Part shown: piece after piece, positions 1-64,000 of the stretch
How the letters are laid out: every line of letters starts with the position of its first letter
Position numbering within the stretch: position 1 is the stretch's first letter
Assembly: GCA_022710975.1 (NCBI GenBank)
Contig: JAKLGA010000020.1
Coordinates: 1 to 64,000, forward strand
Length of the DNA: 64,000 nt
From: Myxococcota bacterium
GTDB taxonomy: Bacteria > Myxococcota > B64-G9
Direction: 5' to 3'
Made by a program: the position numbers and the translations under genes
Notes under the pieces: model-generated
The model's input: only the letters and a program-made list of their open reading frames with translations
The model's database searches: none
Told to the model about the DNA's origin: nothing

Positions 1-78
1 GCTTTCGCCCCGCCGGAGCATCGGCACCGCAAGCATCCGGCGAGCCTCGAGTTCTTGCTTGGTTCCTCGTTTTGGCAT
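1..78 (-). mobile_element. N-terminus of an IS630-like transposase, cut by window edge
   Basis: Reading the minus strand from an ATG at position 78 gives 26 open codons that run off the left edge. The peptide begins MPKRGTKQELEARRML and continues with LRRGES. That is the usual opening of the helix-turn-helix domain of IS630-type transposases and related winged-helix proteins, in which a basic 'ARR.LAV.LL..G.S' helix precedes the recognition helix. The segment is GC-rich, unlike the AT-rich DNA that starts about 25 bp further on, which fits an insertion boundary near 80-105. Only the start is visible, so the family is a tentative assignment and the terminal inverted repeat was not identified. 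Confidence 0.5.
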
Positions 79-102
79 ACCTCAGGCATTAAGCACAGTT
101 AG

Positions 103-1029
103 ACCGTAGAAACAAGGGTCAATAGGATACTTCTATCGCTATTCAATGCAAGACGCAAGTCAACAGCTGCTCAGCTGTCTGACAGAGTAACGCCGATTGT
201 AGTCGTCGAGGAACCCGAGAGTTTTTTGCATCCATCAGCACAAGCTAAATTTGGCAGGATTCTTCAAGATCTATCAAGCGATCTCGGAGTTCAAATAATT
301 GCAACAACTCATAGCGCGTATATGCTCAACAATAGAGATAGAGATTCCAATATCTTACTGGAAAGAGCTAAATCTAGAACTTGTCTTCGCGAGACACGAA
401 TTGTAGATATATCGCAGTCAAACTGGCTCGAACCGTTTTCTTTCGCACTCGGACTGACTGACGACTCGATCAGGCCGTGGAATTCTGCCGTATTCTCTGC
501 AGCAAACAATATTATCCTTGTTGAAGGAGATACCGACAAGGAATATTTCGAACTACTACGTGATAAAAGACATGGAGATAATGCGTTGAAGTTTTCCGGA
601 GAGATACACAGCTATGGTGGAGCAGATAACCTATCTAACCAGTCTTTTCTTGGCTTCTTGCTTAAGATATATAACAAGACATTTATTACCTTTGATCTAG
701 ACAAGGAAAGCAGCGTAACAAAGACGCTCACAGCGCTCAAGCTGAAACCCAAAGTGGATTTTCTTGCCATCGGAAAGAAAGAATCGGGTTTGGATAGGAT
801 CGAAGGGCTGCTGCCTGAAAATGTGCGTAACGCTGTGCATTCTGCGAATTCTAAACTTGTTGCAGCTCTTGGTTCATCTGATACAAAAGCAAGGCGTAAC
901 GCCATGAATGACTTAAAGCATAAATATCTCTTGTACTTCAAAGAGAATATGCAATTCAATGAGGAATGGTTCTGCGAACTCTACGCTGTGGCAAGAACCA
1001 TCAACAAAGCAATGCACCTGAAAAGGTGA
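103..1029 (+). pseudogene. 5'-truncated OLD-family ATPase/TOPRIM endonuclease
   Basis: The frame is open from just after a TAG at 100-102 and has no proper start; a TTG at 226 lies inside a conserved motif and is not a credible start. The peptide opens with RILLSLFNARRK, then the Walker B/D-loop VVVEEPESFLHP (about 199-234) and the switch histidine in IIATTHS. These belong to the C-terminal half of an OLD-type ABC ATPase. A TOPRIM domain follows, with LVEGDTDKEYF (about 517-549) and FDLD (about 697-708) as metal-binding motifs. The Walker A half is missing. OLD proteins are nucleases, often in phage defence (Gabija GajA is a relative). The break lies beside a transposase start, so insertion probably removed the 5' half. 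The DNA is AT-richer than the rest of the window. Confidence 0.8.
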
Positions 1030-1546
1030 TTATCTACCTTTCTTTCTATCCCTTCTTCATTTCAAGAAAGGAGAACCTTCCCGTAAGCGATTCTAGTTCT
1101 GCAATACCGAAGCAGCATCCGTCCTCTGTAATGAATCTTTTCGGTCGCCCCACATGAAGGTGCTATCAGGCACCTAGAAGGTGGGATAGGGAGAGGTAGC
1201 GCTGGAAACCGACGTTCTTTCTATTTGTTGCAGAAAGCTGGCACCTTCCAGCTTGGCGGGCTACTACGAGTGCGACGACACGCTCGAGTCCTGCGCGGGG
1301 TGCGCCCATGCGGGACAGGGCTAAGGGTGGTTGCTGGCGGTGGTGGTTGGGGTGGGAATTGAATTGGCGAGGAAGCGGCGGAAGCAGGCCTCCACCTAAG
1401 GGATCTATTCGGTGACAAATGCAAAGGTCTCGCCTGCCACTCTCCATTTGCAACTTCTAACGCATCATTCGCCCTTCTGTTACAAACGTAATTTCTTGCA
1501 ACGCTGATGATTTTATCGTGGACACGTGCTCGCTGCTAGCCGTACA
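1030..1546. other. Spacer without a recognisable gene
   Basis: No reading frame here has coding character on its own. It holds a small perfect hairpin at 1237-1252, which is part of a dispersed repeat listed separately. A short open stretch at about 1257-1325 would encode a Cys-containing peptide (YYECDDTLESCAGC) but has neither a start nor a ribosome site. I regard that as a decayed remnant. Confidence 0.5.
1237..1252 (+). repeat. Short hairpin repeat, copy 1
   Basis: GCTGG-CACCTT-CCAGC forms a perfect 5-bp stem. The 11-mer TGGCACCTTCC (1239-1249) recurs at 3220-3230 on the plus strand and at 6681-6691 on the minus strand. The preceding GTTGCAG (1227-1233) also recurs at 3237-3243, ahead of a second variant GGCACCTTTCAGC. 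All copies fall in gene-free spacers of the accessory island. Confidence 0.5.
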
Positions 1547-1699
1547 TTAAAGAAGCCGACGGATTTCGTCCACATCATCGCGAGTAATCATCGGGAAGGG
1601 ATGCTCCGCCAAGTAGGCGTGCTTCAGGACTGAGTTGCCATGTGGCTCAAGGGCTTTAAAGTATGCAATAGCACGCTCGTCTGCATAGTTAGAACCTGC
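1547..1699 (-). pseudogene. Fragment of an unknown gene (50 open codons, no start)
   Basis: The minus strand reads 50 codons between a TGA (1700-1702) and a TAA (1547-1549), including YADERAIAYFKALEPHG and ITRDDVDEIRRLL. Amphipathic helix spacing and a sensible 3' end suggest a real C-terminus. There is no initiation codon except an internal ATG fourteen residues from the end. Upstream the frame is blocked, so this is either a remnant or carries a frameshift. No family was recognised. Confidence 0.35.
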
Positions 1700-1860
1700 T
1701 CAGAATCGTGCGAAGTTAGGCGGACCTATTGAGCCATTCATTCCTTGAGTCATCAATGCAGAGGAAGCGCATAGAGGAAACTGTGAAGGCTATCTACCGC
1801 TGATGACCAATCGCAAGCGATAACAGCTTGCGCATGGCACAGCCAAGGAGGGATTGCACT

Positions 1861-2130
1861 ATGCCTGCGATGGTAACGATCATAAAGACGAAGTACAAAG
1901 TGGTGCCCACCAAAGATTACGTCCTTGTTGATCCAGAAACTCTTCCAGCCGGGACTGCGAGAATTGTACTCGCACATGATTCGCTCAGCGGAGCAAACAT
2001 CCAAGCCGGCGATCTCTGGTTTTGTGACCTGGGAAAGGCCATAATGTCCGACTTACCTCTGGTTTCCGGAAATGGTAAGCTTGTGGCAATTCCCGTTTCG
2101 GCGCTGATCTGCCGGCTGCTTCAGGAATAG
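1861..2130 (+). CDS. Hypothetical protein, 89 aa
   Basis: The start ATG at 1861 is preceded by AAGGAGG (1845-1851) with 9 nt spacing, which favours it over upstream in-frame codons. The product begins MPAMVTIIKTKYKVV and is a small, mostly beta-type protein with a single Cys and no signal peptide or membrane segment. It lies alone between a gene fragment and the next small plus-strand gene, about 146 bp apart, in AT-richer island DNA. I do not recognise the family. The strong ribosome site and normal codon use suggest it is expressed rather than decayed. Confidence 0.6.
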   Translation: MPAMVTIIKTKYKVVPTKDYVLVDPETLPAGTARIVLAHDSLSGANIQAGDLWFCDLGKAIMSDLPLVSGNGKLVAIPVSALICRLLQE

Positions 2131-2276
2131 GCACATCCAAATGCTACTTCGGACCACGCATGTTCTAAATGTTCCCAAGCAAGTTGCAGCAGTGTAGATC
2201 GTGAGTTGACGAGGTATATGGATACAAAAAGTTCTCCAGCGCCTACCCGATGCGGCCGTTCCAGATTGGAGGAAAC

Positions 2277-2561
2277 ATGTGGGTAAAAAACATCAACGGG
2301 ACAAGCCAGAACACGTGTAAATGCGGAAGCTGGCTTGAGCATTGGAGTAGATTCTCTCAAGACTCAAGGGTCATCTGCTCTGTTCTTGGTTGCAGATCTG
2401 TTGCTGAGGTAGGGGCACATGTGCAGTTGTTTCTTTCCACCGACGAGCGATGGTATATAATTCCTGTCTGTCAGATGCACAACATGGTTCAGAGTACGCC
2501 GCTTGCAATTGATGATTCATATCGGTTGGTATCTGCAAACGTAAATAAAACCTGCGGCTAG
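2277..2561 (+). CDS. Small Cys/His-rich protein, HNH-like zinc motif, 94 aa
   Basis: The ATG at 2277 follows TGGAGG and gives MWVKNINGTS; the in-frame ATG at 2250 has no ribosome site. The protein holds C14-K-C16-G-S-W, C34-x4-C39, an AEVGAH segment with H48, and C65-x2-H68-N. That pattern resembles the zinc knuckle and beta-hairpin of HNH or treble-clef proteins. Small orphan proteins with this CGSWL...EVGAHV...C..HN layout occur in mobile regions of many bacteria, and their function is unknown to me. It could be a DNA-binding or nuclease-like domain, but no complete HNH active site can be claimed from sequence alone. Confidence 0.65.
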   Translation: MWVKNINGTSQNTCKCGSWLEHWSRFSQDSRVICSVLGCRSVAEVGAHVQLFLSTDERWYIIPVCQMHNMVQSTPLAIDDSYRLVSANVNKTCG

Positions 2562-2655
2562 GGTGAGATTCTAATTATCATGATGTAATGTATTGCAAGT
2601 GACTGATAGCAACCGAAAAAGCGAAGTCTGAGCACCTTTCATTAGGGAGGTCACT

Positions 2656-3180
2656 TTGCCAGACCAACCCAATAAGAATGTGATCACGGTATTGTACAAA
2701 GCCGGATACATCACGACAGCAGGCGTAGCATTTGCTGCACTCGCCCTATCAATAAATCTCTGCAGCAGGACCCAAAAACTTGAAGCGCTGCAGGTTCACC
2801 AAGAAACCTCATCTGTATCGCAGGACCTTAAAGGATCAGGAATTCAATCAGGACGAGACACAAAGATCGAAGGCGGATTGACCGTGGTATCTCCACTGAC
2901 CGGAAAGCCTCCCAAGAGGGCACAAAAGCTCCCCAGAGAAGAGCAAGTGAAGAACTTCCAGACTTATGTAGAGATGATATTCCTAAAGACCAAGACCCCC
3001 AGAATGTGCCCTGGTGACCTATGCGTCTCTAACCCAACTGGCGCAACCCTGCAGTGTGGGGACTACGAGTTTGGATGGCTGATCCCCTTTCTTCACGAGA
3101 AGAAATATCTGCAAATTGACGAGAAAGATGGCTGCTTTGAGTACCTGGGGGGAAACCAATCAAAGAAGGTCTCGGAGTAA
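2656..3180 (+). CDS. Hypothetical membrane-anchored protein, 174 aa
   Basis: A TTG at 2656 with AGGGAGG five bases upstream is the best start; no ATG fits. Residues about 17-36 (AGYITTAGVAFAALALSINL) form one transmembrane helix. A hydrophilic stretch follows, with GSGIQSGRDTKIEGG as a turn-rich repeat-like segment. The C-terminal part (about 100-170) has three Cys and reads like a small winged-helix fold (FGWLIPFLHEKKYLQID). It probably sits in the inner membrane with the C-terminus in the cytoplasm. No family was recognised. It lies in the island about 95 bp behind the HNH-like gene in the same direction. Confidence 0.6.
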   Translation: MPDQPNKNVITVLYKAGYITTAGVAFAALALSINLCSRTQKLEALQVHQETSSVSQDLKGSGIQSGRDTKIEGGLTVVSPLTGKPPKRAQKLPREEQVKNFQTYVEMIFLKTKTPRMCPGDLCVSNPTGATLQCGDYEFGWLIPFLHEKKYLQIDEKDGCFEYLGGNQSKKVSE

Positions 3181-3219
3181 ATCCTTGGAAGATGCGCTTG
3201 CCCGCCCTCTGCGGCAGGG

Positions 3220-3258
3220 TGGCACCTTCCGGGTGGGTTGCAGTAGGCACCTTTCAGC
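3220..3258 (+). repeat. Short hairpin repeat, copy 2 (double)
   Basis: TGGCACCTTCC at 3220-3230 is followed by GTTGCAG (3237-3243) and GGCACCTTTCAGC (3246-3258). The second half matches the arrangement at 1227-1252 (GTTGCAG then TGGCACCTTCCAGC). It sits in the 235-bp spacer between two island genes. Confidence 0.45.
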
Positions 3259-3415
3259 GGGGGGATCTCTTCGCGAGTTTGACGCAAACCATGTTTGGAT
3301 CCAGGGTACACTGCGGCGTGAGGACAGGATTTGTGGAAGAAACAGTTTGCCTAAAAAAACTAAACACACCAATTTCCCTGACCGTAAGGCGAATGAAGTA
3401 AGAGCGGCCTGACTG

Positions 3416-5131
3416 CTAGACTACCTTAAAAACTCTAGTTCCGATAGCTGCTTGACTCCTGTTGAGGATCGTCTTAACACTGATTTCAACACCCGGACTG
3501 ACTTTGTCTATTACTGCATCCTCAATTCTAATTGATTCAATATTCTCCTCAATGTATTCTAGTTGCGTTTCATAAGCGATTCGATCTCCGACAGACAACG
3601 ATTGATTCTCAAGAAGCATTTTCAGCGCACCTGGCATCTCATAGAAATGACCAATGGCGCCAATAGGTCTGTAGTTAGTTGGAATAGGAGAGATTCTACC
3701 TATTTCAAGAAATAGTGGAGCAATACTATCAATCCTCCACCCATACTTCAAGCAACCACGAAGCAGTTTGCTGAGATCAACAGTAGTCAATAGGCCAATA
3801 CAATAATCAGCTGCGGAGCTTAGAGCCACCCGAGTGAAGGTGCCCTTGTTGTCCCTTTCCAATGGTGCGAGATATCTCTGGTGATTTATTATTGACAATC
3901 CTGCCAGATTCGTTTGGCACCATTCTCTTGAGCGGGCAGAAACGTATTTAGATACCTGGAGACTTTCTGCCTCTGAAGGAATCCCGGTAATGCCTTTACA
4001 CTCCAGCAGGACAGTTCTATCGCCTATTACTAGACGTAAATCTTCTTTCTTGGGGCCCGATTCAATGCCCTTTGAGATTAGCTCGTCAACATCAACTATT
4101 TCCGTAAACCCCATCACAGATAGCGCTCGTTTGATTTCACCAACAAGCACGTCCCCAGTTTCAGACATTATTCCAGAATAATATGAATTCTCTGCCTTCT
4201 TGGATGCAATCTCATTTTCGAGAATACTCTGCTGCGACAGAGCGTTGGCCTTGTGCTCGGAAAGTCTATTGATAAGAATCTCAACCTGAGGAGGAACGTA
4301 CAGGGCATTGTCACGCCAGGAAAACCTGCTATTCTCAGGAAAAAGCTCCGGTAAATCATCCTGTAGGTATTCCGTAACGAACCAGTATATGAAATCCTCA
4401 ATATTCTTCGGCCGTGGTAACAGGTAGATCATGCCTTCGCTAGTTTTATCCGATGGAAGCACCATGGCAGCGACTGTAAGGCCATACTTGCTCGTAGCAA
4501 TGGGTACGACTCTCCTGTCCATATATAGATTGGGTTTGATTGTGCAGCGGAATGGGAGATTCTCGACAAATGACGCAAATTTTCCAGAATGGGTTTTCAA
4601 CAATTCTGTAGCGTGAGATTCTGATCCTTCGTCATTGACGAAGTCAATTTGATCCAGGACGGATAGGAAGTGGTATTTCCCAATTGATAGTTCCTTAGCT
4701 CTATCCATGCGTCCTCTTCTTGCTGCGGAAATAACGATGCGCTGACTATGCTCTCTGTCTGTGAAGACAACAATTGCCCCTCGATTCTGGTAGATCCTGT
4801 CAATGCAGCTACGATGGTCATGCATTGCACGCAGACGTGTATCAACAACACCAAATTCGCATGAACACCATAGCTCTCTCGGGCAATCATCGGGTGCTTC
4901 AAGAGAAATACCGCGATCGATTCCATCTACCGCGAGATCAACAAACAAAATGTCTTGGTCGGCGAGTCCGGCAAGACGCGATGTATCCTTGATGACTACA
5001 TGCTCGTAGTTTTGCTCAACGGCGGCTACGCCTCCCAGGGTCCCTTCCGAGACGTTGAATCCTCGTTCTCGTAATCGGTCTGCTGACTTTTTTGTGCAAT
5101 CGACTAGTAGTATTCTTGGCTTGCTATACAT
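3416..5131 (-). CDS. Uncharacterised protein with PD-(D/E)XK nuclease core, 571 aa
   Basis: Residues 1-130 look like a Rossmann-type alpha/beta domain: a PRILLVD strand, the GFNVSEGTLG turn, ILFVDL and AIVVFTD strands. A charged helix at about 285-315 is probably coiled coil. Residues 328-385 match a PD-(D/E)XK nuclease: E332 in a helix, E363-D364 ahead of the strand LRLVIG, then LLE377-C-K379-G. The C-terminal 180 residues are unassigned. Such layouts are typical of restriction or defence effectors that sense a ligand in the N-domain. The gene is convergent with its left neighbours and lies between an OLD-nuclease remnant and HsdM/HsdR remnants. Its composition is clearly AT-richer than the host genes, which suggests transfer. 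The activity is inference. Confidence 0.7.
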   Translation of the reverse strand: MYSKPRILLVDCTKKSADRLRERGFNVSEGTLGGVAAVEQNYEHVVIKDTSRLAGLADQDILFVDLAVDGIDRGISLEAPDDCPRELWCSCEFGVVDTRLRAMHDHRSCIDRIYQNRGAIVVFTDREHSQRIVISAARRGRMDRAKELSIGKYHFLSVLDQIDFVNDEGSESHATELLKTHSGKFASFVENLPFRCTIKPNLYMDRRVVPIATSKYGLTVAAMVLPSDKTSEGMIYLLPRPKNIEDFIYWFVTEYLQDDLPELFPENSRFSWRDNALYVPPQVEILINRLSEHKANALSQQSILENEIASKKAENSYYSGIMSETGDVLVGEIKRALSVMGFTEIVDVDELISKGIESGPKKEDLRLVIGDRTVLLECKGITGIPSEAESLQVSKYVSARSREWCQTNLAGLSIINHQRYLAPLERDNKGTFTRVALSSAADYCIGLLTTVDLSKLLRGCLKYGWRIDSIAPLFLEIGRISPIPTNYRPIGAIGHFYEMPGALKMLLENQSLSVGDRIAYETQLEYIEENIESIRIEDAVIDKVSPGVEISVKTILNRSQAAIGTRVFKVV

Positions 5132-5359
5132 CTTTTATCTTTCTCTTGGGTCTCAAGTGCCATAATTCTGTTTAGGCAACGCACTACAATTCCTGACTGG
5201 GCTTCTATTCCATCATGAGAACAAGATCCGCACAGTTGCATTGGTTGGCGGCCAGAACCCTGCAGTATGGCATGCCTATGATCATCGAACCTCCGGCCGA
5301 GAGATAATTGCAGTTTGCATGAAGGAAATTGGAACCCTGAAGACTTGCCAGCCTTGATC

Positions 5360-5632
5360 TCATGAGTCCGCCAGCCCGAGCCCTTGCAGTATCCCCTCCA
5401 TCTGCTCCAGAGCCGCCTTCAGGTCCTCCGCGATCTCCTGCGCGATCACCGCCGGTTCGGGCAGGTTGGCGGAGTCCTCCAGGGAGTCGTCCTTCAGCCA
5501 GAAGATGTCCAGGCTGACCTTGCCCCGGGCCATGATCTCGTCGTAGCTGTACGCCCGCCAGCGTCCCTCCGGGTTCTTCTCGCTCCAGGTCGCCTTCCGC
5601 TTTTGCCGCTCGCCCGGCCTGGCGTGGACCAT
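5360..5632 (-). pseudogene. HsdM C-terminal remnant (type I DNA methylase), 90 codons
   Basis: The peptide KRKATWSEKNPEGRWRAYSYDEI, then KVSLDIFWLKD and SLEDSANLPEP, is the signature tail of type I restriction-modification N6-adenine methylases. Everything before it, including the SAM and NPPF catalytic motifs, is absent. Oddly, an ATG at 5632 is preceded by AAGGAGG at good spacing, so a 90-residue peptide could still be made. The TGA of the upstream Cys-rich lipoprotein gene is only 5 bp away. It is either a decayed hsdM or a tail captured as a small gene. No hsdS lies beside it. Confidence 0.75.
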
Positions 5633-5637
5633 GGGAG

Positions 5638-6645
5638 TCACCTCCTTCGCCTCTTGTGCGAACCTCCACCGTGGCACTTGTGGTGACAGGGGATGCAGGC
5701 TCCGCCGCATGGGCAACCGGTTATACAATGCGGACCGGAACGCGAAGGGGTGTAGTCAGGGTGATATTCTTCAATGTTGCATTTCTTAGAACAAGCAATG
5801 CAAGCTTCCCCACACCGGCATCCTACGCGGCATTGCCCGGTAACTGCGTCAACCCGCGATGCAGGGTCAGATACCCTGGGGATGCAAGGCCAGGATTCAG
5901 GCAGGCAAGTACCATGGCAGATTATTCCGTTGCGGCAACTTCCGGTGCTTCCAGCATCGGGGGAGTGGGCTGCAGTGCGTTCAACCTCACAGGTGCCAGC
6001 GTTACAGCTATACCCAAGAGGGCATTCCCCACAAACTACCTTCTGCGAACACGTTGGGGAATAGCAGATCTCTCCACATTGCCTATCGACTTCGGCGCAA
6101 ACCTCTGCCTTCTCTGTATCCGTAGTGGGGTACTTTGAAAGGTCGAGCTTGGCAGCGCGTGTCTCTGCTGTTTCACGGACACAGGTTTTCGCGCAGTCAA
6201 TGCATGTTTTTCCACAGGCACAACCTGTCTTGCAGCCGAGACCGATAACGGTATCCGGTCTATTATCGGGGTGGCCGATCCTGAGAACGCAGGGGCGGGA
6301 CCTTGGGATGCAACTATTTCCGCAGACTGACCCAACACGACAGAAACTAGAGAACCCTGTAGAGAACTCGGATTCGCATATTCCCTCTTTGCAGGTGTAG
6401 CCGTGAGGGCATTCTCCACAGTTGACTTCGACGGAACACATGGGACCAAAACACTTCTTGCCACATTCGGTATTGGCTAACGCACAGGCTTCCGCGAATT
6501 CCTCTTCACTGTCTGGAACCCTACCTTTTCGGTTGTCTGGTAAGCTGTCCGGGCGATCTGTTTCGAAGTAGGTGAAAGAAGGACGCGCCGCGCATCCCGT
6601 GCCGAAAGCCAACAGGCAGCCAGCTAATAGGTGAAGCTTCTTCAA
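5638..6645 (-). CDS. Cys-rich lipoprotein with an internal duplication, about 335 aa
   Basis: I chose a TTG at 6645, which gives MKKLHLLAGCLLAFGTGC, a lipoprotein-like signal with a loose lipobox. The in-frame ATG at 6723 would add residues ahead of the signal. The mature part has two copies of a roughly 130-residue unit. Each begins CG..C..P.CS..V.CGECP.GY.C, continues with a CG.SCIP/CHGTCLP segment and ends in C.TGCACGK.CI.C-type clusters. A third short cluster and a GGGSHKRRRR tail finish the protein. Dozens of paired Cys suggest a disulfide-rich extracellular protein as seen in myxobacterial genomes. The function is unknown. It is the first gene of a possible pair with the HsdM remnant. 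Confidence 0.7.
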   Translation of the reverse strand: MKKLHLLAGCLLAFGTGCAARPSFTYFETDRPDSLPDNRKGRVPDSEEEFAEACALANTECGKKCFGPMCSVEVNCGECPHGYTCKEGICESEFSTGFSSFCRVGSVCGNSCIPRSRPCVLRIGHPDNRPDTVIGLGCKTGCACGKTCIDCAKTCVRETAETRAAKLDLSKYPTTDTEKAEVCAEVDRQCGEICYSPTCSQKVVCGECPLGYSCNAGTCEVERTAAHSPDAGSTGSCRNGIICHGTCLPESWPCIPRVSDPASRVDAVTGQCRVGCRCGEACIACSKKCNIEEYHPDYTPSRSGPHCITGCPCGGACIPCHHKCHGGGSHKRRRR

Positions 6646-6680
6646 GACCCATCCCCAATCTACGCTACGCTGGCATCGCA

Positions 6681-6691
6681 GGAAGGTGCCA
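6681..6691 (-). repeat. Short repeat, copy 3
   Basis: On the minus strand this reads TGGCACCTTCC, the same 11-mer as at 1239-1249 and 3220-3230. It lies in the leader between the HsdR-N-like gene and the Cys-rich lipoprotein gene. Confidence 0.4.
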
Positions 6692-6737
6692 GCCCACTGA
6701 CTTGGGCTGGTGACCACGGCCATTTTCCCCCAACGTC

Positions 6738-7604
6738 CTAGGTACCATCCACCTTGTTCCCTGGATCGCTTGAACTTGCAGCCTCCGGAGACAGCCCCGC
6801 ATTGGCCTGTTCCGGGCTCTCATCGTGCGAAGGCACCTGGTTTGCCTTCGAGCCAGAGTCCCTCTGCCGCCTGGCAGCCTTTCCGTAGTAGCGCTTGACT
6901 CGGGTCTGGGCAGCCTCAGCCTCCTCGCCCTCGAGCACGTCCCGCTTCAGGACCTCGCTCTTGAGAATCGCCAGGATTGCCTCTGGCGCGACGAGCACCC
7001 CATCAGAGACCTTCCGGAGCTCCCGGCGAATCGCCCCCACCACATCGTCGGTCAGCACGAGCGCGCCGATGACGAAACGGTTCACGGTGAGCATCCGCTC
7101 GTGGAACTCCTCGCGGGCGGCCTTGACCAGGCCCTCCTTGCAGACGAGGAACAGCTTCTCGAGGTGTTCCTCGTTCTTCGTGTCGAGGTCCATGAAGTTG
7201 TACGAGCAAACGAAGTCGTAGTTGATTGGCTGCTCGAACTTGACCTTGTAGAGCCGCCAATCGACCCCGTTGGTCAGGATGACCCAGGGTGCCCCGTTGT
7301 TGGCGCCGTAGTCGATCGCTTGCTTGAGGTGGCTGTCCTTCAGTTCGAGGCCGATCGCCTTGGCCTCGATCAGGAACTCGACCTTGTTGTCGATCTTGAT
7401 GGCCAGGTCACAGAACGTCCCGCGGATGGCGAACTCGCTGGTGACGTCCACGTACTTGTCGTAGCCGAAGACCTCGGCCAGCATGTCCTTGATGATCGAG
7501 ACCGTGTCGGACTCGTTCACGTCGCGGTCCTTGGCGATCTTGAGCACCTGCTGGAACTTCGCCACATTCCGCACCAGACGCTCAGCGACCTTCTTCGGCA
7601 TCAT
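6738..7604 (-). CDS. Orphan HSDR_N (type I restriction R-subunit N-domain-like) protein, 288 aa
   Basis: The PD-(D/E)XK core reads C65-D66-LAIKI then FLIE80-A-K82, followed by LKQAIDYGANNG and WVILTNGVDWRLYKV. This is the classic N-terminal nuclease domain of HsdR-type enzymes and of stand-alone 'type I restriction enzyme R protein N-terminal domain' proteins. There is no helicase. The second half is helical, with an EEAEAAQTRVKR segment and a disordered Ser/Glu-rich tail. AAGGAG (7613-7618) lies 8 nt before the ATG at 7604, which is therefore preferred to 7610. Stand-alone members are common and may act as DNA-damage or defence nucleases; the partner is unknown. Confidence 0.8.
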   Translation of the reverse strand: MMPKKVAERLVRNVAKFQQVLKIAKDRDVNESDTVSIIKDMLAEVFGYDKYVDVTSEFAIRGTFCDLAIKIDNKVEFLIEAKAIGLELKDSHLKQAIDYGANNGAPWVILTNGVDWRLYKVKFEQPINYDFVCSYNFMDLDTKNEEHLEKLFLVCKEGLVKAAREEFHERMLTVNRFVIGALVLTDDVVGAIRRELRKVSDGVLVAPEAILAILKSEVLKRDVLEGEEAEAAQTRVKRYYGKAARRQRDSGSKANQVPSHDESPEQANAGLSPEAASSSDPGNKVDGT

Positions 7605-7814
7605 CACCATAGCTCCTTGTCAGGTGGCCTTTCTCCATGAGTAGCACGGTACCCGGACATCCGCTGGGTGCATCCAACCCGAGTATCCCTGCGATTGATA
7701 CTTCTGCGATTCACGGTAGAAGCCGATCCCCTCGCTGTCAAGCGTGGCATCAACCAGGCTACCCTTCCGCAGGTACCTATCCCCGCGCGAGTGCCAGCCA
7801 CCAGGAGCTGGCGC

Positions 7815-7935
7815 TCACCCCTTACTGAGCCTCACCGCGTTCTCCACCAGCCGGAGCGCCTCCCCGATGTCGTCCTGCTCCACCTCTACGCAGGTGGCAC
7901 CCGCAGCCGGGTGCTCAGAGGGAACACCCTGGGCG
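7815..7935 (-). pseudogene. Out-of-frame coding-like tail (possible frameshift)
   Basis: Just past the stop of the next gene, another minus-strand frame reads ATCVEVEQDDIGEALRLVENAVRLSKG before a TGA at 7815-7817. The composition and amphipathic helix look like real protein, but the frame has no start. It may be the end of a decayed gene, or the 7915-8322 gene may have lost a base near 7930. No family can be named. Confidence 0.3.
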
Positions 7936-8322
7936 ATCCTTGAGCAGGAGGTACGCGATCGAGACCAGCGCCGCGAGGCGGATCGCGATGCTGTACCAGG
8001 AGTAGCCCATGGCCATCTCCTGGCGCTTGACCGGGAACGGGAGCTCTCCCTCCCAGAACCTGCCGGGGTTCAGGCCGAACTGGTAGGTCCTCCCACCCGC
8101 CTTCACCCGCAGCACGTAGCCGTGGAAGAAGAGCTGACGGGTGCTGAACAGGACAGCCTCGCTCATGTCCGCGTAGGGGATGACCCAGGAGCCGCACTCG
8201 AGCCTATCGGCGAAGACCTTGAGGAACCCCCGCCGCGCGATCACCCAGCTGAAGGAGCGGCGGACGGCGTCGCCCTCGGCCGTGGTGGCCTTGGTCCAGC
8301 ATCGGTGCAGCCAGTCAGCCAT
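7915..8322 (-). CDS. Conserved hypothetical membrane protein, 135 aa
   Basis: The ATG at 8322 gives MADWLHRCWTKATTAEGD. The body is beta-rich (FLKVFADRLECGSWVIPYADM, GYVLRVKAGG, YQFGLNPGRFW), resembling a PH-like or YcxB-type fold. A C-terminal transmembrane helix lies at about residues 112-129 (YSIAIRLAALVSIAYLLL). The motif LNPGRFWEGELPFPV looks like a conserved signature. It follows the exported protein at 8390-9016 on the same strand with 67 bp between, so the two may be co-transcribed. The last codons overlap another coding-like frame, so the true C-terminus is uncertain. Function unknown. Confidence 0.6.
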   Translation of the reverse strand: MADWLHRCWTKATTAEGDAVRRSFSWVIARRGFLKVFADRLECGSWVIPYADMSEAVLFSTRQLFFHGYVLRVKAGGRTYQFGLNPGRFWEGELPFPVKRQEMAMGYSWYSIAIRLAALVSIAYLLLKDRPGCSL

Positions 8323-8389
8323 CGTGCCCCACTGCAAGGTGCGAGCCTGCTGTGCCAGGGTTGCTTCCCGAAGTCGTGTGCCTACAGCC

Positions 8390-9016
8390 TCATCCGACCT
8401 TGCGTACCAGCAGGAGCACGATCGCCAGCGCCAGCACCACCCCGCCGCCCTGTCCCGTGGTGGAGTCGGAGCAGTCCTCCTGGTCGTTGCAGTTGCTCCA
8501 GTATCCCGACTCGACGGTGTGTGAGATGCAGCTCGCGTCGAGTACCTGCGCGAGGACGAACTCCACCGGTGCGGAGTATTCGTGACAGTCCACCTCCGTA
8601 CCGTCCACCTTGAAGCTCTCGTAAAGGCAACCGTCATTCCGGTTCACCAGGAAGATCGCGCGCTCGCCGACTGCCAGCGGGATGCAGCCGCCGCATCTGG
8701 CCTCGCACGCGGTCCCCGCGGCCCAGGAGAGCTCCACCGGGAAGTCCGCGGCCGCGCACTCGAGCCCGTCGTCGCAGTAGACCGGCGTCTCGAGCAGGCG
8801 GAGGCTCAGCCCGTCCGCCTGGACCGCCGTCACCTCGGCCTGGGCCACCATGGACCCATCACCCCATTCTGGGCAGCAGGGCGGCCAAGGGCAGATGGCA
8901 CTCGCGCCGGAGGGCACGCCTAGCAGCAGCAGCGCGGCCAGGCCTCCCATGAGCACAGAATCACTGGCGGCGCGCGCCGCAAATACCGACCCTCGAGGCG
9001 ATCCCATTTCCCGCAT
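8390..9016 (-). CDS. Exported Cys-rich protein with C-terminal membrane anchor, 208 aa
   Basis: The ATG at 9016 has GGAGG eight bases upstream, so the long upstream open frame is not part of the gene. Residues about 20-38 (VLMGGLAALLLLGVPSGASA) are a signal peptide. The mature start CPWPPCCPEW and about fourteen further Cys suggest a disulfide-bonded surface domain. The last 22 residues, GGGVVLALAIVLLLVRK, are Gly-rich, then hydrophobic, then basic. This resembles C-terminal sorting signals such as GlyGly-CTERM or MYXO-CTERM, although the exact motif is not canonical. Function unknown. Confidence 0.6.
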   Translation of the reverse strand: MREMGSPRGSVFAARAASDSVLMGGLAALLLLGVPSGASAICPWPPCCPEWGDGSMVAQAEVTAVQADGLSLRLLETPVYCDDGLECAAADFPVELSWAAGTACEARCGGCIPLAVGERAIFLVNRNDGCLYESFKVDGTEVDCHEYSAPVEFVLAQVLDASCISHTVESGYWSNCNDQEDCSDSTTGQGGGVVLALAIVLLLVRKVG

Positions 9017-9420
9017 GTCCCCGACCTCCACGAATAAGATTCTCGACCACGGCAGGATACCAGAGGCTTCAGCGGGAGCCAAGGGGCGCTTCGCGTTCGC
9101 CCCGCCCCGTCCAGCCTTCGCCGTGCCCGTGACACTACGTTGCCATGCCCGGAATCCGGACACGTGCCTGATTTTTTCAGTCACCACTTTTTGCGTAGGG
9201 CGTGCGACGTGCGACGTGCGGCGTAGGAAAGAACACGTAGCGGACCGGGCAACGGCCCGCGAATCCATGCCAAAGCAGGCGCGGGGCGGAGTTCGGCGCC
9301 GCGGTCCTGGGCGGTTGGCACGCTCCGTGTAAAGCACTCCGGCCGACCCTGAACACGGTTCGCCCCACGGGGGAACCAAACACGGCCCGGCAACTACCAC
9401 GCCGGGCAAGGAGGATCGTC
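9017..9420. other. 404-bp divergent spacer
   Basis: This spacer separates two divergent genes. It contains CCGGAATCCGGACACG at 9149-9164, whose reverse complement occurs upstream of alaS at 59790-59805. TTGGCACG at 9315-9322 with GTG twelve bases on is reminiscent of a sigma54 -24/-12 site, but the -12 GC is not conserved. No gene is seen here. Confidence 0.4.
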
Positions 9421-10260
9421 ATGCTCGCGCCCGTGTCCAAGGAAGATTTCGTGACCCTCGGTAAGCGGTACCGCAGCGAGGAGATCATCAATGCGCTCGA
9501 CCGCCTCCTCCCCCTCGCCACCGCCGACCTCGCGGCCCTGGAGCCGGCCGGGTACACCCCCGAGCTGCTCGCGGAGCTCACCGCCCTCCGGGACCAGATC
9601 CGCGACGGCTCCGCGACCTGCCGCCAGGTGCGCGGCTCCAAGAAGGGCGCCCGCGCCGGCGAGGCCGTCGTCCTCGAGGAGGGCAAGAACGTGCTCCGCC
9701 GCGGCGTGGCCCTGGCCACCGTGGCCGTGGCCCGCAGGGCCCCGAACCCGGAGGAGACCGCCCAGGAGACCCGCGAGAAGGCCGCCGAGCTGACCAGCCA
9801 GGTCAAGGCCCTGTCCGGCCGCCTCGGCAAGGACGCCGCCCTCCTCCGCACCCGCCTCATCACCCTGCGCGCCCTCCTCGTCAACCCGGAGCTCAACCCC
9901 TCGGAGAAGGCCCGGGCCGAGATCCAGAAGTTCCTGGAGCGGCTCGACAAGACCGTCGCCGGCATCACCGCGCAGGCGGAGAGCAAGAAGGCGCTCAGGG
10001 AGCAGTCCAAGGACCGGACGGTCCAGATGGACGAGCTGGATGGCCGGGCCTACGCCAACATGCGCCTGCTCGCCCAGGTCGGGCGCGCCGTCTTCAAGGA
10101 CGTGGGCGACCTCGAACACAGCAGGATGTACTCGCTCCGGGAGCTGAGCCGGAAGAAGTCGGCGCAGGTCGAGAAGCCCACGGCCGGGGTCCAGCCGACC
10201 CCAGCGCCGGTCCAGCCGCGTACGGTCGAGCCCCTGCCTGCTCCGGCTGTGAACGGGTGA
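9421..10260 (+). CDS. Hypothetical helical protein, 279 aa
   Basis: The start has an excellent ribosome site (AAGGAGG, 7 nt before ATG 9421). The protein is almost wholly alpha-helical and charged, with long Ala/Glu/Lys/Arg heptads (about 85-210) that look like a coiled-coil bundle. A Pro-rich disordered tail follows (TPAPVQPRTVEPLPAP). There is no signal peptide. Ser/Asp-led N-terminal helices precede a motif RSEEIINALDRLLP. The size and shape suggest a structural or cytosolic bundle protein, but I do not recognise a named family. It stands alone between a divergent spacer and the 21-bp repeat array. Confidence 0.6.
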   Translation: MLAPVSKEDFVTLGKRYRSEEIINALDRLLPLATADLAALEPAGYTPELLAELTALRDQIRDGSATCRQVRGSKKGARAGEAVVLEEGKNVLRRGVALATVAVARRAPNPEETAQETREKAAELTSQVKALSGRLGKDAALLRTRLITLRALLVNPELNPSEKARAEIQKFLERLDKTVAGITAQAESKKALREQSKDRTVQMDELDGRAYANMRLLAQVGRAVFKDVGDLEHSRMYSLRELSRKKSAQVEKPTAGVQPTPAPVQPRTVEPLPAPAVNG

Positions 10261-10377
10261 GCTGAAAGCGAGGAGCACATTCCTACGACCCGTGTCCCGT
10301 CGCGCCGAGAAGCGGACCACTCGCCTCCCTCGCCGGAGCAAACACAGCGCGCCTCCGGCGAGGGAAGCCCCCACCTC

Positions 10378-10530
10378 GGACCGAAAAGGAGACACCCTGG
10401 ACCAAAGACGTTGCACCGCGGACCAGACTCCTGGCACCGGGTTTCAAGAGGGTCGCGCCTGCGGACCAGAAACTTCCCACCGCGGACCAAACACAAGAAA
10501 CCAAAAACCGGTTTCCCATATCCGAGGACC
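10378..10530 (+). repeat. 21-bp periodic repeat array (GGACCAAA core)
   Basis: GGACC occurs at 10378, 10399, 10420, 10463, 10484 and 10526, that is at steps of 21, 21, 43, 21 and 42 bp. The two skipped registers (about 10441 and 10505) hold degenerate copies such as ACCGG. The core is GGACCA(A/G)A followed by a variable region and often CACCGCGGACC. All minus-strand frames stay open through it because 21 is a multiple of three. It is intergenic, between the helical protein gene and the activase gene. Confidence 0.7.
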
Positions 10531-10679
10531 AAAAAGGACGCGGAGTTTTCCACTTTCCTGCGGGAGAAAACCCCGGCCCTCGGCAGAGGGAACGTCGGCC
10601 CGATCCGCAAGCGGCAGACTTCGCGGTGCCGGACGCATGGGTCCGCCCTTGCGTGACCCCAGGAGCCCCCCCATCCCAT

Positions 10680-10719
10680 CCTTCCCCCACCGCGCTGCGC
10701 GCGTGGGGGAAGGGGTCAC
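10680..10719 (-). terminator. Large palindromic hairpin downstream of the activase gene
   Basis: CCTTCCCCCAC (10680-10690) pairs perfectly with GTGGGGGAAGG (10703-10713) around a 12-nt loop. GTGACCCC at 10653 and GGGGTCAC at 10712 form a competing outer pair. It lies about 115 bp beyond the stop of the minus-strand activase gene, so it can serve as its terminator, although no T-run follows. The sequence belongs to a repeat family with an inverted copy at 15111-15150. Confidence 0.5.
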
Positions 10720-10827
10720 GGCCAGCCGCGGCTGGAACGCCCTCCTGCCCTTCACCCTCCTGGAAAGGCCCGGAGAGAGCCAGACACGCGGGATCGGCCA
10801 ACGCCCCGGGCCGATTCGTCGCAGGGG

Positions 10828-13800
10828 CTAATTCCTCTCCGCCAGATCCAGGTACGGATAGATCACGTTGTTCTTCTGGGCCGCGGTGCCGTCGTAGGTC
10901 ACCGTGACCACGGGCACCCCGGTCACCCGCTCGATGTCCGCCGCCATGGCCTCGGTCACCAGGGAGGGGCAGCAGAAGGCCGGGTTGGTCTGCACGAACA
11001 GCGCGAGGTCCGGGTGGCGCGCGAGCAGGTGGAAGATCTTCAGGAGATTGTCGAAGCTCTCGCCGGTGTGCTGCATGCGCACCCCGAAGCGGGCCACGAT
11101 CTGCTCGGCCGTGCCGAAGCGCCGGGTCACGCGGGGCTTGCCGATCACCTTCTGGAACTCGCGCTGGAAGCGGCGCTCGAGCACCTCCACCGCCCCGAGC
11201 AGCGGGGCGGTCAGCAGGAAGTCCTTGTAGTTCCGCTCGCGCAGCCACTTGCGCATGTAGGGCAGCGCGATGATGCGGCTGTACTCGGAGTAGGGCGTGG
11301 TCAGGGCCTCCCCCCCGTGGCGCTCGATGGCCCGCACCAGATCCTGGTTCAGCACGTCGTTGTCGCGGGCGTACAGATCGCCGAACAGCGCCACCTTGGG
11401 GCGCGGCTCGCCCCGCACCGGGATGGCCAGGAGGCGCGCCACCATCTCGCGGGCCGTCTCCAGCTTGCCGCGCTGGTCGAGCACCGCCAGGCGCGCCAGC
11501 TCGAGCAGCTCGGCCACGACGCGGTCGGTCTCGCCCGGATTCCGCTCGTAGGGCCGCACGTGGCAGGACATGCGCCGGAGCATGCCGCCGAACAGGTAGC
11601 CGTAGTAGGCGTCCAGCGCCGTGCCGAGCGACACCTCGTGGGCGGTGGTCTCGCCGTTGTAGAGCTGGGTGGCCTCGAAGCCGCCGCCCACGGTCTCCAG
11701 CAGCGCCTTGGCGTACTGGGGGAAGAAGCCGATGTTGCAGCCGATGGAGGACTGCGGCATCCACAGGGCGCAGTCGGCCGGATCGAGGCCCTGCGCGCGC
11801 ACCGCGGCCATGAACTGGTGCACGATGATGTTCAGCGGGATGCACTGGCCCGTGTTGTGCCCCAGGCTGGCCGCGATGCTGGCGGCGTCCTCGGGGATGA
11901 GGCGGGCGTCGATGCCGTTGTGCTGGAACGCCGCGGCGAACAGCGGCGAGGCCAGCGTGTCCCAGGCCGGCAAGAACAGCGGCCGGCCGGGCGGGAGCTG
12001 CTTCGAGATGGCCGGCACCAGCGGGAGCTTGGCCTGCCCGGCGATCGGCTGGGCCCCGGCGTGGTGGTTGCGGAAGGCGCGCACGGCCGCCTCGACGCGG
12101 GTCTCGTAGCCCACCTGGGAGTCGTGCTCGTCGAGCTGCAGGATCAGGTAGGGCTTGTCGTGGTGGTGCATGATGCGCCGGAAGTACTCGATGGCGCAGG
12201 CGTCCGGGCCGCACTTGAAGGAGGTCACCAGCACCGGGTACAGGCCCGGGGTGCGCGCGGCCCGCTCGGCCGCGGCCAGCACGCGCTTGGCCTGGCGCCA
12301 GTGCACCTTGCGGATCAGCCCGGCCACCTCCCCCAGGTCCGCGGGCGGCAGCATGTCCTGCTCCAGGGCCGGCACGCCCTGGGCGGCGAACAGCTCGGGG
12401 ATGCCCTTGTTCATCTCCGGGACGAACAGGGTGTAGGGCCGGCCGAGCAGCACCACGGCCACGTCCTGGCGGCCCTCCAGGACGCGGGCCATCACCCCGC
12501 GCCAGCTCGCGCGCTTCTCCTGGACGCGCTCCTCGGCCTGCCACCAGGCCCGCTCCACCTCGCCCCGGCCGAGGTCCTTGCCGAGCGCCGGCCGGAGCGC
12601 GGCGGTCAGCCGCCCCAGCCCGCCGAAGCGCCGCTCGCCGGCGTGCACCAGCGGCCGCAGGCAGCGCTCCAGCAGGCCGGGGGTGCGCAGCGTGTTCACC
12701 AGGGCCGGGGCGTACTGGGTGTAGTAGCAGAACTGGTGGCGCCGGCCGTCGTGGCGCTCCCCCTCCAGGTAGAAGGGGGCGAACACCCAGTCGGCCTTGT
12801 CGGCCAGCGAGCTCACGTGGGCGTGCCAGGCCGAGATGGGCGAGCAGAACTCCGCCCCGGCCAGGCGCTTGCCCTGGGTGACGGCCTCGGCCAGCCCCTC
12901 GCTGGTCACCGTGCGCACCCCCAGGCGGGCGAAGAAGTCCTGCCAGAAGGGCAGGTCCTCGACCAGGTGCAGGGCCGCCGGCAGGCCGATGGTGACCGCC
13001 CGGGCGCGGGGCGGCTCGGCCAGCGGCTCGGGCCGGAAGTGCGCCCGGCGGGCCTTGAGGAGGTCGAAGCCCGCGCGGTTCGAGGACACGAAGCGCTCCG
13101 TGTCCGCGTCGCGGCCGCACAGGAAGCCGTAGGTCACCCGCTCGCCGCCCACCTCGGCCACCCGCAGCTTGCAGTGGTTGCGGCACAGCTCGCACACCTC
13201 GCCGCGCACCGGGATGCGCTCGGCGTGGAGCCCGAGGCCGCGGAAGCGGGTCTCGAAGCCCGGGGCGCGGGCCAGCGCGCGGAGCTCGAGCGCCACCCCC
13301 AGGGCGCCGGTCAGGTGGCAGTAGCGCGAGACGCGGATGGGCCGCTGCAGGCGGGCCTCGAAGGCCGCCACCAGGGAGCGGTTCTTGGCCGTGGCCCCCT
13401 GGAAGCAGACCCGCTCGCCGATCTGGCCCTCGCGCGCCACCTTGAGCAGGTAGTTCTCGCGCACCGCGTGCAGCACGGCGCACAGCGCCTCGTCCACCGC
13501 GCAGCCCTCGGCCAGGAACACGTTGATGTCGCGCTCCATGAAGACCGTGCAGCGATCGCTCGCCAGCGGGGCGCGCCGCCCCTCGGTGCGCGCGGCCAGG
13601 TCCTCCAGGCGGCAGCCGAGCCTCCGGGCCTGCTCCTCGATGAACGAGCCCGTGCCCGCGGCGCACACCTGGTTCATGAACGACTGGGTGACCGTGCCGG
13701 CGTTCAGCGTGGTGAACTTGGCGTCCTGCCCGCCGATCTCGATGATGGTGTCCACCCGCGGGTCGAGCGCCACGGCCGCCCCGGCGTGGGCGGTGATCTC

Positions 13801-15048
13801 GTCCAGCACCCGGTCCGCGCCCAGCAGCGCGCCGATGTACTTCCGCCCCGAGCCCGTGGTGCCCGCGGCGCGCACCTCGAGCTCGAAGCCGCCCGCTCGC
13901 GCCCAGTCGACGGCCGCCTCCAGCAGGGCCTGGGCCGCCACCAGCGGCTGCCCGGCCGTGCGGGTGTAGAACCCGGCCAGCACCGGCAGCCCCTCGTCGC
14001 CTGGACCGGCCGGGCCCGCGGGGTCGAGCAGCACGGCCTTGGTCGAGGTGGAGCCGACGTCGATGCCTAGAAGTACAGGTACGCGCGCGCCGCGGGTCGG
14101 GGCCTGGTACTCGTCCACCTCGACCGGGCCGGGCGCGGGCACCACCCGCGGGCTGAAGGCGTACGAGCGCTCGGACCAGCGCGTGGGGTACTCGCTGCGC
14201 ACGAGCGCCAGCGGGGCGTAGAAGCCCTTCACCCCGGCTGGCCCCGGCGCGGCCGGGGGGGGCAGCTCGGCCGGCTCGCCCCGGCGCACCCGCCCGAGCT
14301 CGAGCGCGGCCCCCAGCGCTCCGTACAGCGAGCAGTGCTCGTCCACCACGAGCGGGCAGCCGAGCAGCGCCTGCAGGTGCCGGGTCACCGCCTGGTTGCG
14401 CGCCACCCCGCCGGCGAACACGACCGGCTCGGGCGGGGGCTGGCCGGAGAACAGCGCGTCGTGCACGTTGGCCGCCAGGCCCTGGCACAGCCCGTCGCAG
14501 ATGGCCGGGAGGTCGTAGCCCTCCTGCTGGGCGTGGATGAGATCGGTCTTGGCGAACACGGCGCAGCGGGTGGCGATGCGCGGGCGCGCGCCCTCGGCCC
14601 GGCGCGCCAGCCCGGCCAGCTCGGAGCTGTCGGCCAGGCCCAGGCGCTGGGCCTGCTGGTCGAGGAAGGAGCCGGTGCCGGCGGCGCACAGGCTGTTGAA
14701 GCGGCTGCCCTTGTAGCGCCCGCCGGGCTCGAACACGCTCAGCGAGAACTTCTCCCCGCCGACCAGCAGCAGCGCGCCCAGCCCCGGGTGCAGCACCCGG
14801 GCCGCGCGGATGGTGGCCACCAGGTTGTCGGCGCGGTGGGCGGCCGGGAGCGCCGCCGGGGTGGACTCGGTGGCGGCCACCGCCTCCGGCCCCGGCCCGC
14901 CCAGGCGCGCGAGCAGCTGCCGGGCCACGCCCACGGGATCGCCGCGGTGGCGCACGGTCGCGCCGCGCAGCAGCACCCCGTCGGGGCCGACCTCGGCCAC
15001 CGACACGGACACCGAGCCCACGTCCAGCCCGACCAGGATGTCGCCCAT
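10828..15048 (-). CDS. Double acyl-CoA dehydratase activase (BcrA/BadF/HgdC type) with DUF2229, 1406 aa
   Basis: Two ASKHA ATPase modules of the BcrA/BadF/HgdC family are fused. The first starts at LDVGSVSVS (about residue 8), the second at IDVGSTSTKAVLLD (about 328). Each carries CAAGTGSF (about 120 and 463), and the second has EIGGQDAKF; in HgdC such Cys bind an intersubunit [4Fe-4S] cluster. A CELCRNHC motif (about 618) opens the DUF2229 part (FCSPISAWHAH, FAPFYLEGERHDGRR), followed by a long C-terminal domain with FKCGPDACAIEYF and YNGETTAHEVSLG. Family members use ATP to inject a low-potential electron into 2-hydroxyacyl-CoA dehydratases or benzoyl-CoA reductases. No dehydratase gene is nearby, so the partner is unknown. 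The length is typical of the large fused form. Confidence 0.85.
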   Translation of the reverse strand: MGDILVGLDVGSVSVSVAEVGPDGVLLRGATVRHRGDPVGVARQLLARLGGPGPEAVAATESTPAALPAAHRADNLVATIRAARVLHPGLGALLLVGGEKFSLSVFEPGGRYKGSRFNSLCAAGTGSFLDQQAQRLGLADSSELAGLARRAEGARPRIATRCAVFAKTDLIHAQQEGYDLPAICDGLCQGLAANVHDALFSGQPPPEPVVFAGGVARNQAVTRHLQALLGCPLVVDEHCSLYGALGAALELGRVRRGEPAELPPPAAPGPAGVKGFYAPLALVRSEYPTRWSERSYAFSPRVVPAPGPVEVDEYQAPTRGARVPVLLGIDVGSTSTKAVLLDPAGPAGPGDEGLPVLAGFYTRTAGQPLVAAQALLEAAVDWARAGGFELEVRAAGTTGSGRKYIGALLGADRVLDEITAHAGAAVALDPRVDTIIEIGGQDAKFTTLNAGTVTQSFMNQVCAAGTGSFIEEQARRLGCRLEDLAARTEGRRAPLASDRCTVFMERDINVFLAEGCAVDEALCAVLHAVRENYLLKVAREGQIGERVCFQGATAKNRSLVAAFEARLQRPIRVSRYCHLTGALGVALELRALARAPGFETRFRGLGLHAERIPVRGEVCELCRNHCKLRVAEVGGERVTYGFLCGRDADTERFVSSNRAGFDLLKARRAHFRPEPLAEPPRARAVTIGLPAALHLVEDLPFWQDFFARLGVRTVTSEGLAEAVTQGKRLAGAEFCSPISAWHAHVSSLADKADWVFAPFYLEGERHDGRRHQFCYYTQYAPALVNTLRTPGLLERCLRPLVHAGERRFGGLGRLTAALRPALGKDLGRGEVERAWWQAEERVQEKRASWRGVMARVLEGRQDVAVVLLGRPYTLFVPEMNKGIPELFAAQGVPALEQDMLPPADLGEVAGLIRKVHWRQAKRVLAAAERAARTPGLYPVLVTSFKCGPDACAIEYFRRIMHHHDKPYLILQLDEHDSQVGYETRVEAAVRAFRNHHAGAQPIAGQAKLPLVPAISKQLPPGRPLFLPAWDTLASPLFAAAFQHNGIDARLIPEDAASIAASLGHNTGQCIPLNIIVHQFMAAVRAQGLDPADCALWMPQSSIGCNIGFFPQYAKALLETVGGGFEATQLYNGETTAHEVSLGTALDAYYGYLFGGMLRRMSCHVRPYERNPGETDRVVAELLELARLAVLDQRGKLETAREMVARLLAIPVRGEPRPKVALFGDLYARDNDVLNQDLVRAIERHGGEALTTPYSEYSRIIALPYMRKWLRERNYKDFLLTAPLLGAVEVLERRFQREFQKVIGKPRVTRRFGTAEQIVARFGVRMQHTGESFDNLLKIFHLLARHPDLALFVQTNPAFCCPSLVTEAMAADIERVTGVPVVTVTYDGTAAQKNNVIYPYLDLAERN

Positions 15049-15110
15049 GCTGCGCCTCCGGCGGCGGATTCTGGCCCAGGCCCGCCGGGGATCTCAAGAC
15101 ATTCCTCTGG

Positions 15111-15150
15111 CCAACCCCTCCCCCCCGCGCGAAGCGCGGTGGGGGCCCTC
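15111..15150 (-). repeat. Palindromic repeat, inverted relative to the copy at 10680
   Basis: The minus strand reads CCCCCACCGCGCTTCGCGCG followed by GGGGGGAGGGG. The plus strand at 10684-10716 reads CCCCCACCGCGCTGCGCGCG and then TGGGGGAAGGGG. The two copies lie just outside the two ends of the activase gene in opposite orientation. A GC-rich tail with GGGAGGGGGGGCCAGG completes a larger imperfect palindrome up to about 15200. Confidence 0.5.
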
Positions 15151-15242
15151 GAGAGGCGTGAGGACGGCTTCGCCGAGGCAGGGAGGGGGGGCCAGGGGTG
15201 GGGGGCTTGACAGGTCCGGCCCGGCATGGGAAGCCCGGAGCC

Positions 15243-16772
15243 ATGCGCCCGCTCGCCTTCAAGCGCTACGGTCAGGGCCCCTGGAAGCGGGTGCTGCTCG
15301 TGGCCCCGAAGCACCCGGACAACTTCTGGTGCCTGGAGGGCATGGTCGAGCTGATGGGCGCCCGGGCCCTGGTGCCCAACCCCGCCCTGCCCACCCTGAT
15401 GGCGCTCACCCCGCCCGGGCTGGGGGTGGAGTACCGCCTGCAGGACGAGAACGTGGGCCCGCTCGCCCTGGACACCCCCTGCGACCTGGTGGCGGTGACC
15501 GGCAACACCCTGCACGCCGCCCGGGTGATCGAGCTGTGCCGGGCCTTCCGGGCCCGGGGGGTGCCTGTCGCGCTGGGCGGCACCTGGGCCAGCGTGCACG
15601 CCGAGCGCGGCCGGGAGCTCGCCGACCACCTGTTCCTGGGCGAGGCCGAGCTCACCTGGCCGCGCTTCCTCCAGGACTGGGCCGCCGGGCGCGCCCAGGC
15701 GGTCTACGCCCAGGAGGGGCCCGTCGATCTGGCGCTGAGCCCGGCGCCCGACTTCAGCCTGCAGGATCCGCGCCACTACGTCAGCATGAGCGTGCAGGCC
15801 AGCCGGGGCTGCAACCACCGCTGCGACTTCTGCGACGTGGTGACGCTGTTCGGCCGCCACCGGGTGAAGCCCGTCGAGCAGGTGCTGCGCGAGGTGCAGG
15901 CCGTGCACGCGCTCGGCGCCCGCTCGGTGTTCATCACCGACGACAACTTCATCGGGCACAAGGAGCACGCCCGGGCGCTGCTCGAGGCGATCATCGCCTG
16001 GAACACGCGCCAGACCCGGCCGCTCAGCTTCAGCACCCAGCTCGCCCTCGAGGTGGCCGACGACGAGGATCTCCTGCAGAAGCTGGCCGACGCGCGCTTC
16101 TCGGTGCTGTTCATGGGGCTGGAGTCGGTGCGGGCCGAGAGCCTGGACGAGGTGCAGAAGGGCCACAACCTCAGGCGCGATCCGCGCGAGCGCCTGCGGC
16201 GGCTCAACCGCCACGGGCTGGTGCCCTTCCTGGGGCTGATCGTGGGCTTCGACCACGACGACGCCACGGTGTTCGACGAGATCTTCGCCTTCATGCAGAC
16301 CGCCGCGGCCCCGGCCGCCGGGGTGAGCCTGCTGGCCGCCCCGCGCGGCACCCCGCTGCACGCGCGCCTGCAGGCCGAGGGGCGCCTGCTGGCGGACGAG
16401 TTCGCCGGCGAGTGGCACCACGGCACCAACGTCCTGCCCAAGCAGATGAGCCCGGCCGAGCTGGCGGCCGGCCACCGGGACCTCCTGCGCCGGCTGTACG
16501 CCCCGGAGGCCTTCGAGGCCCGCTTCGCCGCCTGGCTGGGGCAGATCGAGGAGCTGACCGACCGCTACCCGCGCAAGAAGACCGACTGGCCCATGCTGCT
16601 GCGCTCGGGCCGCCTGTTCCGCTACTTCCTCACCCGGGCCCCGGCCGACGAGCGGGGGCTCTTCCTGCGCTGCCTGAGGCTGGCCTGGCGGAAGGACAAG
16701 CGGCTCGTCAAGCGCGCGGTGACCCTGCTGGCCCAGTACCACCACTTCCACGCCTTCGCCCGCCGGGGCTGA
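15243..16772 (+). CDS. B12-binding-domain radical SAM protein, 509 aa
   Basis: Residues about 15-150 form a cobalamin-binding Rossmann-type domain (VLLVAPKHPDNFW, GVPVALGGTWASVH), although the DxHxxG motif is not evident. The radical SAM site is SRGC190-NHR-C194-DF-C197, followed by FITDDNFIGHK and LFMGLES. The C-terminal half matches the DUF4070 region seen in HpnJ-like and related methylases or oxidoreductases (GLIVGFDHDD, GTPLHARL). It probably acts on a lipid or small-molecule substrate in the cytosol; the reaction is unknown. TTGACA at 15207-15212 may be a -35 element, but no matching -10 was found. It is convergent with a two-gene cluster. Confidence 0.85.
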   Translation: MRPLAFKRYGQGPWKRVLLVAPKHPDNFWCLEGMVELMGARALVPNPALPTLMALTPPGLGVEYRLQDENVGPLALDTPCDLVAVTGNTLHAARVIELCRAFRARGVPVALGGTWASVHAERGRELADHLFLGEAELTWPRFLQDWAAGRAQAVYAQEGPVDLALSPAPDFSLQDPRHYVSMSVQASRGCNHRCDFCDVVTLFGRHRVKPVEQVLREVQAVHALGARSVFITDDNFIGHKEHARALLEAIIAWNTRQTRPLSFSTQLALEVADDEDLLQKLADARFSVLFMGLESVRAESLDEVQKGHNLRRDPRERLRRLNRHGLVPFLGLIVGFDHDDATVFDEIFAFMQTAAAPAAGVSLLAAPRGTPLHARLQAEGRLLADEFAGEWHHGTNVLPKQMSPAELAAGHRDLLRRLYAPEAFEARFAAWLGQIEELTDRYPRKKTDWPMLLRSGRLFRYFLTRAPADERGLFLRCLRLAWRKDKRLVKRAVTLLAQYHHFHAFARRG

Positions 16773-16774
16773 GC

Positions 16775-16795
16775 GCCCGGGAGGCGCCCCCGGGC
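16775..16795. terminator. Bidirectional terminator hairpin
   Basis: GCCCGGG (16775-16781) pairs with CCCGGGC (16789-16795) around a 7-nt loop. It sits exactly between the converging stops at 16772 and 16796, so it can serve both genes. There is no T-tract. Confidence 0.6.
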
Positions 16796-17095
16796 TCAAC
16801 CCTCCGGGATGCCGAGCTGGGCGAGTTTCCTGGCCAGGCCCTCGGGGGAGTTCAGCGTGTGCAGGTGGGTGCCGTCCGGGTGGCGGTAGGTGATGAGCCC
16901 GCCGCCGCCGGGGAGGGGGAGGACGAGCACGGCGTCGCGCGCGGCCGGGACGTGGTGCTCCTGGGCGGGCGCGTCGCTCCCGGCCAGCGCCTCCGGGGTG
17001 AGCCCGGGCTCCGGCGCGGCCAGCACGTACCGCCCCGGGCAGCCCCGGAGCTCCCGCCAGGCCCGCCCGGTGAACAGCTCGTGGAAGGTCCTCAT
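16796..17095 (-). CDS. Hypothetical protein, 99 aa
   Basis: The ATG at 17095 overlaps the stop of the upstream VanZ-like gene (ATGA type), which signals translational coupling. The protein begins MRTFHELFTGRAWREL. It has a CPGRYVLAAPEPGLT segment, a beta-rich stretch AVLVLPLPGGGGLITYRHPDGT and a leucine-rich C-terminal helix (GLARKLAQLGI). There is no signal or membrane segment. It may be a small globular cytosolic protein; the family is not recognised. Its stop is shared with a hairpin terminator. Confidence 0.6.
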   Translation of the reverse strand: MRTFHELFTGRAWRELRGCPGRYVLAAPEPGLTPEALAGSDAPAQEHHVPAARDAVLVLPLPGGGGLITYRHPDGTHLHTLNSPEGLARKLAQLGIPEG

Positions 17096-17463
17096 GCTCG
17101 CCTCGCCGGGCGCGGGCCGGCGCCGCCGCCCCGGCGGACCAGGGCGTCGAGCCCGAGCGCCAGGCCCACCCCGGCCGCGTTGGCGACGAAGTCGAGCGGG
17201 TCGTAGGTGTTCGCCATGACGCCGAAGCCGTCCGTGGCCTCGAACAGCTCCACGGCCGCGAGCGCGAGCCCCGCGGAGAGGAGCCTGCCGAAGCGGCCTG
17301 GCCAGGGCAGGAAGGTGGCCACGAAGTAGAGGGCGAAGGAGACGCACAGGTTGCCGGCGTGGCACCGCACCAGCTCCTGCCCGGGCCCCGCGTACTGGTC
17401 GCGCAGCAGGAGCCCGGCCACGCCGGCGAGCACGAGCGCCACCCTGAGGACCCGGTCCTTCAC
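17092..17463 (-). CDS. VanZ-like small membrane protein, 123 aa
   Basis: I chose a GTG at 17463 (VKDRVLRVALVLAG) with a GGAAGG-type ribosome site. Three or four membrane helices are visible: about 5-22 (VALVLAGVAGLLL), 38-58 (NLCVSFALYFVATFLP), 66-80 and 95-115. The motif YDPLDFVANAAGVGLALGLD near the C-terminus resembles the 'D..AN..G...G' signature of VanZ-like proteins, which are inner-membrane proteins of unclear biochemical role. The first Cys pair (CHAGNLC) is unusual. It is coupled to the downstream 99-residue protein by a 4-bp overlap. Confidence 0.6.
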   Translation of the reverse strand: MKDRVLRVALVLAGVAGLLLRDQYAGPGQELVRCHAGNLCVSFALYFVATFLPWPGRFGRLLSAGLALAAVELFEATDGFGVMANTYDPLDFVANAAGVGLALGLDALVRRGGGAGPRPARRA

Positions 17464-17710
17464 GCCTTCCCCTTCCCGCGCCAGCACGGCAGCGCCCACC
17501 CACCTGATACAACGTGGTCCAGGCTGCCGAGTCAAACCCTGTGGCCGCCGAAAAGGGATTCTATGAGGGTGGAAGCACGCAAGAGAAATCGAGCAGGAGG
17601 GCCGGGAGGTATCGTCGCATTCATCCGCGCTGGCCGGGAGCGCTGACAGCGGGCTCGGGCAGGCCGCTGGAGCAGGCCAGGGCGGCCAGATCCGCGTCCA
17701 CCGGTTCGGC

Positions 17711-20700
17711 TCAGTGGCACTGCCAGAAGGCCGTGTCGGCGAACACGTACATCACCCCGCAGTCGCCCAGGTTCATGTCGACGAAGCTCTCGTCGAACTG
17801 CGCCAGGAACGCGCCGCCGTCCTCCTCGTCCTGCAGCCAGATGGGCTCGCCCAGCGCCCGCCCGCCGGCCCGGTAGATCTCCCCGCGCAGCTCCTTGTCG
17901 CTGCCCTTGCCCTGCCAGACGGAGGGCGACAGGTCGACGGCCACCGCCTGGTAGCGCCGCCGCTCCAGCGCGGGCGCGTCCTCGGGGGGCGGCTCGGCCG
18001 CCGCCAGCTCCTCCTCGCGGGTGCACACCACCGCGGTCTGGTCCGTGCCCGCCTCGTAGGCCTCGTTGTCGTCCGGGTTCAGGCAGAACACCGACACCGC
18101 CCGCACCCCCTCCCCCACCCGCGCGGCCAGCTCGGGCATGCTGCGCACATCCAGGGTGAACAGGTGGGTCATGGGCTCGTCCCCGCAGCGCGGCCAGCGC
18201 GAGGCGCCCACCCCCGGGGCGGGCCCGCCGATCAGGTTGAGGTCGTCCCCGGCCGGATCGCCCTCCAGCCGGCGCAGCAGGTAGATGCGCTCGCCCTGGC
18301 CGCCCGCCTTCTCCGCGCGCAGCCGCACCTTCTCCACGTGGTCGAGCTGGGCGGCCTGGGCCACCCCCGCCGCGCGCAGCTCAGCCTCCAGCTCCTCGAA
18401 GGCCTGGCGGCCGAGCGCGTCCCGGAGCGCGTCGCCCAGCCCCCCGCCCCCGCCCGACTGCAGGATCCACCTCACCCAGCCGCGCGCGCCGGGCAGCGCG
18501 GCGAGCCCGGCCCGCACGTCCCGCTGCTGCTCGGCCTTGAAGGTCGCCTCGCGGGCGACGAGCTCGCGGAAGGCCACCTCGAGCACGCGCCGGGTGGGGT
18601 GGCTGGCGAGCATGCGGAAGGCGCGCGAGAAGGCGTCCGAGGCGAGGCCGCGCAGCAGCACCTGCTCGGCCCGCGGGGTGGGCAGCCGGTGCACGATGCG
18701 CTGCAGGAACGGGAGGTAGAACTGGTGGTAGTAGTCGTCCTTGATGGCGTCGAAGCGCACGAAGCGGTCGTACTCCTCCGAGAAGTCGCCCTGCTCCTCG
18801 ATCGCCCGCGCCAGCGCGACCAGCATGGCCTTGCCCAGCCCCTCGCGCCAGTCCTTGCCCTTGGCGGCCTCCAGGGCCTCGGCCAGCAGCGGCAGCCCCT
18901 TCGCCCCGAGGTCGCCCAGGCCGTAGACGCACGGGTCGCGGTGGCCGTAGGTGTCCGCCAGGGCGAGCCCGAGGAAGCGCCGCCACAGCGCCGGGTCGTC
19001 CACCAGGTGGAGGTACTGGCCGGCCTCGGTCTGGCCGTAATGCGACTCCATCTGCCGCTCGAGCACCCCGCGCAACGCCTCGGCGGGCAGCCGGGCGAGC
19101 GCGCGGCGCAGGAGCGCCGTGCGGGGCACCGCGCAGCCCGGGCCGATCCCGACCCGGGCCGCGATGTGGTGCGGATCCTCGCGCAGCCCCTCGTCGAGCT
19201 CCCGCAGCGCGCCGTGGTACCACTCGCTGGAGCTGGTCGGCGACTCGGTGGCCAGCGCCAGGGCGGCCAGCAGCTCGGGGGGGATCTCCCGCCCCTCCTC
19301 GCTCAGCTTCAGGATGGCCACGCACACGCACGGCCACTTGCGCAGCCCCGTGTCCTTCACCTCCAGGGCGATCCGCGCCAGGGTGGCGCCGTCGTCGTGG
19401 CGCCACTCGGTCAGCGCCCGCTGGAGGTAGTCCTGGGTGAAGTTGTCGAGCGAGATGCCGGAGATCAGCACGGCGAGCTGCTCGGGCGTGGCCCGCTCCA
19501 CCAGCGGGCGGAAGGTGGCGAAGCTCACCCGCGCGCAGGACTCCTCGGCCTCGCGGAAGGCGTGCTTCTCCAGCTCGGCCACGAAGTCCTCGTACGGGCC
19601 GAAGAAGCCGAGCAGCCGGTCGAAGAGCTCGGTGCGGGTGCCCTGGTAGTCGAGGAAGAGCTTGCGCTGCTCGGGCAGGCCGCCCTCCCCGGGCCACCAG
19701 ATGTCCGGCCCGAGCCCCCGCTCCACGTGGGCCGCGGCCAGGGCGGGGAGCAGGCCCTTCAGGGTGTCGCCCGCGCTCTTGCCGAAACGCGCCTGCACCA
19801 GGGCGACGCCCGCCCTCATCGGCCCCGGCAGCGAGTCCCGGGCCGCGTCGATCGGCCCGGGCTCGCGCGCGTACACCTCCATGACCAGGCGGTCGAGGCT
19901 GTCCGGCCAGCCCGGCAGCACGGTCGCGTAGGCGTCCTTGGTCTGCGCCGCCCTCAGGAAGGCGACCACCTCCTCGCCGCGCACCAGCTCGTCCACCTCG
20001 CACAGCAGCTCCCACAGGTCCGGATCGGCCGGGACGTCCAGGTGCCCGCCCCGCCACAGGTGCAGCAGGAAGGCCGCGCGCTGGCCGTACTCCACGCGCT
20101 CCCCCAGGGCGTCGGCCTTGGCGTAGTGATCCTTGGCCTTCTTGAGCTTCTTGAGCACCTTCTCGCGCCCCTTGGCGTCGGCTCGGACCTCCTCGGGCAG
20201 GCCGTCGACGTACAGGCCGCGGACCTCCTGGCCCGCCTCGTCCAGGTGGAGGTGCTCGCCGACCGCCTGGCCGTGCAGCCACTCGCCCCGGTAGGTCAGC
20301 TTGCCGGTGGGGTCGAAGACCTCCTCCAGGCCGTGCTTCTCGCCCCGGCAGAAGCCGCGCCGCAGGGCGAGCTGCCCGCCGGGGAACCAGGCCGCCTCGG
20401 GGCCGTGCTGCGCGCCCCGGTCGAAGGCGCGCTCGAGCTTCTCCCAGGCCCCCTCCCGCCACCAGGTCCAGGCGCCGTGGTACTTGTCGTCCAGGTAGGC
20501 CCCCCGGGCGCGCGGCGAGCCGTCCTCCAGGTCCCAGCGGTACTCCCCCTGGCGCAGGCCCCGCCCGTCGTAGGTGCAGGCCTGGTTGAAACGCCCGTCC
20601 GGGTACCACCAGGTCCAGGTGCCGATCCGCTTGCCGCGCTCGTTCCGCCCGTCGCAGATCTTGGTGCCGTCCGCGGTCCAGTCGAGCTCCGGCCCGTGCT

Positions 20701-21190
20701 TCAGACCCGCCTCCCAGGTGTAGTCCTCGCGGAGCTGGCCGCTCTCGAAGTACACCTTCCAGGAGCCGTGCCGGAGCCCGGCCCGGTAGCTGCCCGACAC
20801 CCGCACCCGGTCCGAGCCGGGGAAGCGCTCCAGGTACTCGCCATCGCGCGGCGGCGGCTCGACGAAGGGCATGGGCAGCGCGGGCTTCGGAGGCTCGGCG
20901 GCGGCGGCAGGCGCGGCGGCGCCCGCGAGCAGCTCGTCGAGGGCCTGGCCCTGGATGAGCGCGACCAGCTCGGCCTCGCCCAGCACGGGCAGGCCGCGCT
21001 TCTTGGCCTGGCCGAGCTTGGTGGCCCCGGGGTTCTTGCCGGCGAACACGACCTGGGTCTTGCCGCTGACCGAGCCGGTCACGTCGGCCCCCAACCCCTC
21101 CAGGACGCGCGTGGCCTCGTCGCGCTCGTAGGCGCCGAAGTCCCCGGTCAGCACGATCTTGAGGCCCGCCAGGCGGCTGGACTCGCTCAT
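17711..21190 (-). CDS. BRCT / YwqK-repeat / helical-repeat / DUF1963 giant protein, 1159 aa
   Basis: AAGGAG precedes the ATG at 21190. Residues about 5-80 are a BRCT domain (GLKIVLTGDFGAYERDEATRVLEGLGADVTG, FAGKNPGATKLGQAKKRGLPVL), as in NAD-dependent ligases and Rfc1. After an Ala-rich linker, about 115-300 contain MORN/YwqK-type repeats (GSYRAGLRHGSWKVYFESGQL, KHGPELDWTADGTKI). A long helical region (about 340-960) looks like HEAT-type repeats. The last 180 residues match DUF1963/YwqG (IGGPAPGVGASRWPRCG, QDEEDGGAFLAQFDES, GVMYVFADTAFWQCH). No enzymatic motif is seen; it may be a scaffold or sensor. The HEAT protein gene lies 71 bp upstream on the same strand. Confidence 0.75.
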   Translation of the reverse strand: MSESSRLAGLKIVLTGDFGAYERDEATRVLEGLGADVTGSVSGKTQVVFAGKNPGATKLGQAKKRGLPVLGEAELVALIQGQALDELLAGAAAPAAAAEPPKPALPMPFVEPPPRDGEYLERFPGSDRVRVSGSYRAGLRHGSWKVYFESGQLREDYTWEAGLKHGPELDWTADGTKICDGRNERGKRIGTWTWWYPDGRFNQACTYDGRGLRQGEYRWDLEDGSPRARGAYLDDKYHGAWTWWREGAWEKLERAFDRGAQHGPEAAWFPGGQLALRRGFCRGEKHGLEEVFDPTGKLTYRGEWLHGQAVGEHLHLDEAGQEVRGLYVDGLPEEVRADAKGREKVLKKLKKAKDHYAKADALGERVEYGQRAAFLLHLWRGGHLDVPADPDLWELLCEVDELVRGEEVVAFLRAAQTKDAYATVLPGWPDSLDRLVMEVYAREPGPIDAARDSLPGPMRAGVALVQARFGKSAGDTLKGLLPALAAAHVERGLGPDIWWPGEGGLPEQRKLFLDYQGTRTELFDRLLGFFGPYEDFVAELEKHAFREAEESCARVSFATFRPLVERATPEQLAVLISGISLDNFTQDYLQRALTEWRHDDGATLARIALEVKDTGLRKWPCVCVAILKLSEEGREIPPELLAALALATESPTSSSEWYHGALRELDEGLREDPHHIAARVGIGPGCAVPRTALLRRALARLPAEALRGVLERQMESHYGQTEAGQYLHLVDDPALWRRFLGLALADTYGHRDPCVYGLGDLGAKGLPLLAEALEAAKGKDWREGLGKAMLVALARAIEEQGDFSEEYDRFVRFDAIKDDYYHQFYLPFLQRIVHRLPTPRAEQVLLRGLASDAFSRAFRMLASHPTRRVLEVAFRELVAREATFKAEQQRDVRAGLAALPGARGWVRWILQSGGGGGLGDALRDALGRQAFEELEAELRAAGVAQAAQLDHVEKVRLRAEKAGGQGERIYLLRRLEGDPAGDDLNLIGGPAPGVGASRWPRCGDEPMTHLFTLDVRSMPELAARVGEGVRAVSVFCLNPDDNEAYEAGTDQTAVVCTREEELAAAEPPPEDAPALERRRYQAVAVDLSPSVWQGKGSDKELRGEIYRAGGRALGEPIWLQDEEDGGAFLAQFDESFVDMNLGDCGVMYVFADTAFWQCH

Positions 21191-21261
21191 GTCGTCTCCT
21201 TTCGAGAGCTCTTTCAGGTCCTGAGCAGACGGAGGTCGCTGGGGATTTCCAGGCCTGCGCC

Positions 21262-22080
21262 TCAGCCCGGCGGGGCCAGCCGCCGCAGGGTCAGCCGGAC
21301 CGGGACCGGGCCGCCCTCGCGCTCCAGGCCGACCACCACGCCCGCGCAGGGGGCCCGCAGCGGACCGCCCGGCCCCTCCGCGAGCGGCTCCCCGGCCGCC
21401 ACCTGGCTGCCCTCGATCACCAGGAGCTTCTGCGCCCCGGGCAGCGGGACCTCGAGCAGCCGGCGCGGCCGGCCGCCGGGCGGGGGGCGGCCCAGCCGGG
21501 CGCAGATCGCCTCCAGGGCGTCGAGGGCCCCCTCGCGCGTGCCGATCGGGGTGCGCTTCCCCGCGAGCACCCGCTCGAGCGGCGCCAGGAGCTCCTCGCC
21601 CCCCCAGCGCCTGGCCGCGCCCACGGCCGCGAACACCACCAGCCCGTCGCGGTCCCGGAGCAGCCCGGCCAGCCGGGGCACGAGGCGCGGATCGCTCCGC
21701 TCGACCAGCCGGGTGAGCGCCAGCCAGCGCATGGACCCGTCCCGGCTCGCGAGCGCCTGCTCGAGCAGCTCGGCCGCGGCCGGGCCAGGCACCTGGCCCG
21801 CGGCCGAGAGCACGGCGAAGGAGCCGACCAGCGCGGGCTCGCGCAGGACCTCCTCGACGAAGGTCGCGGTGAAGGCCACCGCCAGCCTGGAGAGCAGATC
21901 CTCCAGGTCCTCCATCACCGCCCGGCCGTTGGCCCCGGGCTCCCCGAGCGGGACCCTGGCCCGCAGCGCCGCGCACACCTCCCCCACCGCCCGCTCGCCC
22001 AGGGCCAGGACGGCCTCCCGGGCCCCGGCAGAGCCGGCCGAGCCGAGCGAGCGGAGCGCGCGCTGCACCACCTCGTCCAT
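21262..22080 (-). CDS. HEAT-repeat protein with C-terminal barrel-sandwich-like domain, 272 aa
   Basis: Residues about 1-190 are alpha-helical repeats of HEAT type (AREAVLALGERAVGEVCAAL, SMRWLALTRLVERSDPRLVPRLAGLLRDRDGLV). The last 70 residues are beta-rich and read LLVIEGSQVAAGEPLAEGP then LRAPCAGVVVGLE. This is the pattern of a biotinyl/lipoyl-type barrel-sandwich hybrid, but without the modified lysine motif (a Cys sits where MK would be). Such a pairing is uncommon. It is the first gene of a likely pair with the BRCT giant. The start is the ATG at 22080; no strong ribosome site was seen. Confidence 0.65.
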   Translation of the reverse strand: MDEVVQRALRSLGSAGSAGAREAVLALGERAVGEVCAALRARVPLGEPGANGRAVMEDLEDLLSRLAVAFTATFVEEVLREPALVGSFAVLSAAGQVPGPAAAELLEQALASRDGSMRWLALTRLVERSDPRLVPRLAGLLRDRDGLVVFAAVGAARRWGGEELLAPLERVLAGKRTPIGTREGALDALEAICARLGRPPPGGRPRRLLEVPLPGAQKLLVIEGSQVAAGEPLAEGPGGPLRAPCAGVVVGLEREGGPVPVRLTLRRLAPPG

Positions 22081-22140
22081 GGGCCGGCATGCTAGTCGAA
22101 CCGCGGGGGAAGTAAACAGCCCCCGTTGACGCGACGCGGC

Positions 22141-22169
22141 TTGTCAGGGACGCCGCCGCCGACTACCCT
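22141..22169 (+). promoter_or_regulatory. Sigma70-type promoter
   Basis: TTGTCA (22141-22146), 17 bp, TACCCT (22164-22169), placed 36 bp before the penicillin acylase start. The overlapping TTGACG at 22126 has no -10 at the right distance. Confidence 0.5.
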
Positions 22170-22204
22170 GCGCCCGGGCATACCGCCCTTCTGGGGGACC
22201 CGAG

Positions 22205-24991
22205 ATGAGCATCCGAGTGAACGTGGGTTGGCGCGGAGCGTACGGTCTGGTGGCGCTGCTCGCCCTCGGCGCGGGCTGCGACGAGGGCGGCGGCGGGCCG
22301 GCCACCCGCATCGAGGACCTGCCGATCCAGTCGGCCCCCCGGGTCGCGGGTCTGTCGGCCCCGGTGGACGTGGTCTACGACGATCGCGGCATCCCGCACA
22401 TCTACGCCGCGACCCTGGTCGACGCCTTCCGCGCCCAGGGCTACCTGATGGCCCGCGACCGCATGGGCCAGATGGAGTTCCTGCGCCGGGGGGTGACGGG
22501 CAGGCTGGCCGAGGTGGCCGGCAGCCTGGATCCGAGCCTGGTCCAGGGCGACGTGACCATGCGGGTGCTGGGCATCCCGCGCCAGGCCCGCGCCATCTGG
22601 GAGTCGCTGGCCGGCGACGAGGACATGCGCGAGGGGCTGCAGGCCTTCTCCGACGGGGTGACCGCCTACATCGACGAGCTGCGCGCGGGCACCTCCCGCC
22701 TGCCCGGCATCCTGCCCGAGCTCCTGCCGGCGGCCATGCTGACCGACTGGACGCCCGAGGACACCCTGGCGCTGGCCCGCTACCAGACCTACAACCTGAG
22801 CTTCACCGCCTGGGACGAGATCGATCGCAGCCTGGCCCAGCAGGCCGTGGCCGCGGCCTTCCCCGGCGACTCGCCCGATCCCCGGCTGGCCGCGCGGGCG
22901 GGCCTGTTCACCGACCTGTGGCCGCTGGCCCCGGCCGAGGTGGCGCTGACCCGGGCGGACTTCCTGGGCCCGCCGCCGCCGCGGCCCGCGCCGCTCCCCC
23001 CCGGCCTCCGGCCGTCCCTCCCCCAGCTCCAGGCCGCCCACCGCTTCGCAGCGGCGCTCCGGCGCTTCGACGCGCTCCAGTTCGGCCCGGAGCGCGGCTC
23101 GAACAACTGGGCCGTGGCCGGGGCCGGGATGGCCTCGGGCCTGGCCACGCTGGCCTCCAATCCGCACCTGGGCCTGAGCAGCCCGCCGGTCTTCTGGTTC
23201 GTGCACCTGAACACCGCGCGGGCCGGGGGAGACTGGGACACCCTCGGGCTGGCCTTCGCCGGCACCCCCGGGATCACCCTGGGCTTCAACCGCGACATCG
23301 CCTGGGGCGCCACGGTCTCCAACTTCGACGTGACCGACGTGTACCAGGAGGTGATCACCGCCGGCGCGGCCGGGGCGCCGGACACCGTCCTGTTCGACGG
23401 CGCGCAGGTGCCCCTCACCAGGCAGCACGAGGTGGTGCGGCTGAACGCGGGCGACCCGGTCGAGTTCGACGTCGAGTTCGTCCCCCACCACGGGCCGATC
23501 CTGCCCTCCACGCGCACGGCCGACTCGGCCCTCAGCGTCCGCTGGGTGGGCGAGCAGCCCTCCAACGAGATCGCCTGCTTCCTGGGGCTGGCCACCGCGC
23601 GCGGGGTGCAGGACATCCAGGCCGCGCTCGAGCACTTCGAGGTGGGCGGCCAGAACTTCATGTTCGCGACGAGCGCGGGCGACATCTACTGGTCCACCCA
23701 CGCCGAGGTGCCGGTGCGCGACGCGCGCGCGCTGGCCTGGACGCCGGGCCAGCCCGGGCTCCCGGCGCCCGACCGGGTGCTGCCCGGCACGGGCGAGTAC
23801 GAGTGGCAGGGCAGCCTGGACCACGCGCACATCCCGACCGCCGAGAACCCGGCCGACGGCTTCCTGGCCACCGCCAACCAGGATCAGGTGGGCACCAACA
23901 GCGACGGCAACCCCTTCAACGACCCGGTCTACCTGGGCTGGGGCTTCGATCTCGGCCACCGCATGGCGCGGATCAAGGGCCGGCTGGCGGAGCTCACCGC
24001 GCGCGGCGCGGTGACGACCGAGGAGCTCTCGGCGCTGCAGGGCGACCACCGCTCCCCGCTCGGCGCGGCGCTGGCCCCGGCCCTGGTCTCGGCCCTGGCC
24101 GCGCTCCTCGAGGAGCGGGACGCGCCGGGCAGCCACCCGGACCTGGCCGCGCTGGTGGCCGAGGCCGGCCCGGCCGGCCTGGGCGAGCTGCAGACCGCCC
24201 ACGACCGCCTGGCGGCCTGGTCGAGCTTCCTGGCGCCCTCGGGCCTGGAGCACGAGGCGAGCGCGGCGCAGGTGGCCGACAGCGTGGCCGCCAGCCTGTT
24301 CAACGCGAGCCTGGTGAAGCTCGCCCCGCTCGCGCTGGGCGACGAGCTGGCGCGCACGGGCCTGGAGGCCGGCCAGTGGCCGGACGGCCAGGCGGTGGCC
24401 CGCACCCTGGCCTGGGCGGTGAACGCGCCGGAGCGGCTGGCCAGCTACGACGCCGCCTCGGGCCAGAGCGTGCTGTGGGACGATCTGGACACCGAGCCCG
24501 AGGTGGAGACCCGGGACGAGCGCCTGGCCCGGGCGGTCTGGCTGGCCCTCCAGGAGCTCGAGTCCCGGCTGGGCGCCGATCCCGCGGCCTGGCAGTGGGG
24601 CCGGCTGCACACCCTGCGCCTGAAGACGCTCATCCCGGTGGATCGCTTCGGCGCGGACACGTTCTCCATCCCCCCGCCGGGCGATCCCGCCTACCCCGAC
24701 GGCTTCCCGCGCCACGGCGACAACTTCACCGTGGACCCGGCCAACTTCGGGCTGTGGGATCCGGACAGCTTCGGCTACTCCCACGGCCCCACCCAGCGGC
24801 TGGTGGCCGAGATGGGCCCGGACGGCCCGCGGGCCTGGAACGCGCTGCCGGGCGGCCAGCAGCACGACCCCGCCGGCCTGCACCACGCCGACGAGATGGA
24901 GCGTTGGCGCCGCAACGAGGCCCCGCCGCTGGCCTACGAGGAGCTCGACGTGGTCACCCACGCCGAGCGCCGCATCCAGCTCGTGCCCTAG
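22205..24991 (+). CDS. Penicillin acylase family lipoprotein, 928 aa
   Basis: The N-terminus VALLALGAGC25 is a lipoprotein signal. The A-chain motif VVYDDRGIPHIYA and QGYLMARDRMGQMEF are followed by the linker, then GS299-NNWAV, where the Ser is the N-terminal nucleophile exposed by autocleavage in Ntn-hydrolases of this family. Downstream NPHLGL, SNFDVTDVY and NPFNDPVYLGWGFD also fit. Family members hydrolyse amide bonds of penicillins, acyl-homoserine lactones or aculeacin. Here the lipid anchor implies an outer-membrane or periplasmic enzyme, and the substrate cannot be told. The length exceeds typical members (about 800) because of an insertion near residues 250-290. Confidence 0.88.
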   Translation: MSIRVNVGWRGAYGLVALLALGAGCDEGGGGPATRIEDLPIQSAPRVAGLSAPVDVVYDDRGIPHIYAATLVDAFRAQGYLMARDRMGQMEFLRRGVTGRLAEVAGSLDPSLVQGDVTMRVLGIPRQARAIWESLAGDEDMREGLQAFSDGVTAYIDELRAGTSRLPGILPELLPAAMLTDWTPEDTLALARYQTYNLSFTAWDEIDRSLAQQAVAAAFPGDSPDPRLAARAGLFTDLWPLAPAEVALTRADFLGPPPPRPAPLPPGLRPSLPQLQAAHRFAAALRRFDALQFGPERGSNNWAVAGAGMASGLATLASNPHLGLSSPPVFWFVHLNTARAGGDWDTLGLAFAGTPGITLGFNRDIAWGATVSNFDVTDVYQEVITAGAAGAPDTVLFDGAQVPLTRQHEVVRLNAGDPVEFDVEFVPHHGPILPSTRTADSALSVRWVGEQPSNEIACFLGLATARGVQDIQAALEHFEVGGQNFMFATSAGDIYWSTHAEVPVRDARALAWTPGQPGLPAPDRVLPGTGEYEWQGSLDHAHIPTAENPADGFLATANQDQVGTNSDGNPFNDPVYLGWGFDLGHRMARIKGRLAELTARGAVTTEELSALQGDHRSPLGAALAPALVSALAALLEERDAPGSHPDLAALVAEAGPAGLGELQTAHDRLAAWSSFLAPSGLEHEASAAQVADSVAASLFNASLVKLAPLALGDELARTGLEAGQWPDGQAVARTLAWAVNAPERLASYDAASGQSVLWDDLDTEPEVETRDERLARAVWLALQELESRLGADPAAWQWGRLHTLRLKTLIPVDRFGADTFSIPPPGDPAYPDGFPRHGDNFTVDPANFGLWDPDSFGYSHGPTQRLVAEMGPDGPRAWNALPGGQQHDPAGLHHADEMERWRRNEAPPLAYEELDVVTHAERRIQLVP

Positions 24992-25000
24992 AGTTTCCTA

Positions 25001-25015
25001 CCCCGCGCGGCGGGG
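25001..25015. terminator. Bidirectional hairpin between convergent genes
   Basis: CCCCGC-GCG-GCGGGG forms a perfect 6-bp stem 10 bp after each converging stop (24991 and 25026). It has no T-run, as is common in such GC-rich genomes. Confidence 0.55.
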
Positions 25016-25025
25016 CTGATCCTGC

Positions 25026-26798
25026 TCAGGGCCGCCCGGGGGGGATGTCCATCCCCAGCCGGCCGAGGTGCGCGAGGAAGGCGCGGGTCTGCGCGTCCCA
25101 GTCGAGCACCTTGACCCGCTCCTGCAGCCGCAGGGCCCGCGCGGCGCGATCGCGATCGTCGTCCAGGAGGCGCCGCAGGGCCTGGACCCAGTCGTCCACG
25201 TCGCCGGCCGGCAGGATGATGGCGTCCGCCGGGGCGTACTGCCGGGGGAAGGGGATGAGATCCGAGCACACCACCGCGCAGCCCGAGGCGGCCGCCTGGG
25301 ATACGGTCATGCCGAAGTCCTCGACCTCGGCGGGCGAGGCGTACACCGCGGCCAGGGAGAACAGCGGGGCCAGGTGCTCCTCGGGGATGAAGCCGGTCAG
25401 GAAGGCCCGCCCGCGCAGGGCGGCGTGCGAGGCGATCTGCCGCCGCAGGGCCTGGGCCACCTCGTTCTCCGGCCCGCCGCCGATGAACAGGTAGGCGCGC
25501 CAGGGCTCGCCGCGGGTGGCCTCGGCCACCCGGGCGAAGGCGTCCAGCAGCAGATCCTTGCGCTTGGTCGGGTCCATGCGGCTGGTCTCGAACACCAGCT
25601 TGGCCCGCCCGAGCGCGCCCGCGGACACGCCCGACAGCCCGGCCAGGTAGCGCAGGGCCGGGGCCATCTCGGCCGCGCTGTGCGGGCGGAAGCGGGCCCG
25701 GTCCACGCAGGGGGGGAAGTAGAAGAGGCCCGCGGCCGGCGCGCCCAGGTGGGAGCGCAGCCGCTCCGCCAGGGCCGGGGAGGTGGCCGCGAAGGCGCGC
25801 GTGCGGCTGACCACCAGGCGCTCGTGGCAGCGCCGCTCGCACAGCCGGAGCTCCCGGCGGCCGGCCTGGCCGTCCTCCTCCAGGGCCGCCAGGGCGTGCG
25901 GGGTCCAGGCGTGGCGATCCACCCGGGCGAAGGCCGCCGCCGCCCAGGCCGCCACCTCCGGGCTGTGCTCCAGGACGGCCTGCCCCAGCGCGTCCGCGGC
26001 CAGCAGCGGCTGGAGCGCCGGCGCCAGCTCCCGGCCGGCCCGGTGGAGGGCGTGATCCACCGCGGCCAGCACCGCGGCCGCCTGCCTGCGCTTCAGGCCG
26101 CGCACGGCCGCCCAGCGGGACGCGCTGGCCCGCACGCGGGAGGCCACCGGGGTGGCCGGCGAGCCCTCCAGCTCGAGCAGCAGCCGGCCCAGGTGGTGCT
26201 CCCACTCGAGCCCCAGCGCCAGCGCGTGGCGGCCGGCCCGCACCCGCTCGAGCTCCTCGTCCGGCACCACGCCCTGCAGCAGCCGGCCCAGCGCCTCGGC
26301 GGCCACGTCGTCCCGCCAGCGCTCGGTGAGCCCCAGGCCCAGCACGGCCCCGTCCCAGAAGTGGCTATTCCAGAGCGCGTACACCTCCCACGGGGGGCAG
26401 CCGCGCTCCGCGGCCTCGGCCCGCACGAAGCGGTCCAGCCAGGCCAGCTGCTCGTCCAGCGCCTGGGCCATGTCCTCCTTGCGCAGGAAGGCGTCCCCGC
26501 CGCCGGGCACGTACACGAAGCGCACGCACGGCTCCAGGTACTCGGTCTCGCGCCGCAGCCGGGCCCCGTCGAAGTGCGGGAAGCCGCCGCGGGTGAAGAC
26601 CGTCACCCGGTAGCCCAGCCGGGAGAGCGAGGCGGCCAGCGACTGCACGTAGGTCTGGATGCCGCCGGTGTCGGGCGCGCCGCCGGCCGGGCTCTCGGGC
26701 CCGGTGTAGCCGTGGTTGAGCAGCAGGGCCAGGTCGGGCCGATCCGCCCGGCGGAAGGCCCGCTCCAGCTCCCCGGAGGGTGCGTCGCAGCCGCCCAT
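25026..26798 (-). CDS. Glycosyltransferase, GT4/sucrose-phosphate-synthase-like, 590 aa
   Basis: The N-terminal domain shows LLLNHGYTGPESP, then the donor/acceptor loop DTGGIQTYVQSLAASLSRLGYRVTVFTRG. The C-terminal domain has LVFETSRMDPTKRKDLLLDAFA, FIGGGPENE, LTGFIPEEHLAPLFSLAAVYASPAEVEDFGMTVSQAAASG and the E..FG nucleotide-binding signature. This is a GT-B fold retaining transferase of family GT4. A long helical insertion (about 170-340) separates the domains and is longer than usual. The start is uncertain: ATG at 26798 was chosen, with a TTG at 26858 upstream in frame. It is divergent from the 2-oxoacid oxidoreductase operon, whose promoter lies at its 5' end. Confidence 0.8.
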   Translation of the reverse strand: MGGCDAPSGELERAFRRADRPDLALLLNHGYTGPESPAGGAPDTGGIQTYVQSLAASLSRLGYRVTVFTRGGFPHFDGARLRRETEYLEPCVRFVYVPGGGDAFLRKEDMAQALDEQLAWLDRFVRAEAAERGCPPWEVYALWNSHFWDGAVLGLGLTERWRDDVAAEALGRLLQGVVPDEELERVRAGRHALALGLEWEHHLGRLLLELEGSPATPVASRVRASASRWAAVRGLKRRQAAAVLAAVDHALHRAGRELAPALQPLLAADALGQAVLEHSPEVAAWAAAAFARVDRHAWTPHALAALEEDGQAGRRELRLCERRCHERLVVSRTRAFAATSPALAERLRSHLGAPAAGLFYFPPCVDRARFRPHSAAEMAPALRYLAGLSGVSAGALGRAKLVFETSRMDPTKRKDLLLDAFARVAEATRGEPWRAYLFIGGGPENEVAQALRRQIASHAALRGRAFLTGFIPEEHLAPLFSLAAVYASPAEVEDFGMTVSQAAASGCAVVCSDLIPFPRQYAPADAIILPAGDVDDWVQALRRLLDDDRDRAARALRLQERVKVLDWDAQTRAFLAHLGRLGMDIPPGRP

Positions 26799-26851
26799 CG
26801 GGCGGGATGGTACCCCGCGGGCCGCGGCGGGCGCAACCGGACAAGTTTCAC

Positions 26852-26880
26852 TTGCCAAGCCAGGGGGCGGGTGCTAAATG
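26852..26880 (+). promoter_or_regulatory. Sigma70-type promoter of the vor/nuo-like operon
   Basis: TTGCCA (26852-26857), 17 bp, TAAATG (26875-26880). The predicted transcription start lies only a few bases before the GTG at 26895, so the first gene may be nearly leaderless. Confidence 0.6.
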
Positions 26881-26894
26881 GATGACCGAACGCC

Positions 26895-27689
26895 GTGGCA
26901 CCACGTAACTACACAGAATCCGTGGACTTCCCGCCGCCCGCCCGGCGCGTGTTCATCGTCGGGAACTACGGCTCGGGCAAGACCGAGGTGGCCGTCAACC
27001 TGGCGCTCGCGCTGCGGGCGCGCGGGGTGGCCGTGCGCCTGGCGGACCTCGACATCGTGAACCCCTACTTCCGCTCCCGCGAGGCGCGCGCGCTGCTCGA
27101 GTCTCACGGGGTCCGGGTGGTCGTGCCCCCGGGCGCGCAGAGCTTCGCCGACCTGCCCATCGTGCTGCCCGAGATCCGCGGCATGCTGCAGCTCGGCCCC
27201 GGGGACGGGGTGAGCCTGTTCGACGTGGGCGGCGACGAGGTGGGCGCGCGCATGCTGAGCTCGTTCCACGACCACCTGCCGGCGGACAGCTACGCCCTGT
27301 GGCAGGTGCTGAACAGCCGCCGGCCGTTCACCGACAGCCCGGCGGGTTGCCAGCGCATGCGCGCCTCCATCGAGGCCGCCGCGCGCATGCGGGTGACCGG
27401 GCTGGTGTCCAACGCCCACCTGGTCACCGAGACCACCCCCGAGGTGATCGCCGAGGGGCTCGCGCTGGCGCGCGAGGTGGCCGCGCAGAGCGGGCTGCCG
27501 CTCGTGTTCATCACCGCCATGGGGGAGCTGGCCGACCACCCCCAGGTGGCCGCGCTCGACGCCCCGCTGTTCAGGCTCGAGCGGCACATGCTGCCCCCCT
27601 GGCTGCGGCCGGCGGGCGCGTGCGAGGATCCCACCGACCTGCCGGCCGCGCGGCCCACGCCGCTGGGCCGGCCCAGGCCGACTGAGTGA
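26895..27689 (+). CDS. P-loop ATPase (MinD/CobQ-like), first gene of the operon
   Basis: Walker A is VGNYGSGKTE (residues about 21-30), followed by VRLADLDIVNPYFRSREARALL as the switch/Walker A' region and VSLFDVGGDEVGARML as Walker B. The fold is of the SIMIBI class. It lacks the deviant-lysine pattern typical of ParA, so it is not a partitioning ATPase. It stands directly ahead of the four oxidoreductase subunits, with its stop 10 bp before the ferredoxin gene. A role in cofactor (Fe-S) loading or complex assembly is a reasonable inference but unproven. The GTG start at 26895 lacks a ribosome site; a GTG at 26922 is possible. Confidence 0.75.
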   Translation: MAPRNYTESVDFPPPARRVFIVGNYGSGKTEVAVNLALALRARGVAVRLADLDIVNPYFRSREARALLESHGVRVVVPPGAQSFADLPIVLPEIRGMLQLGPGDGVSLFDVGGDEVGARMLSSFHDHLPADSYALWQVLNSRRPFTDSPAGCQRMRASIEAAARMRVTGLVSNAHLVTETTPEVIAEGLALAREVAAQSGLPLVFITAMGELADHPQVAALDAPLFRLERHMLPPWLRPAGACEDPTDLPAARPTPLGRPRPTE

Positions 27690-27699
27690 GGAGCGCAGG

Positions 27700-27933
27700 A
27701 TGCCGAAGATCGCCATCGACCAGGAGCGCTGCAAGGGCTGTGAACGCTGCAACGACGCCTGCCCCCAGGAGATCCTGGGCATGAGCCAGCAGCTCAACAC
27801 CAAGGGCTACGCCTACGCCCGGGTGGTGGACCCGGCGCGCTGCATCGGCTGCCGCCTGTGCGCCATCGCCTGCCCCGACGTGGCCATCGAGGTGTACGTC
27901 GAGGGCACGCAGTACGAGCTGTTCACCTACTAG
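27700..27933 (+). CDS. 2-oxoacid:ferredoxin oxidoreductase, delta (2[4Fe-4S] ferredoxin) subunit
   Basis: This 77-residue protein has two CxxCxxCxxxCP motifs, CKGCERCNDACPQ (about 9-21) and CIGCRLCAIACPD (about 49-61), the arrangement of the small ferredoxin subunit of KorDABC/VorDBAC complexes. It passes electrons from the catalytic TPP/Fe-S core to free ferredoxin. The GAGGAG ribosome site, the spacing of 10 bp to the ATPase gene and 13 bp to the alpha subunit show operon structure. The order delta, alpha, beta, gamma is typical of the branched-chain (Vor) and 2-oxoglutarate (Kor) enzymes. Confidence 0.88.
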   Translation: MPKIAIDQERCKGCERCNDACPQEILGMSQQLNTKGYAYARVVDPARCIGCRLCAIACPDVAIEVYVEGTQYELFTY

Positions 27934-27946
27934 GAGGGCCGGAGCC

Positions 27947-29095
27947 ATGGCGAAGGTCCTGATGAAGGGCAACGAGGCCATCGGGGAAGCCGCCATCCGG
28001 GCGGGCTGCGTCCACTTCTTCGGCTACCCGATCACCCCGCAGAGCGAGGTGCCCGAGTACCTGGCCAAGCGCCTGCCCGAGGTGGGCGGCAAGTACGTGC
28101 AGGCCGAGAGCGAGGTGGCCGCCTCGAACATGATCTACGGCGCCTGCGGCGTGGGCGTGCGGGTGCTGACCACCTCCTCCTCGCCGGGCATCAGCCTGAT
28201 GGCGGAGGCGCTCAGCTACATCGCGGCCTGCGAGCTGCCGGTGGTGCTGGTCAACATCATGCGCGGCGGGCCCGGGCTGGGCGGCATCCTGCCGGCCCAG
28301 GGCGACTACCTGCAGGCCACCAAGGGCACGGCCCACGGCGACTTCAAGCTGCTGGTGCTGGCCCCGGCCTCGGTCCAGGAGGCGGTCGACCTGATGGGCC
28401 TGGCCTTCCAGCTGGCCGAGAAGTACCTCACCCCGGTCATGCTGATCGGCGACGGCATGATCGGCCAGATGATGGAGCCGGTGGAGTTCCCGCCCGAGGG
28501 CCAGGCCAAGCCGCTCGACCCGGGCGACTGGGCGTTGACCGGCTGCGCCGGGCGCCCGCGCCGGGTGGTCAACTCGCTGTACCTCGACCCGGAGCTGCTC
28601 AACCAGCACAACCTCAAGCTCAAGGCCAAGTACGCGCGCATCGCCGAGGCCGAGCAGCGCTGGGAGCTCTACAACTGCGACGCGCCCTACGACGTGCTGA
28701 TCACCGCCTTCGGCATGGTCGCGCGCATCTGCAAGACGGCCATCGAGGAGCTGAAGGCGGAGGGCATCTCGGTGGGCCTGTTCCGCCCCATCAGCGTCAA
28801 CCCCTTCCCCACCCGGGCCTGCCGCGAGGCCATCGACAAGGCCAGGCGGGTGCTCGACCTCGAGATGAACATGGGCCAGATGCTGGTGGACATCGAGGCG
28901 GCCGCCCAGGGCACCAAGCCGATCGACTTCTTCGGCACCGCGGGCGGCGTGGTGCCTTCCCCGGACGACGTGATCGCCCAGGTGCGCAAGTCGCTGGCGG
29001 CGGCGGGCGTCGAGCCCGCCCCGGCCAGGGCGCCGTCCAAGCCCGCGGCCAAGGCGCCGAAGGGCGCCGGCCAGGCGAAGAGGGCCAAGAAATGA
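27947..29095 (+). CDS. 2-oxoacid:ferredoxin oxidoreductase, alpha subunit (VorB/KorA type), 382 aa
   Basis: The subunit begins MAKVLMKGNEAIGEAAIRAGC with the FGYPITPQSEVPEYL loop, a hallmark of the pyrimidine-binding domain I (YPITPS in relatives), and continues with AESEVAASNMIYGA and TSSSPGISLMAEALSY. It pairs with the beta subunit around thiamine diphosphate and binds CoA, catalysing oxidative decarboxylation of a 2-oxoacid to acyl-CoA plus reduced ferredoxin. The Lys/Ala/Pro-rich C-terminal 40 residues are a disordered extension. Substrate choice (branched-chain or 2-oxoglutarate) cannot be fixed from sequence by eye. Its stop overlaps the next start (ATGA). Confidence 0.88.
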   Translation: MAKVLMKGNEAIGEAAIRAGCVHFFGYPITPQSEVPEYLAKRLPEVGGKYVQAESEVAASNMIYGACGVGVRVLTTSSSPGISLMAEALSYIAACELPVVLVNIMRGGPGLGGILPAQGDYLQATKGTAHGDFKLLVLAPASVQEAVDLMGLAFQLAEKYLTPVMLIGDGMIGQMMEPVEFPPEGQAKPLDPGDWALTGCAGRPRRVVNSLYLDPELLNQHNLKLKAKYARIAEAEQRWELYNCDAPYDVLITAFGMVARICKTAIEELKAEGISVGLFRPISVNPFPTRACREAIDKARRVLDLEMNMGQMLVDIEAAAQGTKPIDFFGTAGGVVPSPDDVIAQVRKSLAAAGVEPAPARAPSKPAAKAPKGAGQAKRAKK

Positions 29096-29868
29096 AGAAG
29101 ATCTTCGGCTACCCCCAGGGGCTGACCGAGCGCCGCACGCACTACTGCCCCGGCTGCACCCACGGGGTGATCCACCGCATGGTGGGCGAGGTGCTCGAGG
29201 AGCTCGAGCTGCGCGAGCGCACCGTGGGCATCGCGCCCGTGGGCTGCTCGGTGCTGGCCTACGAGTACTTCAACTGCGACATGTTCGAGGCCTCGCACGG
29301 CCGCGCCCCGGCCGTGGCCACCGGGGCCAAGCGCGCCCGGCCGGAGCTGGTCGTGTTCACCTACCAGGGCGACGGCGACCTGGCGTCCATCGGCATGGCC
29401 GAGATCGTCCACGCGGCCAACCGCGGCGAGAAGATCTCCGTGGTGTTCGTCAACAACGCCATCTACGGCATGACCGGCGGCCAGATGGCCCCGACCACCC
29501 TGGTGGGCCAGCGCACCACCACCTGCCCGGCCGGCCGAGATCCCGCCCAGGTGGGCTTCCCGGTGCGCATGGCCGAGCTGGTGGCCGGGCTGCGCACGCC
29601 GGGCTTCGTGGCGCGCGCCTCGGTGCACACGCCGCGCGCGACCGTGCAGGCCAAGGCCGTGCTGCGGCGGGCCTTCGAGCACCAGGTCCAGGGCACGTGC
29701 TTCACCTTCACCGAGATCCTGTCCACCTGCCCCACCAACTGGGGCCTGTCGCCCAAGGAAGCTGCGAGCTGGCTGGAGAAGGAGATGATCCCCTACTACC
29801 CGCTGGGGATCTTCAAGACCCCGGACATGGCCGAGGGGCCACACCTCCGGCCGGCGGAGGGCCTGTGA
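29092..29868 (+). CDS. 2-oxoacid:ferredoxin oxidoreductase, beta (TPP-binding) subunit, 258 aa
   Basis: HYCPGCTHGVIHRMV opens the domain, with CPGC as part of the [4Fe-4S] ligand set. The thiamine diphosphate motif is GDGDLASIGMAEIVHAANRGEKISVVFVNNAIYGMTGGQMAPTT (about 92-135), with the GDGD and NN..YG elements seen in all family members. It forms the catalytic site with the alpha subunit. The start overlaps the alpha stop by 4 bp and its stop is 1 bp from the gamma start, so all are translated together. Confidence 0.9.
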   Translation: MKKIFGYPQGLTERRTHYCPGCTHGVIHRMVGEVLEELELRERTVGIAPVGCSVLAYEYFNCDMFEASHGRAPAVATGAKRARPELVVFTYQGDGDLASIGMAEIVHAANRGEKISVVFVNNAIYGMTGGQMAPTTLVGQRTTTCPAGRDPAQVGFPVRMAELVAGLRTPGFVARASVHTPRATVQAKAVLRRAFEHQVQGTCFTFTEILSTCPTNWGLSPKEAASWLEKEMIPYYPLGIFKTPDMAEGPHLRPAEGL

Positions 29869-29869
29869 C

Positions 29870-30421
29870 ATGGCGAGCACGGAGGTGATGATGGCCGGCT
29901 TCGGGGGCCAGGGCATGCTCCTGTCGGGCAAGCTCCTGGCCTACGCCGCCATGCAGGAGGGCAAGGAGGTCAGCTGGCTGCCCTCCTACGGCCCGGAGAT
30001 GCGCGGCGGCACGGCCAACGTGACCGTGGTCATCTCGGACACGCCGGTGGGTTCGCCCTACATCGTCGCCCCGCGGGCGCTGCTGGTGATGAACCAGCCC
30101 TCGCTGGAGAAGTTCGGGCCGCGGGTCAAGCCGGGCGGGGTGATCGTGGTGAACACCTCGCTGGTGCCGATCCGGCTGGAGCGCCCGGACTGCCAGGTGC
30201 TGTACCTGCCCGCGGCCGAGCTGGCCAAGCAGGCCGGCACCGCCAGGGCGGCCAACCTGGTCATGCTGGGGGCCTACGTGGGCCTGACCGGCGTGGTCGA
30301 CACCCAGGTGTGCGTGCACATGATCGAGCACGAGTTCGAGAAGAAGCCCAAGTTCATCCCGGCCAACGTGGCCGCCTACCAGGCCGGGTACGACGCGGGG
30401 TTGCAGGCCAGGCCGGCCTGA
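29870..30421 (+). CDS. 2-oxoacid:ferredoxin oxidoreductase, gamma subunit, 183 aa
   Basis: The motif VMMAGFGGQGMLLSGKLLAYAAMQEGKEVSWLPSYGPEMRGGTANVTVVIS is the standard N-terminal part of the gamma domain (POR_N/EKR-type region), which contributes to CoA and dimer contacts. VMLGAYVGLTGVV and the C-terminal helix ANVAAYQAGYDAGLQ also fit. It completes the four-subunit enzyme. The ATG at 29870 is 1 bp from the preceding stop; a 19-bp gap leads to the NuoE-like gene, so the diaphorase genes belong to the same transcript. Confidence 0.88.
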   Translation: MASTEVMMAGFGGQGMLLSGKLLAYAAMQEGKEVSWLPSYGPEMRGGTANVTVVISDTPVGSPYIVAPRALLVMNQPSLEKFGPRVKPGGVIVVNTSLVPIRLERPDCQVLYLPAAELAKQAGTARAANLVMLGAYVGLTGVVDTQVCVHMIEHEFEKKPKFIPANVAAYQAGYDAGLQARPA

Positions 30422-30440
30422 GCCCCTGGGAGCCGTCACC

Positions 30441-30932
30441 ATGAGCGCGCAAGCGGTGATCGATCCCGCCGAGCTGGACGAGGTCCTGGCCCGCCACCCC
30501 CAGGGGCAGCCGGCCGGCCTGGTCAACCTGCTGCACGACCTGCAGGCGGCCTTCCGCTACCTGCCCGAGCAGGCCCTGGAGCGGGCCGCCGAGCACCTGG
30601 GGCTGTCGTCGGCCGAGGTGTACGGCGTGGCCACCTTCTACGAGGGCTTCCACCTGAAGCCCCGCGGCGAGCACATCTGCACCGTGTGCATGGGCACCGC
30701 CTGCCACGTGCGCGGCGCCGCGCGCCTGCTGGAGCAGGCCGAGCGCGACCTGGCCGTCCGCGCCGGGCAGACCACGCCCGACCTGCGCTTCACCCTCGAG
30801 CAGGTCAACTGCGTGGGCGCCTGCGCCCTCGGCCCGCTGGTCATCCTGGACGGCAAGTACCACGGCAGCATGGCCCCGGACCGCCTCAGCCGCCTGCTGG
30901 GCAAGCTGAGCGACAAGAAGGGGAGCAAGTGA
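30441..30932 (+). CDS. NuoE/HydC-like [2Fe-2S] thioredoxin-fold subunit, 163 aa
   Basis: The four cluster ligands are C83-x4-C88 (CMGTAC) and C124-x3-C128 (CVGAC), exactly as in the 24-kDa subunit of NADH dehydrogenases, bifurcating hydrogenases and formate dehydrogenases. The N-terminal helical bundle (LVNLLHDLQAAFRYLPEQAL) and GLSSAEVYGVATFYEGF are conserved family parts. It carries electrons to or from the FMN subunit encoded next, whose start overlaps its stop (TGATG). There are no complex I membrane subunits nearby, so it belongs to a soluble diaphorase. Confidence 0.9.
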   Translation: MSAQAVIDPAELDEVLARHPQGQPAGLVNLLHDLQAAFRYLPEQALERAAEHLGLSSAEVYGVATFYEGFHLKPRGEHICTVCMGTACHVRGAARLLEQAERDLAVRAGQTTPDLRFTLEQVNCVGACALGPLVILDGKYHGSMAPDRLSRLLGKLSDKKGSK

Positions 30933-32779
30933 TGGCCCGCATCGCGAACGCGGCGGCCCTGGCGGCCTACCGCAAGCAGCAGCGCGCCCTGCGCCCCGCG
31001 GAGCGCAAGGCCATCGCCGTGTGCGCCGGCACCGGCTGCAAGGCCTTCGGCGGCCTGGAGGTGTTCGAGGCCTTCCGCGCGGCCCTGGACGCGCACGGCC
31101 TGGCCAAGACCTGGGACCTGCGCGCCACCGGCTGCCACGGCTTCTGCGAGCGCGGCCCGCTGGTGCTGTTCTTCCCCGAGGGCCGCCTGTACCAGCGGGT
31201 CAAGCCCGAGGACGTGGAGGAGATCGTCACCCGCACGCTGCTCGGCGGCGAGGTGCTCGAGCGGCTGCTGTACCAGGACCCGGTCACCGGCGCGCGCCAC
31301 GAGAAGGAGCACGACATCCCCTTCTACCGGCACCAGCGCCGGCTGGTGCTGGCGCAGAACGGCCAGATCGATCCCACCTCGCTCGACGACTACCTGGTGC
31401 TGGGCGGCTACGGGGGGCTGGTCAAGGCCCTGGGGATGGACCCGGCGGCGGTGGTGGCCGAGGTGAAGCGCGCCGGCCTGCGCGGGCGGGGCGGGGCCGG
31501 CTTCCCCACCGGGGTGAAGTGGGAGATCTGCCGCGCCGCCCAGGCCGACCAGCGCTACGTCATCTGCAACGCCGACGAGGGCGACCCGGGCGCCTTCATG
31601 GATCGCTCGGTGATCGAGGGCAACCCCCACCTGGTGCTGGAGGGCATGCTGATCGGCGCCTACGCCATCGGCGCCAGCCAGGGGCACGTGTACATCCGGC
31701 AGGAGTACCCGCTGGCGGTGGAGCGCCTGGAGCTCGCGCTGGCGCAGGCCCGCGCGCTCGGGCTGCTGGGCCAGGACATCCTGGGCAGCGGCTTCTCCTT
31801 CGACGTGCACGTCAGCCGCGGCGGCGGCGCCTTCGTGTGCGGCGAGGAGAGCGCCATGATCGCCTCCCTGGAGGGCCGCCGCGGGGTGCCGCGCCGGCGC
31901 CCGCCCTACCCCGCCGCCCAGGGCCTGCACGGCAAGCCGACCAACATCAACAACGTGGAGACCTGGGCCACCGTGCCGATCATCCTGGAGAAGGGCGCGG
32001 ACTGGTTCGCCGCCATCGGCACCGCGGGCTCCAAGGGCACCAAGATCTTCTCCCTGGTGGGCAAGGTCAACAACACCGGCCTGGTGGAAGTGCCCATGGG
32101 CATCACGCTGCGCGAGATCGTCGAGGTCATCGGCGGCGGCATCCCGGGCGGCAAGGCCTTCAAGGCCGTGCAGACCGGCGGCCCCTCGGGCGGCTGCCTG
32201 CCGGCCGAGAAGCTGGACGTGGCGGTGGACTTCGACTCCCTGGTGCGCGAAGGCGCGATGATGGGCTCGGGCGGCATGATCGTGATGGACGAGGACACCT
32301 GCATGGTGGACGTCGCCCGCTACTTCCTCGGCTTCCTCAAGTTCGAGTCCTGCGGCAACTGCACCTCGTGCCGCGACGGCCTGGAGCAGCTCCACGCGCT
32401 GGTGACCGACATCGCCGAGGGCCGGGCCACGTCGGGGACGCTGGATCTGCTCGAGGAGCTGGCCGAGACCATCCGCGCCACCAGCCTGTGCGCGCTGGGC
32501 ACCACCGCGGTCAACCCGGTCCAGTCCACCCTGCGCTACTTCCGGCACGAGTACGAGGCGCACATCCGCGACGGGCGCTGCCCGGCCAAGGTGTGCAAGG
32601 CCCTCATCCACTTCAGCATCAACGACAAGTGCACCGGCTGCACGCTGTGCGCCAAGAACTGCCCCCAGAAGTGCATCACCGGCGAGCGCAAGGCGCTGCA
32701 CGTGATCGACCAGGCCAGGTGCATCAAGTGCGGCATCTGCCGCGACGTGTGCAAGTTCGCGGCCGTGGACGTCCAGTGA
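30932..32779 (+). CDS. NuoF/HydB-like FMN, NAD(H)-binding subunit, 615 aa
   Basis: The domain order is an N-terminal thioredoxin-like [2Fe-2S] domain (CAGTGCKAFGG, CHGFCERGP), then the flavin/NAD core with GLRGRGGAGFPTGVKWE and CNADEGDPGAFMDR, an SLBB segment, the N3-type cluster motif SCGNCTSCRDG with CALG, and a C-terminal 2[4Fe-4S] ferredoxin domain (CTGCTLCAKNCP, CIKCGICRDVC). This five-part form occurs in soluble bifurcating enzymes such as HydB/HndC rather than in complex I. It would exchange electrons between NAD(H) and ferredoxin. The start overlaps the NuoE stop by one codon base pattern (TGATG). Confidence 0.92.
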   Translation: MARIANAAALAAYRKQQRALRPAERKAIAVCAGTGCKAFGGLEVFEAFRAALDAHGLAKTWDLRATGCHGFCERGPLVLFFPEGRLYQRVKPEDVEEIVTRTLLGGEVLERLLYQDPVTGARHEKEHDIPFYRHQRRLVLAQNGQIDPTSLDDYLVLGGYGGLVKALGMDPAAVVAEVKRAGLRGRGGAGFPTGVKWEICRAAQADQRYVICNADEGDPGAFMDRSVIEGNPHLVLEGMLIGAYAIGASQGHVYIRQEYPLAVERLELALAQARALGLLGQDILGSGFSFDVHVSRGGGAFVCGEESAMIASLEGRRGVPRRRPPYPAAQGLHGKPTNINNVETWATVPIILEKGADWFAAIGTAGSKGTKIFSLVGKVNNTGLVEVPMGITLREIVEVIGGGIPGGKAFKAVQTGGPSGGCLPAEKLDVAVDFDSLVREGAMMGSGGMIVMDEDTCMVDVARYFLGFLKFESCGNCTSCRDGLEQLHALVTDIAEGRATSGTLDLLEELAETIRATSLCALGTTAVNPVQSTLRYFRHEYEAHIRDGRCPAKVCKALIHFSINDKCTGCTLCAKNCPQKCITGERKALHVIDQARCIKCGICRDVCKFAAVDVQ

Positions 32780-32792
32780 GGTGCAAGACGCC

Positions 32793-33548
32793 ATGAGCAT
32801 TCGATTGTGGATCGACGATCGCGAGGTCCTGGCGGAGCCGGGCGAGCGCATCCTGGAGGTGGCCCAGCGCCAGGGGATCTCCATCCCCACCCTGTGCCAC
32901 CACCCGGCCCTGCCCGTCCTGGGCGCCTGCCGGGTGTGCCTGGTGGAGGTGCAGCAGGGCAAGCGCCGCGAGATCACCACGGCCTGCAACACCCTCGTCC
33001 AGGAGGGCATGCGGGTGGCGACCGACACCGCCGAGGTGCGCGGCCACCGGGCCATGAATTTGGAATTGCTGCGCGCCCGCGCCCCGGAGGCCCCAGCCGT
33101 GCGCGAGCTGGCCACCCAGCTCGGCGTCGCCCGCAGCCGCTTCCGGCCGCCGGCGCAGAACCCGCTGCCCAACTGCATCCTGTGCGAGCTGTGCGTGCGG
33201 GCCTGCGCCCACCTGGGGCACCACGCCCTGGCCGCCGTGGGTCGGGGCGACAAGAAGCGCATCGGGCTGCCGCACAACCGGCCGGCCGAGGCCTGCGTGG
33301 GCTGCGGCTCGTGCCTGTCCGTGTGCCCGACCCGCTGCATCCTGCTCAAGGAGACGGCCACCACCCGCACGATCTGGGGCCAGACCTTCGAGCTGGTGCG
33401 CTGCAAGAGCTGCGGCGCCCCGGTCATGACCGAGGCGCAGCGTGCGCACGCCATCCGAACCAAGCAGTTGCCGGAGGATCACGATGACACTTGCGAACTG
33501 TGCAAGCAGTCTGCCGCCAGCCAGCGCCTCGCCTCCGTGGTGTGGTAA
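32793..33548 (+). CDS. NuoG/HoxU-like Fe-S subunit without catalytic domain, 251 aa
   Basis: The ATG at 32793 follows GAGG at about 10 nt. Residues 1-80 are a plant-type [2Fe-2S] domain (CHHPALPVLGACRVC, then ACNT). The usual His-Cys cluster motif is not evident. Two [4Fe-4S] motifs follow (CILCELCVRACAH and CVGCGSCLSVCP). The C-terminus has an extra CKSCGAP...CELCKQ pair-of-CxxC motif that looks like a zinc or rubredoxin-like knuckle. It therefore resembles HoxU or the N-terminal part of HydA, but no H-cluster or molybdopterin domain follows. Its last 65 bases overlap the next gene. Confidence 0.82.
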   Translation: MSIRLWIDDREVLAEPGERILEVAQRQGISIPTLCHHPALPVLGACRVCLVEVQQGKRREITTACNTLVQEGMRVATDTAEVRGHRAMNLELLRARAPEAPAVRELATQLGVARSRFRPPAQNPLPNCILCELCVRACAHLGHHALAAVGRGDKKRIGLPHNRPAEACVGCGSCLSVCPTRCILLKETATTRTIWGQTFELVRCKSCGAPVMTEAQRAHAIRTKQLPEDHDDTCELCKQSAASQRLASVVW

Positions 33549-33996
33549 CCAGGGGCTGGGCGAGGGCCCGCGCGGACGGCTGATCGTCATCCCGCGCAAC
33601 TGCGTGGGGTGCCGCACCTGCGAGCTGGCCTGCTCGTTCGTCCACTCGCGGGCGGGCGCGCTCGGGCGCCCGCGCATCCGCATCCACGCCCAGGGCCGCG
33701 GGCTCGAGGCCGGCGTCATCAAGGACCGCTACCTGCAGCTCACCTGCCTGCAGTGCGCGGAGGCGGCCTGCGCCAAGGTCTGCCCCACGCAGGCCCTGGT
33801 GCGGGACGAGACCACCCGGGCCATCGTGCTCGTGGCCGAGCGCTGCATCGGCTGCGGGCTGTGCGAGGCGGCCTGCCCCTTCGGGCACATGCACTTCGAC
33901 CGCCAGATCCGCCTCCCGCTCAAGTGCGACCTGTGCGGCGGCAGCCCGGCCTGCGCCCGTTTCTGCCCGCACCACGCGCTGGAGATCCGGCCATGA
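33484..33996 (+). CDS. CooF/HycB-like four-cluster ferredoxin, 170 aa
   Basis: The ATG at 33484, preceded by GGAGG with 7 nt spacing, lies inside the end of the NuoG-like gene. From residue about 37 the protein has CVGCRTCELACS, CLQCAEAACAKVCP, CIGCGLCEAACP and CDLCGGSPACARFCP. These are four [4Fe-4S] motifs in the CooF/HycB/DMSO-reductase-B arrangement, including the wide spacing in motifs II and IV. It is a cytosolic electron carrier that usually docks to a catalytic partner such as CO dehydrogenase, aldehyde:ferredoxin oxidoreductase or a hydrogenase; none is seen here. The N-terminal 30 residues look non-conserved and the start may be later. Confidence 0.8.
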   Translation: MTLANCASSLPPASASPPWCGNQGLGEGPRGRLIVIPRNCVGCRTCELACSFVHSRAGALGRPRIRIHAQGRGLEAGVIKDRYLQLTCLQCAEAACAKVCPTQALVRDETTRAIVLVAERCIGCGLCEAACPFGHMHFDRQIRLPLKCDLCGGSPACARFCPHHALEIRP

Positions 33997-34433
33997 GCAC
34001 CGAGGAGGTGCGCATCCGCATCGCCCCCGGCAAGCTGCTGGTGCGGCACGGGAGCTGCCCGGCGGGCTGCTCGCTCGTCGACCGGGACGTGTTGATGGAC
34101 GGCCAGCCGGCCCTCACCCTGCTGGTGCGGGTGCAGGGCAGGACCGGGCACATCCACCTCAACCCCTTCTACGGCGTGTTCGACTACGAGTGCGACGTGC
34201 CGCTCAAGCCGGGCGACGTGGTGGACGTGTACTGCCCCCACTGCGGCGGCTCGCTGAGCGTCGTCGAGCAGTGCGGGCTGTGCCACGTGAGCATGTTCGC
34301 CATCCAGCTCCCCGACGGCGGGGAGGTGCGCGTGTGCCCCAAGGTGGGCTGCCACAACCACCACCTGACCATCGTGGACCTCGACGCCCAGTTCTCCCAG
34401 CTCTACGACGAGGAGCGCCGCCCGAAGATGTGA
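33993..34433 (+). CDS. Uncharacterised Cys/His protein ending the operon, 146 aa
   Basis: The start overlaps the stop of the ferredoxin gene (ATGA). The protein is beta-rich at first (KLLVRHGSCPAGCSLVD, LTLLVRVQGRTGHIHLNPF). It then has a zinc-ribbon-like CPHCGGSL...CGLCHVSMFAIQL and a late motif VCPKVGCHNHHLTI. Two CxxC pairs plus two further Cys and several His could bind Zn or an Fe-S cluster. I do not recognise a named family. Its place at the end of the vor/nuo-like operon suggests an accessory or regulatory subunit. A 32-bp gap separates it from the following lipoprotein gene. Confidence 0.7.
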   Translation: MSTEEVRIRIAPGKLLVRHGSCPAGCSLVDRDVLMDGQPALTLLVRVQGRTGHIHLNPFYGVFDYECDVPLKPGDVVDVYCPHCGGSLSVVEQCGLCHVSMFAIQLPDGGEVRVCPKVGCHNHHLTIVDLDAQFSQLYDEERRPKM

Positions 34434-34465
34434 GCGGGGCTCGGCTGCGGACCGGGAGGGACCCC

Positions 34466-35086
34466 ATGACGCGCAAGGGCTGGTGGCTGCTCGCGGCCGC
34501 GCTCAGCCTGGCCGGCTGCAAGGAGGGCGAGGCGCGCCTGGCCGCCCTGCCCTTCCAGGACTCCTTCGAGCGCGCCGAGCTGGGCCCGGACTGGCGGGCC
34601 GAGCCGGGCTGGAGCGTGAAGGACGGCCAGGTGTACTCGGCCGGCACCCGCAACCGGGCGCTGTGGCTCCAGGCCGCGCTCCCGCGCGACGCGGTGATCG
34701 AGCTCACCGCCCGCTCCGAGAGCCCGGCCGGGGACATCAAGTTCGAGGCCTGGGGCGACGGGCAGAACCACGCCTCGGGCTACGTCTTCATCTTCGGCGG
34801 CTGGCGCAACAGCATCTCGGCCATCGCCCGCCTGGACGAGCACGGGGCCGACCGCCAGGAGGTCAACCGCCCCAACCAGGTGCGCATGGGCCAGCACTAC
34901 CGCATGAAGGTGGTGCGCCAGGGCGAGGTCATCCGCTGGTACGTGGACGACAAGCTGCTGCTCGACTTCTACGACTCCGCGCCGCTGCACGGCCAGGGCC
35001 ACGACCGCTTCGCCTTCAACGACTGGGAGGCGCAGCTCTACTTCGACGACCTGCGCATCCGCCCCGCCACCCCGGAAGATCGTTAG
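34466..35086 (+). CDS. Lipoprotein with concanavalin-like (LamG/DUF1080-type) domain, 206 aa
   Basis: The ribosome site GGGAGGG lies before ATG 34466. The signal WWLLAAALSLAGC has a good lipobox (SLAGC). The mature part begins with PFQDSFERAELGPDWRAEPGWSVKDGQVY, the opening pattern of jelly-roll domains in 3-keto-disaccharide hydrolase and LamG-like proteins. RMKVVRQGEVIRWYVDDKLLLDFYD follows, with FNDWEAQLYFDDLRI as the final strand. It probably binds or trims carbohydrate at the cell surface; active-site residues are not evident. It may be read through from the upstream operon. Confidence 0.7.
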   Translation: MTRKGWWLLAAALSLAGCKEGEARLAALPFQDSFERAELGPDWRAEPGWSVKDGQVYSAGTRNRALWLQAALPRDAVIELTARSESPAGDIKFEAWGDGQNHASGYVFIFGGWRNSISAIARLDEHGADRQEVNRPNQVRMGQHYRMKVVRQGEVIRWYVDDKLLLDFYDSAPLHGQGHDRFAFNDWEAQLYFDDLRIRPATPEDR

Positions 35087-35155
35087 ACAGTTACCCGCGC
35101 TCCTCCGATCCCTCCTGGCCCGGCCCTTCCAGGCCGGATTCTCAGAGGATCTTGC

Positions 35156-35184
35156 TTGCGCTGCCGAGTCTGGGGCAGTATGAG
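35156..35184 (+). promoter_or_regulatory. Sigma70-type promoter
   Basis: TTGCGC (35156-35161), 17 bp, TATGAG (35179-35184), 35 bp before the ATG of the large lipoprotein. Confidence 0.5.
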
Positions 35185-35218
35185 TGGCTTTCCCACACGG
35201 GGAACCATAGGAGTGACC

Positions 35219-38200
35219 ATGCGAACGAAGAGCCTGTCGACCCAGCTGACCCTGACGCTCGGGCTGATCCTGGCCGCCCTGCTGCCCCTCGGCTGCGACG
35301 GGGACGGGGGGGATGACTGCACCTCCCACGCGCTGACCCTGTGCGTGGACGACACCACCTACTGGGTGAACTCCTGCGGCATCCTGGAGGAGGAGATCGC
35401 CCAGTGCGAGTGCGGCTGCGCCGAGGGCAACCGCGAGTGCCAGCCGGACTGCTGCACCCCCGACTGCGCGGGCAGGGAGTGCGGCTCGGACGGCTGCACG
35501 GGCTCCTGCGGCGCCTGCACCGTCGCGGGCGAGGTGTGCGTGGTGGCCAGCGGCCAGTGCGTGGCCTGCAGCCCGGACTGCGCGGGCAAGGAGTGCGGGC
35601 TCGAGGCGACCTGCGGCTCCTCCTGCGGCGAGTGCACCGCGCCCGAGAGCTGCAACGCGCTCGGCGTGTGCGAGTGCCTGCCCGACTGCGCGGGCAAGGA
35701 GTGCGGCGGCAACGGCTGCGGCGGCTCCTGCGGCGACTGCCAGGCGGGCGAGAGCTGCGACGCGGCCGGCCAGTGCCAGGCCTGCACCGCCGACTGCACC
35801 GGCCAGGAGTGCGGCGACGACGGCTGCGGCGGCTCCTGCGGCGAGTGCACCACCGCGGGCGAGGTGTGCGTGCTGGCCACGGGCCAGTGCGAGCCCTGCA
35901 CCCCCGAGTGCGCCGAGCTCGAGTGCGGCCCGGACCCGCACTGCGGCGCCTCGTGCGGCGACTGCCAGGGCTGCGCCGGGCCCGATCCGGCCCTGTGCCT
36001 GGCCGACGGGAGCTGCGCCACGCCCTGCTGCCCGGACTGCACCGGCAGGGAGTGCGGCAGCGACGGCTGCGGCGGCGCCTGCGGCACCTGCCAGGAGAAC
36101 GAGACCTGCGACGCGGCCGGCCAGTGCCAGCCCTGCAGCCCCGCCTGCACCGGCAGGGTGTGCGGCCCGGACGGCTGCGGCGGCTCGTGTGGTGACTGCA
36201 CGGTCGAGGGCGAGAGCTGCAACCTGTCCGGCCAGTGCGCGCCCGCGGACGCCATCGAGCACTGCGCCGACCTGACCCCGCCCGCGGCAGGCACCTGCGA
36301 GGTGACCGCCGGCAACTCGAACCTGCTCTTCCGCGGCAACATCCTGGGCCCGGACCGCGCCTACCAGGGCGGCGAGCTGCTCGTCTCCGCGGGCGGCAAC
36401 ATCCTGTGCGTGGGCTGCTCCTGTGCGGCCGAGCCCGAGGCCGGCGGTGCCACCGTGGTGACCTGCGCCGAGGGAGCGATCTCCCCGGGGCTGATCAACA
36501 CCCACGACCACCTGACCTTCACCCACAACGCCCCGGGCAGCTGGGGCACCGAGCGCTACGAGCACCGCCACGACTGGCGCAAGGGCAAGAACGGCCACAC
36601 CAAGATCCCCGTGTCCGGCATGGACAACGCGGCCGAGCAGACCTGGGGCGAGCTGCGCCAGATCATGGGCGGCACCACCTCGATGGCCGGGGCCGGCAAC
36701 GCCGCGGGCTGGGTGCGCAACCTCGACCAGGGCAGCCAGGAGGGGCTCGGGCAGGGCTCGATCGACTCCCCCACCTTCCCGCTGGGAGACTCCGACGGCA
36801 CCCAGCTCGACTCGGGCTGCGCCTACCCGTCCATCGACGACGCGGACGTGCTCACCAACGACTGCTACCTGGCCCACGTGGCCGAGGGCATCAACGACTA
36901 CGCCCGCAACGAGTTCCTGTGCCTGAGCTCCAGCGCCAACAGCGGCCGGGATCTCACCGCGGCCAACAGCACCTTCATCCACCTGATCGGCCTGCTGGCC
37001 ATCGACGGCCAGGAGCTGGCGGACAACTCGACCGCGCTGGCCTGGTCCCCGCGCTCCAACGTGTCCCTGTACGGCTTCACCGCGCCGGTGACCATGTACG
37101 CCCAGCAGGGCGTGCTGATCTCGCTGGGCACGGACTGGTCGGCCTCGGGCTCGATCAACCTGGTGCGCGAGCTGCGCTGCGTGGACCAGCTCAACACCAA
37201 CAACTACGGCGGCTTCTTCTCGGACAGCCAGATGTGGCTGATGGCGACCGCCAACGCGGCTTCGGCCCTGGCGATCGACGACGCGGTGGGCCTGCTGCTG
37301 CCCGGCCGGGTGGCCGACGTGGCGATCTACGACGGCGCCGGCCGCGCGAACCCCTGGCGCGCGGTGATCGAGGCCGAGCCGGACGACGTGGTGCTGGTGC
37401 TGCGCGGGGGCAAGCCGCTGTACGGCGACACGCCGCTGATGGCCGCGCTGCCCAACGGCCAGACGGGCTGCGAGGTCCTGCCCCAGGCGGTGTGCGGGGC
37501 GCAGAAGACGGCCTGCGTGCAGCGCGAGAGCGGCATGAGCTACTCGGCCCTGGCCGCGGCCAACACCGCCTCCTACGGCCTGTTCTTCTGCGGCACCCCG
37601 ACCAACGAGCCGAGCTGCACCCCGTTCCGCACGGGCGAGTTCGACGGCCTGCCGGAGGCCAACGACTCCGACGGCGACGGCATCCCCAACGCGGACGACC
37701 TGTGCCCGCTGGTGTTCGACGCGCCGCGCTGGGTCGACAACGACCAGCAGCCGAACGCGGACGGGGACAGCGTGGGCGACCTGTGCGACCCCTGCCCCCA
37801 GGATCCCGACACCGAGCAGTGCACGCCCACCGACCCGAACGATCGGGACCGGGACGGCGTGCCGAACGCGGTGGACAACTGCCCGCAGGATCCCAACCCC
37901 AACCAGAGCGATCTGGACGGCGACGGCACGGGCGACGTGTGCGACGCCTGCCCGAACGACTTCAACGAGCCGGGCGCGGCCTGCCCGGCCTCCATCTACG
38001 CCATCAAGACCGGGGCCGTGCCGACGGGCAGCCAGGTGATGGTGGAGGGCGTGGTGACCGCGGTGGCCAGCCCGCGCTTCTGGATCCAGGTGCCCGAGGC
38101 CGAGCACGACGCCGGCCTGGGCTACACCTTCAGCGGACTGTTCGTGTACGTGTCGGCCAGCAACCCCAACGGGCTCACCATCCCGGCCCGCGGCGATCGC

Positions 38201-39721
38201 GTGGCGGTCTCGGGCACGGTGAAGAACTTCTACGGCCAGCTCGAGCTCGATCCGGTGGTCTCGGTCAGCGTGCTGGCCTCCGGGCAGAGCCTGCCCGCGC
38301 CCCAGCCCGTGCTGCCCGCGGACGTCGGCACGGGCGGGGCGCAGGCCCCCGCCTACGAGGGCGTGCTGGTCGGCGTGGTGGACGGCGAGGTCACCGCGCT
38401 CAACCCGCCGGCCGGGCCGGGCGACGCCGATCCCACCCAGGAGTACATCCTGGGCGGCGCGCTCAAGGTCAACGACTACATGTACCTGAGCTCGCCCTTC
38501 CCCCTGGTGGGCGACACCTACAGCGTGACGGGCGTGCTGCGCTACGCCAACAACGACTACAAGCTCGAGCCGCGCGACGCGGACGACGTGATCGTGGGCG
38601 GCACGGCGCCGGCCAAGCTGGTCGCCTTCGGCCCCAGCCCGGTGTACGTGGAGGAGGGCGCGACCGGCTCCACCCCGGCCCTGGTGGTCACCCTGAACCG
38701 GGCGCCCGAGGCCGGCAGCGGCGGCGTGGCCATCACGCTCCTGTCGGGCGACGACACCCGGCTCACCGTGCCGGCCCAGGTGGTGGTGCCCGAGGGCACC
38801 CGCACCGCGGCCGTGCCGCTGACCGGCGTCCTGGGCGGCGCCGCGCCCGTGGTGGTGACCGCCAGCCTCGACCCGGACTCGCTCCAGGCCGACGTGGTGG
38901 TGCTCGACCCGGCCCGGGTGCCCGTGCCGGTGGCCTTCGACCCCGACCCGCTCAGCCTGGGGGTGGGCGGCCGCCTGACGGCCAGCGTGCAGCTCGACAT
39001 CCCCGGCCGGGCCGGCGGCAGCCCGGTGGCGCTCGCCGCGGGCGATCCCAGCCTGCTCAGCGCGCCGCTCGAGGTGATCGTGCCCGAGGGCGCCTTCAGC
39101 GCCACCTTCGAGCTGGTCGCCCTGCTGGCCGGCTCCACCACCCTGACCGCCAGCTCGGGCGGGGCGGACCTGGTGGCCCAGGTCGAGATCACCGACCGGC
39201 CGCTGGTCGGCCTGATCCTGTCCGAGGTGCTGTACGACACCTCGGGCGAGGACTCCGGCCTGGAGTGGGTGGAGATCTACAACGGCACCAACCAGGCCGT
39301 GGACCTGGCCGGCTACTCCCTGGGCGCCGGCGGCACGGACTACACCTACTCCAAGCTGCAGCTCGCCGGCACCATCCAGCCGGGTGGCTGCTTCGTGGTG
39401 GGCGGGCCGACCTCCAGCGCCCTGAACTTCAACCCGGTCCTGGACCAGGCGCAGGACTTCAACCCCGACATCCAGAACTCGGGCACGACCGCCGACGGCG
39501 TGGCGCTGTTCGCCGTGCCGGCCGCGCAGATCACCGCCGCGCGGGTGCCGATCGACGCGGTCATCTACGGCACCACCAACGTCAGCAACCTGCTGGACGA
39601 GAGCGGCCTGCCCGGCAACGTGGACGTGGGCGACGCGGGTTCGGCCCGCTCCATCGAGCGCGACGCGGACGGCTGGCAGGTGCAGAGCGCGCCCTCGCCC
39701 AACGTGTGCGGGCCGTTCTGA
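35219..39721 (+). CDS. Multidomain lipoprotein: Cys-rich repeats, amidohydrolase-like, TSP3, OB-like, Ig-like, lamin-tail, 1500 aa
   Basis: AGGAG precedes ATG 35219, and LILAALLPLGC is the lipoprotein signal. Residues about 75-340 hold about eight Cys-rich units of the form C.P.C.G.ECG.DGCGGSCG.C. A metal-dependent amidohydrolase-like domain follows (about 350-790), with GLINTHDHLTF, FIHLIGL, LAWSPRSN and GTDWSASGS at the places of the usual His/Asp ligands. Thrombospondin type 3 calcium repeats come next (DSDGDGIPNADDLCP, DRDGVPNAVDNCP), then an OB-fold-like segment (SQVMVEGVVTAV), Calx-beta/Ig-like parts and a C-terminal lamin-tail domain (ILSEVLYDTSGEDSGLEWVEIYN). Such architectures are typical of secreted myxobacterial-type proteins. 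Whether the enzyme is active is unknown. Confidence 0.82.
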   Translation: MRTKSLSTQLTLTLGLILAALLPLGCDGDGGDDCTSHALTLCVDDTTYWVNSCGILEEEIAQCECGCAEGNRECQPDCCTPDCAGRECGSDGCTGSCGACTVAGEVCVVASGQCVACSPDCAGKECGLEATCGSSCGECTAPESCNALGVCECLPDCAGKECGGNGCGGSCGDCQAGESCDAAGQCQACTADCTGQECGDDGCGGSCGECTTAGEVCVLATGQCEPCTPECAELECGPDPHCGASCGDCQGCAGPDPALCLADGSCATPCCPDCTGRECGSDGCGGACGTCQENETCDAAGQCQPCSPACTGRVCGPDGCGGSCGDCTVEGESCNLSGQCAPADAIEHCADLTPPAAGTCEVTAGNSNLLFRGNILGPDRAYQGGELLVSAGGNILCVGCSCAAEPEAGGATVVTCAEGAISPGLINTHDHLTFTHNAPGSWGTERYEHRHDWRKGKNGHTKIPVSGMDNAAEQTWGELRQIMGGTTSMAGAGNAAGWVRNLDQGSQEGLGQGSIDSPTFPLGDSDGTQLDSGCAYPSIDDADVLTNDCYLAHVAEGINDYARNEFLCLSSSANSGRDLTAANSTFIHLIGLLAIDGQELADNSTALAWSPRSNVSLYGFTAPVTMYAQQGVLISLGTDWSASGSINLVRELRCVDQLNTNNYGGFFSDSQMWLMATANAASALAIDDAVGLLLPGRVADVAIYDGAGRANPWRAVIEAEPDDVVLVLRGGKPLYGDTPLMAALPNGQTGCEVLPQAVCGAQKTACVQRESGMSYSALAAANTASYGLFFCGTPTNEPSCTPFRTGEFDGLPEANDSDGDGIPNADDLCPLVFDAPRWVDNDQQPNADGDSVGDLCDPCPQDPDTEQCTPTDPNDRDRDGVPNAVDNCPQDPNPNQSDLDGDGTGDVCDACPNDFNEPGAACPASIYAIKTGAVPTGSQVMVEGVVTAVASPRFWIQVPEAEHDAGLGYTFSGLFVYVSASNPNGLTIPARGDRVAVSGTVKNFYGQLELDPVVSVSVLASGQSLPAPQPVLPADVGTGGAQAPAYEGVLVGVVDGEVTALNPPAGPGDADPTQEYILGGALKVNDYMYLSSPFPLVGDTYSVTGVLRYANNDYKLEPRDADDVIVGGTAPAKLVAFGPSPVYVEEGATGSTPALVVTLNRAPEAGSGGVAITLLSGDDTRLTVPAQVVVPEGTRTAAVPLTGVLGGAAPVVVTASLDPDSLQADVVVLDPARVPVPVAFDPDPLSLGVGGRLTASVQLDIPGRAGGSPVALAAGDPSLLSAPLEVIVPEGAFSATFELVALLAGSTTLTASSGGADLVAQVEITDRPLVGLILSEVLYDTSGEDSGLEWVEIYNGTNQAVDLAGYSLGAGGTDYTYSKLQLAGTIQPGGCFVVGGPTSSALNFNPVLDQAQDFNPDIQNSGTTADGVALFAVPAAQITAARVPIDAVIYGTTNVSNLLDESGLPGNVDVGDAGSARSIERDADGWQVQSAPSPNVCGPF

Positions 39722-39782
39722 GCCTCGCTCCTCCTGCGCTGCGCGGAGCTCGGGCGCCGGGACTCCGGTGGGGGGGGTCTCA

Positions 39783-39900
39783 GTCCCGTGTCGCTGCGCG
39801 CCACGGGACAAGCAGGACTTTCAGCGCGCCTTCGGCGCTCGAAAGTCCTGTCTTCGCCCTGGCAGGATTCTCTGCGCGCCTTCGGCGCTTGAGAATCCTG
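39783..39900 (+). terminator. Three consecutive large hairpins
   Basis: Hairpin 1 is GTCCCGTG (39783-39790) with CACGGGAC (39802-39809). Hairpin 2 is CAGGACTTTC (39813-39822) with GAAAGTCCTG (39841-39850), extended by inner AGCGC/GCGCT. Hairpin 3 is CAGGATTCTC (39863-39872) with GAGAATCCTG (39891-39900), extended by inner GCGC/GCGC. Hairpins 2 and 3 share the loop region GCGCGCCTTCGGCGCT, while their outer stems differ in sequence but not in pairing. They lie between converging genes and probably end transcription from both sides. Confidence 0.65.
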
Positions 39901-39913
39901 CGGGCTCGAATTG

Positions 39914-40099
39914 CTAGCAGGTGCCGACGAAGGGGTAGCGCCGGTCGATGTCCAGCGCGAGCAGCCGGTCGAAGAGCGCGTCCACCACGTGGTCCACGTC
40001 GATGTCGGCCTCCAGCACACCGCGGGAGCGCAGCTCCTGGTCTGGCCTATCCCACAGCTTCAGGGCTTCCTTGAAGCAAGCAGCGTCGGATTTGGGCAT
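39914..40099 (-). CDS. Small acidic protein, 61 aa
   Basis: The ATG at 40099 is preceded by CGGAGG with 5 nt spacing. The peptide begins MPKSDAACFKEALKLWDRPDQEL and is helical and acidic, with DIDVDHVVDALFDRLLALDIDRRYPF in the second half and no membrane segment. The upstream region carries a well-formed promoter overlapped by a palindrome, so expression is likely regulated. The family is not recognised; the size and regulation would suit a small regulator or antitoxin-like protein, but no partner toxin is present. Confidence 0.6.
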   Translation of the reverse strand: MPKSDAACFKEALKLWDRPDQELRSRGVLEADIDVDHVVDALFDRLLALDIDRRYPFVGTC

Positions 40100-40111
40100 G
40101 GTCGCCTCCGT

Positions 40112-40157
40112 GGTGGCATCTGTACATACATGTAGTACATAATGCCACCCGTGGCAA
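40112..40157 (-). promoter_or_regulatory. Promoter with overlapping palindromic operator
   Basis: On the minus strand TTGCCA (40157-40152), 17 bp, TACATG (40134-40129). The -10 region lies in TGTACATACATGTAGTACA (40121-40139), which has inverted arms TGTAC/GTACA. Outer arms GGTGGCAT (40112-40119) and ATGCCACC (40142-40149) form a second inverted pair around the same centre. The AT-rich core stands out in GC-rich surroundings. Confidence 0.6.
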
Positions 40158-40170
40158 AAAAACGACCGCC

Positions 40171-40725
40171 CTACTTCCAATTCGCCGTGATGATTGAGAA
40201 CTTTGCGCCCTTGGCCTTGGACTTGGTCACCTCGACATGCATGCTCTCGGCCCCGCTCAGCTCGAGCGCCCGCTCGATCCAGCCCGCGATGCGGTGGTCG
40301 ATGAGCTCGCTTGGCTCCGGGAACTCGACGAAGTGCAGCACCACCCGCTCGCGGCTCTTCTCCGCCACCTCGACCCGGGCCGGCCGGTAGTACAGCCCGA
40401 GCAGCACGCCCGCTCGGCCGATGATGAACGAGGTCTGTCCGAAGCGGATGAACAGGCGGTACAGCCCGCGCAGCCCGAGATCCGCGCTGAAGCGCCCCAG
40501 CTCCCACGCCCCGCGCAGATCCTTGTCGAAGAAGAGCGCGCACATCTCGCGCGTGGGCTCGACGAAGGCCTCCCGCAGCGGGTACCAGGTGTTGTCCATG
40601 ATGGGGGCCGCGAACAGTCGCCGGGAAGGCTCGGAGAGCTTCCCGATCCACTCCCCATAGCGCCCCGGGAACCGCTTCTGGATGAACAACGGCGTGGTCT
40701 TGACCGCTGAGCCCTTGACTTCCAC
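40171..40725 (-). CDS. DUF2378/TIGR02265-like family protein, 184 aa
   Basis: The protein begins MEVKGSAVKTTPLFIQKRFPGRYGEWI and holds WYPLREAFVEPTREMCALFF, GAWELGRFSADLGLRGLYRLFIRFGQ and ELIDHRIAGWIERALELSGAESMHVEVTKSKAKG. This pattern matches the family of about 180-residue proteins abundant in myxobacteria and relatives (DUF2378-like); their fold may resemble heme-NO-binding or V4R-type ligand domains. The function is unknown. The GTG start at 40725 has a weak G-rich ribosome site. It lies upstream of, and in the same direction as, the small operator-controlled gene, but that gene has its own promoter. Confidence 0.65.
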   Translation of the reverse strand: MEVKGSAVKTTPLFIQKRFPGRYGEWIGKLSEPSRRLFAAPIMDNTWYPLREAFVEPTREMCALFFDKDLRGAWELGRFSADLGLRGLYRLFIRFGQTSFIIGRAGVLLGLYYRPARVEVAEKSRERVVLHFVEFPEPSELIDHRIAGWIERALELSGAESMHVEVTKSKAKGAKFSIITANWK

Positions 40726-40801
40726 GGCGCCCCCTGATCAGCCGCATGGTGGCACGGCCGCCCGCCCGCTGGCAAGCCAGCCCGAGGGCGCGCCTCGCCG
40801 C

Positions 40802-40830
40802 TTGCGGGGCCCCGTCCGCTGGGATAGCGT
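40802..40830 (+). promoter_or_regulatory. Sigma70-type promoter
   Basis: TTGCGG (40802-40807), 17 bp, TAGCGT (40825-40830), 18 bp before the kinase ATG and its GGGGAGG ribosome site. Confidence 0.45.
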
Positions 40831-40848
40831 GGCCCGGGGAGGCCGGAC

Positions 40849-43800
40849 ATGCTCGAGGGCGAACAGATCCTGTTCGCGGTCTACGCGGTGCAGCTCGGGT
40901 TCGCCACGCCCGCGCAGGTGTCCGAGGCCGCCTCCTCGACCGGCACCCAACCCTCCCGCAGCCTGGCCGAGCGGCTGGTGGCGGCCGGCGTGCTGACCCG
41001 GGAGCAGCAGGTGCTCGTCCAGCGCCGGGTAGCCCGGCACCTGGGCGACGAGACCTCCACGCTCGCCACGCCCTCCCCCTCGGTGCGGGCCGGCGCCCCG
41101 GCCGCCCCCGCGCCCGACGAGCATCGGCCCACGGTGGATCTGCTGGTGCCCTCGAGCGCCACCTCGGTGGACCGGCCGCCGGGCGACGGCCAGGCCAGCC
41201 GTCCCGCGCCCAGCCTGCCCGGGGCCACGGCCGAGGCGCTGGCCGACGAGAGCGACCAGCGCATCGCGGTCCAGCAGGCCGGGCGCTACACCGTGCAGAA
41301 GGTGCACGCCCGCGGGGGGCAGGCCCGCATCCTGCTGGCCTTCGACGAGCACGTGGGCCGCGACGTGGCCATCAAGGAGTTCTACCTGGACGCGGCGGAC
41401 GAGGAGGGCTCGTGGCCCTCCTCCTCGGGCGCCTCCTCGCGCCAGCTCTCGTCCCCCGGCCAGCTCCGCTTCCTGCGCGAGGCCCGCGTGACCGCCCAGC
41501 TCGAGCACCCCAACATCGTCCCGGTGCACGAGCTCGGCCGCAAGGAGGACGGCACCCTCTACTACACCATGCGCTTCGTGCGCGGGCAGACCCTGGCGCG
41601 GAAGCTGAAGGGCTGCCGCAGGCTGCGCGAGCGGATGAAGCTCCTGGGCGCCTTCTGGGACGTGGCCAAGGCCATCGCCTTCGCCCACTCCCGCGGGGTG
41701 ATCCACCGTGATCTCAAGCCCGAGAACATCATGGTGGGCGAGTTCGGCGAGACCGTGCTGCTCGACTGGGGCGTGGCCAAGGTGCACGGCAAGAAGGACA
41801 TCCGCGCCCGGGAGATCGCCCGCGAGCTGCAGCTGCTGCAGGAGAGCTCCCCGGGCCGCACCGCGGCGGGCACGGCCATCGGCACGCCCTCCTACATGAG
41901 CCCGGAGCAGGCCCGCGGGCAGATCGACGACATCGACGAGCGCTCCGACGTGTGGGGCCTGGGCGCGGTGCTGTACGAGCTGCTGACCGGGCGCCCGCCG
42001 TTCAAGGCCGAGACGGCCATGGAGACCATCATGCAGGTGGGCGAGGCGGCCCTCCCGCCGGTGCGCTCCCTGTGCCCCGAGGCGCCGCCGGAGCTGGCGG
42101 CCGTGGCCGAGAAGGCCCTGCGGCGCGACAAGCGAGAGCGCTACCAGAGCGCGCTCGAGCTGTCGGAGGAGGTCGGCGCCTACATGACCGGCGGCCGGGT
42201 GCAGGCCTACGCCTACTCCTCGTGGGAGCTGCTGCGCCGCTTCGCCTCCAAGAACCGGGCGGTCATGCTGGCCGGCCTGCTGCTGCTGGTGGTCATCCTG
42301 GGCTCGCTGGTGGCGGTGTCCGTGCTGCTCACCTCCGAGACCCGCGCCCGCAAGGGGGCCGAGCAGGCCGAGCGGGCGGCGGTGACCGCGCGGGCCGAGG
42401 AGGCGGCCGGCCGCCGCCTGGCCTCCTTCCACCTCGCCCAGGCCTACGCCGAGAAGGCCGATCGGGTGCAGGCCGAGCGCCGCACCGGGCCGGCCGCGGC
42501 CTTCGCCGCCGCCAGCCTGCTGCACAACCCCGCCCAGCCCCGGGGCCTGCAGCACGACCCCGGCTTCGCCGCCGGGCACCCCGAGGCGCACGCCCTGCGC
42601 GTGGCGGCCGCCTCGATCCTCTACCGCCTGGGCTTCGAGCCCGGCCTGAGGCTGGAGCGCAGCCTGACCGCCGGCGAGGCGCTGACCGCGGTGGCCTTCT
42701 CCCCGGACGGCGCCGAGGTGGCCGCCGCCTGCTTCGACCACCGGGTGTGGCTGTGGCCCGCGCAGGGCGGCGCCCCGCGCCAGCTCCAGGGCCACCTGGA
42801 TCAGGTCCTCAGCCTGGCCTACTCCCCGGACGGCCGCTGGCTGGCCAGCGGCGGCCGCGACGGGCGGGTGATCCTGTGGGACCGCGCCCGGGCCGAGCCC
42901 CAGCGCGTCCTGCCCGCCCACCGCGGGCCGACCAAGGCCGTGGCCTTCTCCCCCGACGGGGTGACCCTCGCCAGCGCCGGCCAGGACGGGGCGCTCAAGC
43001 TGTGGGCGCTCCACGGGGACGACACGCCCCGCGAGCTGGAGCGCCTGGGGCCCGAACTGGAGACCGTGGCCTTCTCCCCGGACGGCGCGAGCCTGGCCGC
43101 GGGCGGCGCGGACGGCGCCCTGGCCCTGTGGGAGCTACGGCGCGGGCGGGTGCGCGACAGGCTGCGCGGGCACCAGGAGCGCGTCATGGTGCTCGCTTTC
43201 TCGCCCGACGGACGGCTGCTGGCCTCGGGCGGCAAGATCGGCGAGCTGCGGCTGTGGGAGCCGGCCCGGGGCCGGGCCAGGGGTCGGCTCGAGGGCCACA
43301 GCGACGGCGTCCTGGGCCTGGCCTTCTCGCCCGACGGACGGCTGCTGGCCTCCACGGGCTACGACCGCACGCTGCGGCTGTGGGCCCTGGACGGCGCGCG
43401 CCACCTGATCACCTGCGACGCCCACCCTGCCTACGTGATGGGGGTGGCCTTCTCCCCCGACGGCCAGCGGCTGGCGACCGCCGGCTACGATCGCGGCGTC
43501 AGGCTGTGGAGCTGGCAGCCGGGCCGGGCGCTGCAGCGCTTCGCGGGGCACGGCGACACGGTCTACACCGTGCGCCGCTCGCCCGACGGGCTCCGGCTGG
43601 CCACCGGCGGCTGGGATCTGTCCGTCCGCACCTGGGAGGCGGGCAGCGGGAAACCGCTGCGCACCCTGACCGGCCACACCCAGGTGGTCGAGAGCGCCGT
43701 GTGGAGCCCGGACGGCGCCCGGCTGGCCTCGACCAGCCGTGATCGCAGCGTGCGCCTGTGGGACGCGGCCTCCGGGCAGGCGCTGCGCGTGCTCCTGGGC

Positions 43801-44502
43801 CACGAGGACGAGGTGCACGGCGCCGAGTTCTCCCCGGACGGCGCGCGGCTCGCCACCGCCAGCTCCGACCGCAGCGTGCGCCTGTGGGATCCCCAGACCG
43901 GTGCGCAGCTCGAGGTCCTGCGGGGCCACGAGGGCAAGGTGGACAACGTGGCCTTCTCGCCCGACGGGCGCCTGCTGGCCTCGGCCAGCTCCGATCGCAG
44001 CGTGCGCCTGTGGGACGCGCGCACCGGCGAGCAGGTGCGCGTGCTGGGCGGGCACACGGACTGGATCTCCGGGGTGGCCTTCTCCCCGGACGGCGCGCGC
44101 CTGGCCAGCTCGGGCAAGGACGGCCTGGCCATCGTCTGGGACGCCACCAACGGCCGGCAGCTCTTCCGCCTCCAGGGGCACACCGAGTGGGCCAACTCGG
44201 TGCGCTTCTCCCCGGACGGCAAGCTGCTCGCCACCGCCAGCGACGATCGCAGCGTGCGGCTGTGGTCGGCGGCCACGGGCGACGCGCTGCTCACCATCCA
44301 GGCCAGCAGCGAGGTGGTGGCCATCGAGTTCTCGGCGGACAGCCGCGCGCTGCTGGTGGGAGACGGCGCGGAGGTGCGCGCCTACCCCGTCGAGCTCACC
44401 TTCCTCGACGCCGACCCGCGCGAGCTCCTGGAGGCCGCCGAGCGCCGGGCGGGGCTGCGGGTCGCGGGCTTCGGGCTGGCCCCCGCCGATGGACCGCCCT
44501 GA
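40849..44502 (+). CDS. Ser/Thr protein kinase with 14 WD40 repeats, 1217 aa
   Basis: The N-terminal 140 residues are a helical domain and Pro/Ala-rich linker. The kinase (about 145-450) has GRDVAIKEFYLD (ATP lysine), HRDLKPENIMVGE (catalytic loop), LLDWGVAK (DWG instead of DFG) and GTPSYMSPEQARG. One membrane helix follows (AVMLAGLLLLVVILGSLVAVSVLL, about 474-497), then a coiled segment. The C-terminal part has fourteen WD40 units marked by (A/R/E)FSPDG..LA, the last being degenerate (FSADSRALL). That is enough for two seven-bladed propellers, or one open double ring. The sensor domain would lie outside the cytoplasm. It overlaps the next gene by 14 bp. Confidence 0.9.
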   Translation: MLEGEQILFAVYAVQLGFATPAQVSEAASSTGTQPSRSLAERLVAAGVLTREQQVLVQRRVARHLGDETSTLATPSPSVRAGAPAAPAPDEHRPTVDLLVPSSATSVDRPPGDGQASRPAPSLPGATAEALADESDQRIAVQQAGRYTVQKVHARGGQARILLAFDEHVGRDVAIKEFYLDAADEEGSWPSSSGASSRQLSSPGQLRFLREARVTAQLEHPNIVPVHELGRKEDGTLYYTMRFVRGQTLARKLKGCRRLRERMKLLGAFWDVAKAIAFAHSRGVIHRDLKPENIMVGEFGETVLLDWGVAKVHGKKDIRAREIARELQLLQESSPGRTAAGTAIGTPSYMSPEQARGQIDDIDERSDVWGLGAVLYELLTGRPPFKAETAMETIMQVGEAALPPVRSLCPEAPPELAAVAEKALRRDKRERYQSALELSEEVGAYMTGGRVQAYAYSSWELLRRFASKNRAVMLAGLLLLVVILGSLVAVSVLLTSETRARKGAEQAERAAVTARAEEAAGRRLASFHLAQAYAEKADRVQAERRTGPAAAFAAASLLHNPAQPRGLQHDPGFAAGHPEAHALRVAAASILYRLGFEPGLRLERSLTAGEALTAVAFSPDGAEVAAACFDHRVWLWPAQGGAPRQLQGHLDQVLSLAYSPDGRWLASGGRDGRVILWDRARAEPQRVLPAHRGPTKAVAFSPDGVTLASAGQDGALKLWALHGDDTPRELERLGPELETVAFSPDGASLAAGGADGALALWELRRGRVRDRLRGHQERVMVLAFSPDGRLLASGGKIGELRLWEPARGRARGRLEGHSDGVLGLAFSPDGRLLASTGYDRTLRLWALDGARHLITCDAHPAYVMGVAFSPDGQRLATAGYDRGVRLWSWQPGRALQRFAGHGDTVYTVRRSPDGLRLATGGWDLSVRTWEAGSGKPLRTLTGHTQVVESAVWSPDGARLASTSRDRSVRLWDAASGQALRVLLGHEDEVHGAEFSPDGARLATASSDRSVRLWDPQTGAQLEVLRGHEGKVDNVAFSPDGRLLASASSDRSVRLWDARTGEQVRVLGGHTDWISGVAFSPDGARLASSGKDGLAIVWDATNGRQLFRLQGHTEWANSVRFSPDGKLLATASDDRSVRLWSAATGDALLTIQASSEVVAIEFSADSRALLVGDGAEVRAYPVELTFLDADPRELLEAAERRAGLRVAGFGLAPADGPP

Positions 44503-45469
44503 GCCAGCGCGCTTCCCGGGCGGCGGCCGCTACCACCGCCTGGCCCCGGCGCTCGCCGCCCGTTTCGGCGCGCCCGTGCGCCGGGTGGTGCTGCGGGCCG
44601 GCTTCGGCTGCCCGAACCGCGACGGCCGCCTGGGCCAGGCCGGCTGCGCCTTCTGCTCGCCGCTCGCCCTGATCCCGCGCCATGGCCCGCCCGCGGAGGC
44701 CGGGCTCGAGGCCCAGCTCGAGCACGCCCTGGCGCGCAACCTCCGCCGGCACGGCGCCCGGCTGGCGGTGGCGTACTTCCAGGACGGCACGGCCACCGAC
44801 GGGCCGCCCGCGCGGCTGCGAGCGCTCTTCGATCTGGCCCTCGCTCCGGCGCGCGTGGTGGCGCTGGCGGTGGGCACCCGCCCGGACTGCCTGCCGCCCG
44901 AGGTGCTCGCGCTGCTCGCGGAGCTCGGCCAGCGGCACGCGAAACCCATCTGGCTCGATCTCGGGCTGCAGCTCGCGGACGACGCGCTGCTGGCTGGCGT
45001 CCAGCGCGGGCACGGCGTGGCCGCGTTCGAGGACGCCGTCGGGCGCGCCCACGCGGCGGGCCTCGAGGTGGTGGCGCACGTGATCCTGGACCTGCCCGGC
45101 GCCGAGGAGCGCCACCGCGAGGCGACCGCAGCGTGCCTCAACCGGCTCCGGGTGGAGGGAGTCAAGCTCCACAACCTGCACGTGCTGGAGGGCACCCCGC
45201 TGGCGTCCCGGTGGAAGGCGGGTGAGGTCGCGCTCTCCACCGAGGAGCAATACGTGGACATGGCCGCCCGCTTCCTCGAGGTGCTCTCTCCGGCCACCGT
45301 GGTCCACCGCCTGACCGGCGCGGGCCCGGCCGAGCTCATGCTTGGCCCGCCCTGGTGGAGAAGAAAATCCATGATCATCAAGGAAATAGAGCTGAAGCTG
45401 GCTTCCCGCGGCAGCCGCCAGGGCCGCCTGGTGGACAGCGACCTCCGTCCCCACCAACTCGGCCCTTGA
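44489..45469 (+). CDS. TIGR01212-like (YhcC) radical SAM protein, 326 aa
   Basis: The sequence GGRYHRLAPAL, then AGFGCPNRDGRLGQAGCAFC, matches the YhcC-type radical SAM family, in which the cluster Cys are spaced C...CxFC. AYFQDGTATDG, GTRPDCLP and WLDLGLQ with HGVAAFEDAV also fit the family. VVAHVILDLPGAEE and VEGVKLHNLHVLEGTPLA are conserved further on. The substrate is unknown. The ATG at 44489 lies inside the end of the kinase gene (14 bp overlap), so translation may be coupled. Confidence 0.85.
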   Translation: MDRPEPARFPGGGRYHRLAPALAARFGAPVRRVVLRAGFGCPNRDGRLGQAGCAFCSPLALIPRHGPPAEAGLEAQLEHALARNLRRHGARLAVAYFQDGTATDGPPARLRALFDLALAPARVVALAVGTRPDCLPPEVLALLAELGQRHAKPIWLDLGLQLADDALLAGVQRGHGVAAFEDAVGRAHAAGLEVVAHVILDLPGAEERHREATAACLNRLRVEGVKLHNLHVLEGTPLASRWKAGEVALSTEEQYVDMAARFLEVLSPATVVHRLTGAGPAELMLGPPWWRRKSMIIKEIELKLASRGSRQGRLVDSDLRPHQLGP

Positions 45470-45494
45470 CGCAGAGCGTACGAGGTGACATGTT
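45466..45494 (+). promoter_or_regulatory. Possible sigma70-type promoter for the efflux genes
   Basis: TTGACG (45466-45471), 17 bp, CATGTT (45489-45494). The -35 is good but the -10 is poor. It overlaps the last bases of the radical SAM gene and lies 60 bp before the adaptor gene. Confidence 0.4.
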
Positions 45495-45554
45495 TGCTTC
45501 GCACAATGGCTTCCGAGCGGTAAGTAAACAAACCGCCGGAGCCTGGAGGACGGC

Positions 45555-46469
45555 ATGCGGACCGCTAGCACGGGGACCTGGTGGGCGCTGGGAGTGGGGA
45601 TCGCAGGGCTGCTCCTGGGCGGCTGCAGGGACTCTCAAGCCACTGAAAACAAGGTCGAATCAAGTCCAATCGCGGACGAGGCGCCCGCGGCCGTGGCCCC
45701 GCTCCAGGCCGAGGTGGCCCCGGCCCCGGTCGCGAGGTCCCTGGAGTTCACCGGCACGGCCCGGGCCGCCCGGACCTCCCCCCTGTCCGCCAAGGTCGGC
45801 GGCATCCTGCGGAAGCTCCTGGTGCGCGAGGGCGAACGGGTCACCCAGGGCCAGCCGCTGTGCGTCATCGACCCCACCGACATGCTGCTGCGCTCCGAGG
45901 CCGCCATGGTGGCCCACGCCCAGGCCCAGGAGGGGCTGGCCAACGCGCGCGCCGACCTCGAGCGGGCCGAGAAGCTGCACGGCTCCAAGGCGCTGTCCGA
46001 CACCATGCTGCAGAAGGCCCAGCTCGGGCTCAAGCTGGCCGAGCTCGGCCTGCAGGCCGCCGAGGTGAACCTGCGCACGGTGCGCCAGGCGCTCGCCGAC
46101 ACCAAGCTGAAGGCGCCCTTCGCCGGCGTGGTCAGCAAGGTGATGGCCGAGGAGGGCCAGATGATCACCAGCATGCCGCTCACGGTGATCATGGTGCTGG
46201 TGGACACCGACACCCTGGAGGTGCGCGTGCCCGTGCCCGAGCGCGATCTGCAGAAGGTCAAGGCGGGCATGGCGGTCACCGTGTCCTTGCCCTCGGTCCA
46301 GGTGTCCCGCCCGGCCCGCATCGACCGCCTGACCGAGGTGGTCGATCCCATGACGCGCTCGATCGAGGCCATCATCCGCCTGGACAACCGCGAGGAGCGC
46401 CTGCCCGCGGGCCTGTTCGCCAAGGTGGTCATCCCCCTCGACGCCCCCCTGGCCGCGGCCGGGAGGTGA
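45555..46469 (+). CDS. RND efflux periplasmic adaptor (membrane fusion protein), lipoprotein, 304 aa
   Basis: The signal GIAGLLLGGC24 is a lipobox. The mature chain has the barrel-sandwich halves LSAKVGGILRKLLVREGERVTQGQPLCVID and LKAPFAGVVSKVMAEEGQMI flanking a coiled-coil hairpin (about 110-160). The beta-barrel follows (LEVRVPVPERDLQKVKAGMAVTV). This is the usual HlyD/AcrA layout but it lacks a long C-terminal membrane-proximal domain. It bridges the inner-membrane pump encoded 4 bp downstream to an outer-membrane channel, which is not in this window. Confidence 0.88.
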   Translation: MRTASTGTWWALGVGIAGLLLGGCRDSQATENKVESSPIADEAPAAVAPLQAEVAPAPVARSLEFTGTARAARTSPLSAKVGGILRKLLVREGERVTQGQPLCVIDPTDMLLRSEAAMVAHAQAQEGLANARADLERAEKLHGSKALSDTMLQKAQLGLKLAELGLQAAEVNLRTVRQALADTKLKAPFAGVVSKVMAEEGQMITSMPLTVIMVLVDTDTLEVRVPVPERDLQKVKAGMAVTVSLPSVQVSRPARIDRLTEVVDPMTRSIEAIIRLDNREERLPAGLFAKVVIPLDAPLAAAGR

Positions 46470-46473
46470 CGCC

Positions 46474-49544
<3,071 letters not shown>

Positions 49545-49554
<10 letters not shown>

Positions 49555-50387
49555 AACGCCTCGCCCACGAAGTCAGGCCGGAAGGGCGCCAGGTAGTGGC
49601 GCAGCACGGCCGCCGTGCGCGCGGCCTGGAAGCGTGGCCCGAGCGACTCGGCGAAGGCGCGCAGCGTGCGCCCCTTGGCCACGTCCTCGTCGAACAGCAG
49701 CACGCGCCGGTCCCGCCAGCGCCCCAGGTAGGCCAGATCCTCCGGCGACAGCACCGGCTCCGGATCGTCGCGCTTGAACAGCGAGAAGCGCACGAAGTAG
49801 AGCTCGGCCCCCAGCAGCTCCGCCAGGTGCAGGCCCGGCCGGATGGAGCCGTGCGCGGCGCCCACCACCAGGTCGGCGCCCCCCTGCCGGGCGCGGACAT
49901 CCCTGGCCAGGGCGGCCACGAAGCGCGGGTTGCTGGCCCGCCAGGTGTACTTGTCGCGGGTGTTGGTGAACACGAAGCCCGACAGCAGCCCGGGCAGGCG
50001 CCGGTCGAGCTCCGCCAGGCGGCCCGGCGCGGAGCGCTCCAGGCCGTGCATGGCGCGGGCCACCCGCAGCGACTCGAGGAACAGCTCGTGGGCCTCCGCG
50101 CGCGCCCGGGGCTCCACCGCCTCGGGGCGCCGGGCCTCGCGCTGGAAGTCGATGTAGCGGGTGGGGTGCAGCGGCAGGCCGAACTCGACGCAGATCTTGT
50201 AGTTGAGCAGGATGCAGGGCAGCGCCTGGGCCTCCAGGAAGAGCCGCAGGGCGTCCTCCGGGTTGGGCCGGGCCAGGCAGCGCTCGAGCGCCGAGCCCAG
50301 CTCGCCGATGAGCTCGCCCAGGCTGCGCTCGAAGGCCATGGCCTCGGGCGGCTCGTCCCAGTCCACGCTCAGCAGATCCTCGAGCAT
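49545..50387 (-). CDS. Phosphoribosyltransferase-fold protein with helical N-domain, 280 aa
   Basis: The ATG at 50387 was chosen; the open frame continues upstream without coding signal. Residues 1-120 are helical (ELIGELGSALERCLARPN, PCILLNYKICVEFGL). The C-terminal half has FVFTNTRDKYTWRA, DLVVGAAHGSIRPGLHLAELLGAELYFVRFS and RVLLFDEDVAKGRTLRAF, the last being the PRPP-binding DExxxxGxT loop. It thus resembles type I phosphoribosyltransferases. The substrate is unknown, and members of this kind may be regulatory. It is convergent with the RND pump. Confidence 0.7.
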
Positions 50388-50435
50388 CGCCCCAAGGGAA
50401 CACGGAAGCCGGCCCGCGATCAAGCCACGCGGCGC

Positions 50436-50465
50436 TTGTCGATCTCCGCCGGGCCGTGCTACCAT
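50436..50465 (+). promoter_or_regulatory. Sigma70-type promoter
   Basis: TTGTCG (50436-50441), 18 bp, TACCAT (50460-50465), 30 bp before the GTG of the PHP-domain gene. It lies just upstream of the divergent minus-strand gene. Confidence 0.5.
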
Positions 50466-50494
50466 GCGCCGCCTTTCTCGATTGGAGGCGCGAC

Positions 50495-51457
50495 GTGCTG
50501 ATCGACATCCACACCCACTCTCCGCTCACCCCGGGCGCCAGCCTGCCGCTGGCCGAGCTGGTCCAGGCCGTCAAGGCCGCGGGCCTGGACGGCTTCTGCC
50601 TGACCGACCTGCACAGCGTGGCCGGGGCGGCCGAGGCGCGCGCGCTGGCCGCCGCGGCCGGCCTGCTGGCCCTGGTGGGCTTCGAGGCCCACACGGACCG
50701 GGGGCGCTACCTGGCCTTCCTGCCCGAGCCCGAGAAGCTGCCGGCCCTCGGCAACTGGCTGCGCTTCGACGAGCGGGGCCTGGCGAGTTTCGCCTCCTTG
50801 CAGGGCGCGGTGCGCGAGCGCGGCGGCGCCCTGGTGGCGCTGCGGCCCTACGACCGCGACGTGCCCGGCGCGCCGGGCGACAAGCTGGCCCAGCTCGAGG
50901 GCATCGCGGCGGTGCTGGTGCGGAGCTCCCGCAGGACCGACCTGGCGGACGACATGGCCGAGGAGCTGACCGCGGGCCTCGGCCTGCCGGGCGTGGCCGG
51001 CTCCGGGGCCGCCACCTCGGCCGAGGGTGTCGGCCAGGTGGCCAGCCTGCTGTGCGGGCCGCTGGCGCGCGAGGCCGATCTGGTGGAGCAGCTCCGCAAG
51101 CTCAACGCCTGGCCGGTGACCATCGGCCGGGAGGAGCGCCCGCGCGAGGACGCCCGCCGCGAGCGGCCACGCGACGGGGACCGCGGCCGCGACAGGCCGC
51201 GCGGCGACGGCGACAGGGATCGCGGCCGTGAGCGTCCCCGCGGGCGGCGGGACGACCGGCCGCCCCGCCGCCGGGAGCCCGGCGAAGGCGGCCCGCCCCG
51301 GGAGGGAGCGCGTCCGCCCCGCCCGCCGCGGCCCGAGGGCGAGGCCCGGCCGGCCGGCGAGGGCGGCGACGCCCCCGCCAAGCGCCGGCGCCGCCGGCGG
51401 CGGAAGCCCGGAGAGGGCGGCGGTGGCAATCCCCCCTCGGCTGGCCCCACGGATTGA
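50495..51457 (+). CDS. PHP-domain protein with Arg/Gly/Asp-rich disordered tail, 320 aa
   Basis: GGAGG precedes the GTG at 50495. MLIDIHTHSPLTPG and GFCLTDLHS supply the HxH and D..H metal ligands of the PHP phosphoesterase fold; VGFEAHTDRGRYLAFLP gives further ligands. After about residue 215 comes a 100-residue, extremely basic and acidic tail made of RPRGDGDRDRGRERPRGRR-type repeats, ending in a KRRRRRRRKPGEGGGG segment. Such tails usually bind RNA or DNA. PHP proteins include polymerase-associated exonucleases, tRNA/RNA phosphatases and histidinol phosphatase. The tail argues for a nucleic acid substrate, by inference. Confidence 0.75.
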   Translation: MLIDIHTHSPLTPGASLPLAELVQAVKAAGLDGFCLTDLHSVAGAAEARALAAAAGLLALVGFEAHTDRGRYLAFLPEPEKLPALGNWLRFDERGLASFASLQGAVRERGGALVALRPYDRDVPGAPGDKLAQLEGIAAVLVRSSRRTDLADDMAEELTAGLGLPGVAGSGAATSAEGVGQVASLLCGPLAREADLVEQLRKLNAWPVTIGREERPREDARRERPRDGDRGRDRPRGDGDRDRGRERPRGRRDDRPPRRREPGEGGPPREGARPPRPPRPEGEARPAGEGGDAPAKRRRRRRRKPGEGGGGNPPSAGPTD

Positions 51458-51471
51458 AGCCCTTCAATGAC

Positions 51472-51507
51472 CGATTCGACCGATCGGTCGGATCGGTCCG
51501 ATCGGTC
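51472..51507. repeat. 9-bp tandem repeat (CGATCGGTC)
   Basis: Four 9-bp units, CGATTCGAC, CGATCGGTC, GGATCGGTC and CGATCGGTC, fill the short gap between the converging PHP and tsaB genes. They create GACCGATCGGTC palindromes that could act as a shared terminator. Confidence 0.55.
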
Positions 51508-51512
51508 TGCGA

Positions 51513-52205
51513 TCAACTCGCCTGGTGACCCAGCTCCGCCTCGGACAGCCTGCAGTACAGCGGCTCGAGCGCCTCGGGATCGTCCCGCTCCCCGCGGGCC
51601 AGCCGCGCCAGCGCCAGCCGGCCGAGGGCCGCGGCGGACACGCGGTGCAGCTCCGGCTCCGTGGGCACCAGGGCCTGCGCCCCCAGGGCGGAGGCCAGCA
51701 GCTCGCGGAAGCGCTCGGCCCCGGAGCCCAGGAACACCCGCCGGACCGGCGCGGCGGCCAGGGCGCGGGCCCAGTCGGCCGGCGCGCGCGCGCCCTCGGG
51801 CTCGAGCGCCGCGAGGCCCGGCAGGTCGAAGCGGGCGCTGAACACCTCGCCCTTCAGGGCGTCGAGCGCCGGGCACACCTCGGCGGCCGGGAGGCCCCGG
51901 CCGTTCTCCGCCAGCGCCCGCAGGCTGGAGACGCCGAGCAGCGGGAGGCCGCGGGCGAAGGCCAGGAGCTTGGCCACGCTCAGGCCGATGCGCACCCCGG
52001 TGAAGGAGCCCGGGCCCACCCCGGCGGCCACGGCCGCGATCTCCTCGCGCGCCCGCCCGGCCTCCGCCAGCAACTCGTCCACCAGCGGCAGGAGGCTCCG
52101 GGAGTGACCGCCCGAGGCCTGCCGGCGCTCGGCCAGCAGCCGCTCACCGTCCAGCAGCGCGACCGCGGTGACGGCGGTGGAGGTGTCCAGGGCGAGCAGC
52201 AGCAT
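51513..52205 (-). CDS. tsaB: tRNA N6-threonylcarbamoyladenosine biosynthesis protein TsaB, 230 aa
   Basis: The N-terminus MLLLALDTSTAVTAVALLDGERLLAE is the ASKHA phosphate-1 motif of TsaB, and GVGPGSFTGVRIGLSVAKLLAFARGLPLLGVSSLRALA is its most conserved block. TsaB partners TsaD and TsaE to make t6A37 in ANN-decoding tRNAs. The length is usual. It lies 17 bp after rseP on the same strand, and the two probably share a transcript. No HExxH-type TsaD motif is present, as expected. Confidence 0.9.
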   Translation of the reverse strand: MLLLALDTSTAVTAVALLDGERLLAERRQASGGHSRSLLPLVDELLAEAGRAREEIAAVAAGVGPGSFTGVRIGLSVAKLLAFARGLPLLGVSSLRALAENGRGLPAAEVCPALDALKGEVFSARFDLPGLAALEPEGARAPADWARALAAAPVRRVFLGSGAERFRELLASALGAQALVPTEPELHRVSAAALGRLALARLARGERDDPEALEPLYCRLSEAELGHQAS

Positions 52206-52222
52206 GGTCGGCTCCCCCGCCC

Positions 52223-53920
52223 CTAGCGGAACAGCGCGGTGAAGTCCGACCAGTAGCGGCTGATGTCGTTATAGAAGGCGAACGCCATCAGGCTGACCAG
52301 CAGCAGCAGGCCGACGTAGTTGGCCGCGATGCGCGCCTTCAGGCTGACCGGCCGGCGGCGGATGACCTCGATGGCGATGAACAGGATGTGCCCGCCATCC
52401 AGGATGGGGATGGGCAGCAGGTTGAGCATGCCGAGCAGCACGCTCATGAAGGCCATCAGGCTGACGAAGGTGCCGAAACCCTTCTCGGCCGACCTGCCGG
52501 CCACCTGGTAGATCATCAGCGGCCCGCCGATGGCCTCGCTGGCCGCCACCCTGCCCTCGAAGATGCGCACGAAGCCGAGCACGTTCATCGAGATGGCCCG
52601 GCCGGTCATCGTCACGCTCATGCGCAGCGCGTAGGTCAGGCGGTCGGGGCGCGGGATGCGCGCGCCCCCCAGCAGGTTGTGCACGTACTTGATGCCCAGC
52701 CCGGGTTTCCGCGTGGTCTGCTTGAACTCGTTGGTGTCGCTGAGCAGCTCGGGGGTGAGGCGGAAGTCCTGCAGCGCGCCGGCGTGGCGCACCTGCAGCG
52801 GGATGGGCTCGTCCGGGTGGGTCAGCACGGCGCGGGAGAACTGCTCCCAGCTCTCGATCGGCTGCCCGAGCACGGCCACGATTTTGTCCCCTGGCTGGAC
52901 GCCCGCCTTCTCCAGGGGGAAGCCAGGCACCAGGCCCATCACGTACAGGTCGATGGGCTCGAGCCCGGTGTAGGCGCCCGGGGTGCGCCGCGCGCCCGCG
53001 GGCGCGCTCGCCTCGGGCTCGGGCTGGAGGACGGCCTCCAGCAGGACGGGCACCCGCAGGGTCACGGCCCCGATCTGGATGTCGGCCGAGCGCACCGCCC
53101 GCACCGGCAGCAGCTCCGTGCCGTGCAGCGCGATCAGCCGCTCGATGTCGCTCCAGCCGCCGATCGGCACCCCACCCAGCTCGAGCAGCTTGTCCCAGCT
53201 CTGCAGCCCGGCCCGGGCCGCCGGCGAGTCCGGCGCCACCACGCCCACCATGTTGCCCAGCCGGCTGTGGCGCAGCCCCAGATCCCAGCGTTCTCCCAGG
53301 AGATCCAGGCCGGTCTCGTCCAGCTCGCGGATGGAGTCGGCGCGGAAGGACAGCTGCCGCCCCTCGCGCTCGATCCGCACCTCGACCGACCCGCCGTCCG
53401 CGTCCTGCACCGCCTCGTCCACGTCGTCCCAGGTGGGCGTGTCCACGCCGTTGACCTGCAGCACCCGGTCCCCGGCGCGCAGGCCGGCCTGGCCGGCCGG
53501 CGAGCCGGCCACCACCAGGCCCAGGATCGGCGCCTGGGCCGGGCCATCGAACAGGTGGTAGACGAAGTAGATGGGCACGGCCAGCAGCACGCTGAACAGG
53601 GGCCCGGCGAAGATGATCAGGAAGCGCTTCCAGGCCGCCTGGGCCGGGAAGGAGCGCGTCCGATCGGCCTGGGTGATCTCCTCGGTCGGGTCCTCGCCCA
53701 GCATGCGCACGAACCCGCCGATGGGGAACCAGGCCACCCGGTACTCGGTCTCGCCCCGCCGCCAGGACAGCTTGAAGCGCCCCAGCCGCACCGGCGTCCC
53801 GAAGCCCAGGCTGAAGGTGAGCACCTTGACGTGGAAGAGCTTGGCGAACAGGAAGTGCCCGCTCTCGTGGGCGAAGATGAGGATGCCGATGAGGACGATG
53901 AACCAGAAGAGGTTGGCCAT
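52223..53920 (-). CDS. rseP: RseP site-2 intramembrane metalloprotease, 565 aa
   Basis: H18-E19-SG-H22 in the first membrane helix is the zinc site, and LLPIPILDGGHILF near the C-terminus is the LDG motif carrying the third ligand (Asp). Between them are PDZ domains, one at about 125-190 (GLVVAGSPAGQAGLRAGDRVLQVNGV), a second at about 220-270 (VVAPDSPAARAGLQSWDKLLELGG) and a third at about 325-390 (GLVPGFPLEKAGVQPGDKIVAVLGQ). Three PDZ domains are more than the usual two, and the protein is longer than E. coli RseP (450 aa). It cleaves anti-sigma factors or signal-peptide remnants in the membrane. Confidence 0.9.
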   Translation of the reverse strand: MANLFWFIVLIGILIFAHESGHFLFAKLFHVKVLTFSLGFGTPVRLGRFKLSWRRGETEYRVAWFPIGGFVRMLGEDPTEEITQADRTRSFPAQAAWKRFLIIFAGPLFSVLLAVPIYFVYHLFDGPAQAPILGLVVAGSPAGQAGLRAGDRVLQVNGVDTPTWDDVDEAVQDADGGSVEVRIEREGRQLSFRADSIRELDETGLDLLGERWDLGLRHSRLGNMVGVVAPDSPAARAGLQSWDKLLELGGVPIGGWSDIERLIALHGTELLPVRAVRSADIQIGAVTLRVPVLLEAVLQPEPEASAPAGARRTPGAYTGLEPIDLYVMGLVPGFPLEKAGVQPGDKIVAVLGQPIESWEQFSRAVLTHPDEPIPLQVRHAGALQDFRLTPELLSDTNEFKQTTRKPGLGIKYVHNLLGGARIPRPDRLTYALRMSVTMTGRAISMNVLGFVRIFEGRVAASEAIGGPLMIYQVAGRSAEKGFGTFVSLMAFMSVLLGMLNLLPIPILDGGHILFIAIEVIRRRPVSLKARIAANYVGLLLLVSLMAFAFYNDISRYWSDFTALFR

Positions 53921-53971
53921 GCCGGACGCACTCTAACCTGGCGGCCCTCGCCGCACAAGCCCGGCGGGTCC

Positions 53972-54337
53972 TCAGCGCCCCTCGAACTGGTGGCCGCACC
54001 AGTCGCAGCGCTCGACCAGCTGCTGCCCGGGTTTGGCCTTGATGACGGCGTTGCAGTTCGGGCAGCGCACCTGGGCCACCCGCGCCTCGGGATCGACCGG
54101 CGGCTCGGCCCTGAAACCCAGCCGGGCGAGCTCCTGCAGGGCCCAGCGGTAGTCGCGCAGCGCCTGATCGTCCTCGGCCACCAGGCCCCGGGCCTGGAGG
54201 CGCCCGAGCAGGCTGTCGGTGAGGCGGATCAGGCTGCCCACCGCCTGCCCGAGGAACAGGAGCTGGGTCTTGACCCCCACCAGATCCTCGCCGAACTGGG
54301 TGTTGATGTTGATCTGCCGCTCGGACAGCTTGGCCAT
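53972..54337 (-). CDS. Small zinc-ribbon protein, 121 aa
   Basis: The ATG at 54337 follows CGGAGG. Residues 1-75 are helical (QFGEDLVGVKTQLLFLGQAVGSLIRLTDSLLGRLQ) and could form a coiled coil. The C-terminus has CPNCNAVIKAKPGQQLVERCDWCG, a four-Cys zinc ribbon. The function is unknown. The gene lies upstream of rseP-tsaB on the same strand (51-bp gap) and is divergent from the T2SSE-N gene, so it may be the first gene of that operon. Confidence 0.6.
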   Translation of the reverse strand: MAKLSERQININTQFGEDLVGVKTQLLFLGQAVGSLIRLTDSLLGRLQARGLVAEDDQALRDYRWALQELARLGFRAEPPVDPEARVAQVRCPNCNAVIKAKPGQQLVERCDWCGHQFEGR

Positions 54338-54418
54338 GGCGCGCCTCCGGTTTCCTCCCCAGGACATTGCCATCCTCCCGGAATCGGGTCAATTCTCGCC
54401 GCCCGCGCCGGCGGTTTC

Positions 54419-54448
54419 TTGACCCGCCCGCGGGGCCGCTGGTAGCAT
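54419..54448 (+). promoter_or_regulatory. Sigma70-type promoter
   Basis: TTGACC (54419-54424), 18 bp, TAGCAT (54443-54448), 38 bp before the ATG at 54486. Confidence 0.55.
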
Positions 54449-54485
54449 CGGCGTGCGTTCGTATCACCGGGAAAGGTCGTCGAAT

Positions 54486-55340
54486 ATGGCCAAGAAGAAG
54501 CTCGGCGAGATCATGCTGGAGCGCGGCATCATCGACCAGGAGCAGCTCAACTCCGCCCTGGCCTACCAGCGCCAGTGGGGCCACCGCCTGGGCGTGGCCC
54601 TGGTCGCCAAGGGTTTCGTGACCGAGGGCATCCTGTGCAAGGTGCTGGGCGAGGTGATGAGCCTGCCGGTGGTGGACCTCGCCAAGGTCGATTTCGATCC
54701 CAACGCCCTGCGCATGATGCCGCTGAACACCTGCGAGAACAACGATCTCATCCCCATCGCCCACGAGGAGGGCAAGGGCAAGTCGGTGCTGACCATCGCC
54801 ATGGCCGATCCGATGAACCTGGCGATCATCGACGAGATCGAGTTCACCACCGGCTGCAAGGTGCGGCCCGTGCTGGCCACCATCTCGGCCATCGCCAGCG
54901 CCATCCGCAAGTACTACCGGGGCGCCAACACGGTCATCAAGCCGCTCAGCTTCTTCCGCGACAAGGGCGCGGGCGAGAGCGGGAAGATGCAGCTCGTGCG
55001 GCCCGGGGGCGAGGTCGAGGAGGTGGACACCGCCACGCGGGAGTCCTCCGGCCCCAAGCGCCAGCCCAAGCCGCCCGAGCCCGCGGCGCCGGAGCCCGAG
55101 CAGGTCGGCGACCGCGTCCAGCAGATCAAGGCCCGCCGCGCCCAGCAGGTCTCCCAGGTGCGGCCCGCGCCCGGCCAGGAGGCCGACCAGGAGGCCATGC
55201 GGGAGTACCTGTCCGAGGTCCAGACCCAGGAGCTCGAGACCCTGGCCAAGCTGGAGAAGTACTTCTGGGCGCTCATGCGCGTGATGGCCAAGAAGGGCCT
55301 GATCACCAAGGACGAGTTCCTGCGGGAGATGAACAAGTAG
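54486..55340 (+). CDS. Stand-alone T2SSE-N (GspE/PilB N-terminal) protein, 284 aa
   Basis: Residues 1-150 match the N-terminal domain of type II secretion and type IV pilus ATPases: KLGEIMLERGIIDQEQLNSALAYQRQWGHRLG and VMSLPVVDLAKVDFDPNALRMMP, then IPIAHEEGKGKSVLTIAMADPMNLAIIDEIEFTTGCKVRPVLAT. No Walker motifs follow. The remainder is a charged linker (about 175-240) and a helical C-terminus (LEKYFWALMRVMAKKGLITKDEFLREM). Domains of this type bind c-di-GMP (MshEN) or anchor the ATPase. A free-standing version may be a second-messenger receptor or adaptor. It is 21 bp upstream of glnA and probably co-transcribed. Confidence 0.8.
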   Translation: MAKKKLGEIMLERGIIDQEQLNSALAYQRQWGHRLGVALVAKGFVTEGILCKVLGEVMSLPVVDLAKVDFDPNALRMMPLNTCENNDLIPIAHEEGKGKSVLTIAMADPMNLAIIDEIEFTTGCKVRPVLATISAIASAIRKYYRGANTVIKPLSFFRDKGAGESGKMQLVRPGGEVEEVDTATRESSGPKRQPKPPEPAAPEPEQVGDRVQQIKARRAQQVSQVRPAPGQEADQEAMREYLSEVQTQELETLAKLEKYFWALMRVMAKKGLITKDEFLREMNK

Positions 55341-55361
55341 AGCCACGTGGGAGGGCTTCGC

Positions 55362-56798
55362 ATGGCCGCGACGGACTTCGACAAGCTCCAGTCCCTGGTG
55401 AGCCAGCACGGCGTGCGGATGCTCGAGCTGCGCTACTGCGACATGGTCGGGGCCTGGCACCAGATCACGGTGCCGGCGGCCGCCCTCGGCCCGGCGCTGC
55501 TCACCCACGGGGTGGCCTTCGACAGCTCCAGCATCCCGGGCTTCAAGACGGTCGAGGGCGGCGACATGGTGCTGGTGCCCGACGTGGCCACCGCCGCGCT
55601 CGATCCGTTCTGCGACCTGCCCTCGCTGGCGATGATCTGCTGGATCCGCGAGGCGGGCTCCTTCGAGCCCTTCCCGCGCGACCCGCGGCACGTGGCCTGC
55701 CGGGCCGAGCAGAAGCTGCGCGAGCTGGACATCGCCGACGAGAGCGTGTGGGGCCCCGAGTTCGAGTACTACGTATTCGATCACGTCACCTCGGCCAACA
55801 CCAACAACCGCAGCGGCTACACGGTGGACACCGTCGAGGCGCACTGGAACACCGGCGAGGAGCAGGAGCGCCACCTGGGCACCCGCATCCGCTACCAGGG
55901 CGGCTACCACGTGATCCAGCCGCTGGACGCGCTGCACGATCTCCGCGGTCAGATGGTGGAGCACGTGCAGGCCGCCGGCATCCCGGTCAAGTACCACCAC
56001 CACGAGGTGGGCGGCGCGGGCCAGTGCGAGATCGAGATCGAGTTCCTGCCCATGCTGCGGGCCGCGGACGCGGTCATGACCGTCAAGCACATCGTGCGCA
56101 TGACCGCCCACAAGGCCGGGCGCACGGCCACCTTCATGCCCAAGCCGCTCAACGACGAGGCCGGCTCGGGCATGCACTTCCACCAGATGCTGTTCCGCGC
56201 CGGCCAGCCCCTGTTCTCGGATCCAGCCGGCTACGCCGGCCTGTCGCAGACCGCGCTGCACTACATCGGCGGGGTGCTGACCCACAGCCCGGCCCTGCTG
56301 GCGCTGGCCAGCCCGAGCACCAACTCCTTCAAGCGGCTGGTGCCGGGCTTCGAGGCGCCCATCAAGATGTTCTACGGCCTGGCCAATCGCTCGGCCGCCG
56401 TGCGCATCCCCAAGCAGGCGCGCAGCCCGTCCGAGAAGCGCTTCGAGTTCCGGCCGCCCGACGCGACCTGCAACCCGTACCTGGCCATGGCGGCCCAGCT
56501 CATGGCGGGGATCGACGGCATCCGCAAGAAGATCGATCCGTCGGCGGCCGGCTTCGGGCCCTACGACATCAACGTGTTCAAGGCCCCGCCCGAGGTGCGC
56601 GACCGCATCCGCTCGCTGCCCACGACCCTCGAGGCGGCCCTGCAGGCCCTGGAGCAGGACTCCGATTTCCTCATGGCGGGCGACGTGTTCCCGGCCGACT
56701 TCGTGCGCACCTGGGTGGACTACAAGCTGAGCCGGGAGGTCCTGCCCGTCCAGACCCGCATCCACCCCATGGAGATCGAGCTCTACTACGATCTGTGA
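55362..56798 (+). CDS. glnA: Glutamine synthetase type I, 478 aa
   Basis: The start is ATG 55362 after GGGAGGG. Family blocks include FDSSSIPGFKTVEGGDMVLVPD (latch/metal region), EFEYYVFD, HHEVGGAGQCEIEIEF, NDEAGSGMHFHQ (ammonium/glutamate region), RSAAVRIPK and EFRPPDATCNPYLAMAA. The enzyme condenses glutamate and ammonia with ATP. In the loop that carries the adenylylation Tyr of GSI-beta (NLYDLPPEE in E. coli) this protein reads NVFKAPPEV, with Phe in place of Tyr, so adenylylation control is unlikely. It follows the T2SSE-N gene closely. Confidence 0.93.
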   Translation: MAATDFDKLQSLVSQHGVRMLELRYCDMVGAWHQITVPAAALGPALLTHGVAFDSSSIPGFKTVEGGDMVLVPDVATAALDPFCDLPSLAMICWIREAGSFEPFPRDPRHVACRAEQKLRELDIADESVWGPEFEYYVFDHVTSANTNNRSGYTVDTVEAHWNTGEEQERHLGTRIRYQGGYHVIQPLDALHDLRGQMVEHVQAAGIPVKYHHHEVGGAGQCEIEIEFLPMLRAADAVMTVKHIVRMTAHKAGRTATFMPKPLNDEAGSGMHFHQMLFRAGQPLFSDPAGYAGLSQTALHYIGGVLTHSPALLALASPSTNSFKRLVPGFEAPIKMFYGLANRSAAVRIPKQARSPSEKRFEFRPPDATCNPYLAMAAQLMAGIDGIRKKIDPSAAGFGPYDINVFKAPPEVRDRIRSLPTTLEAALQALEQDSDFLMAGDVFPADFVRTWVDYKLSREVLPVQTRIHPMEIELYYDL

Positions 56799-56866
56799 GC
56801 CCGGCCCCGAGGCCAGCGGTCACGCAACGCTCTGGATTTCCTAAACATTGTGCGCGAGTGGCGGGC

Positions 56867-56895
56867 TTGACAGGGCCCGGGGGCGCACCTATATT
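56867..56895 (+). promoter_or_regulatory. Strong sigma70-type promoter
   Basis: A perfect -35 TTGACA (56867-56872), 17 bp, TATATT (56890-56895), 33 bp before the FmdB-type gene. It is the closest match to consensus in the window. Confidence 0.75.
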
Positions 56896-56927
56896 GCCTC
56901 CGGCCGTGACGGGAGGTTTGCGGCGTC

Positions 56928-57278
56928 ATGCCCATCTACGAGTACGAGTGCACCCGGTGCGGCGACCAGACCGAGGCCATCCAGGGCTTTCACGACGCCC
57001 CCCTCAAGAAGTGCGAGAAGTGCGGGGGAAAGCTGCACAAGCTGGTGTCCGAGTCGGCCTTCCACCTGAAGGGCTCGGGCTGGTACGTGACCGATTACTC
57101 CCGCTCTACCCGCCCGGGTGCGCGGAAGGAGAGCAAGGACGGGAAGGACGGCAAGGACTCCAAGGAAGGCGGCAACGGCAAGGAGGGCAAGGACACCAAG
57201 GAATCCAAGGAGTCCAAGCCCGCCGCGGAGTCCAAGGGCGCGAAGGAGAGCCAGAGCACGAAGAGCGCCTCCGCCTGA
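56928..57278 (+). CDS. FmdB/CxxC-type zinc-ribbon regulatory protein, 116 aa
   Basis: MPIYEYECTRCGDQTEAIQ and CEKCGGKLHKLVSESAFHLKGSGWYVTDY give the four-Cys ribbon of the FmdB family (putative regulators with a short beta-ribbon). The C-terminal 50 residues are Lys/Glu/Ser-rich repeats of KDGK and KESK types, a common low-complexity tail in this family. The exact function is unknown. The gene stands alone behind a strong promoter, with a GGGAGG ribosome site 11 nt before the ATG. Confidence 0.85.
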   Translation: MPIYEYECTRCGDQTEAIQGFHDAPLKKCEKCGGKLHKLVSESAFHLKGSGWYVTDYSRSTRPGARKESKDGKDGKDSKEGGNGKEGKDTKESKESKPAAESKGAKESQSTKSASA

Positions 57279-57433
57279 GTCCGAGTTGACAGCCGAGGCC
57301 GCTGCCGGCATCCTGGACCTGTCCACCGCGGTGATGTCAGGCTCGTCCAATCCGCTCCAGCCCAGGACGAGGCATCCCCACCGCACCTGACCGACCTCGC
57401 CGGCCCACGGGCCGCGGGGGGAGGTGCGTGGGA

Positions 57434-58294
57434 ATGCTCGACCTGCTCATCGTCGGCGCGGGACCGGCCGGGGTGAGCTGCGCGCTCCAGGCCAGCCGCG
57501 ACGGGCTCGCGGCGTTGCTGCTGGGGGACGAGCCCATCGGCGGCCTGCTCGGCACCGCCCGGCGGCTGGACAACCTCCCGGGCCAGGGCGGGATCTCCGG
57601 ACCCGAGTTGGCCCGGCGCCTGGCCACCGAGCTCGAGCAGCGCGCTGCGCCCTTCAGGCGGGACCGGGTCGAGGCCCTCGAGCTCATCCCCGGAGGCGGG
57701 TTCCGCGCCCGCCTGGAAGGTGGCGCACGCCTGGACGCCAGGACGATCTGCCTGGCCACGGGGACCCGGCCGGCGCCGCTCCCTGGCTGGGCCGCCGAGG
57801 CCGCACGGCTCCTGCCCGGACGACTCGTGCGCGAGGCCCGAGCCTTGCCCACCGACCTCGAGGGCTCCCGGGTGGTGGTGGCGGGCGGCGGCGAGGCCGC
57901 CCTGGACACCGCCCTGTGGGCCCGGGATCGGGGCGCCGCGGTGGAGATCTTGCTGCGCGGCGCGGCCCCGCGCGCGCCCGCGGCCCTGGTGGCCGAGGCC
58001 CGCGCGGCCGGCGTGCGGCTCGGCCCGGGCACGGAGGTCCAGCGGGCCGAGCCGGCCCCGGACGGGACCGGCTGGCGGCTCGGCTGCTCGGACGGCCGGA
58101 CACGGGAGGCGGGCTGGCTGGTCGTGTGCATCGGCCGGGAGCCGCGGCTCGAGCTGCGGCCCGATCCGCTCCCCCCGGGTGTCTTCCTGGCGGGCGACGT
58201 GCAGAGCGGCCAGGCGCGCTACGCGGCCCTGGCCATGGCGGACGGCCTGCGCGCGGCCCTCGCGGCCCGCGCCCTCCTGGAGGCCTCGAGATGA
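57434..58294 (+). CDS. Thioredoxin-reductase-like flavoprotein without CxxC, 286 aa
   Basis: The ATG at 57434 has GAGG at 9 nt; the GTG at 57428 is too close. The FAD site is LIVGAGPAGVSCALQASRDGLAALLLG, with GLLGTARRLDNLPG next and CLATGTRPAPLPGW further on. The NAD(P) site is VVVAGGGEAALDTALWARDRGAAVEILLRG. The last motif, PPGVFLAGDVQSGQARYAALAMADGLRAAL, is the class II reductase end. The CxxC redox pair of thioredoxin reductase is missing, so this is more like a ferredoxin-NADP reductase or an oxidase-type flavoprotein. It overlaps the next gene by 4 bp (ATGA). Confidence 0.82.
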   Translation: MLDLLIVGAGPAGVSCALQASRDGLAALLLGDEPIGGLLGTARRLDNLPGQGGISGPELARRLATELEQRAAPFRRDRVEALELIPGGGFRARLEGGARLDARTICLATGTRPAPLPGWAAEAARLLPGRLVREARALPTDLEGSRVVVAGGGEAALDTALWARDRGAAVEILLRGAAPRAPAALVAEARAAGVRLGPGTEVQRAEPAPDGTGWRLGCSDGRTREAGWLVVCIGREPRLELRPDPLPPGVFLAGDVQSGQARYAALAMADGLRAALAARALLEASR

Positions 58295-59232
58295 ACGCGC
58301 GGGGATCGGTGCGGGCCGAGGTGCTCGGGGTGAGCGGGGACCCGGCGGTGGCCGAGGTGGCCGTGCTGCGCCTGGGCGGCCGGGCGGAGGCGGTGGTCGA
58401 GGTGGTGGACGGGCTCACGCCCCCGCTCGGCCGCGAGGACAAGTGGATCGTGAACCTCTCGACCCAGTTCGGCTGCCCGGTCGGGTGCCCCACCTGCGAC
58501 GCCGGGGGCGGCTACCACGGCGACCTGGACACGCAGGAGCTGCTGGCCCAGGTGGATTGGGCGCTGGGCCGCCATCCGGGCATGGCCGGGAGATGCCGCA
58601 AGCTGAAGGTCCACTTCGCCCGCATGGGCGAGCCCAGCCTGAACCCCGCCGTGCTCGCGTGCCTGCGGGCGTTGCCCGGCAGGCTGCAGGCCCCGGGCCT
58701 GTGGGCGTGCGTGGCCAGCGTGGCCCCGCGGGGCCGGGAGGGGTGGTTCGAGGAGCTGCGCCAGCTCAAGGCGCGCCTGTACCCCGACCGCTTCCAGCTC
58801 CAGTTCTCGCTGCAGTCCACCGATCCGGCCGCGCGGGCCAGGCTCATCCCCCTGCCCTGCTGGAGCTTCGAGGAGATCGCGGCCTACGGGGCGCGCTTCC
58901 ACCGGCCCGGGGAGCGCAAGCTGGTGCTCAACTTCGCCCTCGCCCGGGGGGTGCCCTTCGAGCCCGAGGCGCTGCTGGCCCACTTTCCTCCCCAGCACTT
59001 CCTCCTCAAGCTCACGCCGATCAACCCCACCGCCCGCGGCCGGCAGGCGGGGCTCGAGACCACGCTGCGCGGCCCCGCCGCGGAGAGCCTGGCGCCGGCC
59101 CTGGCGCGCCTGCAGGCCGCCGGCTTCGAGGTGATCTGCAGCGTGGGCGACGGGCGCGAGGACCGCATCGGCTCGAACTGCGGCCAGGCCGTGCGGGCGC
59201 TCGGCGCTCAGCAGGCGGCCGCGCCCGGATGA
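58291..59232 (+). CDS. RlmN-like radical SAM protein, 313 aa
   Basis: The radical SAM cluster motif is STQFGCPVGCPTCDAGGGYHGDL (CxxxCxxC), and FARMGEPSLNPAVL, QFSLQSTDPAARARLIP and HFLLKLTPINPTARG all correspond to RlmN/Cfr blocks (MGxGEPL, NPV). A terminal Cys in RIGSNCGQ matches the methyl-carrying C355 of E. coli RlmN. The position of C118 (seven residues before the first cluster Cys) is Asn here, and the protein is shorter. It may therefore be a divergent paralog with changed chemistry. It is translationally coupled to the flavoprotein, which could supply electrons. Confidence 0.8.
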   Translation: MNARGSVRAEVLGVSGDPAVAEVAVLRLGGRAEAVVEVVDGLTPPLGREDKWIVNLSTQFGCPVGCPTCDAGGGYHGDLDTQELLAQVDWALGRHPGMAGRCRKLKVHFARMGEPSLNPAVLACLRALPGRLQAPGLWACVASVAPRGREGWFEELRQLKARLYPDRFQLQFSLQSTDPAARARLIPLPCWSFEEIAAYGARFHRPGERKLVLNFALARGVPFEPEALLAHFPPQHFLLKLTPINPTARGRQAGLETTLRGPAAESLAPALARLQAAGFEVICSVGDGREDRIGSNCGQAVRALGAQQAAAPG

Positions 59233-59657
59233 GAACAGCCGCAGGGCGGCTCCACCTCGAACTCCACGATGGCCTCGAGGTGCTCGACCAGCATCCAGAG
59301 CGGGCCGGCGTCCTCCGCGACCCAGCAAATCCCCAGCCGGTTGAGGAACGAGACCAGCTCGTCCCGGCGCTTGCGGAGCTCCCCCTCGGGCAGGTCGCGG
59401 TACCGCCCGGTCAGCGGCTTCACGAACTTCTCACCGGTCTCCGGGCAGCAGGCGCTCGCCAGCATGGGCCCGGCCGGTCCGCAGGCCGTCCCCGGGGCCG
59501 GGCGGAAGCCCTCGAGCTTCATCCAGCCCCGCTCCCCGGCCGGCTGGCCGCTGAACCTCCCGGCGGCCGTGGTCACCGTCAGCCGCTCCTCCGACTCGCC
59601 CCAACCCAGCGACCGCCCCGCCAGCCTCGCCTTGCGCCGCTTCCACCGGTTCGACAT
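59208..59657 (-). CDS. Hypothetical protein, 149 aa
   Basis: The start is MSNRWKRRKARLAGRSLGW, a basic N-terminus without a signal peptide. The body has WMKLEGFRPAPGTACG and LASACCPETGEKFVKPL and then a helical part ELRKRRDELVSFLNRLGICWVAEDAG, ending in CGCSHPG. The gene is convergent with the RlmN-like gene and overlaps it by 25 bp. No family is recognised. Six Cys include a CC pair and a final CGC, but no regular zinc motif is evident. Confidence 0.5.
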   Translation of the reverse strand: MSNRWKRRKARLAGRSLGWGESEERLTVTTAAGRFSGQPAGERGWMKLEGFRPAPGTACGPAGPMLASACCPETGEKFVKPLTGRYRDLPEGELRKRRDELVSFLNRLGICWVAEDAGPLWMLVEHLEAIVEFEVEPPCGCSHPGAAAC

Positions 59658-59789
59658 GTCCGGACCTCCTCCTGGTTCGCGTTCCCCATCGCCCCGACGC
59701 CCGCGTACCTAGCAACCTGCGCGCCAACGACGGCCGGATCCGCAACCCGACGAATGTCCAGCGCTTGCTCCGCGCGGCCCGGCCGCGGG

Positions 59790-59830
59790 CGTGTCCGGAT
59801 TCCGGTCACGTGACCGGAATTTCCGGTCAC
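59790..59830. promoter_or_regulatory. Palindromic operator-like element upstream of alaS
   Basis: ATTCCGGTCAC-GTGACCGGAAT (59799-59820) is a perfect 22-bp palindrome. A third half-site TTCCGGTCAC follows immediately at 59821-59830. The preceding CGTGTCCGGATTCCGG (59790-59805) recurs in reverse complement at 9149-9164. It lies 33 bp upstream of the alaS -35. Confidence 0.6.
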
Positions 59831-59862
59831 GCCGCGCGCGGGGACGGAGGCCGGCGGGCGGT

Positions 59863-59892
59863 TTGACACCCCGGCGGAGCAGATGCTAGTTT
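59863..59892 (+). promoter_or_regulatory. Sigma70-type promoter of alaS
   Basis: TTGACA (59863-59868), 18 bp, TAGTTT (59887-59892). A 17-bp alternative gives CTAGTT. It leaves a leader of about 55 nt before the alaS ATG. Confidence 0.55.
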
Positions 59893-59953
59893 TCGGCCCG
59901 CTCCGGTGCGCCGGGGCGCGCGGGCCAGAATCTCTGCCCAAGGGGTCGAGCAC

Positions 59954-62692
<2,739 letters not shown>

Positions 62693-62696
62693 GGCC

Positions 62697-64000
62697 GTGG
62701 CGAGCGAGCGCGGCAGCGGGGCGGGGTGGGACCGGTCCGTGGGGCCGGCCCTGGCGGGCCTGGGCTGCCTGGCCACGGGCGGCCAGGTGCTGCTGCTGCG
62801 CGAGCTGCTGGCGGTCTTCAGCGGCCACGAGCTCGCCATCGGCGTGGTGTTCGGCGCCTGGTTCACGGGCATCGCGCTGGGGGCCGCCCTGGGCGGTCGC
62901 CTGGCGTCCCGCCTGGACGCCCGCGCCGCGCTGGCCGGGCTCACGGCCCTGGGCGCGGCCCTGCCCTGGGCGCTGCTCGGCCTGAGCGTGCTGGCCCGCG
63001 CCTGGCGCGGCCTGCTGGGGGTGCCGCCGGGCGAGCTGCCCGGCCTGGGCGAGCTGGGCGCGGCGGTGCTGCTGCTGGTCACCCCCTTCTCGGCCCTGGT
63101 GGGCCTGAGCTTCCCGCTCGCCTGCCGGGCCGCGGCGGCGGACCCGGGGGATGCCCGGGCCATCGGCCGGGTGTACGTGCTGGAGTCCCTGGGCGCCGTG
63201 GCCGGGGCCGTGCTGCCGGTCGGGCTGGCCGCCGCGCGCCTGCCGCCCTTCGAGGCCATGGGGCTGCTGGGTCTGCCCCTGCTCCTCGGCCTGGCGCTGG
63301 CCGGACGGCCCTGGCGTCCGCGCCCGCGGCTCTCCTGGCTGGCGCTGGGCTGCCTGATCGGGCTCACGGGCCTGGGCGCGGCGGGCGGCCTGCGCGCCTG
63401 GGACGGGTCCTCGGCGGAGCGGCGTTTCGCCGATCTGGGGACCGGCGGGAGGCTGCTCGCCAGCGCCGACACGCCCTACCAGCACCTCGACCTGGCCGAG
63501 GCCGGCGGGCAGTACGACCTGTTCGCCGACGGCAAGGTGCTGGTCTCCTTCCCCGATGCCGCGCGGGCCCGCACACGCACGCACCTGGTGCTCACCCAGC
63601 ACCCCGCCCCGCGGCGGGCCCTGTTCCTGGCCGAGGCGCCGCTGGGCCTGATCGCCCCGGCGCTGCGGCACCAGCTCGAGCGCCTCGACCTGGTCAGCCT
63701 GGACCCCGGCGTGGCCGAGCTGGTCGAGCCCTACCTGGACGAGGAGGAGCGGGCCGCGCGCCGGGACGCACGGGTGGGCCTGCACGCCACCGACGGCCGG
63801 CGCTTCCTGCAGGCCAGCTCGGAGCGCTGGGACGTGATCTTCTCCGACGCCCCGGAGCCCACCACGGCCGCGGCCAATCGCTTCTACACGCTGGAGTTCT
63901 TCGCCCTGGCCCGGGCGCGCCTCGCCCCGGGCGGCGTGCTGGCGACCCGCCTCGGCTCCCAGGTGGGGCTGCTGGACGAGGACACCGCCCAGGCCGTGCG
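62697..64000 (+). CDS. Membrane spermidine-synthase-like protein, C-terminus beyond window
   Basis: A GTG at 62697, four bases after the alaS stop, opens a frame that runs through the right edge (434 codons seen). Residues about 15-220 contain six or seven membrane helices (GLGCLATGGQVLLLRELLAVF, VVFGAWFTGIALGAALGGRLA, AVLLLVTPFSALVGLSFPLACRA). A spermidine-synthase-type methyltransferase-fold domain follows (QHLDLAEAGGQYDLFADGKVLVSFPD, then RFLQASSERWDVIFSDAPEPTTAAANRFYTLEFFALARARLAPGGVL). The Gly-rich ligand motif normally reading GGGDG is replaced by FLAEAPLGLI, so catalysis is doubtful. It may transport or sense rather than synthesise polyamines. Confidence 0.75.
   Translation, partial: MASERGSGAGWDRSVGPALAGLGCLATGGQVLLLRELLAVFSGHELAIGVVFGAWFTGIALGAALGGRLASRLDARAALAGLTALGAALPWALLGLSVLARAWRGLLGVPPGELPGLGELGAAVLLLVTPFSALVGLSFPLACRAAAADPGDARAIGRVYVLESLGAVAGAVLPVGLAAARLPPFEAMGLLGLPLLLGLALAGRPWRPRPRLSWLALGCLIGLTGLGAAGGLRAWDGSSAERRFADLGTGGRLLASADTPYQHLDLAEAGGQYDLFADGKVLVSFPDAARARTRTHLVLTQHPAPRRALFLAEAPLGLIAPALRHQLERLDLVSLDPGVAELVEPYLDEEERAARRDARVGLHATDGRRFLQASSERWDVIFSDAPEPTTAAANRFYTLEFFALARARLAPGGVLATRLGSQVGLLDEDTAQAV

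What the first reader, a model, noticed from the sequence alone, without database searches (positions are those of the whole stretch)
17711..22080. BRCT-YwqK-helical-DUF1963 giant next to a HEAT/barrel-sandwich protein
BRCT domains occur chiefly in DNA ligases and replication or repair factors. Here one is joined to YwqK/MORN repeats, a 600-residue helical region and DUF1963, and the upstream gene encodes HEAT repeats with a biotinyl-like domain lacking its lysine. The pair looks like an undescribed two-component scaffold or polymorphic-effector/immunity-like system; YwqK and YwqG (DUF1963) are neighbours of a toxin gene in Bacillus, which hints at a conflict role.
Basis: partly seen in the sequence, partly recalled or inferred. 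Interest (0 to 1): 0.58.

Follow-up and report, generated by a model that had tools for sequence, protein, structure and literature searches.

The report
BRCT-tethered YwqG-like scaffold protein, myxobacterial
A rare, very large bacterial protein joins a DNA-end-binding type of domain to a long helical arm and a peptide-binding YwqG-like end, so it probably holds other proteins at DNA or another phosphate-marked site; the gene beside it is not a conserved partner.

Summary
The large gene is real. It is 1159 aa (17711-21190, minus strand), not 1459, and homologues of 47-52% identity exist. The BRCT and YwqK (MORN_2) assignments pass Pfam. The "helical region" is a HEAT/ARM-like solenoid. The C-terminus matches DUF1963/YwqG (TYPP) by profile-profile comparison (96%, both repeats), although Pfam misses it. 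The BRCT domain keeps all four residues that bind a DNA 5'-phosphate in Rfc1 (T15, G16, R23, K58), so the BRCT is of the ligase/RFC1 type.

The HEAT gene has no homologue beyond a weak HEAT match in 146 related genomes and is absent beside the relatives of the large gene. Its "barrel-sandwich" end is only a sub-threshold hit. No toxin, immunity or conflict gene was recognised in the flanking genes scanned.

The family is rare: 6 of 195 genomes of the phylum, one of them only a fragment. It is built on a solenoid-TYPP core with changing N-termini. BRCT and WGR fusions to YwqG were already in print in 2014.

Best reading: a cytoplasmic scaffold or client-binding protein, perhaps tethered to 5'-phosphorylated DNA. 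Client and phenotype are unknown.

The parts
17711..21190 (-). Large gene, 1159 aa (P0001): BRCT - YwqK/MORN_2 repeats - HEAT/ARM-like solenoid - DUF1963/YwqG-like (TYPP) domain; stop codon included
   Evidence: ORF and start; homologues in other genomes
20954..21178 (-). BRCT domain, residues 5-79, LigA/RFC1 type, with the four 5'-phosphate-pocket residues T15, G16, R23, K58
   Evidence: Pfam E 3.3e-12; PDB hits to LigA and RFC1; residues checked against those named in PMC9359705
20186..20848 (-). YwqK / MORN_2 repeat region, about residues 115-335
   Evidence: MORN_2 34.1 bits; repeat spacing seen; boundaries by eye
18311..20173 (-). All-helical solenoid, about residues 340-960, HEAT/ARM-like
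   Evidence: AlphaFold2 model of residues 330-1159 (mean pLDDT 64); VIA-align best Z 7.7 to the PP2A A subunit over model residues 232-601
17714..18286 (-). C-terminal DUF1963/YwqG-like (TYPP) domain, residues 969-1159, with the conserved Q of the second repeat
   Evidence: hhalign 96.0%, E 4.2e-9 against six DUF1963 proteins; 100 shuffled controls at most 0.31%; Q invariant in 6 of 6 rows
21262..22080 (-). Upstream HEAT-repeat gene, 272 aa (P0002), 71 bp before the large gene; a neighbour, not a shown partner
   Evidence: HEAT_2 31.0 bits; no co-occurrence
21265..21468 (-). C-terminal part of P0002, possible RpoC-hybrid/barrel-sandwich-like stretch, unproven
   Evidence: RPOC_hybrid E 0.072, below cut-off; unresolved in the model

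Best explanation
The large gene encodes a stand-alone, cytoplasmic multidomain scaffold. Its core is a HEAT-like solenoid ending in a YwqG/TYPP domain, which would grip an extended stretch of a client protein in the pocket around the conserved glutamine. The N-terminal modules decide where it docks: here a BRCT domain of the DNA-ligase/RFC1 type, which would hold a 5'-phosphorylated DNA end or nick (or a phosphorylated partner in the same pocket), plus YwqK repeats as a further binding surface. Shown here: the domain make-up, the intact phosphate pocket in sequence, the swapping of N-terminal modules on a constant core, and the absence of a fixed partner gene. Inferred: DNA-5'-phosphate binding, client binding, and the link between them.
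For: BRCT matches LigA (best 3.4e-11) and RFC1 (4.6e-9) in the PDB. Rfc1 Thr166, Gly167, Arg174 and Lys209 form the 5'-phosphate site (PMC9359705 passages); the equal-length match 6-82 to 157-233 places them at T15, G16, R23 and K58, all present. TYPP assignment 96% with shuffled controls near zero; Q invariant in 6 of 6 rows. TYPP proposed as chaperone-like/protein-binding (PMC4275035 section 9); mutations of TYPP residues abolish PDCD2-uS5 binding (PMC10216425 passage). Solenoid similar to PP2A-A scaffolds, importins and condensin subunits. Module swapping: KOW-like+BRCT+YwqK in G004, YwqK without BRCT in G028, KOW-like only in the own-genome paralogue, neither BRCT nor YwqK in G119. In G191 the solenoid and the TYPP part are separate ORFs. 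No strongly hydrophobic 19-residue stretch (maximum KD 1.25).
Against: No client, phenotype or biochemical test. The GGxP hallmark is altered (GGPAP/GGLAP in three rows, absent in three others). BRCT is missing in G028, G119 and the own paralogue, so DNA docking cannot be the core function. The model is only moderately confident (pLDDT 64, pTM 0.46) and its TYPP part is not matched to 1PV5 in the rows shown by fold search. VIA Z values under 13 for repeat proteins may mean only a common arrangement.
Confidence: 0.4

Rival explanations
1. A conflict or defence protein: the N-terminal modules sense foreign or damaged nucleic acid and the TYPP-solenoid recruits an effector, or the YwqK part acts as an immunity protein.
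For: YwqK is the partner of the LXG toxin YwqJ in Bacillus (PMC8321402 passages). BRCT also gives a PADLOC candidate hit, PDC-S48 (E 8.7e-7, BRCT part only). The distribution is patchy. In G119 the homologue lies about 1.3 kb from ParA-like and AAA_16 NTPase genes.
Against: No toxin, nuclease or NTPase gene found beside the window copy among the neighbours scanned or seen in my reading of the surroundings of the own paralogue. No solenoid-TYPP match among the phage, plasmid or viral-contig hits seen. The PADLOC hit covers only the common BRCT domain. The conflict-type WGR-MoxR-DUF5682-VWA locus of this genome lies on another contig.
Confidence: 0.2
2. A phosphoprotein-binding scaffold: the BRCT pocket reads a Ser/Thr-phosphorylated partner rather than DNA.
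For: The same kind of pocket binds phosphopeptides in other BRCT domains (PMC9359705 and PMC10386641 passages). Myxobacteria have many Ser/Thr kinases (recalled).
Against: Phosphopeptide binding is typical of tandem BRCTs; the single BRCT of Rfc1, grouped with those of prokaryotic ligases and PARP1, binds DNA (PMC9359705). Only one BRCT is present.
Confidence: 0.2
3. A ribosome-assembly or translation chaperone, a bacterial counterpart of PDCD2/Tsr4, the dedicated chaperone of uS5.
For: TYPP domain shared with PDCD2/Tsr4 (PMC4275035; PMC6648895 and PMC13127195 seen as abstract openings). Two homologues carry a KOW-like domain whose profile also finds L24-like ORFs.
Against: Present in only 6 of 195 genomes of the phylum, far too rare for a core ribosome factor. 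BRCT and YwqK have no known link to ribosomes (recalled).
Confidence: 0.1

Closest known systems
YwqG / DUF1963 / TYPP domain proteins (Burroughs & Aravind 2014, PMC4275035)
   Same: C-terminal domain by profile-profile comparison, conserved Q of the second repeat; BRCT and WGR fusions to YwqG-family domains already reported there (passages and section 9 read)
   Different: Below Pfam's threshold, GGxP altered; a 600-residue solenoid and YwqK repeats lie between BRCT and TYPP; that paper's main text does not mention MORN, HEAT or KOW (0 occurrences; its supplement and figure were not read)
LigA / RFC1 single BRCT domain
   Same: Sequence class and all four 5'-phosphate-pocket residues
   Different: Not attached to a ligase or clamp loader; no catalytic domain recognised
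YwqK of the Bacillus ywqH-L LXG toxin locus
   Same: YwqK-type repeats (that YwqK is a MORN_2 protein is recalled)
   Different: No LXG or deaminase toxin neighbour; the repeats are one part of a large fusion
XRCC1 / PARP1-type BRCT scaffolds
   Same: BRCT used to bring a scaffold to nicked DNA (works-like comparison; PMC6334254 passages and abstract opening)
   Different: No sequence relation outside BRCT; function here is inferred

Membership tests
TYPP / YwqG (DUF1963) | Homology over both repeats of the domain | tested here: met
   hhalign 96.0%, E 4.2e-9, 157 columns; 100 shuffled controls at most 0.31%; WGR control 0.07%
TYPP / YwqG (DUF1963) | Conserved glutamine of the second repeat | tested here: met
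   Q163 of A5 invariant in 6 of 6 rows
TYPP / YwqG (DUF1963) | GGxP motif of the first repeat | tested here: inconclusive
   GG kept but P one residue later in 3 of 6 rows (GGPAP, GGPAP, GGLAP); no such motif in G119, G191 and the paralogue. The source says 'typically' GGxP
TYPP / YwqG (DUF1963) | Pfam DUF1963 gathering score | tested here: not met
   No DUF1963 hit at E<1 for P0001 nor at E<0.1 for P0003-P0006 and the G191 ORF; filed as a divergent YwqG-like domain, not a Pfam member
BRCT, LigA/RFC1 class | Pfam BRCT above cut-off | tested here: met
   46.9 bits against 21.3
BRCT, LigA/RFC1 class | Rfc1 5'-phosphate residues Thr166, Gly167, Arg174, Lys209 | tested here: met
   T15, G16, R23, K58; the non-universal Lys208 is T57. 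The yeast alignment itself was not printed: position by equal-length range; the printed human RFC1 alignment agrees
BRCT, LigA/RFC1 class | Binding to 5'-phosphorylated dsDNA | not testable with these tools
   Needs purified protein
YwqK / MORN_2 repeat protein | MORN_2 above cut-off | tested here: met
   34.1 bits against 29.6; also P0003 and P0004
Polymorphic toxin-immunity system (ywqJ-ywqK like) | Adjacent toxin gene | tested here: not met
   None among the neighbours scanned: six flanking genes, plus P0002
Two-component system with the HEAT gene | Co-conservation of the two genes | tested here: not met
   P0002: 2 of 146 genomes match, the own one and a HEAT-only match in G008, which is not a carrier of the large gene; nothing of note beside homologues

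The most novel reading that the evidence does not exclude
A bacterial DNA-break scaffold of a new architecture: an N-terminal single BRCT (with KOW-like and YwqK modules in some members) docks on 5'-phosphorylated nicks or ends, and a solenoid with a TYPP tip holds and folds client proteins there. It would be a prokaryotic functional analogue of XRCC1-type scaffolds, and would give a role to a bacterial TYPP domain.
Probability: 0.15. Interest if true: 0.6.

Novelty: new variant of a known kind. Interest (0 to 1): 0.33.

Why it matters
I found no tested function for the bacterial YwqG/TYPP domain in the passages read, while its eukaryotic relatives PDCD2 and Tsr4 are dedicated chaperones of uS5. 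A protein that ties a TYPP domain to a BRCT with an intact 5'-phosphate pocket gives a concrete, testable handle: what does the BRCT hold, and what client does the TYPP tip hold at the same time? The swapping of BRCT, KOW-like and YwqK modules on one core shows which part is the constant function.

Tried and rejected
Two-gene system: rejected on co-occurrence.
Toxin/immunity: no partner gene found.
Mobile or phage origin: no viral-contig relatives (101 pattern matches, none confirmed). Phage records (12 matched) and plasmid records (15 matched), none with 80% of the query covered; the 8 listed of each match only the BRCT or the YwqK region.
WGR domain in the G191 solenoid ORF: looks WGR-like by eye, but Pfam finds nothing at E<0.1 and hhalign gives only 17%; left open. 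The WGR profile used there held rows read on the wrong strand (see below), so this test is weak.
Fold search: no PDB or viral match at E<=0.001.
Profile search of the C-terminal domain against PDB sequences: one chance-level hit, E 0.47.
A Fisher test of KOW-like module against solenoid-TYPP family is circular, since the module sits inside family members in two genomes, and is not used.
P0002 paralogues: none in the own genome at E<=1e-5.
Rfc1 residues in print: the primary human RFC1 paper is not held, so yeast residues from PMC9359705 are used.

Full report
What is there. The upstream gene, 22080 to 21262, ends 71 bp before it. No promoter- or terminator-like site was found in 17400-22400, so co-transcription is possible but not shown. 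Homologues of 47-52% identity over the YwqK-solenoid-TYPP part exist in two other genomes, so the large gene is under selection as a protein.

Domains. Pfam gives BRCT (residues 5-79) and MORN_2 above cut-off, and nothing else below E 0.2. PDB sequence hits are LigA and RFC1 BRCT domains. PMC9359705 (passages) names Thr166, Gly167, Arg174 and Lys209 of yeast Rfc1 as the universally conserved 5'-phosphate site; the stretch 6-82 of the protein matches Rfc1 157-233 at equal length, which puts these at T15, G16, R23 and K58, all present. The same letters can be read in the BRCT of G004 and of a second BRCT protein in G028. AlphaFold2 on residues 330-1159 with three rows gives helices to about residue 960, then strands (mean pLDDT 64). 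VIA-align's best rows are PP2A A subunits (Z 7.7, rmsd 6.1, 307 aligned), which for repeats may mean only a common arrangement.

Pfam does not see it. A profile of six family members against six DUF1963 proteins of related genomes gives 96.0%, E 4.2e-9, 157 columns over both repeats; 100 column-shuffled versions reach at most 0.31%, and a WGR profile 0.07%. The conserved glutamine is invariant in 6 of 6 rows. The GGxP motif is altered or missing. I therefore call it a divergent YwqG/TYPP-like domain.

Family and module swapping. With a solenoid-TYPP profile, 6 of 195 genomes of the phylum match; with the TYPP part alone, 6 of 193. One of the six (G006) is only a 34-column fragment. The single-protein search matched 111 of 146 genomes, but among the listed rows nearly all are BRCT (many in ligase-length frames) or YwqK; only G000, G004, G028 and G119 give long matches there. 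In genome contigs 19 loci encode a relative, but only two, the G004 and G028 contigs (same lengths as JALVPF010000055.1, named Myxococcales, and JAUIJE010000002.1), cover the query; the other 17 match the YwqK part. N-termini differ: KOW-like+BRCT+YwqK in G004, YwqK without BRCT in G028, neither in G119, KOW-like in the own-genome paralogue at G000:C3. In G191 a solenoid ORF and a TYPP ORF lie on different contigs. The KOW-like module scores below Pfam's KOW cut-off (E 0.0078), but its profile finds L24-like ORFs in related genomes (L24 by my reading). It occurs in 4 of 193 genomes, and in G028 it sits behind the BRCT of a separate 624-aa protein.

The neighbour. The HEAT gene passes Pfam for HEAT_2; the hybrid-like tail does not. 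In 146 genomes only the own one and a HEAT-only match in G008 are found; beside the homologues tblastn gives nothing below E 0.5 (L037-L041, L061, L062). The pair is an accident of this genome as far as the data go. P0002 was folded from a single sequence, with pLDDT 52.

Function. PMC4275035 (passages of section 8, all of section 9) names the TYPP superfamily, reports BRCT and WGR fusions to its YwqG family, and proposes a chaperone-like or peptide-binding role. PMC10216425 (passages) says that changes of conserved TYPP residues abolish PDCD2-uS5 binding. PMC10504179 (abstract) reports that removing the BRCT of a bacterial LigA lowers its affinity for dsDNA. Together with the phosphate pocket of the BRCT this suggests a scaffold that holds a client at a phosphate-marked site, most likely DNA. 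That step is inference. The BRCT is absent from three of the other four single-chain family members, so docking on DNA is an added feature, while solenoid-TYPP is the constant function.

Conflict role. None of the neighbours scanned supports it. The genome does hold a WGR-DUF4132 / MoxR-AAA / DUF5682-VWA locus, on another contig. PADLOC's hit is the BRCT alone.

Literature. No held paper contains both YwqK and DUF1963. With BRCT, YwqG, WGR and Myxococc, three of four terms occur only in PMC4275035. I found no description of this five-part architecture in these searches, which cover only the held open-licence library.

Noticed in passing
window 1-8000: GC falls to 0.48-0.59 against about 0.74 elsewhere; ORFs there include an OLD-like TOPRIM protein and an HSDR_N-type protein, suggesting an inserted defence or mobile island.
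   Followed up: partly
L109 (G000:C1) 9788-19808: Run of genes WGR-DUF4132, a large protein without a Pfam hit in its first 888 aa, MoxR-type AAA ATPase, and DUF5682 with VWA_CoxE: looks like a known MoxR-VWA type NTP-dependent conflict locus (recalled class).
   Followed up: partly
L108 8494-10368 minus (G028:C11): 624-aa protein with C-terminal BRCT followed by the same KOW-like module; its N-terminal part looks ankyrin-like by eye only.
   Followed up: partly
L039 8581-9357 and L038 2-3205 (G004): Homologue of the large gene cut by contig ends; its N-terminus adds a KOW-like domain before the BRCT.
   Followed up: yes
L040 3324-6145 (G119): ParA-like KGGVGR-type NTPase and an AAA_16 protein in tandem about 1.3 kb from the solenoid-TYPP gene; similar repeated sequence flanks them (minus ORFs at 1246-2622 and 6874-7170 share their start).
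   Followed up: no
L113 1159-1662 (G166:C98): 167-aa ORF with a helical-looking N-terminus and the KOW-like module at its end, behind a 311-aa ORF.
   Followed up: no
L042 9814-9972 minus (G028:C18): 52-residue remnant of the TYPP second repeat just downstream of an RNase HI-like gene (by my reading), probably a decayed copy.
   Followed up: no
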